From positions 1-64,000 of the forward strand of contig PABH01000055.1 of the NCBI GenBank assembly GCA_002702705.1: 64,000 nucleotides of DNA. The letters run 5' to 3'. Numbering within the stretch: the stretch's first letter is position 1; each line of letters opens with the position of its first letter. Positions 1-64,000 of this stretch are shown here, one piece after another. Made by a program: the position numbers and the translations under genes. This DNA is from Anaerolineaceae bacterium (GTDB taxonomy: Bacteria > Chloroflexota > Anaerolineae > Anaerolineales > Anaerolineaceae). The notes beneath the pieces are model-generated. The model did no database searches and was not told where the DNA came from. It saw only the letters and a program-made list of their open reading frames with translations.

Positions 1-984
1 GCCAATGGGTATAAGGATAAAACCGTAAAAACACGAATTGGAGATATTCAGTTCTCAATACCACAAGTACGCGATGGTGGATTTTATCCAGAGGCATTGG
101 AAAAAGGATTACGAAGTGAACGGGCATTAACCTTAACAATGGCCGAAATGTACGTGCAAGGCGTATCAACCCGAAAAGTATCAGCAATCCTGGAGAAATT
201 ATGTGGCAGCCAGGTTTCATCAAGCTCGGTAAGCCAAGCCAGCAAGACGTTGGATGAAACGCTGGAAAAATGGCGAAACAGTCCGTTAGGAGAAATCGTA
301 TATCTCTATCTGGATGCACGCTATGAAAAAGTGAGACAAGATGGTCATATCCGTGATTGTGCAGTGTTAATCGCGGTGGGAGTAGACCTAAGTGGTCATA
401 GAAAGGTATTAGGGGTATCTATCTCCCTTGGAGAACAGGAAGTACATTGGCGGGCATTCATGGAAAGTCTGGTAAATCGTGGTTTGCGCGGTGTGAAACT
501 GATTATTTCCGATGACCATGCCGGATTAAAAGCAGCCCGAAAAGCAGTATTTGGTGGCATTCCCTGGCAGCGCTGCCAGTTCCATCTCCAACAGAATGCA
601 CAAGCCTATGTGCCGCGAAAAGATATGCAAGAAGAAGTTGCCAATGACATCCGGACCATATTTAATGCTCCGGATCGGTATAAAGCGGAGAGTTACTTAA
701 AAGATACCATTGAGAAGTACCAATCCAGTGCGTCAAAACTTGCTTTATGGATGGAGGAAAATATTCCCGAAGGCCTAACCGTTTTTTCTTTTCCTACTGC
801 ACACCGACGCCAAATCCGTACTGATAACAATTTAGAACGATTGAACAAGGAAATTAAAAGAAGGACCCGCGTAGTGGGTGTATTTCCTAACGAAACTTCT
901 TGTTTACGGTTGATCAGTGCCATTTTGATGGAAACCAGTGATACCTGGGAAACGGGAAGGATTTATTTGAATTTTGAGCCATAG
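1..984 (+). mobile_element. IS256-family transposase, 5' end outside window
   Basis: The reading frame is open from base 1, so the N-terminus lies outside the window; a TTG at 97 is not the real start. The DDE (RNase H-like) catalytic core is visible: first Asp in YLYLDARYE, second Asp in LIISDDHAGL, and the Glu in NNLERLNKEIKRR, followed by the family signature RVVGVFPNE. IS256-type enzymes catalyse cut-and-paste or copy-out transposition with a single ORF. The frame is intact up to the TAG at 982-984, so no decay is visible in this part. The right IS end must lie shortly after the stop, but the terminal repeat cannot be fixed without the left end. It sits at the edge of the polysaccharide locus, as often seen for accessory islands. 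Confidence 0.93.
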
Positions 985-994
985 CAGTAGTAGT

Positions 995-1038
995 AGCTGT
1001 GGATATGTGGAGCTTGCGACATCCACATATCCACAGCT
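995..1038. repeat. Perfect 17-bp inverted repeat downstream of the transposase
   Basis: AGCTGTGGATATGTGGA at 995-1011 is exactly mirrored by its reverse complement at 1022-1038, leaving a 10-nt loop. It starts 10 nt after the transposase stop. Possible roles are a transcription terminator that isolates the transposase (a T-rich tail follows only loosely) or part of the IS right-end structure. The rest of the 985-1164 gap is AT-rich and contains nothing else I can name. Confidence 0.8.
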
Positions 1039-1150
1039 TACCTTTTGCACCTTAAAAAAACTTTTATGATACCTGATTGAATTTACAGAAAATAACTTGC
1101 GTGATCGGAAAAATAATTTTAATATACCATGTCTTCTTTTAAAATTATTT

Positions 1151-1159
1151 TGCTATGCT
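1151..1159 (+). promoter_or_regulatory. Possible extended -10 element of the regulator gene
   Basis: TGCTATGCT has the TGn-TATnnT layout of an extended -10 box and lies only 12 nt before the GTG at 1171 and 6 nt before the TTG at 1165. No purine-rich ribosome binding site is present between. If it is used, the transcript would be leaderless or nearly so. There is no convincing -35 box, which extended -10 promoters do not need. Weak evidence. Confidence 0.35.
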
Positions 1160-1164
1160 AAAAT

Positions 1165-3918
1165 TTGTTTGTGAACAATACCATTTCCATTGATTTACAG
1201 TTTTTAAATAAACCATATCCAACAGTTTTTCGAAAGAATATACTGGATGAGCTTATCTCAAGTTTTAATATGGGCAAAAGAATTTGTTTCTTAACTGCCC
1301 CGGCTGGATATGGCAAATCCTCGGTGTTGGTTCAAATAATGGAATACATTCGAACAGGTGATTCTGAACGAAAAAGTAAAAGCAATATTGTTTTTATTAA
1401 TCTTAAGAATGAAGATATAGATCTTAAATCCTTTGTTCGAAAAATACATATGAAATTTCAAAAAGAGAATGAGGAATTTTGTTCCTCAATTTCTCAATTT
1501 CTGAACTCCCCGTTATTGATGGATATAGATCATGTTGCATTTAATATCTTAAATGAAATTAGTCTAATTGAAGAAAAAACATATCTTATCTTTGATAATT
1601 ATCATATTATCAATTCAGAACAAATCCATCAATTTATTCATGTTTTGCTTGAATTTTCTCCTGAAAATTTGTTTATCCTGATCGCCTCTAGGTCCGATCC
1701 CCAATTACCAATTAATTCATATAGACTAAAAAATAAACTAATTGATTTTCGATTAGAAGATTTTGCTTTTACTCCTCTAGAAATTCAAATTTACTTTAGT
1801 GAAATAATAAATCAACCGATTAATCAATTTGATGCGGAAATTCTTTATAAAAAAACTGAAGGTTGGATAATAAGCCTTCAATTATTTGGATCTGCCTTAA
1901 AAAAACAAACTGATATTAGTAAAGCTATTAAAGAATTTTCTGGAACAAACCGATTCATTATTGATTATTTAATGGATCAGGTTCAAGAAAGTTTGTCTCC
2001 TAAAATGATAACTTTATTAATGGTTAGTTCTGTTTTACCGAGGTTCAATTCTTTTTTAATTGACTTCTTAATTCAAAAACTTAATATTGAAGATGTTTCT
2101 GGCGAACAATTTATAGATTTTCTTACAACCAATAATCTGTTTATAATCTCTTTGGATGATTCAGGAGAATGGTTTCGATACCAGAATGTATTTAAAAAAT
2201 TATTATTCAAAAAGTGCATTCTTCAAGGTTACATTCTTAATGAGATCTATTTAATGGTGTTTCATTGGATGCAAAATTATGTCAATCAGGTGGGAATAGA
2301 AGTTCTCTCCTGGGGTTATATAAATGATTTAATTAACATTGGTTGCCAGATTCCTATGTTCGATGAGGTTAAATTAATCATCAAACAATATGGGGATGAT
2401 ATGATATGGCAGGGTAATTATCGTTTGTTATGGCAATGGATCCAAGAATTACCTTTAGAACTTGTACAATCCGATTCTCGCATATTTTTATACCAGACAT
2501 TTCTTCTTTGTTTTAAAGGCGAAGTAAAAACCGCAGCGCACAATTTAAAAATTGTAAAAATTAACGAATCTGATATTGACCAAGATCTGGGGGTTTATTT
2601 CACAATTAAAGCATTATTAGCTATTTATTTTGGGGATATCGAGAGTATGAGGGTTTGTTCTTTGCGTGCACTTGATTTGTTACCGCAAGATGATTTGCGT
2701 TGGCGTTGTGTCGCTTTATCCACGTATGGTGATGCTTTAAGCTGGATGGGAGATTTATCTCAAAGTGAAATGATTTATTTACAAACTTTATTGATCAGCA
2801 ATCAAACAGGAAATATATTTTTTGCAGTCCATACAGGAATTAAAGTTATTACAAATTTATTGCAGCGTGGACAGCTTCGACAAGTTAATAAAATCTGTAT
2901 TGAACAAATAGAAATAATAAAAAAACATCATCTGGAACATTCTGCTTATGCTGGAGCAATATATGCCCTCCAATCAATTGTCTACAATGATTGGTATCAA
3001 TTATCAGAGGCTGATAATTTAAGTAAGTTAGCTGTAGAGATATGTACCTATGATGGCAATAAAATTATGTTAGGGATCAGTTTATTAGCGAGGCTTGAAG
3101 TATTAAAGTCATGCCAAAATAAAAATGAATTTGAAACTATTTTTCTTCAACTGATAAGATTACAAAATCAACCAGGTATACCAGTTTGGTTGAAGAACTG
3201 GATATCTGGTTGGGAAATAAAAGTTGATACTTTTTTAGGAAGGTTTCATCATTTTGATGTTGATAAAAAAATCAATCAATTTTTAGGCGAGAATATATCT
3301 TATTTAAATCTAAATGAATATATTGCAGTTATTGATTTTAAAATTAAGAAAAACCTATCAAGGATAAGTGAGACTGTAGATTTAATACAGGAAATAACAA
3401 CAGATCAAATAATCGGTTTTTTGCAAAAATTATATGACCAATGTGTAGTGGATGGTTTAATCCGTCAAGCGATTAACATATTGGTTTTGATGTCGATCTT
3501 ATTGGATTCAGAAAACAATTCACAATCGCTTCAATACTTGGAAAAAGCGCTTGTTCTGGCAGAGCGTGAAAAGTATAGTGCAATTATTATTAATGAAGGA
3601 AATTTAATTATAAATCAACTTAAGGTAATTTCAGAAAAAATTCCGGAAAATGAATTCATACAATCATGTATTAACCAACTGGAAAAAATAGTTTCATCAA
3701 ACTATTTAATGGATGTTCACAGCAAAGATCTTTTGACAACAAGGGAGATTGAAGTACTTTTATTAATCGCCGAAGGCTATTCTAATGCAGAAATCGCAGG
3801 TAATTTATTTCTTTCTATTGATACAGTGAAAGGGCATACTCGCCGGATTTATCAAAAATTATTTGTTAACAGAAGAACCCAAGCGGTAAATAAAGCAAAA
3901 GCATTGGGGTATATTTAG
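1165..3918 (+). CDS. MalT/LuxR-type ATP-binding transcriptional regulator
   Basis: This is a large STAND-type regulator. Near the N-terminus is a Walker A motif APAGYGKSS (residues 45-53) and a Walker B-like YLIFDNYHI. The middle is a long alpha-helical TPR-like region with no catalytic motif. The last ~60 residues form a LuxR-type helix-turn-helix (LTTREIEVLLLIAEG ... SIDTVKGHTRRIYQKL). The length (~917 aa) fits MalT-like proteins, which bind ATP and an inducer, oligomerise and activate promoters. The start is uncertain: TTG at 1165 or GTG at 1171, neither with a Shine-Dalgarno site. The hydrolase follows on the same strand 83 nt downstream, so it is the likeliest target, but this is inference. 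The inducer is unknown. Confidence 0.9.
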   Translation: MFVNNTISIDLQFLNKPYPTVFRKNILDELISSFNMGKRICFLTAPAGYGKSSVLVQIMEYIRTGDSERKSKSNIVFINLKNEDIDLKSFVRKIHMKFQKENEEFCSSISQFLNSPLLMDIDHVAFNILNEISLIEEKTYLIFDNYHIINSEQIHQFIHVLLEFSPENLFILIASRSDPQLPINSYRLKNKLIDFRLEDFAFTPLEIQIYFSEIINQPINQFDAEILYKKTEGWIISLQLFGSALKKQTDISKAIKEFSGTNRFIIDYLMDQVQESLSPKMITLLMVSSVLPRFNSFLIDFLIQKLNIEDVSGEQFIDFLTTNNLFIISLDDSGEWFRYQNVFKKLLFKKCILQGYILNEIYLMVFHWMQNYVNQVGIEVLSWGYINDLINIGCQIPMFDEVKLIIKQYGDDMIWQGNYRLLWQWIQELPLELVQSDSRIFLYQTFLLCFKGEVKTAAHNLKIVKINESDIDQDLGVYFTIKALLAIYFGDIESMRVCSLRALDLLPQDDLRWRCVALSTYGDALSWMGDLSQSEMIYLQTLLISNQTGNIFFAVHTGIKVITNLLQRGQLRQVNKICIEQIEIIKKHHLEHSAYAGAIYALQSIVYNDWYQLSEADNLSKLAVEICTYDGNKIMLGISLLARLEVLKSCQNKNEFETIFLQLIRLQNQPGIPVWLKNWISGWEIKVDTFLGRFHHFDVDKKINQFLGENISYLNLNEYIAVIDFKIKKNLSRISETVDLIQEITTDQIIGFLQKLYDQCVVDGLIRQAINILVLMSILLDSENNSQSLQYLEKALVLAEREKYSAIIINEGNLIINQLKVISEKIPENEFIQSCINQLEKIVSSNYLMDVHSKDLLTTREIEVLLLIAEGYSNAEIAGNLFLSIDTVKGHTRRIYQKLFVNRRTQAVNKAKALGYI

Positions 3919-4001
3919 TAAAACAACACTTTCGTGTCTATAAATATCATTTAGATCCGCATATCCTGTAAGTACAAATATATTGTATTTTGGAGGATAT
4001 T

Positions 4002-5261
4002 ATGGCAAAAAAAATGATTAACGCAGCTCGATCTGAGGCTTTCGGGTTATTTAAGGATCATGAATCGGATTGGTTTTTCAGGCGGATATTGGAACCAATG
4101 GTTGTTGGCGGAGCAGAAATTGGTGAGTGTTTATCGGCTGCTAGAAAAATAAAAGAAAATGACGGACAAAGTTGGGTAAATGCATGGTCAGTTCTAGCAA
4201 CCAGTTTACATCGAACAGCAGATAAAGCTTTAGCAGCAGGCCATAAAATAAGTGCACGAGAAGCGTACTTAAGAGCCAGCAATTATTATGGTGCAGCAGA
4301 ATATTGTGCTGGACCGGAGCATGAAGATTTCAATAAATATTGGAAAAATGGAACTTTTTGTTTTGAAAAGGCAGGAGAATTGTTCGATATCCCAATCCAA
4401 AAAGTAATGGTGCCTTATAGGGATAAACAATTACCCGGTTATTATTGGAGAGGATCTTTAGATCAGAATTGCCCCACGTTAATTGCAGCTGGTGGAAATG
4501 ATAGTACGATGGCAGAAGTGTTTTTTTCAGTTGCCTTTGCAGCAATTAACCGAGGATATAATTTTTTTGCATTTGAGCATCCTGGTCATCGTGGTGCTGT
4601 GCATTTGTATCCGGACTGTGTAAAGATCCCCGATTATGAAATTCCATATAAAAACGCCCTTGATGTTTTGGAAACTTTACCGGGTGTCGATAATCGAATT
4701 GCATTAACTGGTTTTAGCTTTGGTGGTTATGTAGTTTCAAGGGTTGCTATTTACGATCAAAGAATTAAAGCATTAATACCCAACAGTCCGTTGGTAAATA
4801 TGATGCAAATGGGTGGACAATTTTGGTCAGGCTTAATGAAAATAATCAATAATATGCCGGTGACAAAAATTAAGAATAAAACGGACAAAAAATTAAAAAA
4901 CAAACCTCTGGTAAAAGCACTAAAAGAATACACCACATGGACAAATGGGCACGATCATATAGCAAAAATGGATATCAGCTATGGTGAAGCTTGGAAAATC
5001 GTTACAGACTTTTGGAATCAGTTTAATATCGAAGACCAAATACAAGCAATTGATTGTCCAACATTAGCTTTGGTAGGAGCAGGTGAAGGCCCTGAATCAC
5101 TACGCCAGGCTGAATTATTTTTGAACGGAATTTCCTCAGAAAAAAAGGAGCTTTATATATTTACCCTGGAAAAAGATGGGTCTGATGATCACTGCCAATT
5201 AGATAATCGATCTAGAGGAAATCAAATTATGTTTGATTGGTTAGACAATATATTTGTTTAA
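4002..5261 (+). CDS. Alpha/beta hydrolase, 2,6-dihydropseudooxynicotine-hydrolase-like
   Basis: ATG 4002 is chosen because GGAGG (3992-3996) precedes it at good spacing; an in-frame TTG 12 nt upstream overlaps that site. The protein is 419 aa. It has a helical N-terminal cap of ~150 residues (AYLRASNYYGAAEYC), then an alpha/beta hydrolase core with nucleophile elbow GFSFGG (Ser239) and a late DDHCQLDN segment that supplies the likely His. This layout is that of the family with FrsA-like esterases and the C-C hydrolase 2,6-dihydropseudooxynicotine hydrolase. The substrate cannot be read from the sequence. It lies between a MalT-type regulator and a small conserved gene, probably as one transcription unit. 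No signal peptide, so cytoplasmic. Confidence 0.8.
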   Translation: MAKKMINAARSEAFGLFKDHESDWFFRRILEPMVVGGAEIGECLSAARKIKENDGQSWVNAWSVLATSLHRTADKALAAGHKISAREAYLRASNYYGAAEYCAGPEHEDFNKYWKNGTFCFEKAGELFDIPIQKVMVPYRDKQLPGYYWRGSLDQNCPTLIAAGGNDSTMAEVFFSVAFAAINRGYNFFAFEHPGHRGAVHLYPDCVKIPDYEIPYKNALDVLETLPGVDNRIALTGFSFGGYVVSRVAIYDQRIKALIPNSPLVNMMQMGGQFWSGLMKIINNMPVTKIKNKTDKKLKNKPLVKALKEYTTWTNGHDHIAKMDISYGEAWKIVTDFWNQFNIEDQIQAIDCPTLALVGAGEGPESLRQAELFLNGISSEKKELYIFTLEKDGSDDHCQLDNRSRGNQIMFDWLDNIFV

Positions 5262-5284
5262 TCGAGAACATAATAGGTTGGCCT

Positions 5285-5506
5285 ATGATTAATAAAAATA
5301 ATATGCTTTATTATGAGATTGAAATTAAAAACAATTTAGGAGCGGATTGGGAGATTTGGTTTAATGATATGCAAATTTCACCCTTGAGAAATGGACACAC
5401 ATTAATTAAAGGCAATGTGAAAGATCAGCCTGCTTTGCGGGGAATTATGGAAAAGTTATGGAATTTAAATTGTAAAATAATTAAGGTGGAACTAAAACTT
5501 GGTTAG
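5285..5506 (+). CDS. Small conserved protein of unknown function (73 aa)
   Basis: ATG 5285 begins 23 nt after the hydrolase stop; in-frame codons upstream overlap the hydrolase and are less likely. The C-terminal half carries the pattern G-x-V-x-DQ-x-AL-x-GI-x(3)-L-x(2)-L, which I recall from small proteins encoded beside regulators in Chloroflexota and actinobacteria. No catalytic or metal motif is visible. It overlaps the etfA stop codon by 4 bases on the opposite strand (TTAG at 5503-5506), so the two transcripts converge with no space for a separate terminator. Function unknown. Confidence 0.65.
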   Translation: MINKNNMLYYEIEIKNNLGADWEIWFNDMQISPLRNGHTLIKGNVKDQPALRGIMEKLWNLNCKIIKVELKLG

Positions 5507-6513
5507 GCAAAATCCTTAATAAGCGTGGGTAAAATTTCATAAAGATCACCGATGATCCCATAATTAGCAACTTTAAATATGGGCGCATCGGGATCTTTAT
5601 TGATGGCAATAATCAATCGGCTGTTGTTCATTCCGATGGTATGTTGGATGGCACCGGAAACGCCGCAGGTAATATATAGTTCAGGGGATACAAATTTTCC
5701 GGTTTGCCCAATCTGCCATTCGTAAGGGGCAAAACCGGCATCAACCAGGGCACGGGTTGCCCCGACTGTGCCATTTAATTGTTTAGCAAGGGTTTTTAAT
5801 AATTCAAAACCGTGGTTCACTTTCCATTTGTCCAGTTCTTCACCAGTTAAGTCAGCAGGGGCAGAAGTTGGGTTGTTTAACAAACCTCGCCCGCCGGTAA
5901 CGATCACACGGGCTTGTTCCAGCGGCAGGTGGGAGGTTTGTTGGAATTTTTGAATGATTTCAACCAAGTTTTCTGGTTGGTTGGCGGCTTGATGTTTGAT
6001 AAGTGGAATTTCTGATGAATCTGAAAATTGGTTCGAGTTTTCCGTTTTATAATTAGCGGAAAGCATAAATGGAGAATGAACTTGAAGAATCTGTTTACAC
6101 TTTTTTCCAAAGGTTAACCTGGATAGTTGATAACCTTCTGCTTGCTGGTGTATGGTTTGAATGGCGGGGTAAAAAGGCAGATCAAGTGCTGCGGACACAG
6201 AAGCCCCCAGCAGTCTGCCATAATCTGAATTCGGAAAAATAAACAGATCGGGTTGAATAGGTTTAACCCATTCGGTGATTAATTGCGCATAGACATTGAT
6301 TTCTATTTCAGGAATATCCGAAGATAAAATTTGAATGATTTTTTCAAAACCGAAAGAAGCCGCTTGTTTTTGGTATTCAGCGGATATGTTTCCAATTACT
6401 ACCGCCGATACGGATGGGGTTTGGATATTCGAGGTTAATCCAATTAACTGAAGAGATTGAGTAAATGTTGTCTGATTTGTTGTGTCTAACCATATGAGGA
6501 TACGGGGGATCAT
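5503..6513 (-). CDS. etfA: Electron transfer flavoprotein subunit alpha
   Basis: 336 aa, the usual size. The C-terminal FAD-binding domain is clear: VIVTGGRGL, then GATRALVDAG, then GQTGKFVSPELYITCGVSGAIQH and AINKDPDAPIF. This subunit carries the FAD that shuttles electrons from acyl-CoA-type dehydrogenases to a membrane quinone reductase. Its ATG overlaps the etfB stop (ATGA), which indicates translational coupling. It is the last gene of the etf module, ending tail-to-tail against the small + strand gene. Confidence 0.96.
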   Translation of the reverse strand: MIPRILIWLDTTNQTTFTQSLQLIGLTSNIQTPSVSAVVIGNISAEYQKQAASFGFEKIIQILSSDIPEIEINVYAQLITEWVKPIQPDLFIFPNSDYGRLLGASVSAALDLPFYPAIQTIHQQAEGYQLSRLTFGKKCKQILQVHSPFMLSANYKTENSNQFSDSSEIPLIKHQAANQPENLVEIIQKFQQTSHLPLEQARVIVTGGRGLLNNPTSAPADLTGEELDKWKVNHGFELLKTLAKQLNGTVGATRALVDAGFAPYEWQIGQTGKFVSPELYITCGVSGAIQHTIGMNNSRLIIAINKDPDAPIFKVANYGIIGDLYEILPTLIKDFA

Positions 6514-7283
6514 ATTAATCCTTCCTTGTGTAAAATTGTTTTAATCTCTGCTGCGGCGGTTTCCGGATTGGTTCCATCAATCCAGGTTAAGGTTTTTTGA
6601 GGTTCCGCTTTTAATTCCAGACCGCTGGGTATCAGATCTGTTGACTCCAGCCCAAGATCGGAGAGATTCCACTGCGGGATTTCTGCCTTCTTTGCCTTGC
6701 GGCTTCCCATAAAAGAAGGGAAACGAGGCTCTCCAAAGTCTTTGTTAATGCTTAATACCAGGGGAAGTTTAGCGGAAACCTGTTGTTTTTCAGAATGGCC
6801 CTGGTGGGTAAGGGTTAACATTTGATTGGACGCATCCCATCCATCAATGGCGCTGACAAAGGGGATAAACAGTGTAGAATGAACCTGAGCAAATAATGCC
6901 GGTAAAATTCCATATTCAAAATCTGCCGATTGTTTACCAAATAAAATCAGATCAGCACCTTCCAATTTGTAGACTGCAGCGGAGAGTGTTTTTGCAAGAT
7001 CCAGACCTGCTAATTGATCAGGATTCTCTTCGACAACATGAATCGCTTGCTGGCATCCCATTGCTAAGGCATGCCGGAGTCCGGTTTGAGAATCCATCGT
7101 TCCAACAGTAATAACGGTAACCTCTCCACCATATGATTCAGCGATTTGCAGCGCAGCTTCAATAGCAAATTCATCCCAAGGGTTTAAGATGGTGGATGAT
7201 TGATCCGGATCAATTTCACCATTGGAAATTCGAAAATGATTGGTTATATCGACTACTTGTTTAATACAGACGATGATTTTCAT
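6510..7283 (-). CDS. etfB: Electron transfer flavoprotein subunit beta
   Basis: 257 aa, normal length. It starts MKIIVCIKQVVD, has the conserved NPWDEFAIEAALQ segment, the nucleotide-binding GKQSADFEYG region, and the family signature running LPLVLSINKD to EPRFPSFMGSRKAKK. It forms the heterodimer with EtfA and binds AMP (or a second FAD in bifurcating types; I cannot decide which from sequence reading). It overlaps its upstream partner, the Fe-S oxidoreductase, by 4 nt (ATGA). Confidence 0.96.
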   Translation of the reverse strand: MKIIVCIKQVVDITNHFRISNGEIDPDQSSTILNPWDEFAIEAALQIAESYGGEVTVITVGTMDSQTGLRHALAMGCQQAIHVVEENPDQLAGLDLAKTLSAAVYKLEGADLILFGKQSADFEYGILPALFAQVHSTLFIPFVSAIDGWDASNQMLTLTHQGHSEKQQVSAKLPLVLSINKDFGEPRFPSFMGSRKAKKAEIPQWNLSDLGLESTDLIPSGLELKAEPQKTLTWIDGTNPETAAAEIKTILHKEGLI

Positions 7284-9280
7284 AAAGGCTCCTTTTCGAT
7301 TTGAGAAACAATCAGTTCAGCGATGTCAAGCACCGGGATTTGTTGTTTATGGGAAGCAGCTGCATCCGAAAACATGGTTTTACAAAATGGACAGGCGGTA
7401 GCCAAACAAGCTGCTTGTGTATTGAGCGCTTGCTGGTACCGGATGTGATTAACCTGGCTTTGCGAAGGTTCATTTTCTTTCCACATCTGTCCACCACCTG
7501 CACCACAGCAAAATGTATTGGCTTTGTTTTGACTTAGTTCCGTCAGCGATATTCCGGAATCTTGGAGGGTTTCTCGGGGTGGATCAAAGACCTGATTCAC
7601 ACGTCCTAGATAACATGGATCATGGTAAGTAACCGGACTGCTTGAAGGGGTATTCAGGGTTAGTTTATTCTCTTGAACGAATTGTTGGATCAGCTCGGTA
7701 TGGTGCATAACGTCCAGGTTGGCACCAAACTCAACATATTCATTTTTTAAGGTGTGATAACAATGTGGACAAGTTGTGATTATTTTTGCTGATGGAAATT
7801 GGTTGAGGACTTCAAGATTATTCAATGCCATTTCATAAAAAATATCTTCACGACCTGTTCGACGTGCTGAATCACCGGTGCAGCTTTCCAATTCCCCTAA
7901 TACAGCATAAGATACCTGGCTGTGGTTGAGAATTTTCGCCATGGCAACCGATGTTTTTTGCGCACGATTATCGAATGCGCCGGCACATCCGACCCACCAA
8001 AGGTAATCCGGCGTAGGATTTTCTTCTACGGTTGGTACAGATAACCCATCAGCCCAGCGTAACCGATCTTTTTGGGGCAAACCCCAGGGATTGGTTTGGC
8101 GTTCCAGGTTTTTATATAAAATTTCAAAGGGTTTTGGAAACTCATTTTGGGTTAAGGTCAAATGGCGTCGAATCTCCAAAATATCACGTAAAGGCTCATT
8201 ATTCACCGGGCATATATCCGTGCAGGCTCCACAAGCCGTACAAGCCCACACTGCTTCTTCCGGAATGACTTGAACTGTCAAGGTATCCTGATTCAAACCA
8301 AGAGTCTCTGGTTTGGTGAAAAATTCTTGTAGAGCATAACGTTTATTAATTTCCAGAGCAGCCGGGGATAATAAACTGCCGGCCTGATAAGGTGGACAAA
8401 CTTCCTGGCAGCGCATACACATAATACAAGCATAAGCATCCAGGAAGGCAGTTTTCGGTAGTTGATCAAATTGATTAGCCCCAAAAATTTCGAGGGTTTC
8501 ATCTTCAAGATCCAAATGCTCTAGTTCAGTAATTGTTTTTCGTTCAGGCTTAAAGATGAAATTTAATGGTGTAAAAATTAAGTGAATGTGTTTTGAAAAT
8601 GGAAAATAAGGGATAAATACCAGGATGGTAAGGATGGTTAACCAGGTGAAAAGATGCCATAAACCAGCCGGAAACACAGAAAAACCCCAGATAATGGATA
8701 AAGATGAAGCCAATGGCTGCCAGGGATCGGTATGTTGAACCAACCTCAGGGATTCACCAATCAAACGGGAACCTACATGCAGGAAAATCAGGGAAGCGAC
8801 CAGGATTGAATCGCGCTTTATGCCAGTTTTCGCAGAAGGTAGGAGGGGAATTTCCGGCCTGATTTTTAAAGCTGGGGATTTCCACAACCAGCGTCGAAGA
8901 ACAAAGTAACTGATGGAAAGTAAGATAAAACCACTGAAGACATCAGCAAATAACCGGAACAGATTTCCGATCAATCCTTGTAAGACAAGGTTAGGAAAAA
9001 ATAAGGTTAAGATGTCGAAAAAATTTACAAATAGATAAAAAAGAAATCCCCATACAATGAATAAGTGACTAAGGTTGGTAATAAACCGTTTGCGCCATGT
9101 TGGTTTTAGTAAAACCAAATCCAAAAAAATCGTTTTTGCAATCAAAGGAATGATAGGTTTATGTAATGAGCCTTTTCCGTGTTGAATTAAAATCTTAAAA
9201 TGTCTGATCCATTTCAGAGTTAAAATAAAACTTAATGATATTAAAATAAACAAGATCAATTTTTCAATGAGACTAAACAT
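7280..9280 (-). CDS. Membrane Fe-S oxidoreductase, ETF:quinone-type (NarI/HdrD-like fusion)
   Basis: 666 aa in two parts. Residues ~1-240 contain several membrane helices with His residues, like the NarI-type haem b subunit. Residues ~280-360 hold two 4Fe-4S motifs, C285-x2-C288-x2-C291-x3-C295 and C347-x2-C350-x2-C353-x3-C357. The rest is a heterodisulfide-reductase-like region with two Cys-rich CCG-type blocks (C504/C507 and C591-C592-G). Proteins of this build next to etfAB pass electrons from ETF to menaquinone. Gene overlap with etfB supports a dedicated partner role. It replaces the canonical flavin-type ETF-QO, which is not in the window. Confidence 0.9.
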   Translation of the reverse strand: MFSLIEKLILFILISLSFILTLKWIRHFKILIQHGKGSLHKPIIPLIAKTIFLDLVLLKPTWRKRFITNLSHLFIVWGFLFYLFVNFFDILTLFFPNLVLQGLIGNLFRLFADVFSGFILLSISYFVLRRWLWKSPALKIRPEIPLLPSAKTGIKRDSILVASLIFLHVGSRLIGESLRLVQHTDPWQPLASSLSIIWGFSVFPAGLWHLFTWLTILTILVFIPYFPFSKHIHLIFTPLNFIFKPERKTITELEHLDLEDETLEIFGANQFDQLPKTAFLDAYACIMCMRCQEVCPPYQAGSLLSPAALEINKRYALQEFFTKPETLGLNQDTLTVQVIPEEAVWACTACGACTDICPVNNEPLRDILEIRRHLTLTQNEFPKPFEILYKNLERQTNPWGLPQKDRLRWADGLSVPTVEENPTPDYLWWVGCAGAFDNRAQKTSVAMAKILNHSQVSYAVLGELESCTGDSARRTGREDIFYEMALNNLEVLNQFPSAKIITTCPHCYHTLKNEYVEFGANLDVMHHTELIQQFVQENKLTLNTPSSSPVTYHDPCYLGRVNQVFDPPRETLQDSGISLTELSQNKANTFCCGAGGGQMWKENEPSQSQVNHIRYQQALNTQAACLATACPFCKTMFSDAAASHKQQIPVLDIAELIVSQIEKEPL

Positions 9281-9298
9281 GCGTTGTTACCCTTTTGG

Positions 9299-10447
9299 TT
9301 ATGTCTTTAATCCGATTTCATTGGCGATGATCATTTTTTGCATCTCGGTTGTGCCGGAATATAATTTTGAACCGATTGCATCCCGTAAATGGCGCTCAAT
9401 TTCAAATTCCGTGGTGTAACCATATCCACCCAATACTTGCAAGGCATCCATAAATGTGTGGACCGCGCTGTCACTGGTCCATAGTTTTGTGATGGAAGAA
9501 GAAAGGCGGGCATCTCCATGATCGAGATCCCAGGCTGCTTTATACAGGAGAAGTTTAGCCGCTTCGATACGGACCTTCATATCGACTATTTTGCCACTTA
9601 TGGCCTGATTCTGTGCCAATCGTTTGCCAAACTGTTCTCTTTGATTGGCATATTCTACACAGCGTTCCATTTCTCTTTGCATCGCTCCGATAAATGGTGC
9701 CAGAATTAAACCCCGTTCCCACTGCATGATGCGAGTGAAAATCTTAAACCCGAGGTTCTTTTTCCCCAATAGATTCTTAATTGGCACCCTGCAATTATCA
9801 AATACGACATCGGCCATAGGAGAGGTTCGGGTCCCCATTTTTGACGCTTTTGATTCAACACTTAGTCCGGGTGTTCCTTTTTCGATCACAAAACCACTAA
9901 TGGCAGCAAACCCATGTTTTTTATTGGAAGTGGCAAAAACCAAAAATAGATCGGCAACAGTGGCGTTGGTTACAAAGGTTTTCCTTCCATTTAAAATAAC
10001 ATAATCTTCTTTAAATTCGACATGAGTACTCATTGCCATGGCATCCGAACCAGCCTGTGGTTCGCTGATCGCATGGGCGCCAACCCAATCGCCACTTGTT
10101 AGTTTTGGGAGGTAAGTTTGTTTAAGTTCTTCTGAGCCATATAATAAAATTGGAGTGGCAACAGCCCAAAGATGTGCTCCCATGGATAAAAATAAACCGT
10201 TTTCCTTGCAGCCATATCCAAATCCTTCCAGCATAAAGGCACTGGTAAGAGTATCCAATTCCAGCCCACCATATTTTTCCGGAATGGTTAGACCAAATAA
10301 TCCCATTTCACCACAAGCCTTCCACCGTGATTGGGAAAACTGTTGGTTCTCATCATCTTCGATGATGGATTGATTTAATTTTGTTCTGGCAAACTGAGCT
10401 GCCTGTTGGTATAGATCAATTTGGTCTTCGTTCCAAGAGAATATCAT
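9299..10447 (-). CDS. Acyl-CoA (or acyl-ACP) dehydrogenase
   Basis: 382 aa, full length for the FAD-dependent acyl-CoA dehydrogenase family. Visible signatures are HAISEPQAGSDA, GRKTFVTNATVADLF, VDMKVRIEAAKLLLYKAAW and the late GGYGYTTEFEIERHLRDA ... YSGTTEMQ. It is first in the module dehydrogenase - Fe-S oxidoreductase - etfB - etfA, so its electrons probably enter that chain. Its closest relative in the window is the 29811-30956 dehydrogenase of the pyrrole-type cassette. The substrate is unknown: ordinary acyl-CoA oxidation, or an acyl-ACP made by one of the ligases in this locus. Confidence 0.92.
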   Translation of the reverse strand: MIFSWNEDQIDLYQQAAQFARTKLNQSIIEDDENQQFSQSRWKACGEMGLFGLTIPEKYGGLELDTLTSAFMLEGFGYGCKENGLFLSMGAHLWAVATPILLYGSEELKQTYLPKLTSGDWVGAHAISEPQAGSDAMAMSTHVEFKEDYVILNGRKTFVTNATVADLFLVFATSNKKHGFAAISGFVIEKGTPGLSVESKASKMGTRTSPMADVVFDNCRVPIKNLLGKKNLGFKIFTRIMQWERGLILAPFIGAMQREMERCVEYANQREQFGKRLAQNQAISGKIVDMKVRIEAAKLLLYKAAWDLDHGDARLSSSITKLWTSDSAVHTFMDALQVLGGYGYTTEFEIERHLRDAIGSKLYSGTTEMQKMIIANEIGLKT

Positions 10448-10516
10448 AGATGCACCTTTCTTTTATGATGTTATTGTATTGGGGTTTACAAGTTGATAAA
10501 ACAGAGAATGTAAAAA

Positions 10517-11089
10517 TTAAGATAAAGTGGAAAGAATTTTTTTTGCTGCCGAACGTAAATTAGTTTCAATCAGATAATTTAAACCAGGTGGGCTTTTTAA
10601 TAATTGTTTTTTGCCACGGCCCGTTTGTAAAAGAATATTATTGGGAATCCCTGCATTGATGCCTGCCTGTATATCTGAGATAGCGTCACCGATTAACCAG
10701 GAACTCAAAAGATCAACCTTGTAATCCGCTGCGGCTTGTTGTATCATACCAGGTTTGGGCTTTCGGCAGCTGCAGTTATCTTGTGGAGCATGAGGGCAAT
10801 AATAGATTTGATCAACCCTACCCCCAGCTTCTATGATCAGGTTTTTTAATTTTGTATTGATCTGGATAATTTCCTGCTCTTCAAGTAATCCTCTTCCTAT
10901 TGGAGATTGGTTAGTAATTATAAAAATAGAAAAATGAGGGGATAATTGTCGGATTGCAGGTAAACTATACGGATAAATTTTCACATCTTCCCAAGAACGC
11001 ACATAATTGGCACGGTTATGAATGATAACTCCATCACGGTCAAGAAAAAGGGCGGGTTTTACCAATCGTTTTGAGTAAGGTTTGTCCAT
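10517..11089 (-). CDS. gmhB: D-glycero-manno-heptose 1,7-bisphosphate 7-phosphatase (HAD family)
   Basis: About 190 aa from ATG 11089, which follows the upstream stop by 4 nt (TAACGTTATG), so coupled; a TTG 48 nt upstream would lie inside the upstream gene. HAD motif I is FLDRDGVI, motif II FIITNQS, and the zinc-loop cysteines are CPHAPQDNCSC, followed by RKPKPG and GDAISDIQAG. This combination is that of GmhB/HisB-N. GmhB dephosphorylates heptose 1,7-bisphosphate to heptose 1-phosphate. The matching isomerase and kinase genes are at the far end of the window (61488-63636). Confidence 0.85.
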   Translation of the reverse strand: MDKPYSKRLVKPALFLDRDGVIIHNRANYVRSWEDVKIYPYSLPAIRQLSPHFSIFIITNQSPIGRGLLEEQEIIQINTKLKNLIIEAGGRVDQIYYCPHAPQDNCSCRKPKPGMIQQAAADYKVDLLSSWLIGDAISDIQAGINAGIPNNILLQTGRGKKQLLKSPPGLNYLIETNLRSAAKKILSTLS

Positions 11090-11093
11090 AACG

Positions 11094-12638
11094 TTATGGG
11101 GTTGCAAAAAGGATACTGAGTGCAGGGCGTGCAGCAATATTCCAATCAGGAACTTCTGAGGTACTAAAATATTTTCCGCTGTGGTAAGCGCCGTCTGCTG
11201 AATACAAAGCCAGGCTGATTGTATCTTGTCCAGCTAATTTAGCTCGTTGGACTGCATAGGTTAGATCCCAATCATGCCGTACTCCGGGCCAATTGGGAAA
11301 TTCTACCAAAGGATCAACTTGTTTCGAAGCAACATTTTCCAAAACCTGTGGTGCATTATTCCAGGTGATGCTATTTTCTTCCCAATTTGAATCGGTGAGA
11401 AATACTTGAATAATTGAACGATAGGGCTGGAATACGGCATCACCCTGGGTACCTGAATTTCCAAATTGATGTAAGGTCAGGGTAGCGTTATTAATTATGG
11501 CATTGTCCGGAATAGAATCAATTGGAAACTGGACAAAGTATTTTGAATAACACGGCCAATCGGCTATATCCCGTTGGTTTTGAACCACCATGGTCATATT
11601 TTCGGGCGGGTCGGGGTAAGTTTTTGCCCCCCATTCCGTCCAAAAATTAATTCCTTCTGCGCAGGTTGAGTTTCCACCTACCGAGGCATCCGGTACGATA
11701 ACACCGTTTATTCCTTCACGAAGAAGGAGACTGGTGTCTTCAGCAGTTCCCGTATCACTCATCTGCATTGAAGGGAGGGCACCAAACGACAGGTTTCCCC
11801 ACTGGCTCGGGTTGGTTTCTAAAAAGTTCTGCGGCCATTGCTGATCTGGAATGTTTCGAGGTTCAAAATAATCGCGGTCATGGACTATGATCCCCATTTT
11901 CCAGATGGTGTCTTCGCTGGGTTTGGTTTGATATCCTAAACTCGAAAACGGAATGATAAATTTTAATGTCCAGCCACGGTTATCGTTTGGTGTGTTTAAA
12001 CCACCTTCTCCACGCCAGCCGCTAACTGACTGAAAATCTAGATTTTGCTGCTCCAACCAACTGGAACCAGACCAACGAAAGGCAGCCTGGTATTGGCTTC
12101 GATTTTTATCTTGTGCAGCTAATTGAGCAATAAAACGATAGGTATTATTGGTAACGAGTTGTTCCTTGTTGTCCGGTAGGATAAATAGGGATACGCTATC
12201 CCAATCTAAAAATTGGGAAACGGCGGGTGACGTGTCATACCATAAAAGACGATCAAATATTGCTGTATAAACAAACAGATTTTCGTCGTTATAACCAATA
12301 CGTACGTCTGCATAATTTTCATTTACCGTTACTTCACCCAGCCAAAATATAGCCATTTCTATAATCGAATCATCAACGTAATCGGATACATTTTTATAAG
12401 GTACATGAATGAGAGGGTTTTCACTGGGGTAAGGGGTGGTTTCTCCGCTGCCATTCAAAATAGTTGGTAAATAAACTTCATGTTCTCCAACTTGTAAAGA
12501 TGTTATCGGAATGATTTCTACCGGTTGTTTCGGAAAACAAGCAGCCAGAACAATTAAACTTAATACCAGGTAAATGATTGTAATGAGTATTTTTTTTGAT
12601 CGTTTTGTAAATAACAATATTTTTTCCAATTCCTGCAT
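11094..12638 (-). CDS. Surface lipoprotein with CBM9/DOMON-like and DNRLRE-type domains
   Basis: 514 aa. A positively charged N-terminus leads into a hydrophobic stretch and a lipobox LAAC (Cys34), so it should be lipid-anchored outside the membrane. Residues ~80-285 resemble the beta-sandwich carbohydrate-binding family 9/DOMON type (ADVRIGYNDENLFVY, WDSVSLFILPD, GWTLKFIIPFSSLG). Residues ~330-510 resemble the DNRLRE repeat family (YFVQFPIDSIP, ATLTLHQF, NWEENSITWNNAP). Both types occur in carbohydrate-attached surface proteins. It sits 4 nt from the Wzz/BY-kinase stop and is coupled to gmhB, so it belongs to the polysaccharide operon. Enzymatic activity is not evident. Confidence 0.75.
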   Translation of the reverse strand: MQELEKILLFTKRSKKILITIIYLVLSLIVLAACFPKQPVEIIPITSLQVGEHEVYLPTILNGSGETTPYPSENPLIHVPYKNVSDYVDDSIIEMAIFWLGEVTVNENYADVRIGYNDENLFVYTAIFDRLLWYDTSPAVSQFLDWDSVSLFILPDNKEQLVTNNTYRFIAQLAAQDKNRSQYQAAFRWSGSSWLEQQNLDFQSVSGWRGEGGLNTPNDNRGWTLKFIIPFSSLGYQTKPSEDTIWKMGIIVHDRDYFEPRNIPDQQWPQNFLETNPSQWGNLSFGALPSMQMSDTGTAEDTSLLLREGINGVIVPDASVGGNSTCAEGINFWTEWGAKTYPDPPENMTMVVQNQRDIADWPCYSKYFVQFPIDSIPDNAIINNATLTLHQFGNSGTQGDAVFQPYRSIIQVFLTDSNWEENSITWNNAPQVLENVASKQVDPLVEFPNWPGVRHDWDLTYAVQRAKLAGQDTISLALYSADGAYHSGKYFSTSEVPDWNIAARPALSILFATP

Positions 12639-12642
12639 ACCA

Positions 12643-14238
12643 TTATTTGGTTCTGTTTGTGATTCGCCTTAAAAATCCTTTATTCGAAGTTTCTTTCTTT
12701 TGTAATTTGGATTCTTTTTGATAATAATTATAATAAGCGCTCGATTTGGTAATTCCGTTCATTACATAACCGATAATTTTGGCTTTAGCAAATTTGAGTT
12801 GTTCAACCGCATTGGTTAAAGGTTGGATTTTTGATTGTCCTTGATTTACGACAATTAACACTCCATCTACCTTGGATGCTAACACAACGGCATCAGAAGT
12901 AATAAATGGGGGACCATCGATTATGACGATATCCGTACTTTCACGGACCTGGTTGATGATATGCCTGCAATCAGCGGAGTTTAAGGATTCCGATGGGTTT
13001 ACCGGACGAGTGCCGGTGGGCATTAAGAGTACTTTTCCATTATAGAGAGGTACAAGGACGGATAAAAAGTCTAGTTTGGGGTTTTGCAAGAGATCACCCA
13101 ACCCTAGATGGGATTTAATTTCCAATTCTTTTGCAATAACCGATTGATAAAAATCCGCATCAATTAATGTAACGCGTTTATTGTCTTTGGCAAATGATAA
13201 AGCTAAATTTAAAGCTACCGTGGTTTTTCCATCAGAAACACCACCGCTGGTAACCAAAAATGATTTTGCTCCTTGATTAACTTCCAAAAATTCCAGGTTA
13301 TTCCTTAAGGAACGAAAAGAATCGGTTATTGGAGAAAAAGGCTCTTCCTCAACAAAAGTGAGTGCTTTAATCCCTTTTGGAATCTGAGGTATTTGTCCTA
13401 ATAATGGGGCTTGGATAATTTTTCCGGCTTCTTGTTCTGAATTAATAGACTGGTCAAGCCATTCATAGATAAAAACTCCTACGGCTGCGAGCATAAACCC
13501 AACTAATGCGGCAATTAAGGAAGTCATAATTCGATCCGGGCCAATTGGCCGGTTAGGGACCTGTGCAGGCTCCACAATTCTTAAAGTATTTAATGCACCT
13601 TGGGAAGTACTACTTAATAAATTGGCATAGGTATCTTGTAAGGTATTTAATTTATTTTCAAGTGAAAAAATTTCTTGTTCAACACTGGCAATTTGAGAAG
13701 CAGATGTTAAGTTGCCTAACTCTAAATTTTTTTGATCGATGCTATCCTGAGTGAGCGTAATATCATCTTGTAATTCGGCAAGTTGTTCGTTGATAAAACT
13801 TTGGCGGTCTTGTTCATCATTGGAAATACTGGTTGGAGCACTATTAATGATCTGGTTTGCCAATTCGGCAGCGACAGCTTGTGCTCGAACAGGGTCGGTA
13901 TCGGTTACGGTGATTTCAATTAATTGTGTGTCCGGTAAGGCACGTACATTGTAAGATGGAAGCCAGGTCAACCCAAGTGCATCCATCGTGCCTTGTCGTA
14001 CCGGTTCTCTGGCACCCATATCGGCGTAAATTCCTGCTAACTGTTGTTCCAGAAAAAACTGACTTGAGGAAGGATTGGGACTGTTAATCGACTGACCCAA
14101 AATCAATGTGGTTCTTGATAGGTATTGGGGGCTTTGACTCATGGATACCAAAAAACTAACCAATCCTGCCAAAATTGCTGCAGAAATAATTACCCAACGC
14201 CATTTCCAAAGCGGAGTGAACAATGTTTTAAATTCCAT
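12643..14238 (-). CDS. Wzz-type chain-length regulator fused to BY-kinase
   Basis: 531 aa. A Wzz domain is bounded by two membrane helices (~13-32 and ~236-258) with a coiled-coil-like external part (~140-200). The cytoplasmic C-terminus is a bacterial tyrosine kinase with Walker A SGGVSDGKTT (331-340), Walker A' LIDADFY (~358-364) and Walker B VIIDGPPF. A tyrosine cluster YYNYY (502-506) near the end is the expected autophosphorylation site. These proteins control polymer length and export by phosphorylation cycling. The N-terminal chain and kinase are one polypeptide, as in Wzc/CapAB fusions. It has a strong Shine-Dalgarno (AGGAAGGA, 14244-14251) and its own promoter candidate. Confidence 0.92.
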   Translation of the reverse strand: MEFKTLFTPLWKWRWVIISAAILAGLVSFLVSMSQSPQYLSRTTLILGQSINSPNPSSSQFFLEQQLAGIYADMGAREPVRQGTMDALGLTWLPSYNVRALPDTQLIEITVTDTDPVRAQAVAAELANQIINSAPTSISNDEQDRQSFINEQLAELQDDITLTQDSIDQKNLELGNLTSASQIASVEQEIFSLENKLNTLQDTYANLLSSTSQGALNTLRIVEPAQVPNRPIGPDRIMTSLIAALVGFMLAAVGVFIYEWLDQSINSEQEAGKIIQAPLLGQIPQIPKGIKALTFVEEEPFSPITDSFRSLRNNLEFLEVNQGAKSFLVTSGGVSDGKTTVALNLALSFAKDNKRVTLIDADFYQSVIAKELEIKSHLGLGDLLQNPKLDFLSVLVPLYNGKVLLMPTGTRPVNPSESLNSADCRHIINQVRESTDIVIIDGPPFITSDAVVLASKVDGVLIVVNQGQSKIQPLTNAVEQLKFAKAKIIGYVMNGITKSSAYYNYYQKESKLQKKETSNKGFLRRITNRTK

Positions 14239-14276
14239 AAAGATCCTTCCTAAAAAACCGAATTATTCCTAACTGA

Positions 14277-14282
14277 ATTATA
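14277..14282 (-). promoter_or_regulatory. Consensus -10 box before the BY-kinase gene
   Basis: On the minus strand this is a perfect TATAAT, 38 nt before the ATG at 14238 in the only sizeable gap of this operon part (14239-14349). A TTGATT at 14303-14308 could be the -35 box, but the 20-nt spacing is longer than the usual 17. It suggests an internal promoter for the kinase-lipoprotein-gmhB group. Confidence 0.4.
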
Positions 14283-14349
14283 ACGATTTTATTGGTATAT
14301 AAAATCAAAAATATAAACTGAGACTTATTTTACCTATAATTACCCAATT

Positions 14350-15555
14350 TTATATGAGTGCTTCGTAAAGATATCCAAGTTGGGTGGCAACAGCATCCCA
14401 AGAATGATTTGATTCAACATATAACCTCCCATTTTTTCCAATGCGTGTTCTTTTCTCTTTATCAACAATCAAATCTAAAATTAAATTTGCAAATTCATCG
14501 TTATCATCGCTCGCTAATAAATCCTGCCCCGGAATAACATCCAATGCTTGAATTGCGGAATGGCTGGTAATTACTGGGGTACCGCAGGCTTGCGCTTCAA
14601 GAATCTTGTTCTGAATACCTGCACCATAAGCCAATGGGGCAACCGCCAGTGTTGCTTTTTGCAAATATGGGCGAATATCGGCAACCCAACCAGTAACTTC
14701 AATGCGTTGGTCTTCTGCCAGGGATCGTATCTTTTCTCCGGGGTCCTTCCCTACGATCCAAAGTTTTACTTCTGGGTCAATTGCCCAGACTTTGGGTAAA
14801 ATGTCTTCCACAAAACGCAAAACCATTTTTTGATTTGCGTGATAACTCATTTTTCCGCTGATAACGATGGTTTTTTCTTCCCGATGGATGGATTCATCTT
14901 CCATAAAATATTCCAAATCCACACCGTTGGGAAGTACAGTGATTTGCGCTTGTTTTTTATTTTGATTTAATAAATCTAAAAATATTTGATGATCTGTGGG
15001 TGAGGTAACCAAAACCTGATTAAAAAGTGAAGCTGTTTCTGGCTCAAATTTTGCGGTTCGTTTCACTTCCAGTTTTAGAACGAAACGTGCTAATCTATTG
15101 GGGTGTTGTTTACTGGCCTGGCTAAATAAATGGGTGATTGAATCCACACTATCCCAACAGATGGGAGGATATAAACTATTATTTTTTATAATAGAGAGCC
15201 CATATTTTACTGCTCGGATATGCTCAATATGAATTACATCAAAGTGGAAGTTACCATTCTGAATAAGCTGGTTGATTGTTTTATCCATGGTGGGCACCCA
15301 ACCATAATTTGCCTGGAGTGGTGTTTTGCCTGGCAGTGAAGAAATAACATTGATTAATGATAATATGTTGGATGATTCAAATCCAATTACCTGATGGCAT
15401 ATCTTTTCCAACTGTAACTGTACTTCGGGATCAATTTTTGAATCATAGAATATCAATGTGATTTGATGACCTTGTTTTGATAAATGCCTTATTAATTGGT
15501 AAGGCCTGACTCGGATCAAATTTGGTTGGTAGGGAGCAATAAACAGAATCTTCAT
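14350..15555 (-). CDS. Glycosyltransferase family 4 (GT-B)
   Basis: 401 aa from ATG 15555, preceded by GAGGA; an upstream in-frame ATG lies inside the next gene. It begins MKILFIAPYQPN, and the donor-binding half carries VGKDPGEKIR, VTGWVADIRPYL and the GT4 motif GAGIQNKILEAQACGTPV, whose acidic residue contacts the nucleotide sugar. Retaining GT-B fold is expected; donor and acceptor are unknown. It overlaps the upstream GT39-like gene by 4 nt (ATGA). It resembles the two other GT4 proteins at 16872 and 20418, which share the N-terminal P-x-N-x(3)-R pattern seen in PEP-CTERM/exosortase-associated sugar transferases. Confidence 0.9.
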   Translation of the reverse strand: MKILFIAPYQPNLIRVRPYQLIRHLSKQGHQITLIFYDSKIDPEVQLQLEKICHQVIGFESSNILSLINVISSLPGKTPLQANYGWVPTMDKTINQLIQNGNFHFDVIHIEHIRAVKYGLSIIKNNSLYPPICWDSVDSITHLFSQASKQHPNRLARFVLKLEVKRTAKFEPETASLFNQVLVTSPTDHQIFLDLLNQNKKQAQITVLPNGVDLEYFMEDESIHREEKTIVISGKMSYHANQKMVLRFVEDILPKVWAIDPEVKLWIVGKDPGEKIRSLAEDQRIEVTGWVADIRPYLQKATLAVAPLAYGAGIQNKILEAQACGTPVITSHSAIQALDVIPGQDLLASDDNDEFANLILDLIVDKEKRTRIGKNGRLYVESNHSWDAVATQLGYLYEALI

Positions 15556-16850
15556 GTTTGTTCCTCTTTTAATAAACCCCATCGAACAAGTAGTTTAAAT
15601 AAGGCTGTGGCAGCAAAAATCAAAAACAAAATATCGATTGGTAAACGGTAACGAATCAAACTCCATGAGAGGATATGAATACCGGTGTAAACCAATCCAA
15701 ACAGAAGGAGTAAGAACACTTCTGACTGAAAAAAAGTTTTTCGATTGAGTTCCTTTAATGAGAAAAAAATGCCTACCAACATAAAAGGGAGGGCAAGAGC
15801 AAAGCTGCTCAGTCGGGTTAAGTTACTGATCAACGAACTTTCGGCCGACGGCCAGAATTCAAATAATACCGGAATCCGGCTTAATGATAAAAGAACATAC
15901 CGGCCAGGATCATCAAGGATAAATTGAAACCCACGTCTGAGAAGGGCCTGGTCCAATGATACTTCATCCAGATCGATTATGTCTTTCGGTAAGAGTTCAA
16001 GATAATTGCCCGTTTCAGGAGATAAGATTCCTTCAAAGTTGGTTCCGTAGATGGGGTGATTTGCTAAATAAAAAGCAAAACCCGCGTTGGTGTTTAATAA
16101 GGAGAATTTCTGAAAACGCTGGTAATTATATAAGGTGAAGGGAAGTATACCGGACAGGATGAGCAAACCGGAAATTAACAATCCTAAAACTGTGCGGCGA
16201 AACATTAATCTTCCATTTGCCCAAAGAACCCAAAGAAACAAAAATGGCAAAAATAATAAAAATACCTGTCTTAATAAAACAGTCATCGCACTAAACAATC
16301 CTAAAAAAATATAATTTTTCCATTGGGTAGGTTGTTTTTTAACTTCCGAAGCAAAATAAAATAAGGCAATTAAGAATGTCAGGAAGAGCGATTCTGTCAT
16401 TAATGCAGCAGTGTAATAAATGACATAGGCATACACTGCAACCCAGGCGGCAGCGATCAGCGCAATCGATTTATTGGTGAAATTTTTTGCTAGAAGGTAT
16501 AAAAACAAAGGTTGTAATATCCCAGCCAAAATGACCTGGAATATTCGAGCGGCTAATACGTCGCGGTTAAAAATCAAATATAAAAAACTTAAGAAATAGG
16601 TATATAAATAACTCCAATGCGCTGTGGGCTCATTGGCTTGAGTGGCAGGCCACCAAGGACGGTCAAATGAAAATGGAAAACCATCCAGCATACGGTTTGC
16701 CAGGGTGTGGTAGGTGAGTTGATCCGATATGCCCGGTAGTTGGATTACATCCGAACCCATATATACAGCAACGCCAACTCGCAGGATAACAGAAATGATG
16801 ATAATGATCCATAGAATTTTTTTTGAATGTTTTGACACAAAATTTTGCAT
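15552..16850 (-). CDS. Membrane glycosyltransferase, GT39/ArnT-like
   Basis: 432 aa, mostly hydrophobic with around ten predicted membrane segments. After the first helix there is a periplasmic-type loop with acidic residues (GSDVIQLPGISDQLTYH) and the segment SFDRPWWPATQANEPTAHWSYLYTYFLSFLY split over a loop and helix, typical of the dolichyl-/polyprenyl-phosphate-sugar using mannosyltransferase superfamily. Such enzymes transfer a sugar from a lipid-phosphate donor on the outer face of the membrane. The DPM1-like GT2 at 59369 could make such a donor. A paralog lies at 40952-42496. Confidence 0.8.
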   Translation of the reverse strand: MQNFVSKHSKKILWIIIIISVILRVGVAVYMGSDVIQLPGISDQLTYHTLANRMLDGFPFSFDRPWWPATQANEPTAHWSYLYTYFLSFLYLIFNRDVLAARIFQVILAGILQPLFLYLLAKNFTNKSIALIAAAWVAVYAYVIYYTAALMTESLFLTFLIALFYFASEVKKQPTQWKNYIFLGLFSAMTVLLRQVFLLFLPFLFLWVLWANGRLMFRRTVLGLLISGLLILSGILPFTLYNYQRFQKFSLLNTNAGFAFYLANHPIYGTNFEGILSPETGNYLELLPKDIIDLDEVSLDQALLRRGFQFILDDPGRYVLLSLSRIPVLFEFWPSAESSLISNLTRLSSFALALPFMLVGIFFSLKELNRKTFFQSEVFLLLLFGLVYTGIHILSWSLIRYRLPIDILFLIFAATALFKLLVRWGLLKEEQT

Positions 16851-16871
16851 GAATAACCTTCGATTATTTTT

Positions 16872-18107
16872 TTAGTCAAATCCATAGATTTGATTCAGAG
16901 CAGAAAAAACGGTTTTCCAGTCATATTTTTTTTGTACTAATTTCCTGCCGTTTTCAGCAATTTCCTGTTGAAGCGATTCAGAGTTTAAAAGATTTAAAGT
17001 GGCTTTAGCAAAGGAGTCTACTGAATCAGCAACCAGAACATCTCTTCCGTTCTTAGCATCAATCCCTTCCAATCCGATGGTGGTCGTGACCACTGGAATT
17101 TGTCGAGCAAATGCTTCCAGAATTCGAACGCGCATACCACCACCAGCTAAAACAGGAATGACCATCACGGATGCTTGTTCTAAATAGGGTTCTAATTTCT
17201 CAACATAACCTGTGATTTGGATAAAATCAGGGTACATACTTTGCAGTTGGTAAAAATCTTTGGGAGGGTTTTTACCGATCACGGTTAATTTTGCATTTGG
17301 ATCATTATGATGAATGATTGGAAAAATTTCTCTCATGAACCAACGAATCCCATCGGCGTTGGGTGGGTAATGTAGTGTGCCTAATGTTACGATGTTGTGG
17401 TTGTTTTGTTCTCGTTGAATGGGAATGATTTTTTGTGTGTCGACTGCGATGGGAATAACATGGAGATGATTTTCCTCCGGCAAGTTTTTTTCCATGGTTT
17501 CCAGGAGCGCTTTTTTGTCAATATCCGTGACAGCTAATGTGTGGTCAAAAGAAGTTAACAAAAGGCCTTCATATTTTTTTACCTGGTTTTTTTCCCATTT
17601 AACCAAGGGGCGAAGAAAAAATGGAACCTGAGTTTGCATTCGTTCCAGAATAGTCCAAGTGGCATTATGTGCATCAAAGATTAATTTCGGTGGGTTCACA
17701 TGTGGGTGATATTGCTGATGGTATTTTTTAGCCGTTAATGCAAACTGGGCCATTGTTAATTGATCTGCATGAATAAAATCATAGCTTGAATTTTTTATTA
17801 AATTTTCTATATTGGCATTAAGTTGACTTGATCCATCGCGGGTTACCAGGAATGATTGATTTGTTAAGATGCTTTTAATTAGGTAACCAAAATCCTTTAT
17901 TCGATTTCGTTGGATGGGAATGGAAATTACCTGGTCACAGATTTCTTTCACCTTTGGAAGGTAATGAAGTTCTTCATCTCGGATAAACGTTACAAGATGA
18001 ACATTCGCACCTTGTAGGACCAAATGTTTAATGACATGCCAGGTTTTTACCCGAGGGCCAGCATTCGGAGGGAAGGGGAGAATTTGTGTCAGAAATAAAA
18101 CATTCAT
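16872..18107 (-). CDS. Glycosyltransferase family 4
   Basis: 411 aa, starts MNVLFLTQILPFPPNAG. The N-terminal domain shows the P-x-N-x(2)-R-V-K pattern; the C-terminal domain has LGTLHYPPNADGIRW, VIGKNPP, GYVEKLEPYL and GGGMRVRILEAFARQIPVV. These mark a GT4 of the group found with PEP-CTERM/exosortase sugar loci. It stops 21 nt before the ATG of the GT39-like gene and follows the GT2 gene by 1 nt, so the genes are co-transcribed. Sugar specificity unknown. Confidence 0.9.
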   Translation of the reverse strand: MNVLFLTQILPFPPNAGPRVKTWHVIKHLVLQGANVHLVTFIRDEELHYLPKVKEICDQVISIPIQRNRIKDFGYLIKSILTNQSFLVTRDGSSQLNANIENLIKNSSYDFIHADQLTMAQFALTAKKYHQQYHPHVNPPKLIFDAHNATWTILERMQTQVPFFLRPLVKWEKNQVKKYEGLLLTSFDHTLAVTDIDKKALLETMEKNLPEENHLHVIPIAVDTQKIIPIQREQNNHNIVTLGTLHYPPNADGIRWFMREIFPIIHHNDPNAKLTVIGKNPPKDFYQLQSMYPDFIQITGYVEKLEPYLEQASVMVIPVLAGGGMRVRILEAFARQIPVVTTTIGLEGIDAKNGRDVLVADSVDSFAKATLNLLNSESLQQEIAENGRKLVQKKYDWKTVFSALNQIYGFD

Positions 18108-18108
18108 A

Positions 18109-19029
18109 TTAATACTCTGGTAAAAAATGGATGAGTTGGTTGTAGTTGTGTACCAGATTTTTATTATCCGGATTGGAACGAAGCAGGTTTTTAAACGATA
18201 AGGGTAAAATTCTAAACAAAGAAGCCAGATAAATTATCTTTTTATAAGTGTCCGTTTTTTCTTTTCCGTAATGTTTTCTGAAAAATTGAATTTTTGTTTG
18301 ATACAACTGTAAAAACATGGCTGTTTTATTTTGCCGGGTAGATTGACCGCCATAATGGATTACAGTGGATGTTGGAATCCAGGCGTTTTTCCAATTTGCT
18401 TGAATTAAGCGATAACATAAATCCACCTCTTCGGTGTACATAAAAAATTGTTCATCAAGCAGCCCTATTTGATCGATTGTTTCTCGCCGCAGCATAAGAC
18501 TTGCCCCCTGGTTGATGTCCACATTGTGGGGTATTGAGGAATCCCAGGTTTGCATCTGGTAAAACTGCTTTGGAAATACCTTTTCAAGATGAAATAGGCG
18601 AATTGTTTCATTTTTAACGGTAGGAAATGGAAATGTTGATGGCTGTAAACTGCCGTCCGGGTTTAATAATTTTGATCCACAGGCACCATATTCCGGATTT
18701 GAATCCAAAAATTGAACCAATGGATCTAAAGCTGTATTAGCAACGATGGTATCCGGATTTAATAACCAGACATAGTTCCCTTTACTTTGAAGAATCCCGA
18801 TGTTATTCGCTGCTGCAAATCCGCTGTTTTTATTGTTTTTAATTAAATTAACAAAAGAGTATTTTTTTTCCAGGATACTTACAGTTGAGTCGCTGGAATT
18901 ATTATCTACAACCCAGATATCAAATGGGATCTCCGTATCCAAATTTTGCAAGCTGTCCAGGCAGTGAGTTAAATAATCACATACATTGTAGGATACGATG
19001 ATGACAGAAACGGTTGGTTTACTGGGCAT
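18109..19029 (-). CDS. Glycosyltransferase family 2, rhamnosyltransferase (WbbL)-like
   Basis: 306 aa. Opens TVSVIIVSYNVCDYL, with WVVDNNSSDST, NSGFAAANNIG and the metal-binding type LNPDT; later MYTEEVDLCYRL corresponds to the catalytic base region. This is the inverting GT-A layout of WbbL-like rhamnosyl/hexosyl transferases. No C-terminal membrane anchor. It follows the O-antigen-ligase-like gene by 4 nt. Specificity cannot be read. Confidence 0.9.
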   Translation of the reverse strand: MPSKPTVSVIIVSYNVCDYLTHCLDSLQNLDTEIPFDIWVVDNNSSDSTVSILEKKYSFVNLIKNNKNSGFAAANNIGILQSKGNYVWLLNPDTIVANTALDPLVQFLDSNPEYGACGSKLLNPDGSLQPSTFPFPTVKNETIRLFHLEKVFPKQFYQMQTWDSSIPHNVDINQGASLMLRRETIDQIGLLDEQFFMYTEEVDLCYRLIQANWKNAWIPTSTVIHYGGQSTRQNKTAMFLQLYQTKIQFFRKHYGKEKTDTYKKIIYLASLFRILPLSFKNLLRSNPDNKNLVHNYNQLIHFLPEY

Positions 19030-19033
19030 GAGA

Positions 19034-20425
19034 TTAATCTTCGACCGATGAATATTTTTTTCTTATGAACAACAGCCCACCAAAAAAGAGCCAGCCCAAC
19101 ACAGCAGATCGGAAACCTTCCATCCCAATATTGTAAATAAATGGAATAATCCAATCCCCTAACATGGCAGCTACCAAACTGGCGCTTAATCCACCCAACA
19201 CGGCAATTGTAAAACTGTGTTCAAAGGCTGTTAATTTCTCTTTCAGTAGAGAAAATCCCATTTTTCCAATTTCTAAAAACCACCATAAAAACAAAACCAG
19301 TCCAATTAATCCCGTCTGAGCGATAATATCCAGATAATTATTATGTGAGTTAAACTGGACATGGTAACCAAGGATATTATAAAAGGGTGTGTAATAATAA
19401 TAATTTGCAGGTCCAACGCCAAAAACCGGATTCTTTTTTATGATTTCAAAAATTATTTTCCAGGCTTCCCACCGGCTTAACATACTATATTCATTATCGC
19501 CTACTAATATATAACTCTGCAGCAATTGGAAACGGATTACAAACAAACTGGCAAACAATAATGCGGCGATGGCTGCCAATCTGGGATTATATAATAAAAG
19601 AACAACAAAAATGCCAACCACAGCTGGGAACCAACCTGATACCCAAGACTGACGGGTGATAAAGACATTAAATAAAGCTGATGCAGAAATCACCATAAAT
19701 ATTATTCGAGTGGATGGTGATAATTTTTTGTTTAATAACGATTGTGAAAACGATAAAATAATAAGCCACGACCAAAACATGCTGTCAATGACGGCTCTTT
19801 GAAAGATCCGATTTATGTAGGGACGAAGGGGAGGAATTAAAAATCCCAAAGAGTAAAGTCCACCGACGATGATAAAAATGTTTACTGTCCATTGAATCCA
19901 TTTGGATTCTTTAAATTTGTATCCTCCTACCAAAAAAACAATTGCGCTTAAGACGAACAACATACTTTGTCCCGTTTGGGCAAAAAAGGAAGCGGCTTTC
20001 GTTGGATACCAGTTAAATTGTCCAAACCCAAAAGCCAGAATTGTGTTAGCAGCAAAAGCGATTGCCAGCATTTCCACTTTGGAACTGAATTTTGGGGCAG
20101 GCTGTTTAAATACTACGATATCCAATATCCAAGCACCCATTAGCATAAAAGAAATCATAATGCTTGTATTAATGCTGGTCTGGGTACCGGTGGAAATTGA
20201 AAAAGGAATTAATAAACTGCTGATAATAATAAGTGGAAATCCCAGATAAAGTTTATCGCGGAAAAAAACCAGTGCAACAATCCCTAACACACCCGCAACC
20301 ATTAAGATGGCTATCATGTTTTCGCGGGCGATCATTGGTGAAAGAATAATGATCGATAAATATAAAATCGCCAGAAAAATGATCTTTGAGTTAAGTTGAG
20401 GGATAATCTTTTTATTTTTAAGCAT
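19034..20425 (-). CDS. O-antigen ligase/polymerase family membrane protein
   Basis: 463 aa from ATG 20425; the frame is open further upstream but that part lies in the next gene. There are about ten or more membrane helices. The characteristic Wzy_C signature is present before the last helices: NPVFGVGPANYYY followed by FNSHNNYLDIIAQTGLIG, with the conserved His. Members either polymerise repeat units (Wzy) or ligate glycan to an acceptor (WaaL, PglL-like), which sequence alone does not separate. The window also has an ABC exporter, whose pathway does not need Wzy, so a ligase-type or glycoprotein transfer role is as likely. It overlaps the upstream GT4 by 8 nt. Confidence 0.85.
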   Translation of the reverse strand: MLKNKKIIPQLNSKIIFLAILYLSIIILSPMIARENMIAILMVAGVLGIVALVFFRDKLYLGFPLIIISSLLIPFSISTGTQTSINTSIMISFMLMGAWILDIVVFKQPAPKFSSKVEMLAIAFAANTILAFGFGQFNWYPTKAASFFAQTGQSMLFVLSAIVFLVGGYKFKESKWIQWTVNIFIIVGGLYSLGFLIPPLRPYINRIFQRAVIDSMFWSWLIILSFSQSLLNKKLSPSTRIIFMVISASALFNVFITRQSWVSGWFPAVVGIFVVLLLYNPRLAAIAALLFASLFVIRFQLLQSYILVGDNEYSMLSRWEAWKIIFEIIKKNPVFGVGPANYYYYTPFYNILGYHVQFNSHNNYLDIIAQTGLIGLVLFLWWFLEIGKMGFSLLKEKLTAFEHSFTIAVLGGLSASLVAAMLGDWIIPFIYNIGMEGFRSAVLGWLFFGGLLFIRKKYSSVED

Positions 20426-21626
20426 GATTTTTAATATTGGATAAGTTCGAAATTTGTTGAGCAAAATTCGCACCGATTTGATCCCAATTGTAGATGTTTT
20501 GAACAAGACTTAATGCGTTTTGTACAATTTTTTGGTTCAATTCTTCGTCTTCCATAAGTTGGATCACCGCTTTTGCAAATTTTTCAGGTGTATCCGCGAT
20601 TAATAAGTGAATCCCATTTTCAACCGATAATCCTTCAGCGCCTTTTGTTGTAGAAACTACAGCTGTACCTAACGCCATTGCCTCCAGTATTTTTAGACGA
20701 GTGCCTGCGCCCTGTCGTAAAGGAACAATACAAACAGAACTACTGGAGACGATGGGGCGGATATCGGGTAAATAGCCGGTTAACCTCACATTTTTTGTCA
20801 TTGGTAAATTTTCAATAGGCACCCCTTGAGTTTTTCCGGTGATATTAAGCTGTGTTCCTGGTAATTGATGAAGAATGCGTGGAAATATATCTTTTAAGAA
20901 AAAGAACATGGCGTCATAATTTGGATAATATGTCATGGCGCCGTTGTATATGATTTGTTTTTTTTGTTTGGCAATTGTTCCTGGTTTGTGCGTTTGAGTA
21001 TTCACCCCATTGGGGACATTCAAGACTTGTTGATCTGTGAAAGGGATATAGGTTTTTATTCGGTCCACATCTTTTTCTGATACAACGAGGCATCGATCAA
21101 AATGCCTGTAAATATTGCTTTCATAATTTTTAAACTTGATGTAGGCCATGTATCTTCTTAATTTTTGCAATAAACCTTGGGCTAATTGATAATTTTCATA
21201 AAGCATGAAAGCTAACAGATTATCAGCATCAACCACTTTTAATGGGATATCAGTTTTAAGCGCGTAGGGGGCAGTGACAAAGGTGAAAGCAAAAATTAGG
21301 TCGGGATTACGTTGTTTGGCTGTTTGTAATACCAATGCCTCAAAATCTTTGGAATAGCCTGCAAAAACCGTGCTTGGTTTTGTTGAAAAAAAGCCTAACA
21401 GGAGTTTTGTTTTCTGATAGGCGAAGGGTTGTTTCGGAAAGATTATGATTTCTTTGCAATATTTATGGATTTCCTCTTTCCATTCAGGTTGAATAGGGGC
21501 ATCCTCAAAAGAAATTAGGGTTATTTCATGGTTTTCTGCAAGCGCTTTAATCAAAAAAAAGGCTCGAATTTTGCTGCCCTGATTTAGGGGGTAGGGAAAC
21601 CAGGTTGAAAGAATCAAAATTTTCAT
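20418..21626 (-). CDS. Glycosyltransferase family 4
   Basis: 402 aa from ATG 21626, with a GGGGAT ribosome site. Starts MKILILSTWFPYPLNQGSKIR, the same N-terminal pattern as the other two GT4 of this group. C-terminal half: YNGAMTYYPNYDAM, LTGYLPDIRPIV, PLRQGAGTRLKILEAMALGTAVV. Retaining GT-B enzyme, cytoplasmic. It lies directly after the frameshifted sulfotransferase with a 1-nt gap and is the third member of a series alternating with GT2 genes. Acceptor unknown. Confidence 0.9.
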   Translation of the reverse strand: MKILILSTWFPYPLNQGSKIRAFFLIKALAENHEITLISFEDAPIQPEWKEEIHKYCKEIIIFPKQPFAYQKTKLLLGFFSTKPSTVFAGYSKDFEALVLQTAKQRNPDLIFAFTFVTAPYALKTDIPLKVVDADNLLAFMLYENYQLAQGLLQKLRRYMAYIKFKNYESNIYRHFDRCLVVSEKDVDRIKTYIPFTDQQVLNVPNGVNTQTHKPGTIAKQKKQIIYNGAMTYYPNYDAMFFFLKDIFPRILHQLPGTQLNITGKTQGVPIENLPMTKNVRLTGYLPDIRPIVSSSSVCIVPLRQGAGTRLKILEAMALGTAVVSTTKGAEGLSVENGIHLLIADTPEKFAKAVIQLMEDEELNQKIVQNALSLVQNIYNWDQIGANFAQQISNLSNIKNHA

Positions 21627-21627
21627 G

Positions 21628-22435
21628 TTAATTATCCCCAAAAAATTCTGCCCAGGGGGTATCCTTGAATTTTGTTTTCAGTTCGTCATAGTTGGTTATC
21701 ATTTCGGATAAATGTTTTGAGGATTGTTTATACGTTTGGGGTTTGACAGGATGAGGAGATACATTCAAAAAGGTTTGGATATCCTGGATAATCGGTTCGT
21801 AATTGTTAGCAAGATCTTCATAATGCACCTGTTTAATGAGATGACCTGCAAAGAATTGGTCATAATAATTTTCCCATTGACGGGTCTGTTCAAAATCTTT
21901 TAAACATTCGGCAGGATCCAAAAAAAATGGGACCATGGTCTTCTTTTTTACCGGAGGTATTTACCCAACTACCACTGCGATTTGCCTGAGCCCGGGATAA
22001 ATGTGTTTTCAGGATATTTTCTCTTTTTATGTGGATGATCCGAATTTCCGTGCTCTTTTTGAGAAAATCCCAGATTTGGTTATACGGTTCTGTTTGGGCA
22101 TGATAGTAAAATAATTTAAACCCAACTGCCTTGATCTGTGGTGGAAATTTTCGAAAAACAATTTTTTTCATGAACTCAATAGGTTTTTGCTGATAAATAT
22201 TTAAAACCTGTTCATTAACATAATATTGATCTGAATCCCAATCAATTTGATCCGGGTTCCTTAAGATTTCACCTGTGGTAAGAATTTCCGGATGGCTGCT
22301 TAATAAACCTCTTAAGAAATTAGAACCGGTGCGAGAGCGGCCTAAAATGATGAATTTTGTGTATTGGTGTGAACCCGGAAGTAAACCGGTGTTTTGTAAG
22401 AATATTTTCATTTGAAGTTTCTTTGTGTTAAACAT
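21628..22435 (-). pseudogene. Sulfotransferase, split by a frameshift in an 8-base homopolymer
   Basis: Two overlapping frames together make one sulfotransferase of ~268 aa. The 5' part (start 22435) has the PAPS-binding loop GRSRTGSNFLRGLL and a helix with IIHIKRENILK. The 3' part (21628-21936) has the usual tail FLDPAECLKDFEQTRQWENYYDQFF ... VHYEDLANNYEPII split between frames. The break is at eight A on the + strand (21920-21927); removing one base restores the frame. It could be a sequencing indel, a true null mutation, or transcriptional slippage on the run. Such enzymes move sulfate from PAPS to a sugar hydroxyl. A second, intact sulfotransferase is at 39019. Confidence 0.8.
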
Positions 22436-22448
22436 GATGTGCTTTCAA

Positions 22449-23363
22449 CTATAATGTTTGAGGGCGTTTTCCCCACCGTCTGAATATAAAATCTTTTAAG
22501 CCTTGCCATAGTGCGTTGCGATGGTCTTTTTTAAATCTCCATTTGGGTTTAATCGACCAGGCCAACAGTGTTCGCAAATAAAAGAAAATGGTTCTGATCC
22601 ACACTTTTAATGGAGCATGATGTTTTTGCAGCAGCAGTAGACGGTTGCGAACAGCATAATAGGTAACATTGGGACTGGGTTTGTACTCTCTCTGGACGCC
22701 TTTATGCCAGATTTTTGCCTGAGGAACAAATAAAACGTGCCAGCCCTGGTTTTTAATTCGGGTACACCATTCGGTTTCTTCCCAGTAATAAAAAAAACGT
22801 TGATCGATCAGTCCCGCCTGTAAAATGGCATCTCGTTTAACCATAATGGCACAACCGGATATCCAGTCGACATATACCCGGTTTGCATACTGTCCTTCAT
22901 CTTTTTCGTTAAATCCACGATGAACTGCATCCCACCGATTTTTGCTTAAAAAACCACCTGCTGATTGAATGACATCTGGTTCATCGGCATGGTAGACCAT
23001 CGGTCCAATGATTCCAGTATCTGGTTGATTCTGAACAGCTGCGATTAAATTGACCAAAGTATCAGGAGCAAGGAGAATATCCTCATTCATTACAAAGACC
23101 CAATCTGCATGTTGATCGAGGGCAGCCTGTATGCCCACATTATTATTTCCGGCATACCCCAGATTCTCCGTCAAGTTTATGATCTGAACCATTGGAAATT
23201 GTTCACTGATCGCTTCGTTAGATCCGTCCGTGGAGGCGTTATCCAAGACAATAACTCCCAAATTGGGATAGTGATTGTCAACCAAGGATTTCAAACAAGC
23301 CAGTGTATCTTCACGGCGGTTTGTATTTAAGATAACGGAGATAATTTTCGGAAATTCTTTCAT
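22449..23363 (-). CDS. Glycosyltransferase family 2
   Basis: 304 aa. KIISVILNTNRREDTLACL, VIVLDNASTDGS, ENLGYAGNNNVG and FVMNEDI mark the GT-A nucleotide-sugar domain; YYWEETEWCTRIKNQG is the later acceptor/catalytic region. It resembles rhamnosyltransferase-like GT2 enzymes, as the 18109 gene does, but the two are clearly different in sequence. It ends 13 nt before the sulfotransferase start and follows the epimerase by 7 nt. Confidence 0.9.
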   Translation of the reverse strand: MKEFPKIISVILNTNRREDTLACLKSLVDNHYPNLGVIVLDNASTDGSNEAISEQFPMVQIINLTENLGYAGNNNVGIQAALDQHADWVFVMNEDILLAPDTLVNLIAAVQNQPDTGIIGPMVYHADEPDVIQSAGGFLSKNRWDAVHRGFNEKDEGQYANRVYVDWISGCAIMVKRDAILQAGLIDQRFFYYWEETEWCTRIKNQGWHVLFVPQAKIWHKGVQREYKPSPNVTYYAVRNRLLLLQKHHAPLKVWIRTIFFYLRTLLAWSIKPKWRFKKDHRNALWQGLKDFIFRRWGKRPQTL

Positions 23364-23370
23364 AACGGGG

Positions 23371-24363
23371 TTATAACCAAGCCTTTGGAAAGTTCTTCAT
23401 AACTTCTATATTTTCAAACTTTGAACTGGACCGAGCACCATGTTGTTTCACCCAATTGGCCATAATCGATAAACCTTGTTCTAAACTATGAAGTGTGCGA
23501 TTTCCAAACACATCTCGTAGTTTTTGGTGCGATGAGTAAGCATCTTTTACTTCATTTCTGGCAGGCAAATATTTTATATCTGGGGAAACTTCCATCGCTT
23601 GGGCAACTGTGCTTGCTAATTTTTTTACTGAATATGGTATATCCGCGCCAATATTAAAAATTTGATTATATGCTTGTGGGTTTTGAATTGATTCTGCAAT
23701 GATAGGAGAAATATCTCGAATATAACTGAAGGCACGTGTTTGTTCGCCATCTCCAAAAATTGTCATCGGTAAACCTTGGATGATCTGGTTCATAAAAATT
23801 CCCACTACATTCCGGTATTTATCGCCAATATTTTGGCGTTCACCATATACATTATGTGGCCGGAAGATTACGTAATTAAGGTCGAACATTTCCTTGCACA
23901 CTTTTAATTCTTGTTCTACCGCGAATTTGGCGATACCATACGGGTCCTCCGGGTGGGGAACAGTTTCTTCCGTCATGGGTAAAACAGGACTGCTGCCATA
24001 AACTGCGATGGATGAGGTGAAAACAAAACATTTCACATTGAAGTTGATAGAAGCATTAATTAAATTAATACTGCCAATTAAATTATTATTGTAATTAAAA
24101 CGTTTGATAAAATGGCTCAAGCCTTCAGCAGCGTATGCAGCCAGATGAAAAACATAATCAAATTTATTTTCTTCAAATAGGGAATTGATAAATGGTACAT
24201 CATTGATACTGCCTTGAATGAAGGTTGCTTCTTCCGGAACGTTTTCCGAAAATCCACCACTCAAATCATCAATGACAGTAACGTCATAACCAAGTTTTAT
24301 CAGATCATCTGCAACGTGAGAGCCGATAAATCCGGCACCACCTGTGACCAAAGCTTTCTGCAT
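23371..24363 (-). CDS. NAD-dependent nucleotide-sugar epimerase/dehydratase (extended SDR)
   Basis: 330 aa. Rossmann motif GGAGFIG (8-14), HLAAYAAEG, catalytic S/Y/K with TSSIAVYG and Y142-x3-K146 (YGIAK), then FRPHNVYG and YIRDISP. It resembles UDP-glucose/GlcNAc 4-epimerases. It would supply an epimerised nucleotide sugar for the glycosyltransferases around it. GAGGTG precedes the ATG. The exact substrate is open. Confidence 0.88.
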   Translation of the reverse strand: MQKALVTGGAGFIGSHVADDLIKLGYDVTVIDDLSGGFSENVPEEATFIQGSINDVPFINSLFEENKFDYVFHLAAYAAEGLSHFIKRFNYNNNLIGSINLINASINFNVKCFVFTSSIAVYGSSPVLPMTEETVPHPEDPYGIAKFAVEQELKVCKEMFDLNYVIFRPHNVYGERQNIGDKYRNVVGIFMNQIIQGLPMTIFGDGEQTRAFSYIRDISPIIAESIQNPQAYNQIFNIGADIPYSVKKLASTVAQAMEVSPDIKYLPARNEVKDAYSSHQKLRDVFGNRTLHSLEQGLSIMANWVKQHGARSSSKFENIEVMKNFPKAWL

Positions 24364-24388
24364 AAAAACACCTCGTTATCAGGATTTA

Positions 24389-25501
24389 TTACCCAAATAG
24401 ATACCCAACCCATTGTTTTAAGGGGGATCGTTTTGTGATCATTATTAATATAATAGGTATAAAAAGTCCGCAAACAATCAACAGTGGAAGGTATAAGAGT
24501 GGAAGCCCAAGAAGTTTGGGGACAAAACGATAAATTAATTTTGCTATTACGATCATTACCGCCGAATGCGCCAGATATATTCCAAAAGATAATGTGCCAA
24601 GTGATTGAATGGCTTTGATTTTTGTTAATTTTTTTAACTTAAAGGTTAAAAAGCTAATCAAAACACTAAACCCATACACTGTATCCAGGATGGTTTCACG
24701 CGGTGGGAACCAATCTCTACCGGAATGTGATAATAAATATTCCCATTCCAGCATTCCCAATGGAATCAGAAGGATAGCAAGAATTAAGAAAAAATAACGC
24801 CATGGGTGAAAACGTTCTTTAAATGCGGAAAAATTAAAAGCGATTACGATGCCCAAGGCGAACCAGAAAATATTGCCAGGGAAAAACCAGGAAGGTAAAA
24901 AGAAGCGGATCAGGTCTCTTCCAGGGATTGTCCAGTCCAAGATGAGGACGTATTGCCCAAAACGAACGAGCAGAAGGAAAAAACCAGTAATCAAAAGTAA
25001 AAAGAACGGTGATTTTTTAGCAGCTCGGGTAATGAGTGGAGATAAAAGATAAAATTGAATCAAAAGGGGAATAAAATAGAATGCCTCGGTTGTTTTCCCC
25101 AGTACGACCATTTCAATTCCTTGTGCAATCGATATTTTTTCTCCTTCAATCAATTTGATAACCAACATAATTAATGACCAAATCAAAAATGGAATTAATA
25201 AGGATTTGATTCTGGAAAAAATAATTAACCAGCTAGGCGCTGGTTGGTCTTTTGGGGTTGAAAAGGCAATAAAATATCCGGAAACAAATAAAAATGCCGG
25301 AATGGCAAAAATGACGAGCTGTTCAATAAACCGTAAAAGGTAATATTCAGGGCTACCCATTAAATCAAAATTAGGGACCGCCACATTTCTGAAACGATCT
25401 GTCCACCAGAACATTGCGATAAAGACCCATCCGGCTGCGTGATATAAAATGACCGAGGAGATGGATATACCATTTAGGGAGAGCAATTTTTTTGTTATCA
25501 A
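24389..25501 (-). CDS. Acyltransferase 3 family membrane protein (copy 1)
   Basis: 370 aa, about ten membrane helices. It starts at a TTG with AGAGGA 6 nt upstream, and the alignment with its neighbour confirms this start (ITKKLLSLNGISISSVILYH versus MTRKLLYLNGIAILTVILFH, compared in pieces). The catalytic His of this O-acyltransferase family is in LYHAAGW. C-terminal signature SFGIYLAHS. Family members transfer acyl groups to sugar hydroxyls at the membrane. It lies two genes downstream of the halogenase, in the same operon as a carrier protein that makes an unusual acyl group, so it is a candidate for placing that group on the glycan. Confidence 0.87.
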   Translation of the reverse strand: MITKKLLSLNGISISSVILYHAAGWVFIAMFWWTDRFRNVAVPNFDLMGSPEYYLLRFIEQLVIFAIPAFLFVSGYFIAFSTPKDQPAPSWLIIFSRIKSLLIPFLIWSLIMLVIKLIEGEKISIAQGIEMVVLGKTTEAFYFIPLLIQFYLLSPLITRAAKKSPFFLLLITGFFLLLVRFGQYVLILDWTIPGRDLIRFFLPSWFFPGNIFWFALGIVIAFNFSAFKERFHPWRYFFLILAILLIPLGMLEWEYLLSHSGRDWFPPRETILDTVYGFSVLISFLTFKLKKLTKIKAIQSLGTLSFGIYLAHSAVMIVIAKLIYRFVPKLLGLPLLYLPLLIVCGLFIPIILIMITKRSPLKQWVGYLFG

Positions 25502-25519
25502 GATTTCCTCTTCCTTTAT

Positions 25520-26626
25520 TTAACCAAAAATATAAACATAGAATCGTTTCAATGGAGAACGTTTCACAACTGCCATCATAAATAATGGGATCAATAATCC
25601 TGTCAACGCAATGATTAGTGTAAAAGCGAGCTGGTAACTTAGCAAAGCCGGCAATACATGATAAATACCACGACCCACTATTTCCATTACCGGAATGTGA
25701 GAAAGGTAAATGCCAAAGGATAAAGCCCCAATTTGTTCCACCTTTTTTTGTTGAATTAATTTCTTTTTATCAAAGCTGAGCATTGTCATGATAAACGTGA
25801 AAGCATACAGGGCATCTACCAAAGTTTCTCTATGTTCAATAAATCGGAGACCGCTTAATCGGGTTAACCATTCCCACTCAAAAAAACCAACCAACCATAA
25901 CAGGATGGTAAAACCCAGCCACATCTTGGTTTTTCCTTCAAAAAGTACAGAAAATTGTTTGCGGTATAAGCTAAAAACAATGCCCAAACTAAACCAAAAT
26001 AATCGTGTTACAAAAAGCCATTTTGGTAAAAAAGTAATGAATATCTGTCCGGCTGCGCTTTCTGGTCTTAGGATATTAATATATTGGACACTGTGAAATA
26101 ATATTTGTAAGAGGGCGGTTCCCAAAAGCAAAACAGCCGGTTTCGATTTAGCCAAACGGATTAACCATGGTGCTAATAAATACATTTGGATCAGTAAGAT
26201 GACAAAGTAATACGCTGGGGTAATTGATCCGGTCAGTATTAGTTTCGTTGTTTCCCACACGCCAGGAAATTTTCCTTCTACAACCAACATGGCTACCTTG
26301 ATGAAACTCCATAAGAGGTAAGGAATTAGCAAGTATTTTAAACGCGTAAAAACAGTATGCCATTGAATTGTTCTTTCGTAGGCAGGAACTGTAAACGCAA
26401 TAAAAAATCCCGAAACAAATAAAAAGGAGGGGATTGAAAACACAGCGATTTGTTCAATCATTCGTAAACCAAAATAACCAATTTGGTTGGTATACATGGC
26501 TGCCCCTGGTGAGGCACCATACCGGTGTGCCCAAGAGAACATAGCCATTAATCCCCAGCCACCCGAATGGAATAAAATAACGGTTAAAATGGCAATCCCG
26601 TTTAAATAAAGTAATTTACGCGTCAT
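25520..26626 (-). CDS. Acyltransferase 3 family membrane protein (copy 2)
   Basis: 368 aa, a tandem paralog of the previous entry with the same topology, catalytic His in LFHSGGW and the end signature SFGIYLSHIP. AAGGGA precedes the ATG. Its ATG is 16 nt after the halogenase stop, so co-transcription is nearly certain. Two close but distinct copies suggest either two acceptor positions or an acyl-transfer relay. Donor could be acetyl-CoA as in most family members, or the thioester on the adjacent carrier protein (inference). Confidence 0.87.
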   Translation of the reverse strand: MTRKLLYLNGIAILTVILFHSGGWGLMAMFSWAHRYGASPGAAMYTNQIGYFGLRMIEQIAVFSIPSFLFVSGFFIAFTVPAYERTIQWHTVFTRLKYLLIPYLLWSFIKVAMLVVEGKFPGVWETTKLILTGSITPAYYFVILLIQMYLLAPWLIRLAKSKPAVLLLGTALLQILFHSVQYINILRPESAAGQIFITFLPKWLFVTRLFWFSLGIVFSLYRKQFSVLFEGKTKMWLGFTILLWLVGFFEWEWLTRLSGLRFIEHRETLVDALYAFTFIMTMLSFDKKKLIQQKKVEQIGALSFGIYLSHIPVMEIVGRGIYHVLPALLSYQLAFTLIIALTGLLIPLFMMAVVKRSPLKRFYVYIFG

Positions 26627-26641
26627 TTATTTCCCTTCAGA

Positions 26642-27940
26642 TCAATCTTGTGCCAGGATCGTCTCCGGAATTTCGTCAATGGGGATATTACTCAACTGGT
26701 TATGGAAGATGTGATTTTCCATTTTTTCTACTTTTTGAATGTAGTTTCGCATGGCTTCCAATACTTCCACTTCACCACGGTTAAATACTTCACCTTGTAA
26801 CAATCTAAGAATTTGCACTCGATATTTTTTCGACTGGATAAAGTGAGTAAACAAGGGCAGGAGTTTGTAATATAAGCGAATAAACTCATACCAAATATCC
26901 GCTCCGGATTTTAACGTTTCTTGATAGGGCATCAGGATTTCTTTTGAAAAATCATTTTTCTCAAATGCAGTTTTGATTACTTCAGAAGCGTATTTTGCGC
27001 TGTAAAGGGCAATGCTGACTCCGGAGGAAAAGATTGGATCCACAAATCGGGCAGCGTCCCCAATCATGACATATCCATCACCTACAAAGGATTTTTGGCT
27101 GTAACTGTAATCACCTTCGGTTTTAAATTCGTTCACACGGACAGCATCTTTTAATGCATCACTTAATCCAAGATTACTTTTAACGTAATGATTAAAATAT
27201 TCTTCAAAATTGCCCTTAAACGTGCGGAAAACTTCCCTTTCAACAACAATCCCAACAGAGGTGATTTCATCGGTAATCGGTATTTGCCACGCCCAACCAC
27301 GTTTAACTGGTAAAAAATAAATATGAATAAAGTCTTTTGTATGGTCATTTTGGCTGCGTTGAACATTCTTAAACCAGGCATGGACTGCATATTGATTAAA
27401 GATAGGATCACTTTGTTTGATATTAAGTTGTCTACCGAGCACGGTACCACGCCCACTGGCATCTACAACCATTTTTGCAGGGATATCAATTAACTGCCCC
27501 GCAAATTTCACTTGAACACCAACCGCTTGTTGTGCATCATTAAATAACACCTTTTGGACATTGACCCCTTGTACAACTTCGGACCCAAGTTCCTGGGCGT
27601 GTTTTAATAAATGTAAATCCAATTTGCTGCGATCAACATGATAGGTGTATGGCTGGTTTATACCCGGTTGCTGAAATTCATCAAAATTAATATAAAACTC
27701 TTTTCCGCCTGGTTCATGCCAGGATGCACCATATTTTTTTGGAAAACCAGCTTTTTCCATAAATGGCAAAAAGCCAATTTCTTCAAAGATTCTGGTGGTA
27801 GAGGTTACCATCGATTCGCCCACGTGCGCTCTGGGGTGCATTTCTTTTTCTAAGATTAAATTTTTAATACCCATTTTGGATAAATAACATCCCATTGCCG
27901 ATCCAGCTGGGCCGCCGCCAATAATAATTACATCCGTCAT
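26642..27940 (-). CDS. Flavin-dependent halogenase, PltA-like
   Basis: 432 aa. The FAD Rossmann motif GGGPAG is at residues 8-13. The halogenase diagnostic WxWxIP is present as WAWQIP (216-221). A lysine pair in GFPKKYG (68-69) sits where the halogenases keep their catalytic Lys. GDAARFVDPIFSSGVS (294-309) is the block shared by carrier-protein-dependent halogenases. From memory it resembles PltA, which dichlorinates pyrrolyl-S-PCP, along its length. Related geranylgeranyl-reductase-like enzymes lack WxWxIP. FADH2 must come from a flavin reductase, not seen in the window. Carrier protein, adenylation enzyme and dehydrogenase lie directly upstream. Halide choice and position cannot be read. 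Cytoplasmic. Confidence 0.82.
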   Translation of the reverse strand: MTDVIIIGGGPAGSAMGCYLSKMGIKNLILEKEMHPRAHVGESMVTSTTRIFEEIGFLPFMEKAGFPKKYGASWHEPGGKEFYINFDEFQQPGINQPYTYHVDRSKLDLHLLKHAQELGSEVVQGVNVQKVLFNDAQQAVGVQVKFAGQLIDIPAKMVVDASGRGTVLGRQLNIKQSDPIFNQYAVHAWFKNVQRSQNDHTKDFIHIYFLPVKRGWAWQIPITDEITSVGIVVEREVFRTFKGNFEEYFNHYVKSNLGLSDALKDAVRVNEFKTEGDYSYSQKSFVGDGYVMIGDAARFVDPIFSSGVSIALYSAKYASEVIKTAFEKNDFSKEILMPYQETLKSGADIWYEFIRLYYKLLPLFTHFIQSKKYRVQILRLLQGEVFNRGEVEVLEAMRNYIQKVEKMENHIFHNQLSNIPIDEIPETILAQD

Positions 27941-27960
27941 AGGAGTACCTTCTTAACAGT

Positions 27961-28200
27961 TTATTTTTTTGATTGGATAAAATCATTGATGGCAGATATT
28001 GTCATGAAATTTTCAAGGACAACATCTTCATCATCCACTTCGATATCAAATGTTTCTTCCAGGAAGCTTACCAATTGCAAAATTCCTAGAGAATCAAGAA
28101 TACCTTCGCTGAGCAGATCATCGTCCGGTTTAATTTCGGATTTTCGACCTTTGGCTAATTCTGTTTGCACATAATTGATTAATACTTGATTTGTGTCCAT
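27961..28200 (-). CDS. Acyl/peptidyl carrier protein, PltL-like role
   Basis: 79 aa. The phosphopantetheine attachment site is LDSLG with Ser37, followed by ILQLVSFLEETFDIEV, typical of four-helix carrier proteins. AAGGAG precedes the ATG. It lies between the adenylation enzyme and the halogenase, so it should hold the aminoacyl/pyrrolyl thioester that the dehydrogenase and halogenase work on. No phosphopantetheinyl transferase is in the window; a housekeeping one must activate it. Confidence 0.88.
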   Translation of the reverse strand: MDTNQVLINYVQTELAKGRKSEIKPDDDLLSEGILDSLGILQLVSFLEETFDIEVDDEDVVLENFMTISAINDFIQSKK

Positions 28201-28220
28201 TTTTTATACTCCTTTAGCAA

Positions 28221-29801
28221 TTAAATAAGATTTTTTGTAAGATCTTGAAGTGCTCTTCGGTCGATCTTCCCAGTTGAAGTTCGGGGAAAATCATCCAGCA
28301 AATAAATTTTGCTTGGAATGGCGTAATTTGGTAGATTTTCGTTCAACAAAGAATAGAGATGGTCTGTGGTCAGCCCACTATCTGCCCGCGGAATGACAGC
28401 AGCTTCGATTAAATGACTGCCATCTCCATCAGAAACTGGAAAAACGGCAGCTTCTTGTATATCAGCGTGGGATAAAATGGTGGTTTCAATTTCGTCCAAT
28501 TCCACTCGATATCCCCGTGTTTTGATCTGGCGGTCTTTTCTGCCTAAAAATCGAAAATTTCCATCCGGTCGTAGTTGAACCAGATCACCAGTGCGGTAGA
28601 AAATATCTAGGAACTGATCAAAAGAATTTCGTTTATAAAATCCTTTTTCAGTCAAATCGGGTCTACCCCAATAACCGAGCATGACCACACCACCTCGAAT
28701 ATAAAGTTCACCCACCTCTCCATCCGCCACAACCTGTCCTTCTTCATCAACAACGAGAGCTTCTATATTGTGGCAGGCTTTTCCGATTGGAATTAAATCA
28801 TTTTGGTCCTCAGGAATCGGTTCAACATTGTAAAAAGTGCATACATTTGTTTCTGTTGGCCCATATAAATTGCTGAATGAAGCGTGGCTAATGATCTTCA
28901 TAAGTTCTCTCAAATGTTTGGTGGGAAAAGGTTCCCCAGCAAATAAAACCCAACGTAGGGATGAGAGATTCTTTTCGCTTAATTTACCGCGCTGCATTAA
29001 TTGAATTAGAGCAAAGGGGACAGAATACCATACCGTTATTTTTTCGTCTTGAATCCATTTTGATAAGTTGGCAGGAAATTTCGTTAAGGCTTCTGGTATC
29101 AGAACTGTTGTCGCTCCAACCAAAGAACCGGCATAAAAATCAAAGGTGGATAAATCAAAATGAAGTGGTGCATGGCTAGAGAGCACATCATTTGGCGTTA
29201 ATTGATACGTTTCGGCTGCCCATTTTGCAAAACTAAGCCCACTGCGATGGGTATGGACGATGCCTTTTGGAACCCCAGTCGAACCGGATGTATATAAGAT
29301 ATAAGCAATATCCTGTTCTGTCCCATGAAACGGATTCGCTAATTCAGAGGGACTATTAAAAACAGTATCCCATGAGATAACTGGTGTTTTGTTGGACTCA
29401 ATCGAATCAATACCAATGACGGCGGATAAAGAAAGATTTGGTTCAATTTCTTCTAAAACCGCTTTTTTGCGATCATGACAAACCACAATATTGATTTCGC
29501 AATTTTTGATGATATATTCAATCCGGTTTGGCGGGGCATAAGGATCCAGTGGAACATAAGCAGCACCGGCTGCCATGATACCGTAAAGGGCTACTGCAGA
29601 GTAGATGTTTTTATACATAAAAATACCTACACGGTCGCCTCTTTTTACTCCATGGGTTTGTAAAACAAAGGCCAGTTGTTGGGATTTTTCAAAAAGTTCA
29701 GCATAGGATAAGGACTCTTTATTAAAACGTACTGCTTCCTTGTCTGGCGTGGTTTCTGCAAAAAGCTCGACACTCTGGTGTAACATGTAAATATTTTTCA
29801 T
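28221..29801 (-). CDS. Freestanding adenylation enzyme, probable L-prolyl-carrier-protein ligase
   Basis: 526 aa from ATG 29801, which has AAGGAG 5 nt upstream; a GTG two codons earlier overlaps that site. Core motifs: ILYTSGSTGVPKG, NLYGPTETN, YRTGD, and C-terminal RTSTGKIDRRAL with the catalytic Lys. Mapping ten pocket positions on GrsA (FDLSTF, VWYSVP, VLFAGE, LYGPTETNVC) reads D-L-F-Y-L-A-L-V-C-K. I recall this from type II prolyl ligases such as PltF, RedM and CloN4. It would adenylate L-proline and load the adjacent carrier protein. Gene order dehydrogenase-ligase-carrier-halogenase supports this. Confidence 0.82.
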   Translation of the reverse strand: MKNIYMLHQSVELFAETTPDKEAVRFNKESLSYAELFEKSQQLAFVLQTHGVKRGDRVGIFMYKNIYSAVALYGIMAAGAAYVPLDPYAPPNRIEYIIKNCEINIVVCHDRKKAVLEEIEPNLSLSAVIGIDSIESNKTPVISWDTVFNSPSELANPFHGTEQDIAYILYTSGSTGVPKGIVHTHRSGLSFAKWAAETYQLTPNDVLSSHAPLHFDLSTFDFYAGSLVGATTVLIPEALTKFPANLSKWIQDEKITVWYSVPFALIQLMQRGKLSEKNLSSLRWVLFAGEPFPTKHLRELMKIISHASFSNLYGPTETNVCTFYNVEPIPEDQNDLIPIGKACHNIEALVVDEEGQVVADGEVGELYIRGGVVMLGYWGRPDLTEKGFYKRNSFDQFLDIFYRTGDLVQLRPDGNFRFLGRKDRQIKTRGYRVELDEIETTILSHADIQEAAVFPVSDGDGSHLIEAAVIPRADSGLTTDHLYSLLNENLPNYAIPSKIYLLDDFPRTSTGKIDRRALQDLTKNLI

Positions 29802-29810
29802 GATCACTCC

Positions 29811-30956
29811 TTATAAGCCCAACATCCGAGTGATAATATTTCGTTGAATGTCTGAAGTGCCGGAGTAAATTAAACCACCAACGGAATCCCGAAGGGCATA
29901 CTCAATTCCAAAATCACTAATATATCCATTAGCACCGTGAATACGAACGGCGTCCAAACTGGATTGGACATAACATTCGCTGATATACAACTTGGCAATG
30001 GCGGCTTCCATCACAGCAGATTTCCCCGTCGATTTCAACCAGGCTACTTTGTATAACATCATTCGGGCTGTTTCAATACGTACTTTCATATCAGCAATAC
30101 GGTTTGAAACTGACTGGAAATTTCCAATCGGCTGATTAAACTGTTTTCGCTCTTTGGCGTAAGAAATACTTTGTTCCAATTGATATTCCATCGCTCCTAG
30201 ACTGGAAGCCAGAATACAGCTTCTTTCCCACTCCATCGAGCCGTTAAACATCTGTGCACCAGATCCTTCAGGCCCAAGTCGATTTTCTTCTGGGATGCGG
30301 CAATTCGTTAGTTTAATGGAACCCATCGGAATGGTTTTTAACCCCATTTTTTCAATGACCGGACTTATCTCAAGGCCTGGTGTCCCTTTTTCAACAATAA
30401 AACCTGTAACCCCCCACATGCCTCGTTTGGGATTAACAGTTGCAAAAACGAGAAACACATCCGCAATTGGAGCATTTGTGATGTAGGTTTTTTCGCCATT
30501 TAAGATATACGATGCCCCATCTTTTTCAGCAGTCGTTCTTAAACTATATGCATCAGAACCAGATTCCGGTTCAGACATACAGTGAGCAGCGATTATTTCA
30601 CCACGCATCATTGGTTGGAGATAGGTTTTTTTTTGTTTTTCTGTGCCGTGAGAAAGCATTGGCATTTGCACACTCCACATTTGAGCATTCATCCCAAAAA
30701 TGAGAGCACTGTCACGGTAGGCGTAACCCAAAGTCTCCATCACCAACATGGTTTCCAATATGTCTGCACCACCACCACCAAGTTCCTTTGGCATGGGTAG
30801 GCCTAACAAACCATAATCAGCACATTTTTTCCAGTCCGAACGGGAAAATTCGCCTGTTTTATCTCTTTTGATAAAATCGTGACTTAATTCGTTTTCTGCA
30901 AAATTAAGCACTTCTTGTTTTTTGTTAAGTTGTTCAGAAGTCCAGGAAAAGTCCAT
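29811..30956 (-). CDS. Acyl-CoA dehydrogenase family flavoenzyme, probable prolyl-S-carrier dehydrogenase (PltE-like)
   Basis: 381 aa. Family motifs: HCMSEPESGSDA, GEKTYITNAPIADVF, SMEWERSCILASSLGAME, QPIGNFQSVSNRIADMK and FGIEYALRDSVGG followed by YSGTSDIQ. The blocks NAPIAD, SMxWER and LDAVRIHGxxG recall PltE, which oxidises prolyl-S-PCP by four electrons to pyrrolyl-S-PCP. In ordinary acyl-CoA dehydrogenases these blocks differ more. It is the first gene of the cassette, 10 nt before the ligase. Its reoxidation partner could be the ETF module at 5503-9280 or oxygen. The specific substrate is inferred from neighbours. Confidence 0.82.
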   Translation of the reverse strand: MDFSWTSEQLNKKQEVLNFAENELSHDFIKRDKTGEFSRSDWKKCADYGLLGLPMPKELGGGGADILETMLVMETLGYAYRDSALIFGMNAQMWSVQMPMLSHGTEKQKKTYLQPMMRGEIIAAHCMSEPESGSDAYSLRTTAEKDGASYILNGEKTYITNAPIADVFLVFATVNPKRGMWGVTGFIVEKGTPGLEISPVIEKMGLKTIPMGSIKLTNCRIPEENRLGPEGSGAQMFNGSMEWERSCILASSLGAMEYQLEQSISYAKERKQFNQPIGNFQSVSNRIADMKVRIETARMMLYKVAWLKSTGKSAVMEAAIAKLYISECYVQSSLDAVRIHGANGYISDFGIEYALRDSVGGLIYSGTSDIQRNIITRMLGL

Positions 30957-30978
30957 AATTTACTCCAAATAAAGGTTG

Positions 30979-32175
30979 TTACACATTTGATAATATTTTT
31001 TCTAATTTTTGGGTTGAGTGTTCCCATGTCCATTTTTCTAACACATACTGTCTTGCAGTCTGGCTAAATTTTTCTCTTGTGATTTTTTGTTGGATTAGTA
31101 CTAAAATCTTTTCGGAAATTTCTATTGGGTCGCGGTTAACCAAAAATCCGGTTTCTCCGTGTAAGATCGTTTCCATCAAACCACCTTCATTAACCCCAAT
31201 GACCGGTGTTCCACATGCCATTGACTCAATCGGTACCAACCCAAATGGTTCTCTGATAGGGGTATAAATTGTAAATAATGCGCGGTTATATAAAGAAACC
31301 AATGCTTCATCACTAATACCAGAATGAAATTCCGTGGTTACATGATGCTTTTCGGCAAGAGATTGAATATATTGATATTCCGGTTGATTTGAAAAATTGC
31401 TTGCAATTTTAAATATTGGCCTGATATTTTCCGGTATTAATCCCAGAGATTGAATGATTAAATCAAATCCTTTTAACGGTGTTAATGATCCAACGGAAAG
31501 AACAAAATTTTCTTCAACTTCCAGTGAGGGTTTAAAAAAGTTTATATCTACACCTGGGTAACAAACACTAGGATCAACGGAATATATCTTCTTAACGGCA
31601 CCACGATTAAAAATAGAATTGACTAGAACTGATTTTGCAGCGGACACATTTTTTCGATCATTATTTTTAAGAGTCATATAAAATATGGCTTTCATTGGAT
31701 CGATTTTATCAACCAGTCTGCGCAATCCGCCCTCATCTTGATCGTATGGTCGGGGTGGCATTGTTTCATATAAAATCCGTAAAGGTTCATGACAGTAAAA
31801 TACTGTCGGCATATCGTGTAGATGCTGTAACAAAGAAGGTGCATTTTGAAATTGACATGGTTGTACCAGCACCGAGTCAAATTTTTCCAGACGGATGTCA
31901 TTTGCAATCTGTTTTTCTAACCGGTTTAATTTATACAAATCAAAGGTTCGGATGATCTGGTTCAATCTGCCAAATGGTGACTTAAACAAAACACCGGGCG
32001 TAAAAGGATATATGTGATACGCCGCAGCAAAAGGACGAAGATCACAAAAATCATGATTTGCGCTGGAGGTCGTATATATATGGATTTCGTGATGGTCGTG
32101 AAGTCGTTTTGTAAATTCATACAGTAAACGTTTTGCGCCACCGGAAGGTAAATTGTGATATATCGCGATTTTCAT
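30979..32175 (-). CDS. Glycosyltransferase family 4
   Basis: 398 aa. GGAKRLLYEF near the N-terminus is the acceptor-side glycine loop; the donor side shows VGSLTPLKGFDLII, TPIREPFGLVPIESMACGTPVIGVNEGG, the classic E-x7-E GT4 motif. Retaining enzyme, cytoplasmic. It lies 22 nt upstream of the pyrrole-type cassette in the transcription direction. It is of the more typical PimA/WcaL-like GT4 group, unlike the trio at 14350-21626. Confidence 0.9.
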   Translation of the reverse strand: MKIAIYHNLPSGGAKRLLYEFTKRLHDHHEIHIYTTSSANHDFCDLRPFAAAYHIYPFTPGVLFKSPFGRLNQIIRTFDLYKLNRLEKQIANDIRLEKFDSVLVQPCQFQNAPSLLQHLHDMPTVFYCHEPLRILYETMPPRPYDQDEGGLRRLVDKIDPMKAIFYMTLKNNDRKNVSAAKSVLVNSIFNRGAVKKIYSVDPSVCYPGVDINFFKPSLEVEENFVLSVGSLTPLKGFDLIIQSLGLIPENIRPIFKIASNFSNQPEYQYIQSLAEKHHVTTEFHSGISDEALVSLYNRALFTIYTPIREPFGLVPIESMACGTPVIGVNEGGLMETILHGETGFLVNRDPIEISEKILVLIQQKITREKFSQTARQYVLEKWTWEHSTQKLEKILSNV

Positions 32176-32225
32176 TCCTTCGTCCCTGGATGCTACATTG
32201 TTATTTTAAAAAAGGTTTTTGTTAA

Positions 32226-33758
32226 TTAGGAAATCTGAGCTTGGAAATATTTTTTCGCTGGCTCAACATATTCAGGTAAACTCCATTCACTTTCCAGGTC
32301 ATCTTGAATATGGTGTTCGTTAACCAATTTCCCTTGATTAAAGCGGCGGATGATGGGGTGGAGATATGCGGCTTGATCTCCTTTTTCAGGATCAGGATCA
32401 CGCTCTACATTAAATGGGTCACCTTCAAAGTGGCCATATTCCAAACTCACGGTGTAATAATGAGGATATTGTGTGATGAAACTATGGGGAACATGGTCTT
32501 TTCGGATATCTTTATAATTTTTGGCAAGTTTGTTTTCATCATCAATGACGATAACGTCACACAAGAAACCAGGTTGTAGAAAAATTCCTGGTCGATTATT
32601 TACACTGTCCAAAACAGCCTGTAAGACATTTTCACTTTTTACTGGAAATGTGTCATGTTCCCATTCCAGATTATGGTATTTTTCATCAAGGATTAGAGAT
32701 AATGAACGAATATTATGACGGAACCCATGAATGAAGCCGGACATGGTTTTTTTATAATCACAGGCTTGCATAATGGTTCCGATAAAATAAAGATCTTTAA
32801 TATTAACAGATTCCCATTCCGTGGTTTGTTTTGGAAAACGATTATTTATAGCCAGTTCTGGTTTACAGTTTTCGGCGAATAGACTGTCATCAAACATAAA
32901 ACCAGTACAGGAAATGACATGGTCATAAAATACCCGACGGGTTTGGCCTTTTGCATGACTGTATGCGATATCGACAACATATTTTCCATCGACCATATCT
33001 ATATTGGTAATACTGCCATCAATAACAGTGTTTTGTGACTTAAGTTGGTAGGTATCTAAAAAATTATTATTGACAGCGCGCAAATTTCCCACAAAATGGG
33101 TTTGCCATGCAAATTTAACCGAATTTGGGCTGATGACATGAATGGCGGCGGCATGTTCAGTGATGTGATCTGCCGTCTCAAACGCAGAATTTCCTTTTCC
33201 GATGATTAATACACGTTTATTCGCGTAGTCTTCTTTGTTCAATGAATGGGTGTAGTACGTTTTGACTAAATCAAAACCGGGAATATCGGGTTTGTATTCT
33301 TTGGTAACACCTGTGCCAACAATTAATATCTGGCTGGTATAAGAGTTGTGATTCTGATCGGTTAACTCAAAACCATCTTCTGTACGTCTAATTTGGTTTA
33401 TTTCGGTATCAAATTGGATCTTTAAATGATAATGATTCGCGTAATCCTGAAGATAATTAACTAAAAATTTCGGATGGGGAAAATAAGATTTGGTATAGTT
33501 TTTGAATGAAAAATCTGGATCATCATTAATTAAAGAATTCCAATCCCAACGAAAATTTGCATCGGGATTATTTTTACCGGTATAAACCTTGTTGATGGAT
33601 ATTAATTTTCGGTGTCGTGGGTTGTTTTGGAAAAAATTACCAGGAACTTCACCACGGTCCAATACCAGGTAGTCCCGGCCTTTTTTTTCTAAAAAATATG
33701 CCAGTTGTAAACCCGCTGGACCTGCACCGATAATAATATATTGTGCATGTTTTTTCAT
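32226..33758 (-). CDS. FAD/NAD(P)-dependent oxidoreductase, flavin-monooxygenase (FOXRED2)-like
   Basis: 510 aa. Two dinucleotide-binding motifs: GAGPAG (11-16) for FAD and GKGNSAFETADH (187-198) for NAD(P)H, with ISCTGFMFDDSL between later strands. The arrangement is of class B flavin monooxygenases; the overall feel is of FOXRED2-type proteins (from memory). The C-terminal ~110 residues extend beyond the core. The FMO fingerprint FxGxxxHxxxY/F is not obvious. It is located upstream of the halogenase cassette with one GT4 in between, so it may modify the same acyl group or a sugar. It is not a flavin reductase in the small-protein sense. Function unknown. Confidence 0.75.
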   Translation of the reverse strand: MKKHAQYIIIGAGPAGLQLAYFLEKKGRDYLVLDRGEVPGNFFQNNPRHRKLISINKVYTGKNNPDANFRWDWNSLINDDPDFSFKNYTKSYFPHPKFLVNYLQDYANHYHLKIQFDTEINQIRRTEDGFELTDQNHNSYTSQILIVGTGVTKEYKPDIPGFDLVKTYYTHSLNKEDYANKRVLIIGKGNSAFETADHITEHAAAIHVISPNSVKFAWQTHFVGNLRAVNNNFLDTYQLKSQNTVIDGSITNIDMVDGKYVVDIAYSHAKGQTRRVFYDHVISCTGFMFDDSLFAENCKPELAINNRFPKQTTEWESVNIKDLYFIGTIMQACDYKKTMSGFIHGFRHNIRSLSLILDEKYHNLEWEHDTFPVKSENVLQAVLDSVNNRPGIFLQPGFLCDVIVIDDENKLAKNYKDIRKDHVPHSFITQYPHYYTVSLEYGHFEGDPFNVERDPDPEKGDQAAYLHPIIRRFNQGKLVNEHHIQDDLESEWSLPEYVEPAKKYFQAQIS

Positions 33759-33842
33759 AAGATATTCCTCGTTTCGCCTTTTTGGATCATAATAGTGAAT
33801 AATTTATCTTAAAAAGATTATGGTTAAATGAGAAGGTTTTGT

Positions 33843-34937
33843 TTAGGGTTTTAACTGAAATGGGCTGTTTTGGGGCAAGTATTTTTGTTTTTTCTGTCTT
33901 TTTGACAAAACAAACTTCAATAATTTTTTATTCATAAAAAATAATAGTGAAATAAACAGGGTTTTGGGATCCCATTTATTGAATCGTAACGATAAAATCA
34001 GCCAATGTTTTAAAAAGGGGTTTTTGATATTTTCTACAACAGCTTGGGTAACCATCAAACGATACAATTTTGCCTGTTGGTTTCGCGTTAAGTTTTGGAA
34101 AGAATTGGATTGTGTTATCTGATTTTGGAACGATGGGTTGTCGAAAATCAAATTTACCAATAGATCATAAAAAACATAAAATTGTGTATCCAGCGAACAT
34201 TCTGTAAAACGAGGATTTTTAATATGATTTTCTCTACATACGGCCAGTGATCTGCGTCTTTTTTCCGAACTGGTACTAACTGTAATATTTGTTTGATGAA
34301 CCCTATATCGCACACCATAAAAATCCAAATAACCGAACTTACCAATTTCAGCAAAGCGGGTTAAAAAATCCCAATCTGGTCCAATGACGATGCGGCTATC
34401 AAAAATCAATCGATGGTTTTGGATTTTCTCCAAATTCAATAAAGTACAGGTTGGGGGTCCAAATACATCCGAAGCTCGTACGACTTGTTCAAAAATATCC
34501 CCTGTGAATGGACCACGACGGTGTTTTGAAAGTGGTTCGAGCAGATTACCATTGGAATCAATATAACGTCCATCCGTATAAACTGCATCGAAAGTTTCAT
34601 TTTGTTCCAAAAAAGAGAGGGTTAGATGCAAAAATTCCGGCTCAAATAAATCATCAGAATCTAAAAATGCGACCCATTTCCCATTCATTTTTGACAAAGC
34701 ATGGTTTCTTGCGACAGCTTCTCCTTGATTTTTTTGGGTGAATTTTTTTATACGGGGGTCAATGTATTCTGAAATGATTTTTTCTGTTTGATCGGTAGAG
34801 CCATCATTCACAATGATCAGTTCCCAATTTTGATATGTTTGGGCAAGAATGCTATCAATTGATTCCTGTATGTAGTTTTCAGCGTTGTATGCAGGCATCA
34901 TGATGGAGATGAGTGGGGTATTTTTTAGTGTTCTCAT
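33843..34937 (-). CDS. Glycosyltransferase family 2
   Basis: 364 aa. PLISIMMPAYNAENYI, IIVNDGSTDQT, NQGEAVARNHAL and the metal-binding LDSDD (DXD-type) make a clear GT-A domain in the first ~220 residues. The C-terminal ~140 residues are basic and helical (KKLLKFVLSKRQKKQK), perhaps membrane-peripheral. It overlaps the upstream GT4 by 4 nt. Acceptor unknown. Confidence 0.92.
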   Translation of the reverse strand: MRTLKNTPLISIMMPAYNAENYIQESIDSILAQTYQNWELIIVNDGSTDQTEKIISEYIDPRIKKFTQKNQGEAVARNHALSKMNGKWVAFLDSDDLFEPEFLHLTLSFLEQNETFDAVYTDGRYIDSNGNLLEPLSKHRRGPFTGDIFEQVVRASDVFGPPTCTLLNLEKIQNHRLIFDSRIVIGPDWDFLTRFAEIGKFGYLDFYGVRYRVHQTNITVSTSSEKRRRSLAVCRENHIKNPRFTECSLDTQFYVFYDLLVNLIFDNPSFQNQITQSNSFQNLTRNQQAKLYRLMVTQAVVENIKNPFLKHWLILSLRFNKWDPKTLFISLLFFMNKKLLKFVLSKRQKKQKYLPQNSPFQLKP

Positions 34938-36166
34938 ATTTTTAATTGTTTTCTTAATACTTGATCGATATGTTGTCCAGTCATTTTCCAGGTATGCTTT
35001 TGTTCTGCTTCATGGCGGGCATTTTGACCAAGTTTTTGCCTTTTTTGAGGATCATTCAGTAAATGAGATAATGCTTGGATTAAAACTTCCTCATCACAAG
35101 GTGGAATAATTAATCCGGTTTGATCATGAGTGAGGGTTTTTGGATTGTCATTTTCACCCGATGCGATGATTGCCAATCCTGCTGCTTTATAATCAAACAG
35201 CTTTAATCCGGAATATTCAATCCAATTACAATATGGGGAAACCCCAATATCCGCATTTGCTAAAATGGGAGCATATTCTTGGGCCGGAATTTGACCTGTA
35301 AAGGTGACAAACTGCTCCAAACCCAGTTGGCTAACTAAAGATTTGGCTTCATTAAACCCAGTCCCAGCACCAATCAAAATCAATTCGCTGTTTGGAAAAT
35401 TTGGTTTGCAGCGTGCAAATGCAGTGATAAGGGTTTTTGTGCCATGCCAAGGGTAAAAACCGCCTAAATAGACTATTTTTACCGTATTTATGGAATCTGG
35501 ATCTGTTTGTGAAAAATTTTTGATATCTTTTTGTTCCAACAAACTGATTAAGTCCGTTCCGTTTTCGATTACTTCAATTTTTTGAGAGGGGATATTCCAT
35601 TTAGTAATTAAATTTGTTCTCCACCCATTTCCGGATGCAATTAAAAAATCGGCTTTATTTAAAGTATACCGAAGCAAAAAGGTGGAAAGGATTCTCTGTA
35701 AACCTTTTGGGTCCATTTGTTTTGCTTCCAGATCGTGTAGGGGGTCGCCGTTGTATTCAATAACCAACGGGATTCTTAATTGTTGGGCGGCAAAAACACT
35801 GCCATATCCCATCCATGAGAGTCTCTCAAACAGCAGGTCAGCACCATCAGCATGGTTTATACATGCCTGTGCAAAACGACGGCTTTCAAAATATCCAGCG
35901 TATGGGAGGTGCAATATGGTTTGGATTTTTCGTAAAACTCGTTCTACAAATCGAGGAAACCCTGTTTCCAATTGAGGTGTTTTGATCTCTTTATATTCTA
36001 TTAAATCTGAGGAGAGGTATATTCTATGGTTGATTCCGATGATAAATTTTACGGAGTGTCCGAGTGCTTCAAGTTCTTTAATCACATGATGGACATGGAT
36101 TGCGGGGCCATCGAAAGGCGGCTTTCGCATATCCGAGCCATTTTGAAGCAAGTAGACAATTTTCAC
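34934..36166 (-). CDS. Glycosyltransferase family 4
   Basis: 410 aa. N-terminal FDGPAIHVHHVIKELEALGH, then VIENGTDLISL, YLGGFYPWHGTKTLI, LIGAGTGFNEAK, and SPYCNWIEYSGLKLFDYKAAGLAIIA in the place of the E-x7-E motif. Retaining GT-B type. 4-nt overlaps on both sides show tight translational coupling with the GT2 and the next GT4. Confidence 0.9.
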   Translation of the reverse strand: MKIVYLLQNGSDMRKPPFDGPAIHVHHVIKELEALGHSVKFIIGINHRIYLSSDLIEYKEIKTPQLETGFPRFVERVLRKIQTILHLPYAGYFESRRFAQACINHADGADLLFERLSWMGYGSVFAAQQLRIPLVIEYNGDPLHDLEAKQMDPKGLQRILSTFLLRYTLNKADFLIASGNGWRTNLITKWNIPSQKIEVIENGTDLISLLEQKDIKNFSQTDPDSINTVKIVYLGGFYPWHGTKTLITAFARCKPNFPNSELILIGAGTGFNEAKSLVSQLGLEQFVTFTGQIPAQEYAPILANADIGVSPYCNWIEYSGLKLFDYKAAGLAIIASGENDNPKTLTHDQTGLIIPPCDEEVLIQALSHLLNDPQKRQKLGQNARHEAEQKHTWKMTGQHIDQVLRKQLKI

Positions 36167-37158
36167 AGGTAATTTGCTCCCACGTTTTCCACAAGGGAAA
36201 CAATTTCCTTGCTGATATTTTTTATATCAAATTGTAATGAGACCCGGTTTTTTAAGTCAGTAATTTTTTGTAGTTGTTGTTCAGGTGATAAAGCAGCATA
36301 GTCTTTGATCTTTTGGTTCATTTCCTGCCCGGTGATAAAAAGATTGTCCAATGGTAAAAGTTCATCAGCCCCATCCCAATAGTGACTGAGGCAGTAACAG
36401 CCGCTGGCAATTGCTTCCATTGGAGAAACCTGTAAACCTTCGGAATAACTATTGGAAATAAAAATATCAATCTTTTCATACCAGGCTTTTGCATTCTCCA
36501 CATGCTCGTAAAACTGAATCGCCTCTCCAAGTCCCAATCGATTTACTAATTGATGAATGGCTTTATAATAGTCACCAAATTTTGGATGTCTTCCACCGCC
36601 GATATGCAGAGTATATCCTTGCTGATATAACTTTGACTCTTCAAAAGCCAGAATTAATTCATAAACCCGTTTGCGGGGAGAGAGATGACAGAGGGTCCCG
36701 ATTTGTTTACTGAATGGTTTTGGCTTGAAGTTGAAATGTTCTAGATTAACCGCTTCGGTAATTACGGATACTTTGTTTTTTAATTGAGGAAAATCTTGAA
36801 TAATTTCATTCTTTTTTGCCTGGCTGACAACGATTAATTGATCTATGTTTTGCCAGTTGATCTTATCTGCCCACTGGTAAAGTTCATATCGATGTAACCT
36901 TGCCACAATACCACTTTGTTTTGGACGAAAACTGAAATGAGCCAAAGATTCGCTGGCCCATTCAAAGAATAATACTTGATTGGAACGAGCAAATTGATCC
37001 ATATCGCGCTGATATTGGTAACGCTGGAATCGTTGTTTTAAAATGGGGGCTTTTACCGGACTTGGTTTAAAAAGTTCTGCCTGATGATTTTGTAAAAAAA
37101 GATCAAATATTTCCTGAAAAAACGCCCAGGTTTCATTTATAACGATGCCGACTTTCAT
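36163..37158 (-). CDS. Glycosyltransferase family 4, short form
   Basis: 331 aa, shorter than most GT4, with a reduced acceptor domain (MKVGIVINETWAFFQEI). Donor domain: GTLCHLSPRKRVYELI, LHIGGGRHPKFGDY, FISNSYSEGLQVSPMEAIASGCYCLS. The Ser-Glu-Gly-x(5)-ME pattern matches the GT4 glutamates. Its ATG is 10 nt after the stop of the asparagine-synthase-like gene. Donor unknown. Confidence 0.88.
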   Translation of the reverse strand: MKVGIVINETWAFFQEIFDLFLQNHQAELFKPSPVKAPILKQRFQRYQYQRDMDQFARSNQVLFFEWASESLAHFSFRPKQSGIVARLHRYELYQWADKINWQNIDQLIVVSQAKKNEIIQDFPQLKNKVSVITEAVNLEHFNFKPKPFSKQIGTLCHLSPRKRVYELILAFEESKLYQQGYTLHIGGGRHPKFGDYYKAIHQLVNRLGLGEAIQFYEHVENAKAWYEKIDIFISNSYSEGLQVSPMEAIASGCYCLSHYWDGADELLPLDNLFITGQEMNQKIKDYAALSPEQQLQKITDLKNRVSLQFDIKNISKEIVSLVENVGANYL

Positions 37159-37167
37159 AAACCCTCT

Positions 37168-39018
37168 TTAATCGATATTTTGTTGATGCCAAATTTCTAC
37201 TGATAACATAGCCCCTAATTTGGAGGTATGGTTCGCACCAGCCATATGTTCACTGACCAAATTCTTGATTACTTGTGGTTTGAGATAACCACGATTTAGA
37301 TGACGTTCGTTTAATAGGATGTTTTCTACCCAGGTGCGAAGATTGGTTCTAAACCAGTTGGTATAGTCTTTGTAAGGCCGATTTTTGGGACCAGCTAAGC
37401 GGTGCAAGCCCTTATTTCGTAAATGCCATTGGATGAATTGCCAGTTTCTTAACATCAATTCCCGGGCACAAGAAATCATTGGCAGCCCTGTTTGGGCAAT
37501 CGGGATTTTTGCATATTCGGGATAATAGCGGATAAAAGCCTGGTTCATTAACGTGCGGGATAACCTTAACCACGGAGGGAGGGTTAGAGAAAAATCTAAA
37601 AGGTCATTATCCGCGAAAGGCAATCGTATTTGTGCTCTATGGCGTGAGACTTCGACCCCGTTGATTGTCATCCGTGGAACACGTTGGGTCAGGTCAAAAT
37701 AAATACGTTGATCTGTCATTTGTTTTGCTTTTGAAGCCAGCATCCCCGTTTTAAAATCATTAAGTAAGGATTCCCTGGTATTCTCATAAAAAGAATCGGT
37801 AAAAACACTGGCATGGTCTGGCGTGTCAAACGTTAATACCCGATAATCTCGATATGCCTCCAGGTGAACTTCCATTAAGGTATGTTCATCATAGTCTGCC
37901 CAAAATCGTGGACGAACCCCGAATCCCATCATGGCGTCCCCTAAAAAACCCTTAAAAATTGTGTTTGTTATCTGGCTTTCTTGTTCAATATTCGCAAAAG
38001 CATGAAGATTTATAATATTTGCATTTCCATCGGTCAGGCGAATTGCTTTTTCACCTTTCTCAAGTATCCAATCCGATGGCAGCTCAAAAAAATGATGGAT
38101 TGTGCCAGCCTTTTTTGCGGCTTCTTTTGCAAAACGAGCGTCATCAGAGCCTGGAATACTCCAGGAAAAAGTATGTAGTGGCTGTTTACTGATGTCTGCC
38201 ATGAGAGCCAGGATAAATCGTGAATCAAGACCACCGCTTAACATTAACCCAATTCCACTTTCACCATGATATTGTCGCTGAATGGCTTTTTTCATATGCA
38301 TCATATATTCTTCGATATAGGAATCAACGCTTCGCAAAGGATGCTGTTGGGTTAGCTGGAAAAAATGATAAGGTTTAATTGTGAGTTCACCGTTAGAAAA
38401 TGTTAAAATACTTCCTTGCGGCATTAACTTGATATTGCTTAACATGGTCCGCTGACCCAAAATGTGGTCAAAGGTGAAGATTTCTGATATTGCAGTTAAA
38501 TCGACACTGCGCGAGATATTATGATCTACCAATAGCGCACGGATCCCGGAAGAAAACAAAAATTGTTTTCCAATTTGGGCATAATAAAGCGGGTGTAAGC
38601 CCATCCGGTCATTAATAATTTTTATTGTTTTTGTGTCCACATGCCATATTAAAATCAAACAAGCCGCATTTAATAAACTGGCAAATTGTTCACCGTACAC
38701 CAGGTATAAATTCAACAATATATTTTCATCAGTTACTTTTTCTAAAAAAATGTTTTTATCTTCTAATTTTTTTACCAAATCTAAACGGTTATAGATTTCC
38801 CCATAAAAAATAAATCCGATGTTGTTTTTATCATTCCAAACAATAGAATGATGATCATTTAGTTCCACTAATTCAATCGCACCATAACCAAATCCATCTT
38901 CTACGTAGGTTTTGGTATAAAAATGGGATTCGTTCTCTAACGCATTCGCCATGGCATCGATAAAATGAAGCCCCTCGTCCCTTTTTAATGGTTTTAAATA
39001 TCCGATGACGCCAGGCAT
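37168..39018 (-). CDS. Asparagine synthase-like protein without the glutaminase Cys
   Basis: 616 aa. The N-terminal Ntn-hydrolase-type domain is recognisable (GFIFYGEIYN, LHPLYYAQIGKQFLFSSG) but starts MPGVIG, so the Cys2 nucleophile is replaced by Pro and glutamine hydrolysis should be lost. The synthetase half keeps its PP-loop SGGLDSR (~residues 264-270). Such proteins (compare beta-lactam synthetase and lasso-peptide cyclase, which also lack Cys) adenylate a carboxylate and form an amide from another amine. It sits between a sulfotransferase and glycosyltransferases, so a glycan-linked amide is possible. Contrast the intact MCGIAG enzyme at 51217. Confidence 0.85.
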   Translation of the reverse strand: MPGVIGYLKPLKRDEGLHFIDAMANALENESHFYTKTYVEDGFGYGAIELVELNDHHSIVWNDKNNIGFIFYGEIYNRLDLVKKLEDKNIFLEKVTDENILLNLYLVYGEQFASLLNAACLILIWHVDTKTIKIINDRMGLHPLYYAQIGKQFLFSSGIRALLVDHNISRSVDLTAISEIFTFDHILGQRTMLSNIKLMPQGSILTFSNGELTIKPYHFFQLTQQHPLRSVDSYIEEYMMHMKKAIQRQYHGESGIGLMLSGGLDSRFILALMADISKQPLHTFSWSIPGSDDARFAKEAAKKAGTIHHFFELPSDWILEKGEKAIRLTDGNANIINLHAFANIEQESQITNTIFKGFLGDAMMGFGVRPRFWADYDEHTLMEVHLEAYRDYRVLTFDTPDHASVFTDSFYENTRESLLNDFKTGMLASKAKQMTDQRIYFDLTQRVPRMTINGVEVSRHRAQIRLPFADNDLLDFSLTLPPWLRLSRTLMNQAFIRYYPEYAKIPIAQTGLPMISCARELMLRNWQFIQWHLRNKGLHRLAGPKNRPYKDYTNWFRTNLRTWVENILLNERHLNRGYLKPQVIKNLVSEHMAGANHTSKLGAMLSVEIWHQQNID

Positions 39019-39771
39019 TTAATCCATCCCTGCTTTCGATGACTGAATGACTTCTTCAAACATAGTTTCATAGACTGTGTTTTTATAATGGTCTTTTAGT
39101 TCATCAAAATTTAAAACGACGTCTCTCAGGTCATCACTGGTGTGTTTTAACGTTTTGGATTCTACAAATTTGTATTCCACATTCAGGAATTTAAAAAGCG
39201 ATTTTAAGACGGCTTCCCGATCCGATAAAAGCTCTTCGTAATTAATGACCATTTTATTTAATGGTAATTCGGCGGTAAATTGGTTTAATTCCGCTTCCAA
39301 ATTTTCCCGTTCAGTTAATAGACTTTGAAAATCATCCACTTTTATTTCCATTGGAGGCATTCGGTCTGTTTCTTTATATAAATTCCAATAACCTGACTGA
39401 TCATGAAGCCTTTTAGCGTTAATTTTTGATACGACCGCTTTTACCGTATTTTGCCGCTGCATCTGAATGATATGAACATTTTTTTCAATTAATAAGTTCC
39501 TAAATAATTTTTGGTCCAAAACATTTATCAATTTGGTTTTAAAACCGCGTGCGGCGGCTTTGTTAATTAAAGATTTGGTCCAATATTGCTTGGCCCATTG
39601 GATTTGTTCCATAGCGGTTGCGCCTTTGTTCTCCATGACCGCAAACCGTTCATATACCGCGTCAATGTGCGGGTGAGATACCAACAGACTCGATAAATAG
39701 GTACTGCCATCTCGTTCGATAAATAAGATTACATAGGGGGTCATTTTGAAAGAAAAAAATAAATTATTCAT
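39019..39771 (-). CDS. Sulfotransferase
   Basis: 250 aa. The 5'-phosphosulfate loop is near the N-terminus (ERDGSTYLSSLLVSHP), and the 3'-phosphate-binding region is around IIQMQRQNTVKAVVSK. The C-terminal segment VINYEELLSDREAVLKSLFKFL is typical of NodH-like/PAPS-dependent sulfotransferases. The start could also be ATG 39744 (MTPYVILFIERD). It probably sulfates a sugar of the locus polymer using PAPS. The product is intact, unlike the homologue at 21628. It stops directly at the asparagine-synthase-like start (1-nt spacing). Confidence 0.82.
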   Translation of the reverse strand: MNNLFFSFKMTPYVILFIERDGSTYLSSLLVSHPHIDAVYERFAVMENKGATAMEQIQWAKQYWTKSLINKAAARGFKTKLINVLDQKLFRNLLIEKNVHIIQMQRQNTVKAVVSKINAKRLHDQSGYWNLYKETDRMPPMEIKVDDFQSLLTERENLEAELNQFTAELPLNKMVINYEELLSDREAVLKSLFKFLNVEYKFVESKTLKHTSDDLRDVVLNFDELKDHYKNTVYETMFEEVIQSSKAGMD

Positions 39772-39797
39772 AGGAGATCCTTACCGTAAGTTAAAAT

Positions 39798-40940
39798 TTA
39801 ACGCTGTGGCGCTAGTATTGATTTCCGTAAAATGGATAATACCCCTCTGTTAAAAATCCATTTTGGATTATAAGCTAAACCTATCTTGAGATACCGGTTG
39901 GCCTCTTTAAGGTTGTTATTTTGAAATTCTTTAAACCCCAGGTTTACTGCAGCTTGGGAAAGAAATTTCTTTTTATGTTTGGAGACAATCGAATGGATTT
40001 CCGGTGGAAAATGCTGATAGATGGTTTCCAGGAAAGATAAAGGATCTTGAATTTTTGGCAGTTCCGTCCAACCAACCAATTGATTTAAGAATAACTTGCC
40101 ATCATTTTGTAATAATTCCGGGTTTTTCTGAAAAGCTTTGGATAAATTTTCTCTGGCTTCGTTAAACTCATTGCTGACAAAGTCATTCGCGGCTGCACGT
40201 AAAAAAGCCTGGCTGTAAGCCTTTTCTTTTAAGTTGGCCCAATTGGATGGAAGATTGTTTGTTAAGAAAGTTTTGTCTAAAACAGCAAAACTGGCATGAG
40301 TCATCTGGCTTCGGTTGCGTGTCATTTGAGCGGTGTGGAAACGGTAATAAGAAACAGTATGGTTTACCGAAACCATTTTCCCCCCAGCCAAAGCCAAACG
40401 AATCCAAAAATCCCAGTCTTCATATGATCTTAGGTTTGTATCAAATAACCCAACCTTTTCCTGCCAATCTCTTCGAATAACGACACTGCCAACATGGAGC
40501 GGATTTCCTAACAATAATTTACTACTATCCTCCGGTAAGGTACTGCTGAACTGACGTTTTATTGGTTCGTCATTATGGTTTATTAAATACGCCGATCCAG
40601 CCGCCATCGCTATCTCAGGGTTCTTTTCCATTACATCAATCAATTTGGTTAATTTATCTGGCGTAAATAAATCATCGGAATCTAAAAAGGAAATATACTC
40701 CCCGCTTGATATGGTCAAACCAGTATTCCGAGCTGCGGATAAACCCTGATTTAGTTGTCGGATGTATAAAATTCGACGATCATTAAATTCGTTAACAATT
40801 TTATATGTATGGTCTTTGGAACCATCATCTACGACAACACACTCAAGGTTTTGATAGGATTGATCCAGAACACTTTGAATTGCTTTACCTACATATACTG
40901 CCTGATTGTACGCAGGGATTATTACACTTACGAGTTTCAT
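39798..40940 (-). CDS. Glycosyltransferase family 2 with helical C-terminal extension
   Basis: 380 aa. KLVSVIIPAYNQAVYV, VVVDDGSKDHT, NQGLSAARNTG and LDSDD give the GT-A domain. Residues ~225-370 are alpha-helical and TPR-like (AAVNLGFKEFQNNNLKEANR), which may dock partner enzymes. It starts 12 nt after the membrane glycosyltransferase stop. It resembles the GT2 at 33843 in the catalytic half only. Confidence 0.9.
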   Translation of the reverse strand: MKLVSVIIPAYNQAVYVGKAIQSVLDQSYQNLECVVVDDGSKDHTYKIVNEFNDRRILYIRQLNQGLSAARNTGLTISSGEYISFLDSDDLFTPDKLTKLIDVMEKNPEIAMAAGSAYLINHNDEPIKRQFSSTLPEDSSKLLLGNPLHVGSVVIRRDWQEKVGLFDTNLRSYEDWDFWIRLALAGGKMVSVNHTVSYYRFHTAQMTRNRSQMTHASFAVLDKTFLTNNLPSNWANLKEKAYSQAFLRAAANDFVSNEFNEARENLSKAFQKNPELLQNDGKLFLNQLVGWTELPKIQDPLSFLETIYQHFPPEIHSIVSKHKKKFLSQAAVNLGFKEFQNNNLKEANRYLKIGLAYNPKWIFNRGVLSILRKSILAPQR

Positions 40941-40951
40941 GCTTCACCTGT

Positions 40952-42496
40952 TTATTTTGGATTGTAATAATAAATATTTGCCTGATCAGTTTGCACAATC
41001 AATTCCAAGGGTAATGTGGTTCTTAATTCGGTTTCCGTAGGAAAGGCTGTGCTGTTAAGTTTCGTGAAATACACCAATAAATCACCCGTTTTTAAAGTAC
41101 CGTTTTTTAAGTTATTTATTTGCTCAGCGTATAAGGTGTTATTTGATTGGGAAATACTTAAGTACTTGCGAGGCAGGGTGACCGCCGCTACATTCGTATA
41201 ATAATAGATGGGTTCCGGGGCATTGGATACCAGCGTTTGATCGGTTAGGATGGGATTAAGTTCACCCCAAACTTGCGCTGTTCGCCAATATTCATGATTA
41301 AACCCAATACCAGCAAGATGGTCATTTTGAACTTTTGGGGTAACGTAGAGTATTTGGCCAATAATAAAAACAACCAGAAATGAAATAATCATCCGGAATA
41401 AGATCTTATTTTCTTCGGCTTTTTTAATGAGAATGGCCGCGGCAAAAACGATAGCAAAATATAATGGGGACAAAATTCTAGTATCAAGTGGAATATTTGC
41501 ATCCAGGAAGATAATTGAAAAAAGAATAAAAGCGGGATAAACCAATGAAAATAATAAAATAAGATTATTAATTGGCATATCTTTTTGAAGTGATTTATTA
41601 AAAACTTTGGGGAACCCCAATGTTTTTAAGGCAAGTAAACTAAGCAAGAAAAATAAAAACAAAACCAAAATTTTAATAATGAAAGGTGCATTTTCGGGAA
41701 TAAAAAACCATTCTAAGAAGGTGCCTATTCCGGTTTTAATTTTATCAAGGGTTAGGACGTTGAATCCAAACTCACGATTGGTTGATGAACCGTTTTGTAA
41801 ATAACTTATTATTAACCATAAGCCCAAAAAAATTACAGTGGGCATGGTAATTAAAAACGATTGGCGAATTTTATTCATCCAAGTTTGGGATGACCAAAAT
41901 AATATAAACAATACCGCGCTTCCTAAAAAGACGATACCAGCATACCTGGTTAACACAGTACTGGCAAAACCAAACCCGATAAAAAAAAGAAACCAAGATG
42001 ACTGCTCTGATTTTGAGAGCGTTTCTGCCAATAAATATAAACTTAGGAATCCGAGCCCTAAAAAAAGACCTTCAGACCAAGCTCTTGAAAAGATAATCAG
42101 GGTTGGAAAACTGGTGCCGATAATGGTGAGTAATAAAATTCGTGTGAATTTATGATGGGGTAATAATCTTATTAAGATTAAGCAAGATGTTATTAAAAAG
42201 AAACCTAAGAGGATTAACTGAACACCCCGGATAAAAACCATATCAGGTAACCCAAAAACATCTGCTAAAGACCAAATAGCTGGATATAAAGGCGGGTAGT
42301 GGCTGATCCATTCAGATTGCCCTGCACCGGTAGAAACCCGAAAGCCATTGCCAGAAGCCAAATTGTTGGATGTATTTAAATAGACAACTGAATCCGGTGT
42401 TAACCCGATTCCAAATGTCGTCATATAAAAAACCATTAATATGGATAACAAAATAATAATAATGGCTGGAAGATGTTGTGTTTTGTTTAAAACCAT
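40952..42496 (-). CDS. Membrane glycosyltransferase, GT39/ArnT-like
   Basis: 514 aa with roughly ten to twelve membrane helices. The first outside loop contains GLTPDSVVYLNTSNNLASG, with the Asp expected in GT-C enzymes, and QSEWISHYPPLYPAIW, a recognisable polyprenyl-phosphate-sugar transferase feature. The C-terminal ~120 residues form a soluble external domain. Same broad family as the 15552 gene but longer. Its ATG shares one base with the wzt stop (TAATG). Confidence 0.82.
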   Translation of the reverse strand: MVLNKTQHLPAIIIILLSILMVFYMTTFGIGLTPDSVVYLNTSNNLASGNGFRVSTGAGQSEWISHYPPLYPAIWSLADVFGLPDMVFIRGVQLILLGFFLITSCLILIRLLPHHKFTRILLLTIIGTSFPTLIIFSRAWSEGLFLGLGFLSLYLLAETLSKSEQSSWFLFFIGFGFASTVLTRYAGIVFLGSAVLFILFWSSQTWMNKIRQSFLITMPTVIFLGLWLIISYLQNGSSTNREFGFNVLTLDKIKTGIGTFLEWFFIPENAPFIIKILVLFLFFLLSLLALKTLGFPKVFNKSLQKDMPINNLILLFSLVYPAFILFSIIFLDANIPLDTRILSPLYFAIVFAAAILIKKAEENKILFRMIISFLVVFIIGQILYVTPKVQNDHLAGIGFNHEYWRTAQVWGELNPILTDQTLVSNAPEPIYYYTNVAAVTLPRKYLSISQSNNTLYAEQINNLKNGTLKTGDLLVYFTKLNSTAFPTETELRTTLPLELIVQTDQANIYYYNPK

Positions 42497-43713
42497 TATT
42501 CTGTAGGGTTTGGAAGAATATTAAATACAGCCTGTAAATCGGTAATGCCCCGGCTGCCTGTGTTGGACGTCATAACAAAGTCCAAAGCGCGATCAATACG
42601 ATCGTAATATTTGGATAAATCATGGTATGCCATATTTACACCAAGTTGGTATGTTCCGGGAGCTAGATTTAACTTAAGCTTAAACTCAATCAGTCGAGAA
42701 GAGTTTGCTTCAAAATTGGGGGTTGAGATTTGAGCCCATTCTGTTGTGTAGTCATAAACCTTTTGCCCATCCGGAGTACGGATCATGCAAGCAAAAATGG
42801 GGTGGGGTGCTTCCTCATGAAAATCAACTCGAAAACGGACAGAAACGGATTCACCTGATTCAAAGGTATAGGCGGTTTGCTGATTTTCGCGAAGGAGTTC
42901 GACATTGTTAATCACAGCAGCGTGTGTCATAATCCGCTGCCCAATGCCATCGGATATATTTTCCCCAATGTCATTATAGGTTGTAGCTGCTTCACGTAAG
43001 ATATTAGAATATTCAGCTGTCGCATCCGCTGTCGGACCTTGAAAAGCAGGGTTACCGCGGTACATGACAATACATTCACTGCATACTTTTTGAATGGCTC
43101 GCATATTATGAGATACAAAAATGAGGGTTGTACCTTTTTTAATTAAATCAACCATGCGATCATAGCATTTTTTTTGAAAAGCCATATCTCCCACAGCCAA
43201 AACTTCATCAACTAACAAAATATCAGGGTCAATATGGGCGGCAACCGAAAAACCCAATCGAGCATACATTCCGGAAGAATATCGTTTAACAGGAGTATCA
43301 AGGAATTTTCCAATACCCGCAAAATCAACGATCTCATCAAAGCGGGTTTGAATTTCTTGTTTCCGCATACCCAGGATTGTCCCGTTAAGAAAAATATTTT
43401 CCCGTCCGGTTAATTCCGGGTGAAAACCTGCTCCAAGTTCAATCAGGGCTGAAAAACGACCATTCATATTAATTTTGCCGGATGAGGGAAAAGTCACTTT
43501 GGAAAGCAGCTTTAAAATCGTTGTTTTCCCGGCACCGTTTGGACCAATAATACCCAAAGCTTGCCCGGGATAGAGGGAAAAATCGACCTCTTTAACGGCC
43601 CAATGGTATTGGTTTTTTTGATTACGAAAATTTACCAACGACCTTAAACTAAGTGGGGCTTTCCCGATGCGGTATTTTTTTGAAACATTTTGTACTTCGA
43701 TAGTTGGCAACAT
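42496..43713 (-). CDS. wzt: ABC exporter ATPase with carbohydrate-binding C-terminus
   Basis: 405 aa. The ATPase half has Walker A GPNGAGKTT, signature YSSGMYARLGFS and Walker B ILLVDEVLAVGD. Residues ~275-400 form a Wzt-C-like beta-sandwich (FESGESVSVRFRVDF, LAPGTYQLGVNMAYHD), which in known exporters recognises the modified non-reducing end of the polymer. This suggests that chain completion involves a terminal modification that is read by Wzt. The adjacent wzm is 11 nt upstream. Confidence 0.94.
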   Translation of the reverse strand: MLPTIEVQNVSKKYRIGKAPLSLRSLVNFRNQKNQYHWAVKEVDFSLYPGQALGIIGPNGAGKTTILKLLSKVTFPSSGKINMNGRFSALIELGAGFHPELTGRENIFLNGTILGMRKQEIQTRFDEIVDFAGIGKFLDTPVKRYSSGMYARLGFSVAAHIDPDILLVDEVLAVGDMAFQKKCYDRMVDLIKKGTTLIFVSHNMRAIQKVCSECIVMYRGNPAFQGPTADATAEYSNILREAATTYNDIGENISDGIGQRIMTHAAVINNVELLRENQQTAYTFESGESVSVRFRVDFHEEAPHPIFACMIRTPDGQKVYDYTTEWAQISTPNFEANSSRLIEFKLKLNLAPGTYQLGVNMAYHDLSKYYDRIDRALDFVMTSNTGSRGITDLQAVFNILPNPTE

Positions 43714-43724
43714 AGAATAACCTT

Positions 43725-44519
43725 TTAAATAATATCTGCGAATTGAACTTCAACTTTTTTAAAGAATAAGTAACCAATAATTAAAACAATTACCGCGATC
43801 AGTGCACTGACTAGAAAACTTGTGCCTGGAAGAGAGCTATGCAGCATAACGGATCGGTATGCCTCAATAATGCCGACCATGGGGTTTAACTGATATAAAA
43901 ACTGCCACTTTTCCGGAACAAAGGAAACTGGATAAATAATTGGTGTTGCGTATAACCAGAGTTGTAACAATAAGACGAATAAATGCCGAATATCTCGATA
44001 AAATGCGTTTAGAGCCGAGGCGATTAAACCAATGCCCAATGCAAATGCCAATTCAACCAGGATGATCACCGGTAAAAATAACCAGACAACAAGTTGAATC
44101 TGGATTTTGAAGATAATCATAAGAATGATCAAAATAATATAAGCGATAAAAAAATCAACTACCCGGGCTAAGAGAGCGGATACAACCAAAATTTCACGCG
44201 GAAAATAGATTTTTGAAACAAGATTCATGTTTTGAACAATGGATTCAACCATATCGTTAATTGAGGAGGAGAACAAAATCCATGGGACCATTGCCGTATA
44301 CGAAAAAACAATATATGGAATATCACCGGTATCCACTTTCAGGAAAAATGAAAATACGGTTGTGAAAATTAATACGGTTGCCAGCGGTTGTAAGATAGCC
44401 CAAAAACCTCCTAAAACGGATTGTTGATAGCGGGCTTTTAAGATCCGGGAAGTCCAAGCAAACAGTAAATCTTTATAAAATAAGGAAGTTTGGTTTTGGT
44501 GTAATTTTGTCTCTGTCAT
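43725..44519 (-). CDS. wzm: ABC exporter permease for polysaccharide
   Basis: 264 aa, six membrane helices, ABC-2 type. Typical blocks: YQQSVLGGFWAILQPL at the amphipathic entry helix, NAFYRDIRHLFVLLLQLWLYATPIIYP, and LNPMVGIIEAYR. It works with Wzt to flip undecaprenyl-linked polysaccharide. AGGAA lies before the ATG. It starts 7 nt after the propeller-protein stop, so the operon most likely begins with that gene at 45996. Confidence 0.95.
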   Translation of the reverse strand: MTETKLHQNQTSLFYKDLLFAWTSRILKARYQQSVLGGFWAILQPLATVLIFTTVFSFFLKVDTGDIPYIVFSYTAMVPWILFSSSINDMVESIVQNMNLVSKIYFPREILVVSALLARVVDFFIAYIILIILMIIFKIQIQLVVWLFLPVIILVELAFALGIGLIASALNAFYRDIRHLFVLLLQLWLYATPIIYPVSFVPEKWQFLYQLNPMVGIIEAYRSVMLHSSLPGTSFLVSALIAVIVLIIGYLFFKKVEVQFADII

Positions 44520-44526
44520 ATAATTC

Positions 44527-45996
44527 CTATTGTCTTTTTTTATTGCGAATGAAGAAAAAGAGGAGTAATAAAATAGCAGTGGGGATCATGGCATAAAAAA
44601 CAGGTGCAGCAGGTGAATAGACACCAGCAGTTTTTGAAAATTGAGGTTGGGCGGCAGAATCTGATTGATTTAATTCTGGTGTACTGGTAGCTGTCACCTC
44701 AAGATTAATGGCTGATATTTCAGCATCATTTGATTTATCGTATTGCACAACTTCCGCTTGTGATGAATCCAAAAGTTTATATGAGTACCACGCTCCCGTT
44801 AGATTTTCCCTGCGAACATTATTCCACCAAGTGGCAAAAATAAGATTTCCTTGTGCGATAACCGCTTGCGGGGCGGAGGGATCAAAACTACTGGTAACCG
44901 GTCCCGAAACGATCGGTTCGAGTGCTGTCCACCGATTACCGACCCAGCGGCTGTACCACATACCATGAATCTCAGGTTCAACGGTGCGGTTACCAAGAAT
45001 CATGTGGATGTGATTATCGTTATCTTTATTTAAAATAGCATATTCATATTCACCGACTTCGGGAAAAGGGCGGATTGGAATCGACCACGTATCACCATAA
45101 TCGTCAGAAGTACGCATCCAGCGAGTAGCAGGAAAATCATCCATATAAATGAGAATTAATTGATCACCCGAATCGATCATAGTCGGCCAATTGGCAGAAT
45201 AGTCATCGCCTTCTCTTCTGGCAATAATCGTATCCACTTCAAAAGCAGTCTGTTTTTCGTTTAATCGGCCGTAAAATATGGTTTCCCCTACTCCTGCCAG
45301 ACTCACTTGAGACCAGGCGACGTGCACCTGGTCAAAATGGTCTACAGTGGCTTGAATTGCTGCTGGCCACTCGTCTTCTATTGAAACAAGTGATAAAGCT
45401 AATGGTTTACTCCAGGTATTACCAAAATCATCCGAAGTAATAAGATACAATCCATTACCAATTTCTTGACCACCGTAAAAGACAAGTATTCTTCCGTTTT
45501 GCTGTTGGACAGATGTAATAAAAGGAAGTGGGTCTGCTTTATTTGCGATAACAACGGGAGAAGTCCATAAGGAAGCGTTATCTACATCCGTGATATATGC
45601 TTTGGTATGGTATACAGAACCCGATTTGTCTGTACCTACGTAATACAGTAAGTGCATATCATTATTTTGATCAAGAAAAGCGGATTGTAGAGTTTGTGCT
45701 CCACCACCCAAACCGGTCAAGATAATATCAATCGGTGGCGTCCAACCCTCATCTTGATTCCATTTTCGGTAAAAAATTGCATTTTGTGATGCGTTAATTG
45801 CTTCATAGTTAAAGACATGAATATTTTTCGCCTGATCCGGTACCAACAGTGGTGCTCGAGCGGTATCTTCAAAATTGGGTATTCTTTGAATAGGCTGCCA
45901 CTCGGTACTGATTTGGTTAAAACCAACCAACTGTGCAGTTATCAACACGGATAGTAAGATTTTTGAAAGGAAGTTGTTAATTAGGTTCAAGGTCAT
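44527..45996 (-). CDS. Secreted sialidase-fold (Asp-box) propeller protein with C-terminal anchor
   Basis: 489 aa. N-terminal hydrophobic signal (~10-26). Asp-box repeats SDDFGNTWS (~188-196) and SDDYGDTWS (~297-305) mark a BNR-type beta-propeller. The C-terminus has one hydrophobic helix followed by RNKKRQ, a membrane anchor. Asp-box folds occur in sialidases, but the sialidase FRIP motif and arginine triad are not evident, so catalysis should not be assumed. A larger related protein is at 55002. It is the first gene of the wzm-wzt unit. No good ribosome site is seen before the ATG. Possible role: surface glycan binding or trimming. Confidence 0.75.
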   Translation of the reverse strand: MTLNLINNFLSKILLSVLITAQLVGFNQISTEWQPIQRIPNFEDTARAPLLVPDQAKNIHVFNYEAINASQNAIFYRKWNQDEGWTPPIDIILTGLGGGAQTLQSAFLDQNNDMHLLYYVGTDKSGSVYHTKAYITDVDNASLWTSPVVIANKADPLPFITSVQQQNGRILVFYGGQEIGNGLYLITSDDFGNTWSKPLALSLVSIEDEWPAAIQATVDHFDQVHVAWSQVSLAGVGETIFYGRLNEKQTAFEVDTIIARREGDDYSANWPTMIDSGDQLILIYMDDFPATRWMRTSDDYGDTWSIPIRPFPEVGEYEYAILNKDNDNHIHMILGNRTVEPEIHGMWYSRWVGNRWTALEPIVSGPVTSSFDPSAPQAVIAQGNLIFATWWNNVRRENLTGAWYSYKLLDSSQAEVVQYDKSNDAEISAINLEVTATSTPELNQSDSAAQPQFSKTAGVYSPAAPVFYAMIPTAILLLLFFFIRNKKRQ

Positions 45997-46241
45997 AATG
46001 TAGACAAATATGATATAGTAGCTAAAAGTTATAAAATTTTTGATACGTGTGCTTACATTCTAATAAAAAAATCTGTAAGCTTAATAAATACATTATATGG
46101 TTATCAGATAATAAAAGTAGGAAATGTACATCTGAATTAACAACACAATACAAGACAAAATCATTTCAACCAACAGTGGTGTAGAGCCTATTACAAAACC
46201 ATATAAAATTTTCATGGTTTATTACTGATTTGGAGAAGTTT
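45997..46241. promoter_or_regulatory. Divergent intergenic region with a 7-bp inverted repeat
   Basis: This 245-bp gap between the start of the minus-strand propeller gene and the plus-strand PQQ-type lipoprotein must hold promoters for both. GCTTACA (46051-46057) and TGTAAGC (46074-46080) are exact inverted copies 16 nt apart and could be an operator or a weak hairpin. A plus-strand TTGATA at 46040-46045 with TAATAA at 46061-46066 is a poor promoter candidate (15-nt spacer). No gene of any size is seen here. Confidence 0.4.
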
Positions 46242-49121
46242 ATGTTGTTTAAAAATAAAAACAAAAATAGAGGGAAATCATTTACGATAATAAACGTTGT
46301 AATGATTGCAGGATTCCTATTAACTTCCTGCCGACAAACCTTAATTCCAGCAACGGGTTTAGAAAGTAGTACTACACCTGACCTTATTATGATTCAGGCT
46401 GAAACACCAGAACCTGAAGAATTGCCGGAAGCGACACCAACAATCGTACCTACAGTTCTGCAAGATTTGTTGAATGGTTTTTCCACCTTCTTACCATTGG
46501 TAAACCGATCCGCTGAACCAACTCCAGCGCCAACAATTCCGCCTGTAATCCCAACCCTACCGCCTCCCGGTGATGGTGATTGGGCGATGGTTGCTTCCAA
46601 TCCACAGCGGACTTCGTGGTCACGGGAAGAAGTATCCGGTAATTTAGGGGTTGAATGGTATCGCCCGATTGAAGCGTATATTCCTCAAAATGTGCAGTTA
46701 ATTGCTTCTGGTGGCTTAATCTATGTAGCTACTGCCAATGGATTGTATGCCTTGAATGCGTTTAATGGTGAAACCGTTTGGCGGTTCGATACAAAAATGC
46801 CTTTGGGTAATTCGCCAACAGTGGCGAATGGCGTGGTATATGTTGGCGGGTATGATCGTAATTTATATGCCTTACGAGCTGCAGATGGTGCTTTTCTGTG
46901 GTCATTTAATGGTGCTGGTGCTGGATATTCCACGAATCCGCTGGTCATTGATGGAAAGGTGTTATTAGGTAACCGCGATGGATATTTTTATGCGATTGGG
47001 GAACATGGTACTACTCAGCAAGGTCAATTGGTATGGAAATTCAAAACGGATGGCTTTATTGATATAAGTGCAGCTTATGCCGATGGGGTAGTGTACTTTG
47101 CATCGAACGACAATCATGGTTATGCCTTGCGGGTGAGTAATGGTAGTTTGGTTTGGAAGTCCGAATTACTTCCAGGCGATGGATATCAATCCTATTGGCC
47201 TGTAATATATGGTGACGCGGTCATCTTTTCTGCCGCATCCGGATACCGGACTGGTTTTGACCCTGGAACCACTACCTTGGATGATCTTGCCGGTAATGAT
47301 TACGGTAAGGTCTTTGATATGGACCGCGATGCAGTGTTTGGTAATTCACCATTGGGTTCATTCATTGGGCCGACCGTTCCTAATCAAAATTGGGCAAATG
47401 GTAATCAGGTTTTAGATTATTCTGCTGTAACGGATTATTTAGAGGAAAAACCATGGCGGCGGACGTACATTATGCTAAATCGGGGCGATGGTAGAGAGTA
47501 TACTTTTGATTCTGATGGTGATGGCCGGCGGGAATATTTGCCTGCTCTAATGTACGGAACTCATTCCGGCAACCGATATCCTCCGATTATTGGTTCCGAT
47601 GGTATCTTATATTTTAATAACTTACACCAAAACTTTTACATTCCGCAAGGTAAAGTAGTGGGATGGTTAATAGGTACTCCTTATATGAGTTTGGCTGGTG
47701 GCCAGGGAGCTGTTGATGAACCACAGGCTTTATCTGCGGGAGGAGATGTTGTTTATCGAAATCGTTGTTGTGACCGGCAAGGTGATTACTTTGGGATCGG
47801 CTCCCGTACTGTTGGAAATTTATGGAGCTACGGTGATCCATTATCTCTTATGATTAGTGGATATGACGAGATGTGGTATGGAATGACGGATGGAGAGACA
47901 GAACGTTTGCGTGGTAATTATGGTACACAAAATGGTATATATCATAATCATGGTGATCAGAACCCGATTATTCCTTATCAGGGAAAGTTATATGTCCACC
48001 GAAGTAATGCCGTTATTGCCTTTGGAAACAATGCGGTAAAAAGAGAATTACCCTTATTAACAATACAATCCCCAAATCAAAATGTTTCCGTAAAATCGGA
48101 TAATGAATTAAGGGCTATCTTAGCGAATGAAATTCAAAAAATGATCGATGCAGGCTTATTGCGACCGGGTTATTATAATTCGGGCCAATATAGTTTGTAT
48201 TCCCAGTTTGCTAACTATTTTGAGAATCCTGGTGAAACATTATATGCGCTGGCGTTAGCCTATCCCCATCTTTCATCTGATCTTCAGAATCAGACCAGGC
48301 AGTATTTGATCAACACCTTTGACACTTATTTTGATCCGACCATGATTGCCAGGACAGGTTGGAAAGACGGGGCTGCCAGGGAATGGATGCCGCTGCCTCC
48401 TGAAGCTGAGGCTTCTGCCCAAAATTTTGGACCGCTTGTAAATAGTAATTCTAAATTTTCTTGGACTTACCCGCCGTTTAATTTTTATGCACTATGGAAA
48501 TACACCAATATCGTCCCGGAGGATACGGCACGAGCATATCAGTTAAGTAAATCCAGGATACAAACCCAGGTACCTGGATTAGCGACGAACGATTATTTGT
48601 TAGACCGACCCTATGAAATTAACGCTTATATCGCAGGTTATATTGGTTTTCTTGAATTGCAAGACAAAGCTGGCATGAGTTCTCAGGATATCAATATAAG
48701 GAATCAAGTAAGCAGTGAATTAAATCGGTTGATCAATTTACGGGTTCAAAGTTTTAACAAAGATACGCCCTGGTCAGCAGATAATTATTATCACCGTCGA
48801 CCAATGAATATTTCTCAGAATTTTTTGTTTTTGGTGCCGGAATTAGCAGCTGAATTGCGTCAGGGTGCGAATAGCAAGGTTGTGGAAGCTTTAAACGAAT
48901 ATACCTACACGGCACCCTATTGGTTTGTGAGCCGTTACAATGCTGTGGTGAATGAAGGTGTAAGGCAAAACCTTTATGATCCCATTGCGCTGTTCCAGGC
49001 AAAGGCGTTGATCCTTAATCAAAGTGCTTCAGAATTGGTTCCTTATCTAGATGTACCTGCCTTTTATCGTGGTGACCTGTTTTATATAATGAACTTGGTT
49101 CGAGCGATTGAAGCAGAGTAG
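46242..49121 (+). CDS. PQQ-repeat beta-propeller lipoprotein
   Basis: 959 aa from ATG 46242, preceded by GGAG (46232-46235). A basic N-terminus and a lipobox LTSC (Cys30) predict lipid anchoring outside. After a Pro/Thr-rich linker (~50-105) comes a pyrroloquinoline-quinone-type eight-bladed propeller with repeats such as VATANGLYALNAFNGETVW, VYVGGYDRNLYALRAADG and YFASNDNHGYALRVSNG. A DSDGDG loop looks like a calcium site. The C-terminal ~300 residues are alpha-helical, without recognised family. PQQ binding itself is not shown; many propellers of this type only scaffold. It is the only plus-strand gene in this half of the locus. Confidence 0.8.
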   Translation: MLFKNKNKNRGKSFTIINVVMIAGFLLTSCRQTLIPATGLESSTTPDLIMIQAETPEPEELPEATPTIVPTVLQDLLNGFSTFLPLVNRSAEPTPAPTIPPVIPTLPPPGDGDWAMVASNPQRTSWSREEVSGNLGVEWYRPIEAYIPQNVQLIASGGLIYVATANGLYALNAFNGETVWRFDTKMPLGNSPTVANGVVYVGGYDRNLYALRAADGAFLWSFNGAGAGYSTNPLVIDGKVLLGNRDGYFYAIGEHGTTQQGQLVWKFKTDGFIDISAAYADGVVYFASNDNHGYALRVSNGSLVWKSELLPGDGYQSYWPVIYGDAVIFSAASGYRTGFDPGTTTLDDLAGNDYGKVFDMDRDAVFGNSPLGSFIGPTVPNQNWANGNQVLDYSAVTDYLEEKPWRRTYIMLNRGDGREYTFDSDGDGRREYLPALMYGTHSGNRYPPIIGSDGILYFNNLHQNFYIPQGKVVGWLIGTPYMSLAGGQGAVDEPQALSAGGDVVYRNRCCDRQGDYFGIGSRTVGNLWSYGDPLSLMISGYDEMWYGMTDGETERLRGNYGTQNGIYHNHGDQNPIIPYQGKLYVHRSNAVIAFGNNAVKRELPLLTIQSPNQNVSVKSDNELRAILANEIQKMIDAGLLRPGYYNSGQYSLYSQFANYFENPGETLYALALAYPHLSSDLQNQTRQYLINTFDTYFDPTMIARTGWKDGAAREWMPLPPEAEASAQNFGPLVNSNSKFSWTYPPFNFYALWKYTNIVPEDTARAYQLSKSRIQTQVPGLATNDYLLDRPYEINAYIAGYIGFLELQDKAGMSSQDINIRNQVSSELNRLINLRVQSFNKDTPWSADNYYHRRPMNISQNFLFLVPELAAELRQGANSKVVEALNEYTYTAPYWFVSRYNAVVNEGVRQNLYDPIALFQAKALILNQSASELVPYLDVPAFYRGDLFYIMNLVRAIEAE

Positions 49122-49158
49122 AAAAAGTAATTGTGTGACCTTTATCATATTAACGGAT

Positions 49159-50205
49159 CTAGCCGAAAATACTGCGGTAAACATTTCTTCCGGTGCGTTT
49201 TTCGGTGGTGTCCATAATCCAGGTGCTTATGCCCAAAGTAAATAAGCTGATGATGATAATATGAAGACTAAGGATATGATAAAGCCAAGGTAGATACGTT
49301 GCGGTCAGATACACAAATGTTGTAATAAAAATAATATTTAACAAATAAATACCATAGGATCTTTTCCCCATTTTTTCCAAAAAAGAAACAATGGGGATTT
49401 TTTTTCGCTCCACAATGGTATATAAGGGAATCACAAATACTGGCAGCAGCCATTCAGCTGCTTTAAATTCTAAATAGCCAACTTCTTGAAGTGAAGCAAC
49501 CAGATATAGACAGAATGCTGATAAAGCGAAAATCCACCAATATTTTTTTAACCATGGTTGGATTTTGTTACTATGTAACGAAAACACGATACCAAAGGGA
49601 TAAAAAACTGCCCATAATGCCAGGGGTATTCTCAATACTGGTGGGGCGAGCAATTTCATAACCTCGGGAAACTTAAAGCCAATAATTCCCGGTACACTGA
49701 TATTGGCTAAAACAACCTGAATTCCCCCAAAAATTAACATAGTTAAGAAAGGGTATTTTTCAGCTAATTTTAGGATGAGAGGAGATAAAAGAATATAAAA
49801 AACAAGGATAGGAATAAAGTTATATGGATAACCAACTAATATATTTTTTAGATAGCCAAAAATATCATAAATCTCTCCTCGAACAAAAAAAACGGTCAGA
49901 TAAAAGACAAGAGACCAGATAACATAAGGCACAATTGCATTTTGTAAAGCGGGTAATAACATTTTATATGCTTTAAGAATTGGTTTATTCCGAAGAGAAT
50001 AAACCATAAAACTACCAGCCAAAAATAAAAATGTGGGGACGGCAATAACACCAATTTCTTTTATAAATAATAAAATATTCGTTTCAATTACACCTGGTTT
50101 CGGTAAATCATACTGCGATGTATTTAACAAACTGAGTACGATGGAATGATTAATGATCACTAAGAGAATGGCAATGCCCCGGAAAGCCGGAAATTGACGG
50201 TTCAT
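49159..50205 (-). CDS. Acyltransferase 3 family membrane protein (copy 3)
   Basis: 348 aa, about ten membrane helices. It opens MNRQFPAFRGIAILLVIINHS with the family His, and ends RSYGIYLLNIIF. It is more diverged from the tandem pair at 24389-26626 than these are from each other. It is the last gene of a cassette with a carrier protein, an acyl ligase and two amidotransferase-like enzymes, so it may place that cassette's acyl or amidated product on the glycan (inference). Confidence 0.87.
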   Translation of the reverse strand: MNRQFPAFRGIAILLVIINHSIVLSLLNTSQYDLPKPGVIETNILLFIKEIGVIAVPTFLFLAGSFMVYSLRNKPILKAYKMLLPALQNAIVPYVIWSLVFYLTVFFVRGEIYDIFGYLKNILVGYPYNFIPILVFYILLSPLILKLAEKYPFLTMLIFGGIQVVLANISVPGIIGFKFPEVMKLLAPPVLRIPLALWAVFYPFGIVFSLHSNKIQPWLKKYWWIFALSAFCLYLVASLQEVGYLEFKAAEWLLPVFVIPLYTIVERKKIPIVSFLEKMGKRSYGIYLLNIIFITTFVYLTATYLPWLYHILSLHIIIISLFTLGISTWIMDTTEKRTGRNVYRSIFG

Positions 50206-50214
50206 AAGCAGCCT

Positions 50215-51204
50215 CTACTGATTAAGAGATAATGGTTTTAATCGCAAGTACTCAGTTGATCGTTGCTTTTGGATTATATCGGCGATAATCCGATCTGTCT
50301 GTTCAACAGAAATGCCAGCTTCTTTGGCTATTAAACTGCTGGGAATATTATTTTCATGAGCAAACCATACCAAATCTAATATTTCAAAGGGAAGCCGGAA
50401 GAAAAATTCCTCCTGGGTACTGCCGGCACTGTATGTATCCGATGTTGGTGTGCGGTTTTGAATATCTTCGGGAATATCCAAAACTTTGGCTAACTGATAA
50501 ACCTGGCTTTTAAATAGGTGTTGGATCGGTTGAATATCAACGCCGCCATCTCCATGCTTAACAAAAAAGCCCATTGCATGTTCATTTTTGTTGGCTGTAC
50601 CAATTACGGCATAATTCAACCGTTCCGCGTGGTAATACAAAAATGCCATCCGCGTTCGCTGCTTAAAATTGGAAGCGGCGACAATTTGACGAAATGCTTG
50701 GGGCGGAATACGTTTCCGAATTTCTTCTCCATCTGGCGAAATGGCTGTTAGATAAAAAACATTTAAGGTTTTATCATCCAGAAGGCTGCCCGGGAGCGTG
50801 ATTTTTGATTTCCACCCGTGTCCAAAATCGGGAATGACCTGGCGGATAGCTTCATCCCGTCTTTGATAACAACCAGCGCCAGATAAAGCAGGACTGATGT
50901 CTTCGGTGATTGTCTCAAAACCATATTGTTTCGCGATTTCTACAGCCAAGGATTCACTTTCCGGACTGGATTCTTTTTCCGGCATCATTAAACCCAACAT
51001 GTTTTCTCCGCCAAATGCTCTCGCGCATAAAGCTGCCACCACTGAGGAATCGATACCCCCACTGATACCTAACACAACACCTCGTTTATGGAAATTGTGC
51101 TGCACCTCGGTTTGTAAAAATTGGACGATCCGGTTTACTTCTTGTTCCGGATTGATTTTTAATGAATTTTTATTAAATGATTTGGAAGTTATCGAGGGGT
51201 TCAT
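50215..51204 (-). CDS. nadE: NAD synthase-like ATP-dependent amidating enzyme
   Basis: 329 aa. The ATP-pyrophosphatase loop GISGGIDSSVV is near residue 50; GTANKNEHAMGFFVKHGDGGVDIQPI is the NadE deamido-NAD/ATP region, and RTPTSDTYSAGSTQEE follows. No glutaminase domain, so it uses free ammonia. Sequence family is NadE, but its place beside asparagine synthase, a ligase and a carrier protein suggests a paralog that amidates a different carboxylate in polysaccharide precursor synthesis. Housekeeping NadE cannot be excluded. Confidence 0.8.
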   Translation of the reverse strand: MNPSITSKSFNKNSLKINPEQEVNRIVQFLQTEVQHNFHKRGVVLGISGGIDSSVVAALCARAFGGENMLGLMMPEKESSPESESLAVEIAKQYGFETITEDISPALSGAGCYQRRDEAIRQVIPDFGHGWKSKITLPGSLLDDKTLNVFYLTAISPDGEEIRKRIPPQAFRQIVAASNFKQRTRMAFLYYHAERLNYAVIGTANKNEHAMGFFVKHGDGGVDIQPIQHLFKSQVYQLAKVLDIPEDIQNRTPTSDTYSAGSTQEEFFFRLPFEILDLVWFAHENNIPSSLIAKEAGISVEQTDRIIADIIQKQRSTEYLRLKPLSLNQ

Positions 51205-51216
51205 TATGAGTCCTTT

Positions 51217-53178
51217 TTATTGGGGAATACGATCAATAATTAATAGTTTTTCCCGTGAGATTGGGTTTGGTTTGGAAAATTTCTTTTGAATAAAAAATTG
51301 ATCTACCAATTGGGTTGAAATCATTCCTGTAAGAGCCATTTCTTCAATTTCAGATAATTTTCCAGCGTTTTTTGCCTTAGATAATAATTTGCCTACCCCG
51401 AATGGATTAAAAATTTGATTCTTGTTGAGACCATCCGTAGATAGAAGGTCCATCACATAGGTACTATCCGGATCATTATTGATAAAACTATCGATAATAG
51501 GAGCACGGTATGGTTTCTTGCGCCGCAACCAGATCTCTTTTGGTAACATTTTTTTTGCAAAATGCCGTAATATCCATTTTTCTTGTAATCCCCTTAATTT
51601 CAAATGGTCCGGAAGGTGGTTTGCAAATTCAACCAAATTTACATCCAGAAAAGGGTATCTGCCTTCAACGGAGTTAGCCATCGCCATCCGATCGCCTTGG
51701 GATGATAATAAATAAGGTGACATAAACGTTTGGATTTCAAGATATTGGGTTTGTGCTAACGAAGACCACTGTTTAAATTGAGGTGGAAGAATAATCGGAT
51801 AATCATAAGGAGTATATGACAAACTATTTGGTTGATTCAAAAAACGATTTGTCCGGCTAGTGTTAAACCAGCGAATATGATGCGTGTAAAAATCTGCTTG
51901 GGTGTCTGTAATATTTTTTCCAAAAAAACTTTGAACAAATTTTGCTTGGTTCAGGTTGGCGATTTCAGGGTAAAGGACACCAAATAAAGCTTCTCTTCGT
52001 TGGGATTCAGGCTGACGGGCAACAAAACGCCTGATTTTATCTTCTTTGAAGATATCATACCCACCCAAAACCTCATCTGCTCCTTCTCCGGTTAGAACAA
52101 CCTTGTAATTGTTCTCACGAACTAATTTTGAGAGCAAATACATTGGAGCAGGGGAAGTGCGTAAGATGGGTGTTTCTGTATGCCATATTACTTCCGGAAA
52201 AATTCGTCCAATATCCTTTGCATCACATGTGATTTCATGGTGATTTACACCAAGTTCTTTTGTAAATTCATTTTGAAATTCTCTCTCATCATAGGCTGGA
52301 TGAGAGAATTGAATGGAAAAGGTTTCAACAGGGGTATCTGAATGGTTCTGGATAATTGCAGTAGTGGTAGAAGAATCTAGGCCACCGCTTAAATAAGCAC
52401 CTACTTCAACGTCGGCTCTAAGCCGGATCTGGGTTGCTTGGATCAATAACGATTCAAACTGTTCAAGATATTCCTGGTCGCTTAATGGATGCTCCGGTTT
52501 TGTAAAATCCATTTGCCAATAAGGATGAGTTGAAATTGAGCCATTTTTGAAGATCATGTAATGTGCTGGTGGAAGTTCTTGGATTCCTTTAAACACAGAA
52601 GAAGGGGATAGGGTTGCCCAATAGGTAAAAACTTGTTGAATCGCAGTGAGATCGAATTCCGGCTGCCAATCTTCCAAAGCTAAAAAAGCCTTAATCTCCG
52701 AAGCAAATAGTAATTTTTTATTATCCCATTGATAAAACAATGGTCTGATACCAAAACGATCTCGTGCTATAAACAAAGATTGTTTTATTTCATCCCAAAT
52801 CGCAAAAGCGAATTGCCCATTTAATTTTTGAAGAGCTGCTTCACCGTATTCTTCGTAAAGATGAAGGATAACCTCTGTATCGGTGTTTGTCAGGAAATGG
52901 TGTCCTTTTTTTACTAAATCTTGTTTTAGTTCAATATAGTTAAATATTTCTCCGTTAAACACAATCCACAAAGTTTGATCTTCATTATGAATGGGTTGTT
53001 GGCCACCCGCCAAATCAACAATGCTTAAGCGGGTGCTGACCAAGCCACAGGATTGGCTGCGATAAATCCCATATTCATCGGGACCACGATGTTGTAAAAA
53101 GGAGGCCATCCCGATCAAACTATCGATCTCAATCGTTTGGTTAGCGTTTACTGTGGTGATTCCGGCGATACCGCACAT
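51217..53178 (-). CDS. asnB: Glutamine-dependent asparagine synthase-like amidotransferase
   Basis: 653 aa. Begins MCGIAG, so Cys2 is available after Met removal to hydrolyse glutamine; RLSIVDLAGGQQPIHNED and WIVFNGEIFNY complete the class II glutaminase domain. The synthetase domain has PP-loop SGGLDSSTT and GEGADEVLGGYD. Classical AsnB are near 550-630 aa, and this one is a little longer. Many polysaccharide loci carry such an enzyme (exosortase-associated amidotransferases) to amidate uronic acids or other carboxylates. Neighbours are the NadE-like gene and the acyl ligase, only 4 nt away. Confidence 0.9.
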   Translation of the reverse strand: MCGIAGITTVNANQTIEIDSLIGMASFLQHRGPDEYGIYRSQSCGLVSTRLSIVDLAGGQQPIHNEDQTLWIVFNGEIFNYIELKQDLVKKGHHFLTNTDTEVILHLYEEYGEAALQKLNGQFAFAIWDEIKQSLFIARDRFGIRPLFYQWDNKKLLFASEIKAFLALEDWQPEFDLTAIQQVFTYWATLSPSSVFKGIQELPPAHYMIFKNGSISTHPYWQMDFTKPEHPLSDQEYLEQFESLLIQATQIRLRADVEVGAYLSGGLDSSTTTAIIQNHSDTPVETFSIQFSHPAYDEREFQNEFTKELGVNHHEITCDAKDIGRIFPEVIWHTETPILRTSPAPMYLLSKLVRENNYKVVLTGEGADEVLGGYDIFKEDKIRRFVARQPESQRREALFGVLYPEIANLNQAKFVQSFFGKNITDTQADFYTHHIRWFNTSRTNRFLNQPNSLSYTPYDYPIILPPQFKQWSSLAQTQYLEIQTFMSPYLLSSQGDRMAMANSVEGRYPFLDVNLVEFANHLPDHLKLRGLQEKWILRHFAKKMLPKEIWLRRKKPYRAPIIDSFINNDPDSTYVMDLLSTDGLNKNQIFNPFGVGKLLSKAKNAGKLSEIEEMALTGMISTQLVDQFFIQKKFSKPNPISREKLLIIDRIPQ

Positions 53179-53182
53179 AAGT

Positions 53183-54712
53183 TTACTTCAATCCTGTCTT
53201 TTTAATTTTTCCGGAGGATGTTTTTGGGAGTTCGTCTAAAATTTCAATATATTTTGGGATCATAAAATCTTCCAGATTTTTTTTGCAATGTCGCATGATA
53301 TCTTTTTGATCCAAACTGGGATCACGCAAGACGACAAAAGCCTTTATCGCCTCTCCATACAAGTCATCCGGTACCCCAATTACAGCAGCATCCTGAATCC
53401 CATCCAATTTGTATAGAACATTTTCAACTTCTTTTGGGGATACCTTTTCACCGCGGCTTTTGATGATGTCATCTCTTCTGGAAATAAAATAAAAATACCC
53501 ATCAGAATCCATCTTAAAAAGATCACCTGTGTAACAAAGTGTTTCTCCGGGAATAGGACCTGGAGGAAACCGGATTGCGGTGGTTTTTGGATCATTCCAA
53601 TATCCCCGCATTACGTGGCGGCCGCGTACTACCAATTCGCCTGGAGTACCTGGAGGCAGACGGTGCCCTTCTTCATCTTCGATCCAAGCTTCTGTACCGG
53701 GGATGGGGATGCCGACTGATTCGGATTTTGTCGTCATATCTTCAGGTGGTAAATATAAAGTACGTTTTGTTTCGGTTAATCCATACATGGAATAAAAATC
53801 CACATTTGGAAAGAGTGATTGAATCTTTTCAATATGCCATGAGGATAAAGCGGCTGCTGTATTGGTCATATATCGTAAACTGGATAAATCGTAAACAGAT
53901 AATTCCATATTAAATAAAACAGAAAATAAAGTTGGTACACCGGGAAATCCGGTTACCTTTTCTTCCTGGATTCTTTTTAATATTAATGATGGAAATAAAA
54001 AGCCTTTTTCTAATATTAACGTACCACTAAAAGCAAACGTCATGATTAGTTGATAAAGGCCATAATCAAAAGAAAGTGGTAATGCGTTAAGAATGATATC
54101 TTGTGGTGTGTTTTTTAGGTAAGAAATAATTGATTGGGCAGCAAAAACCATATTTGCGTGGGATGTCATGACGCCCTTTGGATCACCGGTACTACCGGAA
54201 GTGTAAATCAAACATGCTAGATCCTGATCAATATTAAACGATCTGGGTTCTTCCTCACCATAACCTGAAATAAAATCAGATAAAGCAACGATCGATTTAT
54301 CTGTTGATTGGTATTCTCCTGAAATGAAAACAAAAGATAAATCTGGTAAAGATTTGCGCTCTTCACTTAATAAATTTGAATGTAGAGGAGTGGTGATAAT
54401 CGCCTTAGCATTACAATTATTGAGAATATAAATTAATTTATCAGCTTTTGTACTTTGGTTTATCACCACAAAAACTGCATCAATTTTTAAAATAGCGAAA
54501 ATCGCAATTACCTGGTCAGAACAATTTGGTAAAAATAAGGCGACTCTATCACCTCGTTGAACGCCGTTATCTCGCAGAGCGTTGGCCAATGTGTTAACCT
54601 GTTGGTTTATCTCATGATAAGTTAATCTTAAACCATCACTGACCAAGGCTATTTTATTGGGATATCGCTTTAGGCTGTTGGTTAAGAATTGTTGAACTAA
54701 CAATGTTTGCAT
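53183..54712 (-). CDS. AMP-forming acyl ligase (second ligase, exosortase-associated type)
   Basis: 509 aa. Motifs: IYTSGSTGDPKGVMTSHAN, LPLSFDYGLYQLIM, TGFPGVPTLFSVL, YSMYGLTETKRTLYLPPEDM, GRHVMRGYWNDP, YTGDLF and a final SSGKIKKTGL with the catalytic Lys. These blocks match ligases found with PEP-CTERM/exosortase loci (family recalled). The acid substrate is not an amino acid by pocket type: the FD-x-S pocket Asp of the first ligase is absent in this context. It likely loads the ACP 17 nt upstream. It differs strongly from the prolyl-type ligase at 28221. Confidence 0.88.
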   Translation of the reverse strand: MQTLLVQQFLTNSLKRYPNKIALVSDGLRLTYHEINQQVNTLANALRDNGVQRGDRVALFLPNCSDQVIAIFAILKIDAVFVVINQSTKADKLIYILNNCNAKAIITTPLHSNLLSEERKSLPDLSFVFISGEYQSTDKSIVALSDFISGYGEEEPRSFNIDQDLACLIYTSGSTGDPKGVMTSHANMVFAAQSIISYLKNTPQDIILNALPLSFDYGLYQLIMTFAFSGTLILEKGFLFPSLILKRIQEEKVTGFPGVPTLFSVLFNMELSVYDLSSLRYMTNTAAALSSWHIEKIQSLFPNVDFYSMYGLTETKRTLYLPPEDMTTKSESVGIPIPGTEAWIEDEEGHRLPPGTPGELVVRGRHVMRGYWNDPKTTAIRFPPGPIPGETLCYTGDLFKMDSDGYFYFISRRDDIIKSRGEKVSPKEVENVLYKLDGIQDAAVIGVPDDLYGEAIKAFVVLRDPSLDQKDIMRHCKKNLEDFMIPKYIEILDELPKTSSGKIKKTGLK

Positions 54713-54729
54713 ATGGTTATATTAAAAAT

Positions 54730-54978
54730 CTAGTTGGTTTTTCGTTGGATAAAATTGGCAATACTTTCAATTGAGTCGAAATTTGCCGGCTCGATTTCTG
54801 AATCCTCGATGGAAATGTTAAATGTTTCTTCCACATAAGCGACAATTTCCATTACATTCATTGAATCAACGATTCCATTTTCCAAAAAAGAGGCATTATC
54901 TGGGTAGGGGTATCCTTTATCAGTGAATAAAATATTTTCTGCGATGTAGTTTTTGATTATTTCTTTAATGGCTGCCAT
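54730..54978 (-). CDS. Acyl carrier protein (second carrier)
   Basis: 82 aa. The attachment serine is Ser39 in VDSMN, followed by VMEIVAYVEETFNISI. An AAGGAG-like site precedes the ATG. Pairs with the 53183 ligase by adjacency. The acyl product could feed the acyltransferase at 49159 or a dehydrogenase such as the 9299 enzyme (inference). Confidence 0.87.
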   Translation of the reverse strand: MAAIKEIIKNYIAENILFTDKGYPYPDNASFLENGIVDSMNVMEIVAYVEETFNISIEDSEIEPANFDSIESIANFIQRKTN

Positions 54979-55001
54979 TTTTTGCTCCTTGATTTAATAA
55001 A

Positions 55002-57692
55002 TTAGTTTTTTCGTTTTATAAATAAAAAAATTAAAACCATTAAACCAAATGCGGCGACTGATCCAAAAACGATACCTAGCCATGCATTTGTGTTTTCTGC
55101 TTGTTGGTTATTAAGAACGGGTACAGGTGTCGGCTCAACAAGTGGAGTGGTTTGTGAATCCGTTGAATTAGAATCTTGATTAATTTCAGTGGTGTTGTTT
55201 TCCACTGGGGTTGGGAGAGTTGTTACGGTCGGTTCTTCAGGTGGTTCAATTCCTAGTGCATAACGCGCTGTAACTAATTGATTGGTGTCTGTTTCTATTG
55301 AAGAACTTGAAATGATGATGCCAATAGTTAAATTTTGGTTTTTATCGATTGTACTGGTTAAAAGGAGATTTTGTTGGTTCTGGTATGTGAATAATTCCAA
55401 GTTTTCCCCATTGATCCATGATGAACCATTCCAAACGTGATATTGAATAATCGTATTATTGTTTTCCAAAGGAACTGCATGTAGGACGTGAAGCCGACCA
55501 GTGTAATCCACTGAGACATCTATGACAGGGAATTTTCCTTCAATGAGAGAAAAATTGGTACGCGAGAGCCAGGTTAGGCCATTATCAATAGAATAGTTGT
55601 GAAAGAGAGCAGTTTCACCGTTGTAAACCATCCAAAGCTGATGTAGCGTTCCATCTTGTGAGCGGATTAACTTTGACCATAAAATTTCACCCTCAGCAAT
55701 CACTTGAGGTGTTGACCATGATTGGCCAGCATCATTGGATATTATGAAATTTAATGATAAGGGACCAACACCACCAGTATCTGTATAACAGGTATACAGG
55801 AGCGAATACGTATCGTTCTGAATATCTAGTTCGGGATTTTTAATAGTGGGGCAATCTCCGATGTTTACGCCAGAATATAACAACTTGGATTCCGTCCAAG
55901 TTTCACCAGCATCCGTTGATAAGCGAGTATATATGCCACGATCTTCTTGATACTGAGTTGAAAAAACAGCGTAAATATCAGAACCGTTGGTGTTTATTAA
56001 CATCGGACTTTGAATGGCAGGAAAAGTGGTGTCCGTATTGATCTCCGACCACCCAACCGGATTATTTAGTTCATTAAGGTCAGCCCAGGTATTAATCAAC
56101 TGTCCATAAATTCCACCCTGCCAGATCAGGGCTAACCGTTCTTTTGCTAAGTTTGTTATTAGTGAAAGACTATTAATCCTTCCAGATAAATTGTTTCGCA
56201 CTGAAATATAACCTGGCACAAAACCGTCTGGTTGGATTTTCGCAATTTGGATTTTAGAAAAAACTTTCCCATCATCCTTAAAATCTTCAACTGACCAAAT
56301 AAAGGTGGGATATCCATCCAAGCCATTAAAGGATTTCAAGTTGGTTATGTTTTTTTCGGTGATTACCGCATTACTTATCGTAGACCATTCACTGATGGTG
56401 TTATACCAAGCTTCCAGATTTCCAAATGTTTTATGCGAATACCAAACATCTTCGCTGATTTCATCAATTGCAATGTTATAAATTTCGGGGAAATTTATAA
56501 CTGTAGCATATTGGGTGAATTCCAGAGATCGAAATGTATTGGGGTTGGTGAACTGATTTAATTCAGATTGACTTTGTGCCAAACTCCATCGTTCACCGTT
56601 CCAGGCAATAATCGTGAATTTGTTCGCTCCTGAAAAAACAAAAAGCGTATCTGATTGTCCTGTTGGGAACCAAGAGATGTTTTCAGGGCATTCATTAATG
56701 AGATTGGCTAAGGATTGTTGTGGTGACCAGTCATTTGGATCATCCAAAGAAACTCGATACTGTAGACTACAATTACCACCTGGTTCGCTTAATTGCCAAA
56801 TTTGCATGGTGTGGTTTGGTAAATTGGCAGTCAGTAAGTTTTGAGGTGTCAAATAAGTATTATCTGGAGAAGGGGATGAAATATTTTCCGGTTCAGTCCA
56901 ACTATTTCCATTGGTAGAGGAATAACTGTAATAAAGTCGTTTTAAAGCAGGGTTTTCCCAGCTGACATAAAATTGATCCGCTTCTCCTGTTTCGATGTCT
57001 ACATGAGACCAATTGGCTTCAATGGCAGTTTGTGCTGTCGTAGAATTTGCGGGAGGAAGTTGATTTCTAAAATATTTCGACTGATATAGACTATTCGATG
57101 TGCCCCATCTTTGAAAATTACCCTGTGTTTTTTGGTAATATATGCCGGATGGTAAATCCTCGGTATCCAACGCTCTGAGATACACCAGATTAACTTGATT
57201 GCTACTGTCAATACTGATATCAAAAGCAGTTACACCCGATGAGATGCGAATAGGAGAAAACCATCGACTAGGAATTGAGACATTTAACTCTTGAACCCCA
57301 CTATAATAAAGATTATTGCTACCAGGATCAATCCAAAATGCCAAAATCCAACCGGTTTGATCGGCAACAAGTTTGTAATCTGTCTGATAAAAAGGAAGAC
57401 TGAGATTAAAATTATCGCTCCAAACATCATTTTCCAGATATTTATAAGCAACTTGAGAATACTGATCCTCCCAAAAGGCATGTAGCCTGCCTGAGGCACT
57501 TGTAATTAACCTGGGGTTGGTGGTTGCTCCTGCATTTGAAAGATTTTCAGGTTGAGTCCAATTATTACTTTGGGTTTGAGCTTCAACGGATAAGAAGCTG
57601 GTACTGCTGAAAAGCAGCAGTACCAGGCTGATCACGATTAACCTCATCATTTTTTTCTTGTTTTTTCGATTGAAACTTTTAATTTTATTCAT
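55002..57692 (-). CDS. Large secreted Asp-box propeller protein with C-terminal anchor
   Basis: 896 aa. Basic start and hydrophobic signal (~16-37) ending SVEAQ. At least four Asp-boxes: SSTNGNSWTEP (~258-268), STDAGETWTES, SNDAGQSWSTP and SIDNGLTWLSR, which imply one or two beta-propellers. Before the C-terminus is a Thr/Pro/Asn-rich linker (PTVTTLPTPVENN), then one helix and IKRKN, a membrane anchor. No catalytic residues recognised. It is related in build to the 44527 protein but nearly twice as long. It lies between the ACP and the radical SAM gene, so it is probably a surface partner of the polymer. Confidence 0.72.
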   Translation of the reverse strand: MNKIKSFNRKNKKKMMRLIVISLVLLLFSSTSFLSVEAQTQSNNWTQPENLSNAGATTNPRLITSASGRLHAFWEDQYSQVAYKYLENDVWSDNFNLSLPFYQTDYKLVADQTGWILAFWIDPGSNNLYYSGVQELNVSIPSRWFSPIRISSGVTAFDISIDSSNQVNLVYLRALDTEDLPSGIYYQKTQGNFQRWGTSNSLYQSKYFRNQLPPANSTTAQTAIEANWSHVDIETGEADQFYVSWENPALKRLYYSYSSTNGNSWTEPENISSPSPDNTYLTPQNLLTANLPNHTMQIWQLSEPGGNCSLQYRVSLDDPNDWSPQQSLANLINECPENISWFPTGQSDTLFVFSGANKFTIIAWNGERWSLAQSQSELNQFTNPNTFRSLEFTQYATVINFPEIYNIAIDEISEDVWYSHKTFGNLEAWYNTISEWSTISNAVITEKNITNLKSFNGLDGYPTFIWSVEDFKDDGKVFSKIQIAKIQPDGFVPGYISVRNNLSGRINSLSLITNLAKERLALIWQGGIYGQLINTWADLNELNNPVGWSEINTDTTFPAIQSPMLINTNGSDIYAVFSTQYQEDRGIYTRLSTDAGETWTESKLLYSGVNIGDCPTIKNPELDIQNDTYSLLYTCYTDTGGVGPLSLNFIISNDAGQSWSTPQVIAEGEILWSKLIRSQDGTLHQLWMVYNGETALFHNYSIDNGLTWLSRTNFSLIEGKFPVIDVSVDYTGRLHVLHAVPLENNNTIIQYHVWNGSSWINGENLELFTYQNQQNLLLTSTIDKNQNLTIGIIISSSSIETDTNQLVTARYALGIEPPEEPTVTTLPTPVENNTTEINQDSNSTDSQTTPLVEPTPVPVLNNQQAENTNAWLGIVFGSVAAFGLMVLIFLFIKRKN
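57598..57626. repeat. Perfect 12-bp hairpin inside the signal-peptide coding region
   Basis: CTGGTACTGCTG (57598-57609) and CAGCAGTACCAG (57615-57626) are exact inverted copies around a 5-nt loop. It lies within codons for the hydrophobic signal of the large propeller protein, about 65-95 nt after its start codon. It might slow translation initiation or protect the transcript, or be chance from Leu-rich codons. Confidence 0.55.
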
Positions 57693-57704
57693 AAATTTGA
57701 TTGA

Positions 57705-59351
57705 TTAAGATTCACTTTTTCCCGATTGCCAACTTAAGTGTTGTAAGCCAACACTGATTGCTGATTTCATGGTTGCAAAATCTGAAAACAGCATTTTGAT
57801 ATAGGTAAAAATTGGACCGGGTCGGAACGCCCATTCACGGAAGGCTCGTTTTTGCCAATACATTAATCGTTCGGCAGGTAAACCCGGATAATCCAAAACA
57901 GTTCCTTTATCCATATCGACTTGCTCCCATCGTGTTCCTGGGCGGAACCAACCTTCTTTAACTACCTCAAAAAAGAAAGGTGTGCCTGGATATGGCGCGG
58001 CAACATGGAATAATGCAATGTCTAATGGGAGAGTTTTTGCAAATTTAATCGTCTGTTGGATGGTTTCTTCTGTTTCTGTTGGTAAACCAATGATAAAGTA
58101 ACCCCAATTCTTAATTCCAGCCTGTCTTGCCCAGGTAAGGGCTCTCTTGGCTTTGTCTGGATATGCACCTTTGCGAGCATGTTTTAATACCTGCTCAGAT
58201 CCTGATTCAATACCCCAACTAATTAACCAGCACCCAGCTTTTGCCATCAGGTTTAGCATTTCTTCATCAACATAATCAACACGGCTGTTACAAGTCCACT
58301 TCATGTTGATGCCTGATTCAATCATTAAGTTACATAATCCTACTACCTGATCGCGGCTGGCTGTGAATAAGTCTGCGTACATGTGGACAGCGTTTAAACC
58401 AAGGTTTTTTAAGATCCAAAGTTCTTCCAGGATCTTCTCGGGTGAACGCAAACGGACAGAGTATTGGTAACTAACATGTTTAATACAGTAGATACAACCA
58501 GCGGTACAACCGCGGCTGGAGACGATAAAGGTGAAAGCACCTTTAATCATAGGCATGCGGTAGGACTCAAATGGTAAAAGTTCATGAAGAGGGATCGGCA
58601 GATCATCCAGGTCCTTGATGAATGGTCGGGTTTTATTAACGACAATTTCTTTTCCATCTCGCCAGGCAACCCCTTTTATGCCATGCATATTGACTGAGCC
58701 ATCTTCATTCAGACTTGGTTGGTAATTTTCATCATGTCCATCAATAAGTTTTTGTACCACTTCGGGGCGATTTTCCAAATTACCTTCCAGGTGGTCAATT
58801 AAATCCCGCAAAGTTAGGTCGGGTTCCCCAATGAGGCCAAAGTCCAATGCAGGGAATGGGCGCAACGTCTCTTTTGGAATTGGGGTGATGTGTGTACCAA
58901 AAGCGATTGTTTTTGCACCACGCGCCTTTGCCAAGAAACAGCCGTACATATCATTTTCCAGTGTTGGTGCAGTAAGCTGGGTGACATAATACTTTGGTTG
59001 GTAATAGCTGATTTTTTTTGCAAAAGTCGGCCAATCCATGCGTTCCGCGTTGGCATCAATGATTTTAATTTTATAGGTTGGTACAAGGATCGCTGCCATT
59101 TGGGCCAATGAGACCTGTGGCCAGACCATATTCTCTCGTGTTCTGCGTCCTACACGGTGCTGTGTTCGAATCCATAACCCGCCGTCAGGTGTTGGTGGAT
59201 TAACCAATAATACATCCACCGCTTCTTTATTCCGAGGGGCTTTTAAAATTCCTTCTTTAACGATTGGATCGGCATTAGGAAAATTGGCGTCCTTGACATC
59301 TGCAATCCTCCTTGTTCCGAGATTTATTTTTTTTAGTTCATTGTCTTCCAT
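57705..59351 (-). CDS. B12-binding-domain radical SAM protein
   Basis: 548 aa. Residues ~45-175 are a cobalamin-binding-like Rossmann domain (VDVLLVNPPTPDGG, KIKIIDANAERMDW) without a clear DxHxxG cobalt-ligand His. The radical SAM motif is C282-x3-C286-x2-C289. GIESGSEQVLKHARKG and FIIGLPTETEETI are typical of the class with BchE- and HpnJ-like members. C-terminal ~80 residues unassigned. It would use SAM and a 4Fe-4S cluster for methylation or ring modification of an unknown, possibly lipid or sugar, substrate. It lies 17 nt from a DPM1-like GT2 gene, which may act on the same lipid carrier (inference). Confidence 0.87.
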   Translation of the reverse strand: MEDNELKKINLGTRRIADVKDANFPNADPIVKEGILKAPRNKEAVDVLLVNPPTPDGGLWIRTQHRVGRRTRENMVWPQVSLAQMAAILVPTYKIKIIDANAERMDWPTFAKKISYYQPKYYVTQLTAPTLENDMYGCFLAKARGAKTIAFGTHITPIPKETLRPFPALDFGLIGEPDLTLRDLIDHLEGNLENRPEVVQKLIDGHDENYQPSLNEDGSVNMHGIKGVAWRDGKEIVVNKTRPFIKDLDDLPIPLHELLPFESYRMPMIKGAFTFIVSSRGCTAGCIYCIKHVSYQYSVRLRSPEKILEELWILKNLGLNAVHMYADLFTASRDQVVGLCNLMIESGINMKWTCNSRVDYVDEEMLNLMAKAGCWLISWGIESGSEQVLKHARKGAYPDKAKRALTWARQAGIKNWGYFIIGLPTETEETIQQTIKFAKTLPLDIALFHVAAPYPGTPFFFEVVKEGWFRPGTRWEQVDMDKGTVLDYPGLPAERLMYWQKRAFREWAFRPGPIFTYIKMLFSDFATMKSAISVGLQHLSWQSGKSES

Positions 59352-59368
59352 AAGATTACTCCTTACCT

Positions 59369-60574
59369 TTAAACGATTTCAAGATCTTTCTTGATAACGG
59401 TATGTCTTTGACTAATTTCTTCCAGTACACGCATCAGTGACCAATATAAAACCAATTGAATTCCAACAACCGATAATAGGGCGCTGCCAAGGAGGTAAAG
59501 CCATACCCTGGCAATTTCCCAACCTTGTAGACTTAGGATAAGACTTATTAACCCAATAACAAAACCGATGAATAATGTCAAAATTCCAAGTACACCAAAT
59601 TTTAATTCGAGTGGTTGTTTAAAAATGGGTTTTCCAAACAATCCTTGCCGGATTTTTTTCTTATAAAAAATGGAAATCAAGTAATTAAAGGTTGCACCTA
59701 AGGAAAAAACAGAAATTCCACTAACCGCAGTAATTAAGGCTGTGAATAAAAATGCTACACCAATCGCACCAATTTGTGTGACGCCTGATAGACGGGCAAT
59801 AAAAAGCCCAATAAAAATAAACAATGAAATCGCAAATAAAACTACCCCAATTGCACCAAGGATGCGTACCGGGTTATACGTTAAGACAGTCCACACCATG
59901 GAACTTAAAAATATCCAACCATCTTTTACAACACTTAATTTTGATGCACCAACTCGTTCACTATAGGGGATTGGAATTTCTACCATGTTTATATCTTCAT
60001 ACACAGCGCGAGTACTCATAACCGGTGTCAGATTTAATCCATCGGGCAGCGGGTAAATACGTTGGATTACATCCTTTTTGAACACTCGCATTCCACTTGC
60101 ACTGTCGGTAATTTTTTCCCAACCCAATAGACTTAATAAATTTGCAAAAAAGAAGTTTCCAATTCGCCTTGTTACCGGCATTTGGCTGTCGCTGCCTGCC
60201 ATCCGTGATCCAATAACCAATTCTGCACCATTTAATGCCTCCTTGCAGAGTGCTGGAAAATATTCTGGAGGATAAGTTCCATCTGCATCCAGGAAGCCAA
60301 TTAACTCCCCGGCAGCCTGTGAAAAGCCGGTTTTTAATGCGCCACCGTACCCCTTATTTTTTTGGGTAATGACCTTGACATCTGAATCGTTTGCTGCAAT
60401 TTGATTAGCGATTACTGCTGTTTTATCTTTTGACCCATCATCCACAACAATTAATTCAAGCTGATTGACGCCCACCGTTTTTAAATCGCTGCGGACAGCC
60501 AATACCCTGTTCATAATTTCGGCAATGCCGTTTTCTTCATTATAGGCTGGAATGACTACTGTGAGTATTGTCAC
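59369..60574 (-). CDS. Polyprenyl-phosphate glycosyltransferase, DPM1/GtrB-like GT2
   Basis: 401 aa. GT-A domain: LTVVIPAYNEENGI, LIVVDDGSKDKT, NKGYGGALKTGF and FLDADGTYPPEY with DXD-like metal site. Then SGMRVFKKD, and after residue ~215 at least four membrane helices up to the end. This architecture is of enzymes loading a sugar onto polyprenyl phosphate, which GT-C enzymes (15552, 40952) then use. C-terminal part is longer than in GtrB. Confidence 0.92.
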   Translation of the reverse strand: MTILTVVIPAYNEENGIAEIMNRVLAVRSDLKTVGVNQLELIVVDDGSKDKTAVIANQIAANDSDVKVITQKNKGYGGALKTGFSQAAGELIGFLDADGTYPPEYFPALCKEALNGAELVIGSRMAGSDSQMPVTRRIGNFFFANLLSLLGWEKITDSASGMRVFKKDVIQRIYPLPDGLNLTPVMSTRAVYEDINMVEIPIPYSERVGASKLSVVKDGWIFLSSMVWTVLTYNPVRILGAIGVVLFAISLFIFIGLFIARLSGVTQIGAIGVAFLFTALITAVSGISVFSLGATFNYLISIFYKKKIRQGLFGKPIFKQPLELKFGVLGILTLFIGFVIGLISLILSLQGWEIARVWLYLLGSALLSVVGIQLVLYWSLMRVLEEISQRHTVIKKDLEIV

Positions 60575-60592
60575 AATTCTTTCTCCTTATCA

Positions 60593-61360
60593 TTAGTAGT
60601 AGATCGTTTTTGATATTGGCTTCTCAAGTAAATCTGATTTTTCTATCTTTCTAATCACTTTTGCCGGAACTCCCGCCACGACAGTATGTTCCGGCACGTC
60701 TTTCGTAACCACAGCACCTGCTGCGATAACGGAACCTTTTCCAATGTGTACACCATCCGTAATGATCGCGCCTGATCCTATCCACACATCATCATCGATC
60801 GTGATGCCATCAGCGGTGATGCCTTGATGAATAATGGGCTGCTCAGGATCGGCAATGACGTGATTCACCGCGATAATTTGACTGAATGGTGATGTATATA
60901 CGCGATCTCCAAGCGTTACGCCGCCCTGCCCCCGAATAATGCTGTATTCCCCAATTAAGCAATCTTTCCCGATTTTAATACCAGAATGAGGGATATTACG
61001 GAAGTTGTATACATGTAAGATTGCTCCATACATAACAATCGTATTTTCGCCCACGTTGATGCCATTAGGGCAGGCATGTAAATAACTATTTTGATCCAGA
61101 TATACGCCATTTTTAAGGGTGATATATTTTGCAAATCGAAGGCGAACATTGTTTTCAATTGCAGCCCAACCCTGCATATTAAGGATCAATCGGTAAAATA
61201 ACCCGCGAATTCCAATCCCGACAATTGTTGGAACCCAGCCAAAAAATAGAAAGAGAAATTGCTCAAGGACATAATGGATAAGATTATGAGATTGGCGTTG
61301 TTGATATAACCTTAACCCGGAAAGGATATTATTTTTTGTTTGTTTTCCGGTTTTTTCCAT
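60593..61360 (-). CDS. Hexapeptide-repeat acyltransferase (WbbJ/LbetaH type)
   Basis: 255 aa from ATG 61360, with AGGGA 6 nt upstream; longer in-frame starts reach into a hairpin region and are unlikely. Residues ~85-240 show the left-handed beta-helix pattern with I/V-G-x4 repeats ([57 protein letters not shown], in pieces). A His in [10 protein letters not shown] suits the catalytic His. Acetyl-CoA-type O-acetylation of a sugar is the family role. Acceptor unknown. Confidence 0.88.
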
Positions 61361-61394
61361 ATTCATTCCCTGTGTATTCTCTGGTTTTAGGCAA

Positions 61395-61431
61395 GCTCCG
61401 CCCTTACGACAATATGTCATAAGGATGGAGC
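61395..61431 (-). promoter_or_regulatory. Stem-loop upstream of the hexapeptide acyltransferase
   Basis: GCTCCGCCCTTACGAC (61395-61410) faces GTCATAAGGATGGAGC (61416-61431) over a 5-nt AATAT loop. In the minus-strand RNA, 15 of 16 positions pair (two by G-U wobble), while the plus strand has fewer pairs. This argues for a functional RNA hairpin in the leader between the SIS-GAF and acyltransferase genes. It could be an attenuator or processing site; no long T-run follows. Confidence 0.5.
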
Positions 61432-61487
61432 AAGCTGTATCACTTGAAAAGATTTTTCATTTTTTTTACCAATAATTTTGTAATGAT

Positions 61488-62636
61488 TTATTCGGATTGA
61501 CTATTATTTGACGCAATAATGGCTGGTGCAAGTGAAGAAGCCATGTTAGAAACAATTTCCAAATCTTTAATCGAAAATTGGTTTTCTTGTGGTCTTACTA
61601 AGGTAATACAACCAATTACTTTTCCAGACTTAATAGGCACACTGATTGCTGATCTTGATGAGGTTGGTTTTCCATCCCAGGGGCGCTGAAGCCAGCGTTG
61701 ATCATTGTTTGTGTTTTCAATTAATGCTGCTTGTTGGTTTTTTACCACCCATCCGGCCAAGCCATGTTGGCTAATTTCAGTCAATTGATTTTGGGTAGGT
61801 TCAAGTGCTTTGCCGCCATACATTTGTGCACCATCAATAACATTCCCATCCTCATCCAATAAGATGAGCGTACCGCTGTTTGTTTTGGTCAGATCGAGTA
61901 AGATATTTAATAATTGAAACAATAAAGATGTTTTATGTTTACCTTTTGAATTGACGGCATCGGAAAGCACTTTTTGTAATGTGTCCAGGTTTGGAAGTTC
62001 ACCTGTTACTGGAAGTCTGGATCGTTGTTTTGAGGAACGGGTTATGGATTGGTTTGTTTTGACCTGTAAAGCGATTGCTTCCCTACTCATTTCAATTAAT
62101 GCAAAGGTAATTAGATGGGCAATAACCATATGTAGATCTTCGATGTGTTGAATATTATTTGAAGGAATGCGAACTTCAACATCGATCATTTTTGCTAAGG
62201 CACCACCTTCATAGCCAGTAAAACCAATTGTTATGGCGCCAGCATTATTCGCATATTCGATGGCTTTTAACACATTGGGTGAGTTGCCACTCGTAGAAAT
62301 AGCCAATACCACGTCATTTGGTTGAACCAGATTTCTTAATTGATGAGAAAAGACATTTTCATATCCATCATCATTTGCCAGCGCGGTAAAAATCGCATTG
62401 GAACTATTTAAGTCAATGGCGCGGAAGGGCGGCAGTTCTTCAAAATAGTTATTTTTTGCTAAATCACACACAAAATGGCTGGAAGTGGATGCACTTCCTC
62501 CATTTCCCATAATGAAAACCTGTTTGCCAGACAAGCGGGCATGATGAAGTATTTGAATTACACGTTTAACCTTATCTAAAGGTATTTGTTTTAAGCTTTC
62601 CCCTAAACTGCTCAAGTAATCATCGATTTGAACCAT
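61488..62636 (-). CDS. gmhA: Phosphoheptose isomerase (SIS) fused to a GAF domain
   Basis: 382 aa, twice the ~190 aa of normal GmhA. Residues ~1-190 are the SIS isomerase: GNGGSASTSSHFVCDL, STSGNSPNVL, and IEDLHMVIAH with the active-site Glu/His. A ~25-residue polar linker (TRSSKQRSRLP) follows, then a GAF-like domain (~215-375; TNSGTLILLDEDG, HGLAGWVVKN, RSAISVPIKSGKVIGCITL). AGGAGAG precedes the ATG. It converts sedoheptulose 7-phosphate to heptose 7-phosphate, and the GAF part could sense a ligand. Next to hddA. Confidence 0.88.
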   Translation of the reverse strand: MVQIDDYLSSLGESLKQIPLDKVKRVIQILHHARLSGKQVFIMGNGGSASTSSHFVCDLAKNNYFEELPPFRAIDLNSSNAIFTALANDDGYENVFSHQLRNLVQPNDVVLAISTSGNSPNVLKAIEYANNAGAITIGFTGYEGGALAKMIDVEVRIPSNNIQHIEDLHMVIAHLITFALIEMSREAIALQVKTNQSITRSSKQRSRLPVTGELPNLDTLQKVLSDAVNSKGKHKTSLLFQLLNILLDLTKTNSGTLILLDEDGNVIDGAQMYGGKALEPTQNQLTEISQHGLAGWVVKNQQAALIENTNNDQRWLQRPWDGKPTSSRSAISVPIKSGKVIGCITLVRPQENQFSIKDLEIVSNMASSLAPAIIASNNSQSE

Positions 62637-62661
62637 TTTACTCTCCTATAACCAATAATTT

Positions 62662-63636
62662 TCAACGACGATAATCAAAAATGACCTTAGAACCTGCTGG
62701 TTCTAGTTTGATGGGGATTTCTCGTAGACCTGATAACGCTTTGCGAACTTTATCACGTTTATCATAACGGCAGTACAAAAGCAGGAATCCTCCGCCACCT
62801 GCTCCGGTCAATTTGCCACCTAATGCTCCAGCATCTCGAGCGGTTTCATAAATCTGATCAATCGCACCATTCGATATCTTACTGGCTAATTGTTTTTTTA
62901 ATTTCCAACTGTCATGTAATGTCTTTCCAATAAAATCAATATTTCCTGCTTTTAATTCATCTGCGGCTGCGTATGCCATTGATTTCAATTCGGATAAAAT
63001 TGGCAGCCGGCTTTTTATATTATCTTGCTGTTCACCTAAAATATCGGAAGCCTGTCGTTTCATACCGGTATAAAATAATAATAAATTTTCATTTAAGCCT
63101 TGTTTTACCAAAGGATCAAGATCAACCCGTTTGGTTGTGACCGTATTGTTCTGGTTAAATTCTATTAGTCTTAAACCTCCATAAGCCGCTATGTATTGAT
63201 CCTGAACTCCTATTGGTTTGTTTAAGATGTCAATTTCAATTTTGCAAGCTTCTTCGGCTAACTGACGTGGACTTGCGGTGTGATTGATGAATGAATACAT
63301 GGCATGTAAAGCTCCAATGGTTACGGTGCTAGATGAGCCAAGTCCTGTTCCTGCTGGGATATCACCCATGGTGGTGATCTCAATTCCTTTTTTAATACCG
63401 GTCGTTTTTAAAGCTTCTCGAATTAATTCATGTTGGATTTCGTCAACAGTTTCAACAATTTCCGTTTTTGTCCAACCCACACGCAAATAATCATCAAATC
63501 GTTGTTTAATGGTGACAAAAATATATTTGTCTATTGTGGTACTGAGAACGCAGCCGCCTTGATCTAAGTAATAATCCGAAAAATCGGTACCACCACCAAA
63601 AAAGCTGATTCGCAATGGTGTTTGAACAATAATCAC
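62662..63636 (-). CDS. hddA: D-glycero-alpha-D-manno-heptose 7-phosphate kinase (GHMP family)
   Basis: 324 aa. The start is GTG overlapping the upstream stop (GTGA). RTPLRISFFGGGTDF-type opening (here QTPLRISFFGGGTDF), the GHMP loop GDIPAGTGLGSSSTV and the final GGKLTGAGGGGFLLLY identify the HddA-like kinases. It phosphorylates heptose 7-phosphate at C1. Together with GmhA here and GmhB at 10517 this is the first part of the GDP-D-glycero-alpha-D-manno-heptose route; the nucleotidyltransferase HddC is not in the window. Confidence 0.9.
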   Translation of the reverse strand: MIIVQTPLRISFFGGGTDFSDYYLDQGGCVLSTTIDKYIFVTIKQRFDDYLRVGWTKTEIVETVDEIQHELIREALKTTGIKKGIEITTMGDIPAGTGLGSSSTVTIGALHAMYSFINHTASPRQLAEEACKIEIDILNKPIGVQDQYIAAYGGLRLIEFNQNNTVTTKRVDLDPLVKQGLNENLLLFYTGMKRQASDILGEQQDNIKSRLPILSELKSMAYAAADELKAGNIDFIGKTLHDSWKLKKQLASKISNGAIDQIYETARDAGALGGKLTGAGGGGFLLLYCRYDKRDKVRKALSGLREIPIKLEPAGSKVIFDYRR

Positions 63637-64000
63637 AGGGTGGGTTCCTTTTCTCTAAAATAATCCACTGTTGCACTTAACCCTTCATATAATGAAACCT
63701 GCGGTTCCCATTTTAATTTTTCTTTGATTTTTTCGGCACTTAAGAAAATCCTTCTGGTTTCACCAAGTTTGGGTGGAGCATAAATTGCGGGATTTGCATA
63801 CCCAGTGATTTCTTTTAAACCATCAAATATCTGATTAACCGATGTGGGGATTTCTGAACCAAGATTAAAGATGTTGCTCCCGATTTCGTTTTCAGTCGCC
63901 ATTAGATTGGCACGGGCGACGTCACCTACAAATACAAAATCACGTTCATTTTGGCCGTCACCATAAATGGTTACTGGTTGATCTTTTAACATTTGACCAG
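63633..64000 (-). CDS. NAD-dependent sugar epimerase/dehydratase, C-terminal part (cut by window edge)
   Basis: The frame is open to base 64000, so the N-terminal Rossmann half is outside. Visible: VTIYGDGQNERDFVFVGDVARANLMA, in pieces typical of the substrate-binding half of extended SDRs; FNLGSEIPTSVNQIFD; and TRRIFLSAEKIKEKLKWEP at the end. The stop overlaps hddA by 4 nt. It resembles UDP-glucose 4-epimerase/dTDP-glucose-dehydratase relatives. Substrate undetermined. Confidence 0.88.
   Translation of the reverse strand, partial: GQMLKDQPVTIYGDGQNERDFVFVGDVARANLMATENEIGSNIFNLGSEIPTSVNQIFDGLKEITGYANPAIYAPPKLGETRRIFLSAEKIKEKLKWEPQVSLYEGLSATVDYFREKEPTL

Follow-up and report, generated by a model that had tools for sequence, protein, structure and literature searches.

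An antibiotic-type halopyrrole cassette that appears to serve a cell-surface sugar coat in Anaerolineae

A lineage of filamentous bacteria, the Anaerolineae, appears to redeploy enzymes known from halopyrrole antibiotics for its cell-surface sugar coat, with transfer from a carrier protein by acyltransferase-3 (AT3) proteins probably involved. The evidence comes from a window of 64,000 nucleotides (contig PABH01000055.1, Anaerolineaceae bacterium) and from related genomes. The reading preferred here is thiotemplated acylation of a surface glycan, in which proline would be converted to (halo)pyrrolyl-S-carrier and passed by AT3 to the glycan, and it is given a probability of roughly two in three.

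The cassette comprises four consecutive open reading frames on the minus strand (26642-30956), separated by intergenic gaps of 3, 20 and 20 bases and located exactly where the initial annotation had placed them. In transcription order they encode a prolyl-carrier dehydrogenase (ACAD), an L-proline-type adenylation enzyme, a carrier protein and a PltA-type halogenase (Table 1), the same four enzyme types as in the pyoluteorin pathway (PltE-PltF-PltL-PltA). The proposed likeness to this set was borne out by PDB and NCBIfam matches far above chance for the halogenase, ACAD and adenylation enzyme, and by the DSL serine of the carrier.

Table 1. Features of the window that bear on the proposed pathway.
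Feature	Position	Strand	Remarks
ETF alpha, ETF beta, Fe-S/CCG oxidoreductase	5503-9280	minus	proposed electron acceptor chain for ACADs
ACADb, second prolyl-dehydrogenase-like ACAD	9299-10447	minus	same Glu/YSGT signature
Wzz/tyrosine-kinase-like chain-length protein	12643-14238	minus	
GT4 glycosyltransferase	14350-15582	minus	
PMT_2-type glycosyltransferase	15552-16850	minus	
GT4 glycosyltransferase	16872-18107	minus	
GT2 glycosyltransferase	18109-19029	minus	
O-antigen ligase/polymerase-type membrane protein	19034-20506	minus	Wzy_C 67.4 bits, cut-off 31.7
GT4 glycosyltransferase	20418-21641	minus	
Sulfotransferase-like gene, frameshift-split in window	21628-22435	minus	weak, sub-cut-off Pfam match only
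GT2 glycosyltransferase, conserved in locus	22449-23363	minus	
NAD-dependent sugar epimerase/dehydratase, conserved beside AT3s	23371-24363	minus	
Second AT3, same type as next	24389-25501	minus	PF01757 97.9 bits (cut-off 31); Asn10, His21
AT3-fold membrane acyltransferase, proposed pyrrolyl transferase	25520-26626	minus	PF01757 92.6 bits (cut-off 31); Asn9 replaces DxxR Arg, His20 kept
FADH2-dependent halogenase, PltA type, 432 aa	26642-27940	minus	GGGPAG, GWAWQIP (WxWxIP), K69-x-G
Carrier protein (PCP), 79 aa	27961-28200	minus	GILDSLG, DSL serine Ser37
Free-standing adenylation enzyme, L-proline type, 528 aa	28221-29807	minus	code DLFYLALVCK
Prolyl-carrier dehydrogenase (ACAD; PltE/Bmp3/PigA-like), 381 aa	29811-30956	minus	base Glu244, Ser in YSGT loop
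GT4 glycosyltransferase, immediately upstream of cassette	30979-32175	minus	
Accessory flavoprotein-monooxygenase-like gene	32226-33758	minus	similar genes in L058, L061; absent at this position in L019, L021
GT2 glycosyltransferase	33843-34937	minus	
GT4 glycosyltransferase	34934-36166	minus	
GT4 glycosyltransferase (GT 36163)	36163-37158	minus	
AsnB-like amidotransferase	37168-39018	minus	
Sulfotransferase-like protein	39019-39771	minus	
Wzt (with Wzt_C domain) and Wzm, polysaccharide ABC exporter	42496-44519	minus	
Second ligase/carrier pair	53183-54978		

The adenylation enzyme exceeded the NCBIfam AA-adenyl-dom cut-off (387.6 versus 317.4 bits). The free-standing L-proline ligase 6o6e matched it at 329 bits, ranked behind multidomain NRPS chains, and a DltA model at 302 bits, short of the 476 that its cut-off requires. 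In the alignment its pocket differs by one residue from that of 6o6e (DLLYLALVCK), which points to an L-proline-specific type. Preference for another acid had been named as grounds for abandoning the proposal, and the pocket does not speak against proline. Among open-access papers, nothing was found on the pocket code DLLYLALV, nor anything joining PltF with PigI.

For the ACAD, the top PDB matches were the prolyl-ACP dehydrogenase 4irn (E 4e-129), 6cxt, which we take to be Bmp3, and the L-prolyl-PCP dehydrogenase 5zw0, presumably PltE. Glu244 aligns with the Glu that is Ala in 6af6, and together with the YSGT signature, which presumably sits where the usual loop Glu would be, it was found in all 11 full-length cassette ACADs. 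The NCBIfam equivalog scores were below cut-off (PigA, 450.3 of 500 bits; RedW, 394.1 of 650 bits) and were dropped as proof of function, because the neighboring ACADb scored nearly as high (414.4 and 383 bits, respectively); the prolyl-dehydrogenase call therefore rests on Glu244/YSGT and the solved-structure matches. ACADb and the ETF genes (5503-10447) lie at the locus border and co-occur with the locus, and the ETF/Fe-S genes are likely the electron acceptor chain of the ACADs. Neither these genes nor the second ligase/carrier pair (53183-54978) had been pointed out in the initial annotation. We infer that both ACADs are of the prolyl type; for ACADb, a conventional acyl-CoA dehydrogenase linked to the ETF genes is an alternative. 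In the Bellilinea loci no in-cassette ACAD was present, a point against the glycan reading, and ACADb was the only such ACAD found there.

The three top PDB matches of the halogenase were ChlB4, PltA and 5buk, presumably Mpy16 (E 1e-122 to 3e-120). Its motif set includes GxGxxG, WxWxIP and the catalytic Lys in KxG, the equivalence of this Lys to K87 of PltM being drawn from the motif alone. A geranylgeranyl-reductase model gave a weaker match (147.9 bits, cut-off 158.8), so the grouping with non-halogenating reductases that had been raised as a possible refutation is not suggested by the sequence.

It is quite improbable that the acyl group is a halogen-free pyrrole-2-carboxyl or prolyl residue, with the halogenase inactive or acting on another ring. 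Such a course would fit the PltA-type halogenases that lack ACAD or adenylation matches in the available sequence of their loci (L059, L062, L065 and L073, among others), and the O2 supply of these hosts is uncertain: the halogenase requires O2 and Bellilinea is described as anaerobic, which also weighs against the glycan reading, yet a COX1 gene was present in all five genomes searched. However, residues K69, G71, W216, W218, I220 and P221 were invariant in nine aligned halogenases, and L057, L061, L064 and L066 carry more than one halogenase gene in tandem, which suggests that these hosts make use of halogenation.

The cassette is embedded in a long single-strand locus in which glycosyltransferases and export and polymerization genes are conserved with it, which identifies a surface polysaccharide locus. 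As first noted, the two AT3 genes and several glycosyltransferases surround it, as assigned by Pfam. Neither ketosynthase nor condensation families (E ≤ 0.001) matched among all 47 window ORFs of at least 150 aa, in agreement with the claim that no PKS/NRPS assembly line follows the cassette, and no MBOAT match was obtained in the same Pfam scan. In the following 20 kb of the contig, considered by ORF length, the largest ORF was at most 624 aa.

The linkage between cassette and glycan genes, whose loss in relatives would have spoken against the proposal, was retained elsewhere in the Anaerolineae, Bellilinea caldifistulae among them. In named records from the Anaerolineaceae, Caldilineaceae and Ardenticatenaceae, the glycosyltransferases, the AT3s, the epimerase and, partly, the sulfotransferase recurred in matching order. 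Cassette and locus were physically joined in G002, G005 and G010. In G083 the linkage was spread over two contigs, each joining cassette and flank, and in G079 the cassette and the glycan genes were on separate contigs. The glycosyltransferase GT 36163 was present in 8 of 101 genomes, six of them with a PltA-type halogenase; G089 carried GT 36163 without such a halogenase. G003, the remaining one of the eight and considered as a counter-example for lack of a halogenase, is uninformative on this point because the expected cassette site falls between the ends of two contigs, C174 and C253. At the threshold applied, G065 and G078 had the halogenase but no GT 36163, an observation against the glycan reading.

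Across 68 halogenase loci from named genomes, queried with single seed sequences, an AT3 match was found in 13 and a PKS/NRPS condensing (KS/C) match in 15, with no overlap. The halogenase tree, which covers 47 of the 68 loci (21 were left out) together with the window and four second copies, was made by a quick method with 19 open forks and was used solely for its split into an Actinomycetota-type and a Chloroflexota-centered group; its label "glycan_AT3" takes in L076 and L100, whose contigs stop before any AT3 position.

These counts bear on the very improbable alternative that the cassette supplies a small molecule, namely a halopyrrole metabolite, an oligosaccharide antibiotic esterified with halopyrrole, for which everninomicin-like logic is the model, or a product of unlinked NRPS/PKS genes. 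KS matches occur in some of the Actinomycetota loci whose halogenases are related, glycosyltransferases and an exporter would equally be required by an oligosaccharide antibiotic, and elsewhere in the same genome, unlinked to the cassette, an NRPS on contig C13 and a PKS on C44 could consume the pyrrole, which counts against the glycan reading. Opposed to this are the absence of KS/C matches in the 13 AT3-bearing loci and the conserved association with a locus of the polymer type that encodes Wzz/kinase-like, Wzy_C and Wzm/Wzt proteins.

Under the glycan reading, homology indicates that the adenylation enzyme would load L-proline onto the carrier protein, the ACAD would oxidize the prolyl group to pyrrolyl-2-carboxyl-S-carrier, its electrons probably passing to the ETF/Fe-S proteins encoded at the locus end, and the halogenase would chlorinate or brominate the carrier-bound ring. 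The two AT3-fold membrane proteins would replace PKS/NRPS as takers of the (halo)pyrrolyl group, which they may pass outside the membrane to a hydroxyl or amine of a lipid-linked or exported polysaccharide, presumably the product of the surrounding glycosyltransferases. The glycan as acceptor, the AT3s as transferases, the occurrence of halogenation and the choice between ester and amide are what we infer. The donor is most likely the carrier itself, its phosphopantetheine arm entering the AT3 pore from the cytoplasmic side.

The AT3s can be assigned to PF01757 with a predicted TmAT fold. The model (pLDDT 90) gave no match at E ≤ 0.001 in a Foldseek search of the PDB; in VIA-align, acetyl-CoA-bound HGSNAT reached Z 16.8 over 303 residues, the next unrelated row being 5.3. 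With OafB-type O-acetylases they share the Pfam family, the His of Rx10H and the HGSNAT-like fold. In contrast to these, all 27 cassette AT3s carry Asn in place of the essential DxxR Arg, and by sequence they would fall outside the canonical acyl-CoA-dependent type (DxxRx10H with essential Arg). The second Arg of RxxR is missing as well. This Asn-for-Arg exchange is a new observation of the present analysis. In PMC12423673 the Arg is proposed to hold the 3'-phosphate of acyl-CoA. Of the other AT3s in this genome and its relatives, 19 of 21 retained Arg, the exceptions, outside such cassettes, being L149 (Met) and L163 (Ser). Since these two lack Arg without a cassette, and the AT3 at 49159 keeps it near another ligase/carrier pair, the loss of Arg does not prove that the carrier is the donor.

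An alternative that we consider unlikely keeps the same chemistry and the glycan and has the AT3s use pyrrolyl-CoA that arises through transthiolation, or has a sugar nucleotide acylated in the cytoplasm by a soluble transferase while the AT3s add acetyl. It draws on the two Arg-less AT3s without a cassette and on a review that names acyl-CoA, not ACP, as the physiological AT3 donor (PMC9558356), a statement that also stands against the glycan reading. Beside the absence of the Arg proposed to bind CoA, gene content argues against it, as only AT3, carrier and further halogenase genes lie between halogenase and epimerase in the nine loci showing both genes. AT3 genes lie between or adjoin carrier genes in L055, L058 and L061. 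That the Arg-less AT3s are carrier-protein-dependent transmembrane acyltransferases, coating the surface glycan with halogenated pyrrole as a Dlt-like structural modification and not a secreted antibiotic, is judged possible at close to even odds.

In the Dlt system (DltA-DltC-DltB-DltD), a ligase, a carrier and an MBOAT acyltransferase place D-Ala on a surface polymer. The cassette would resemble it in ligase, carrier, membrane acyltransferase and proposed acceptor, and would differ in using halopyrrole for D-Ala, an AT3 for the MBOAT and two extra tailoring enzymes. In clorobiocin and coumermycin, carrier-bound pyrrole-2-carboxyl is transferred to the sugar of a small antibiotic, as proposed here for a glycan, and to our knowledge no AT3 takes part; the cassette differs in its halogenase, AT3s and surface-polymer locus. 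The Bmp bromopyrrole and marinopyrrole pathways share prolyl-carrier oxidation followed by on-carrier halogenation, and their products are released or assembled as small molecules. With respect to the Plt pathway, the AT3-bearing loci lack a PKS match and the product is proposed to go to a glycan. CloN3 of the clorobiocin/coumermycin route is covered in PMC10849742. Open-access titles and abstract openings contained no report of pyrrole-2-carboxyl or halopyrrole on a surface polysaccharide.

If the glycan reading is true, organohalogens would be a built-in cell-surface component in a widespread, mostly uncultured bacterial group, and biomass might owe organic chlorine or bromine to this natural source. 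A further consequence would be an AT3 wired to a dedicated carrier protein, contrary to the acyl-CoA-donor view in PMC9558356, and a portable route for placing aromatic groups on glycans. The locus is present in the named strain Bellilinea caldifistulae GOMI-1, which makes the hypothesis directly testable.

The initial annotation had described four consecutive minus-strand genes for an acyl-CoA-dehydrogenase-type enzyme (ACAD), an adenylation enzyme, a carrier protein, and a halogenase. ORF analysis and family matches confirmed this set with exact positions; the genes are separated by 3, 20, and 20 bases, respectively. The top three solved relatives of the halogenase were ChlB4, PltA, and 5buk (E 1e-122 to 3e-120), while the best solved matches of the ACAD were 4irn (prolyl-ACP dehydrogenase), 6cxt, and 5zw0 (L-prolyl-PCP dehydrogenase). 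The adenylation enzyme scored 387.6 bits with the amino-acid adenylation model, above the cut-off of 317.4.

Cassette genes, adjoining AT3 membrane acyltransferase genes, and second dehydrogenase gene (ACADb) in the window
Feature	Position	Strand	Basis
ACAD	29811-30956	minus	ORF and PDB matches
Adenylation enzyme	28221-29807	minus	ORF and adenylation model
Carrier protein	27961-28200	minus	ORF
Halogenase	26642-27940	minus	ORF and PDB matches
AT3 acyltransferase	25520-26626	minus	PF01757, 92.6 bits, cut-off 31
Second AT3 acyltransferase	24389-25501	minus	PF01757, 97.9 bits, cut-off 31
ACADb	9299-10447	minus	Glu/YSGT signature same as cassette ACAD; best solved match 4irn

Pocket positions of the adenylation enzymes were assigned first by visual inspection of the motifs and then from an alignment. 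The code of the window enzyme, DLFYLALVCK, compared with DLLYLALVCK at the same aligned positions of the solved free-standing L-proline ligase 6o6e, which we take to be PigI, agrees with its predicted L-proline type. Fifteen glycan-linked enzymes were compared (window, L050, L053, L054, L055, L057, L058, L060, L061, L063, L066, L069, L076, L100, and L114), matches with fewer than 200 aligned residues, such as L064, being left out; at L076 and L100 the DNA stops before any AT3 could appear. The code was complete in 11 of the 15, identical over the covered part in the partial L050, L060, and L066 enzymes, and altered in L057 at one position, with Ile instead of Leu.

In the cassette ACAD, the base Glu244 is retained; it aligns with a Glu in 5zw0 that is replaced by Ala in 6af6. 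In the YSGT loop of the cassette enzyme, Ser occupies the usual place of the base in acyl-CoA dehydrogenases, and both features were common to all full-length cassette ACADs seen (11/11). The halogenase motif residues K69, G71, W216, W218, I220, and P221 were unchanged across nine aligned halogenases, and tandem PltA-type copies were observed in L057, L061, L064, and L066. FADH2 halogenases require O2, which may be available in the hosts, because a COX1 gene was found in all five genomes searched, including Bellilinea. The conversion of L-proline to pyrrolyl-S-carrier and then halopyrrolyl-S-carrier is described for thiotemplated pathways in PMC10849742 and PMC6424973. Judged by its sequence, the window cassette would carry out this conversion, and it was filed as a putative thiotemplated halopyrrole pathway.

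All ORFs of at least 150 aa between 5503 and 45996 lie on the minus strand. Pfam matches and the ORF map agreed with the earlier placing of the cassette among glycosyltransferases (GTs) and two AT3s. Its neighbours encode glycosyltransferases of the GT4, GT2, and PMT types, an epimerase, proteins resembling Wzz/tyrosine kinases, AsnB, and sulfotransferases, an O-antigen ligase-type protein (Wzy_C, 67.4 bits, cut-off 31.7), and a Wzm/Wzt exporter that includes the Wzt_C domain. A sulfotransferase-like gene at 21628-22435 is broken into two ORFs that overlap and differ in frame; L018, L022, and L166 have it as one ORF (270-299 aa). A HAD phosphatase, a SIS-domain protein, and a GHMP kinase (10517-11137, 61488-62636, and 62662-63636) suggest a GDP-heptose-like sugar in the glycan.

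No ketosynthase, condensation, or MBOAT family matched at E ≤ 0.001 among the 47 window ORFs of at least 150 aa, so the claim that no PKS or NRPS assembly line lies beside the cassette held for 47/47. Elsewhere in the genome, contig C13 carries an NRPS and contig C44 a PKS, and it is therefore possible that such a distant consumer uses the pyrrole.

The interpretation of a halopyrrole cassette acting on the glycan is supported, at the level of sequence, by conservation. Among 101 genomes (own plus 100 relatives), a PltA-type halogenase of at least 58% identity was found in eight: G000 (own), G002, G005, G010, G065, G078, G079, and G083. The match tallied for a ninth genome, G003, was a 32% paralogue. 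The linkage to glycan genes proposed earlier was kept in relatives. Almost the entire locus is retained in order in Chloroflexi bacterium 44-23 (G002) and HGW-Chloroflexi-10 (G005); in Bellilinea caldifistulae GOMI-1 (G010), the carrier, ligase, and halogenase genes, three AT3s, and the majority of the glycan genes remain, and the in-cassette ACAD is missing. In Anaerolineales SJ338 (G083), the locus is spread over three contigs: the first holds the ligase and ACAD genes, three GTs, an AsnB-like gene, and an antiporter of the Na_H_Exchanger type; the second holds an AT3 together with the carrier and halogenase; and the third holds GTs, an AT3, and genes resembling Wzy and Wzz. The G079 cassette, with two halogenases and an AT3, does not share a contig with the GT, AsnB, and sulfotransferase genes. 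The GT4 gene at 36163-37158 occurred in eight of the 101 genomes, six of them with the halogenase; in G003 the assembly breaks on both sides of the expected cassette site, and in G089 (41% identity) the halogenase is absent. G065 and G078 have the halogenase and lack this GT at the threshold used.

A scan of named genomes yielded 68 halogenase loci. The order AsnB, GTs, cassette, AT3s, epimerase, GT2 recurred, whole or partial, in Anaerolineaceae, Caldilineaceae, and Ardenticatenaceae records, and in all nine loci showing both halogenase and epimerase, nothing but AT3, carrier, and additional halogenase genes separated the two. AT3 seeds matched 13 of the 68 loci, nine of which also matched GT seeds, the remaining four being on contigs of 4.6-12.1 kb. 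Ketosynthase or condensation seeds, single sequences from the own genome, matched 15; neither type co-occurred with AT3 in any of the 68 loci by this seed search, which distant domains can escape. Many other loci matched neither. A cation/proton antiporter recurs within or beside the cassette in L023 (3443-4732), L050 (2819-4222), L054, L055, and L057, those of L023 and L050 being Na_H_Exchanger. Seven PltA-type halogenase loci from Verrucomicrobiota and Planctomycetota (L062, L067, L072, L074, L090, L116, and L118) gave no match to AT3 or GT seeds; three of them (L067, L074, and L116) encode an adenylation enzyme of the proline type. In L051 (G070:C75), a PigA-like ACAD (53% identity) lies beside an adenylation enzyme (45.6%), and no PltA-type halogenase was found in that genome at the threshold used.

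ACADb was present at a minimum of 64% identity in five of the 101 genomes (G000, G002, G003, G005, and G010), four with the PltA-type halogenase; the fifth, G003, is the genome with the assembly break. It adjoins an Fe-S oxidoreductase in G000, G002, G003, and G005, followed by ETF genes in the window and G003, and these genes would be candidate electron takers. In Bellilinea, where the cassette ACAD is absent, ACADb lies on a different contig and could supply the pyrrole.

AT3 proteins carry a DxxRx10H motif (PMC12423673), whose essential Arg is proposed to hold the 3'-phosphate of acyl-CoA. As seen in the AT3s (ACYLTRANSFERASES), Asn replaces the DxxR Arg in 27/27 cassette members (two from the window and 25 from the 68 loci, including two loci in which the reading was extended upstream of the called start), and His is retained. 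In the RxxR motif of helix 3, the first Arg is also retained; the second position is never Arg in rows covering it, and is Lys in two. The control set comprised 30 further AT3 loci, namely the own C1 and the best-scoring matches of a longer list; after removal of one without a usable ORF, three with a wrong ORF, and five cassette members, the Arg was present in 19 of the 21 left, L149 having Met and L163 Ser. These two AT3s (L149/L170 and L163/L171) adjoin AsnB-like genes and form another R-less group.

In L055, L058, and L061, AT3 genes are next to a carrier gene or flanked by two. The confidently predicted model of AT3 25520 (pLDDT 90.4, pTM 0.90) matched HGSNAT with acetyl-CoA (Z 16.8, rmsd 5.0, 303 residues; next unrelated row 5.3). 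Since the 3'-phosphate tells CoA from the phosphopantetheine arm of a carrier, loss of the Arg is what would be expected with a carrier donor. That the cassette AT3s take the acyl group from the carrier protein is a bold proposal, because the donor is held to be acyl-CoA, not ACP, in the review PMC9558356. They were classed as divergent proteins of the AT3 fold and kept apart from the canonical acyl-CoA AT3s. Taken together, the system would work like Dlt, and was not classed as a Dlt member.

The Arg is present in the third window AT3 (49159) and its L052 relative. This AT3 belongs to a second module at 49159-54978, together with an AMP ligase of exosortase-associated type (53183-54712, below cut-off), an 82-aa carrier (54730-54978), AsnB (51217), and an NAD-synthase-like gene (50215), possibly another thiotemplated glycan modification. 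Near the window start, a Mutator-family transposase lies at 97-984, and ARAGORN called a minus-strand tRNA-Cys at 2884-2980 within a large plus-strand MalT/LuxR-like ORF (1165-3918).
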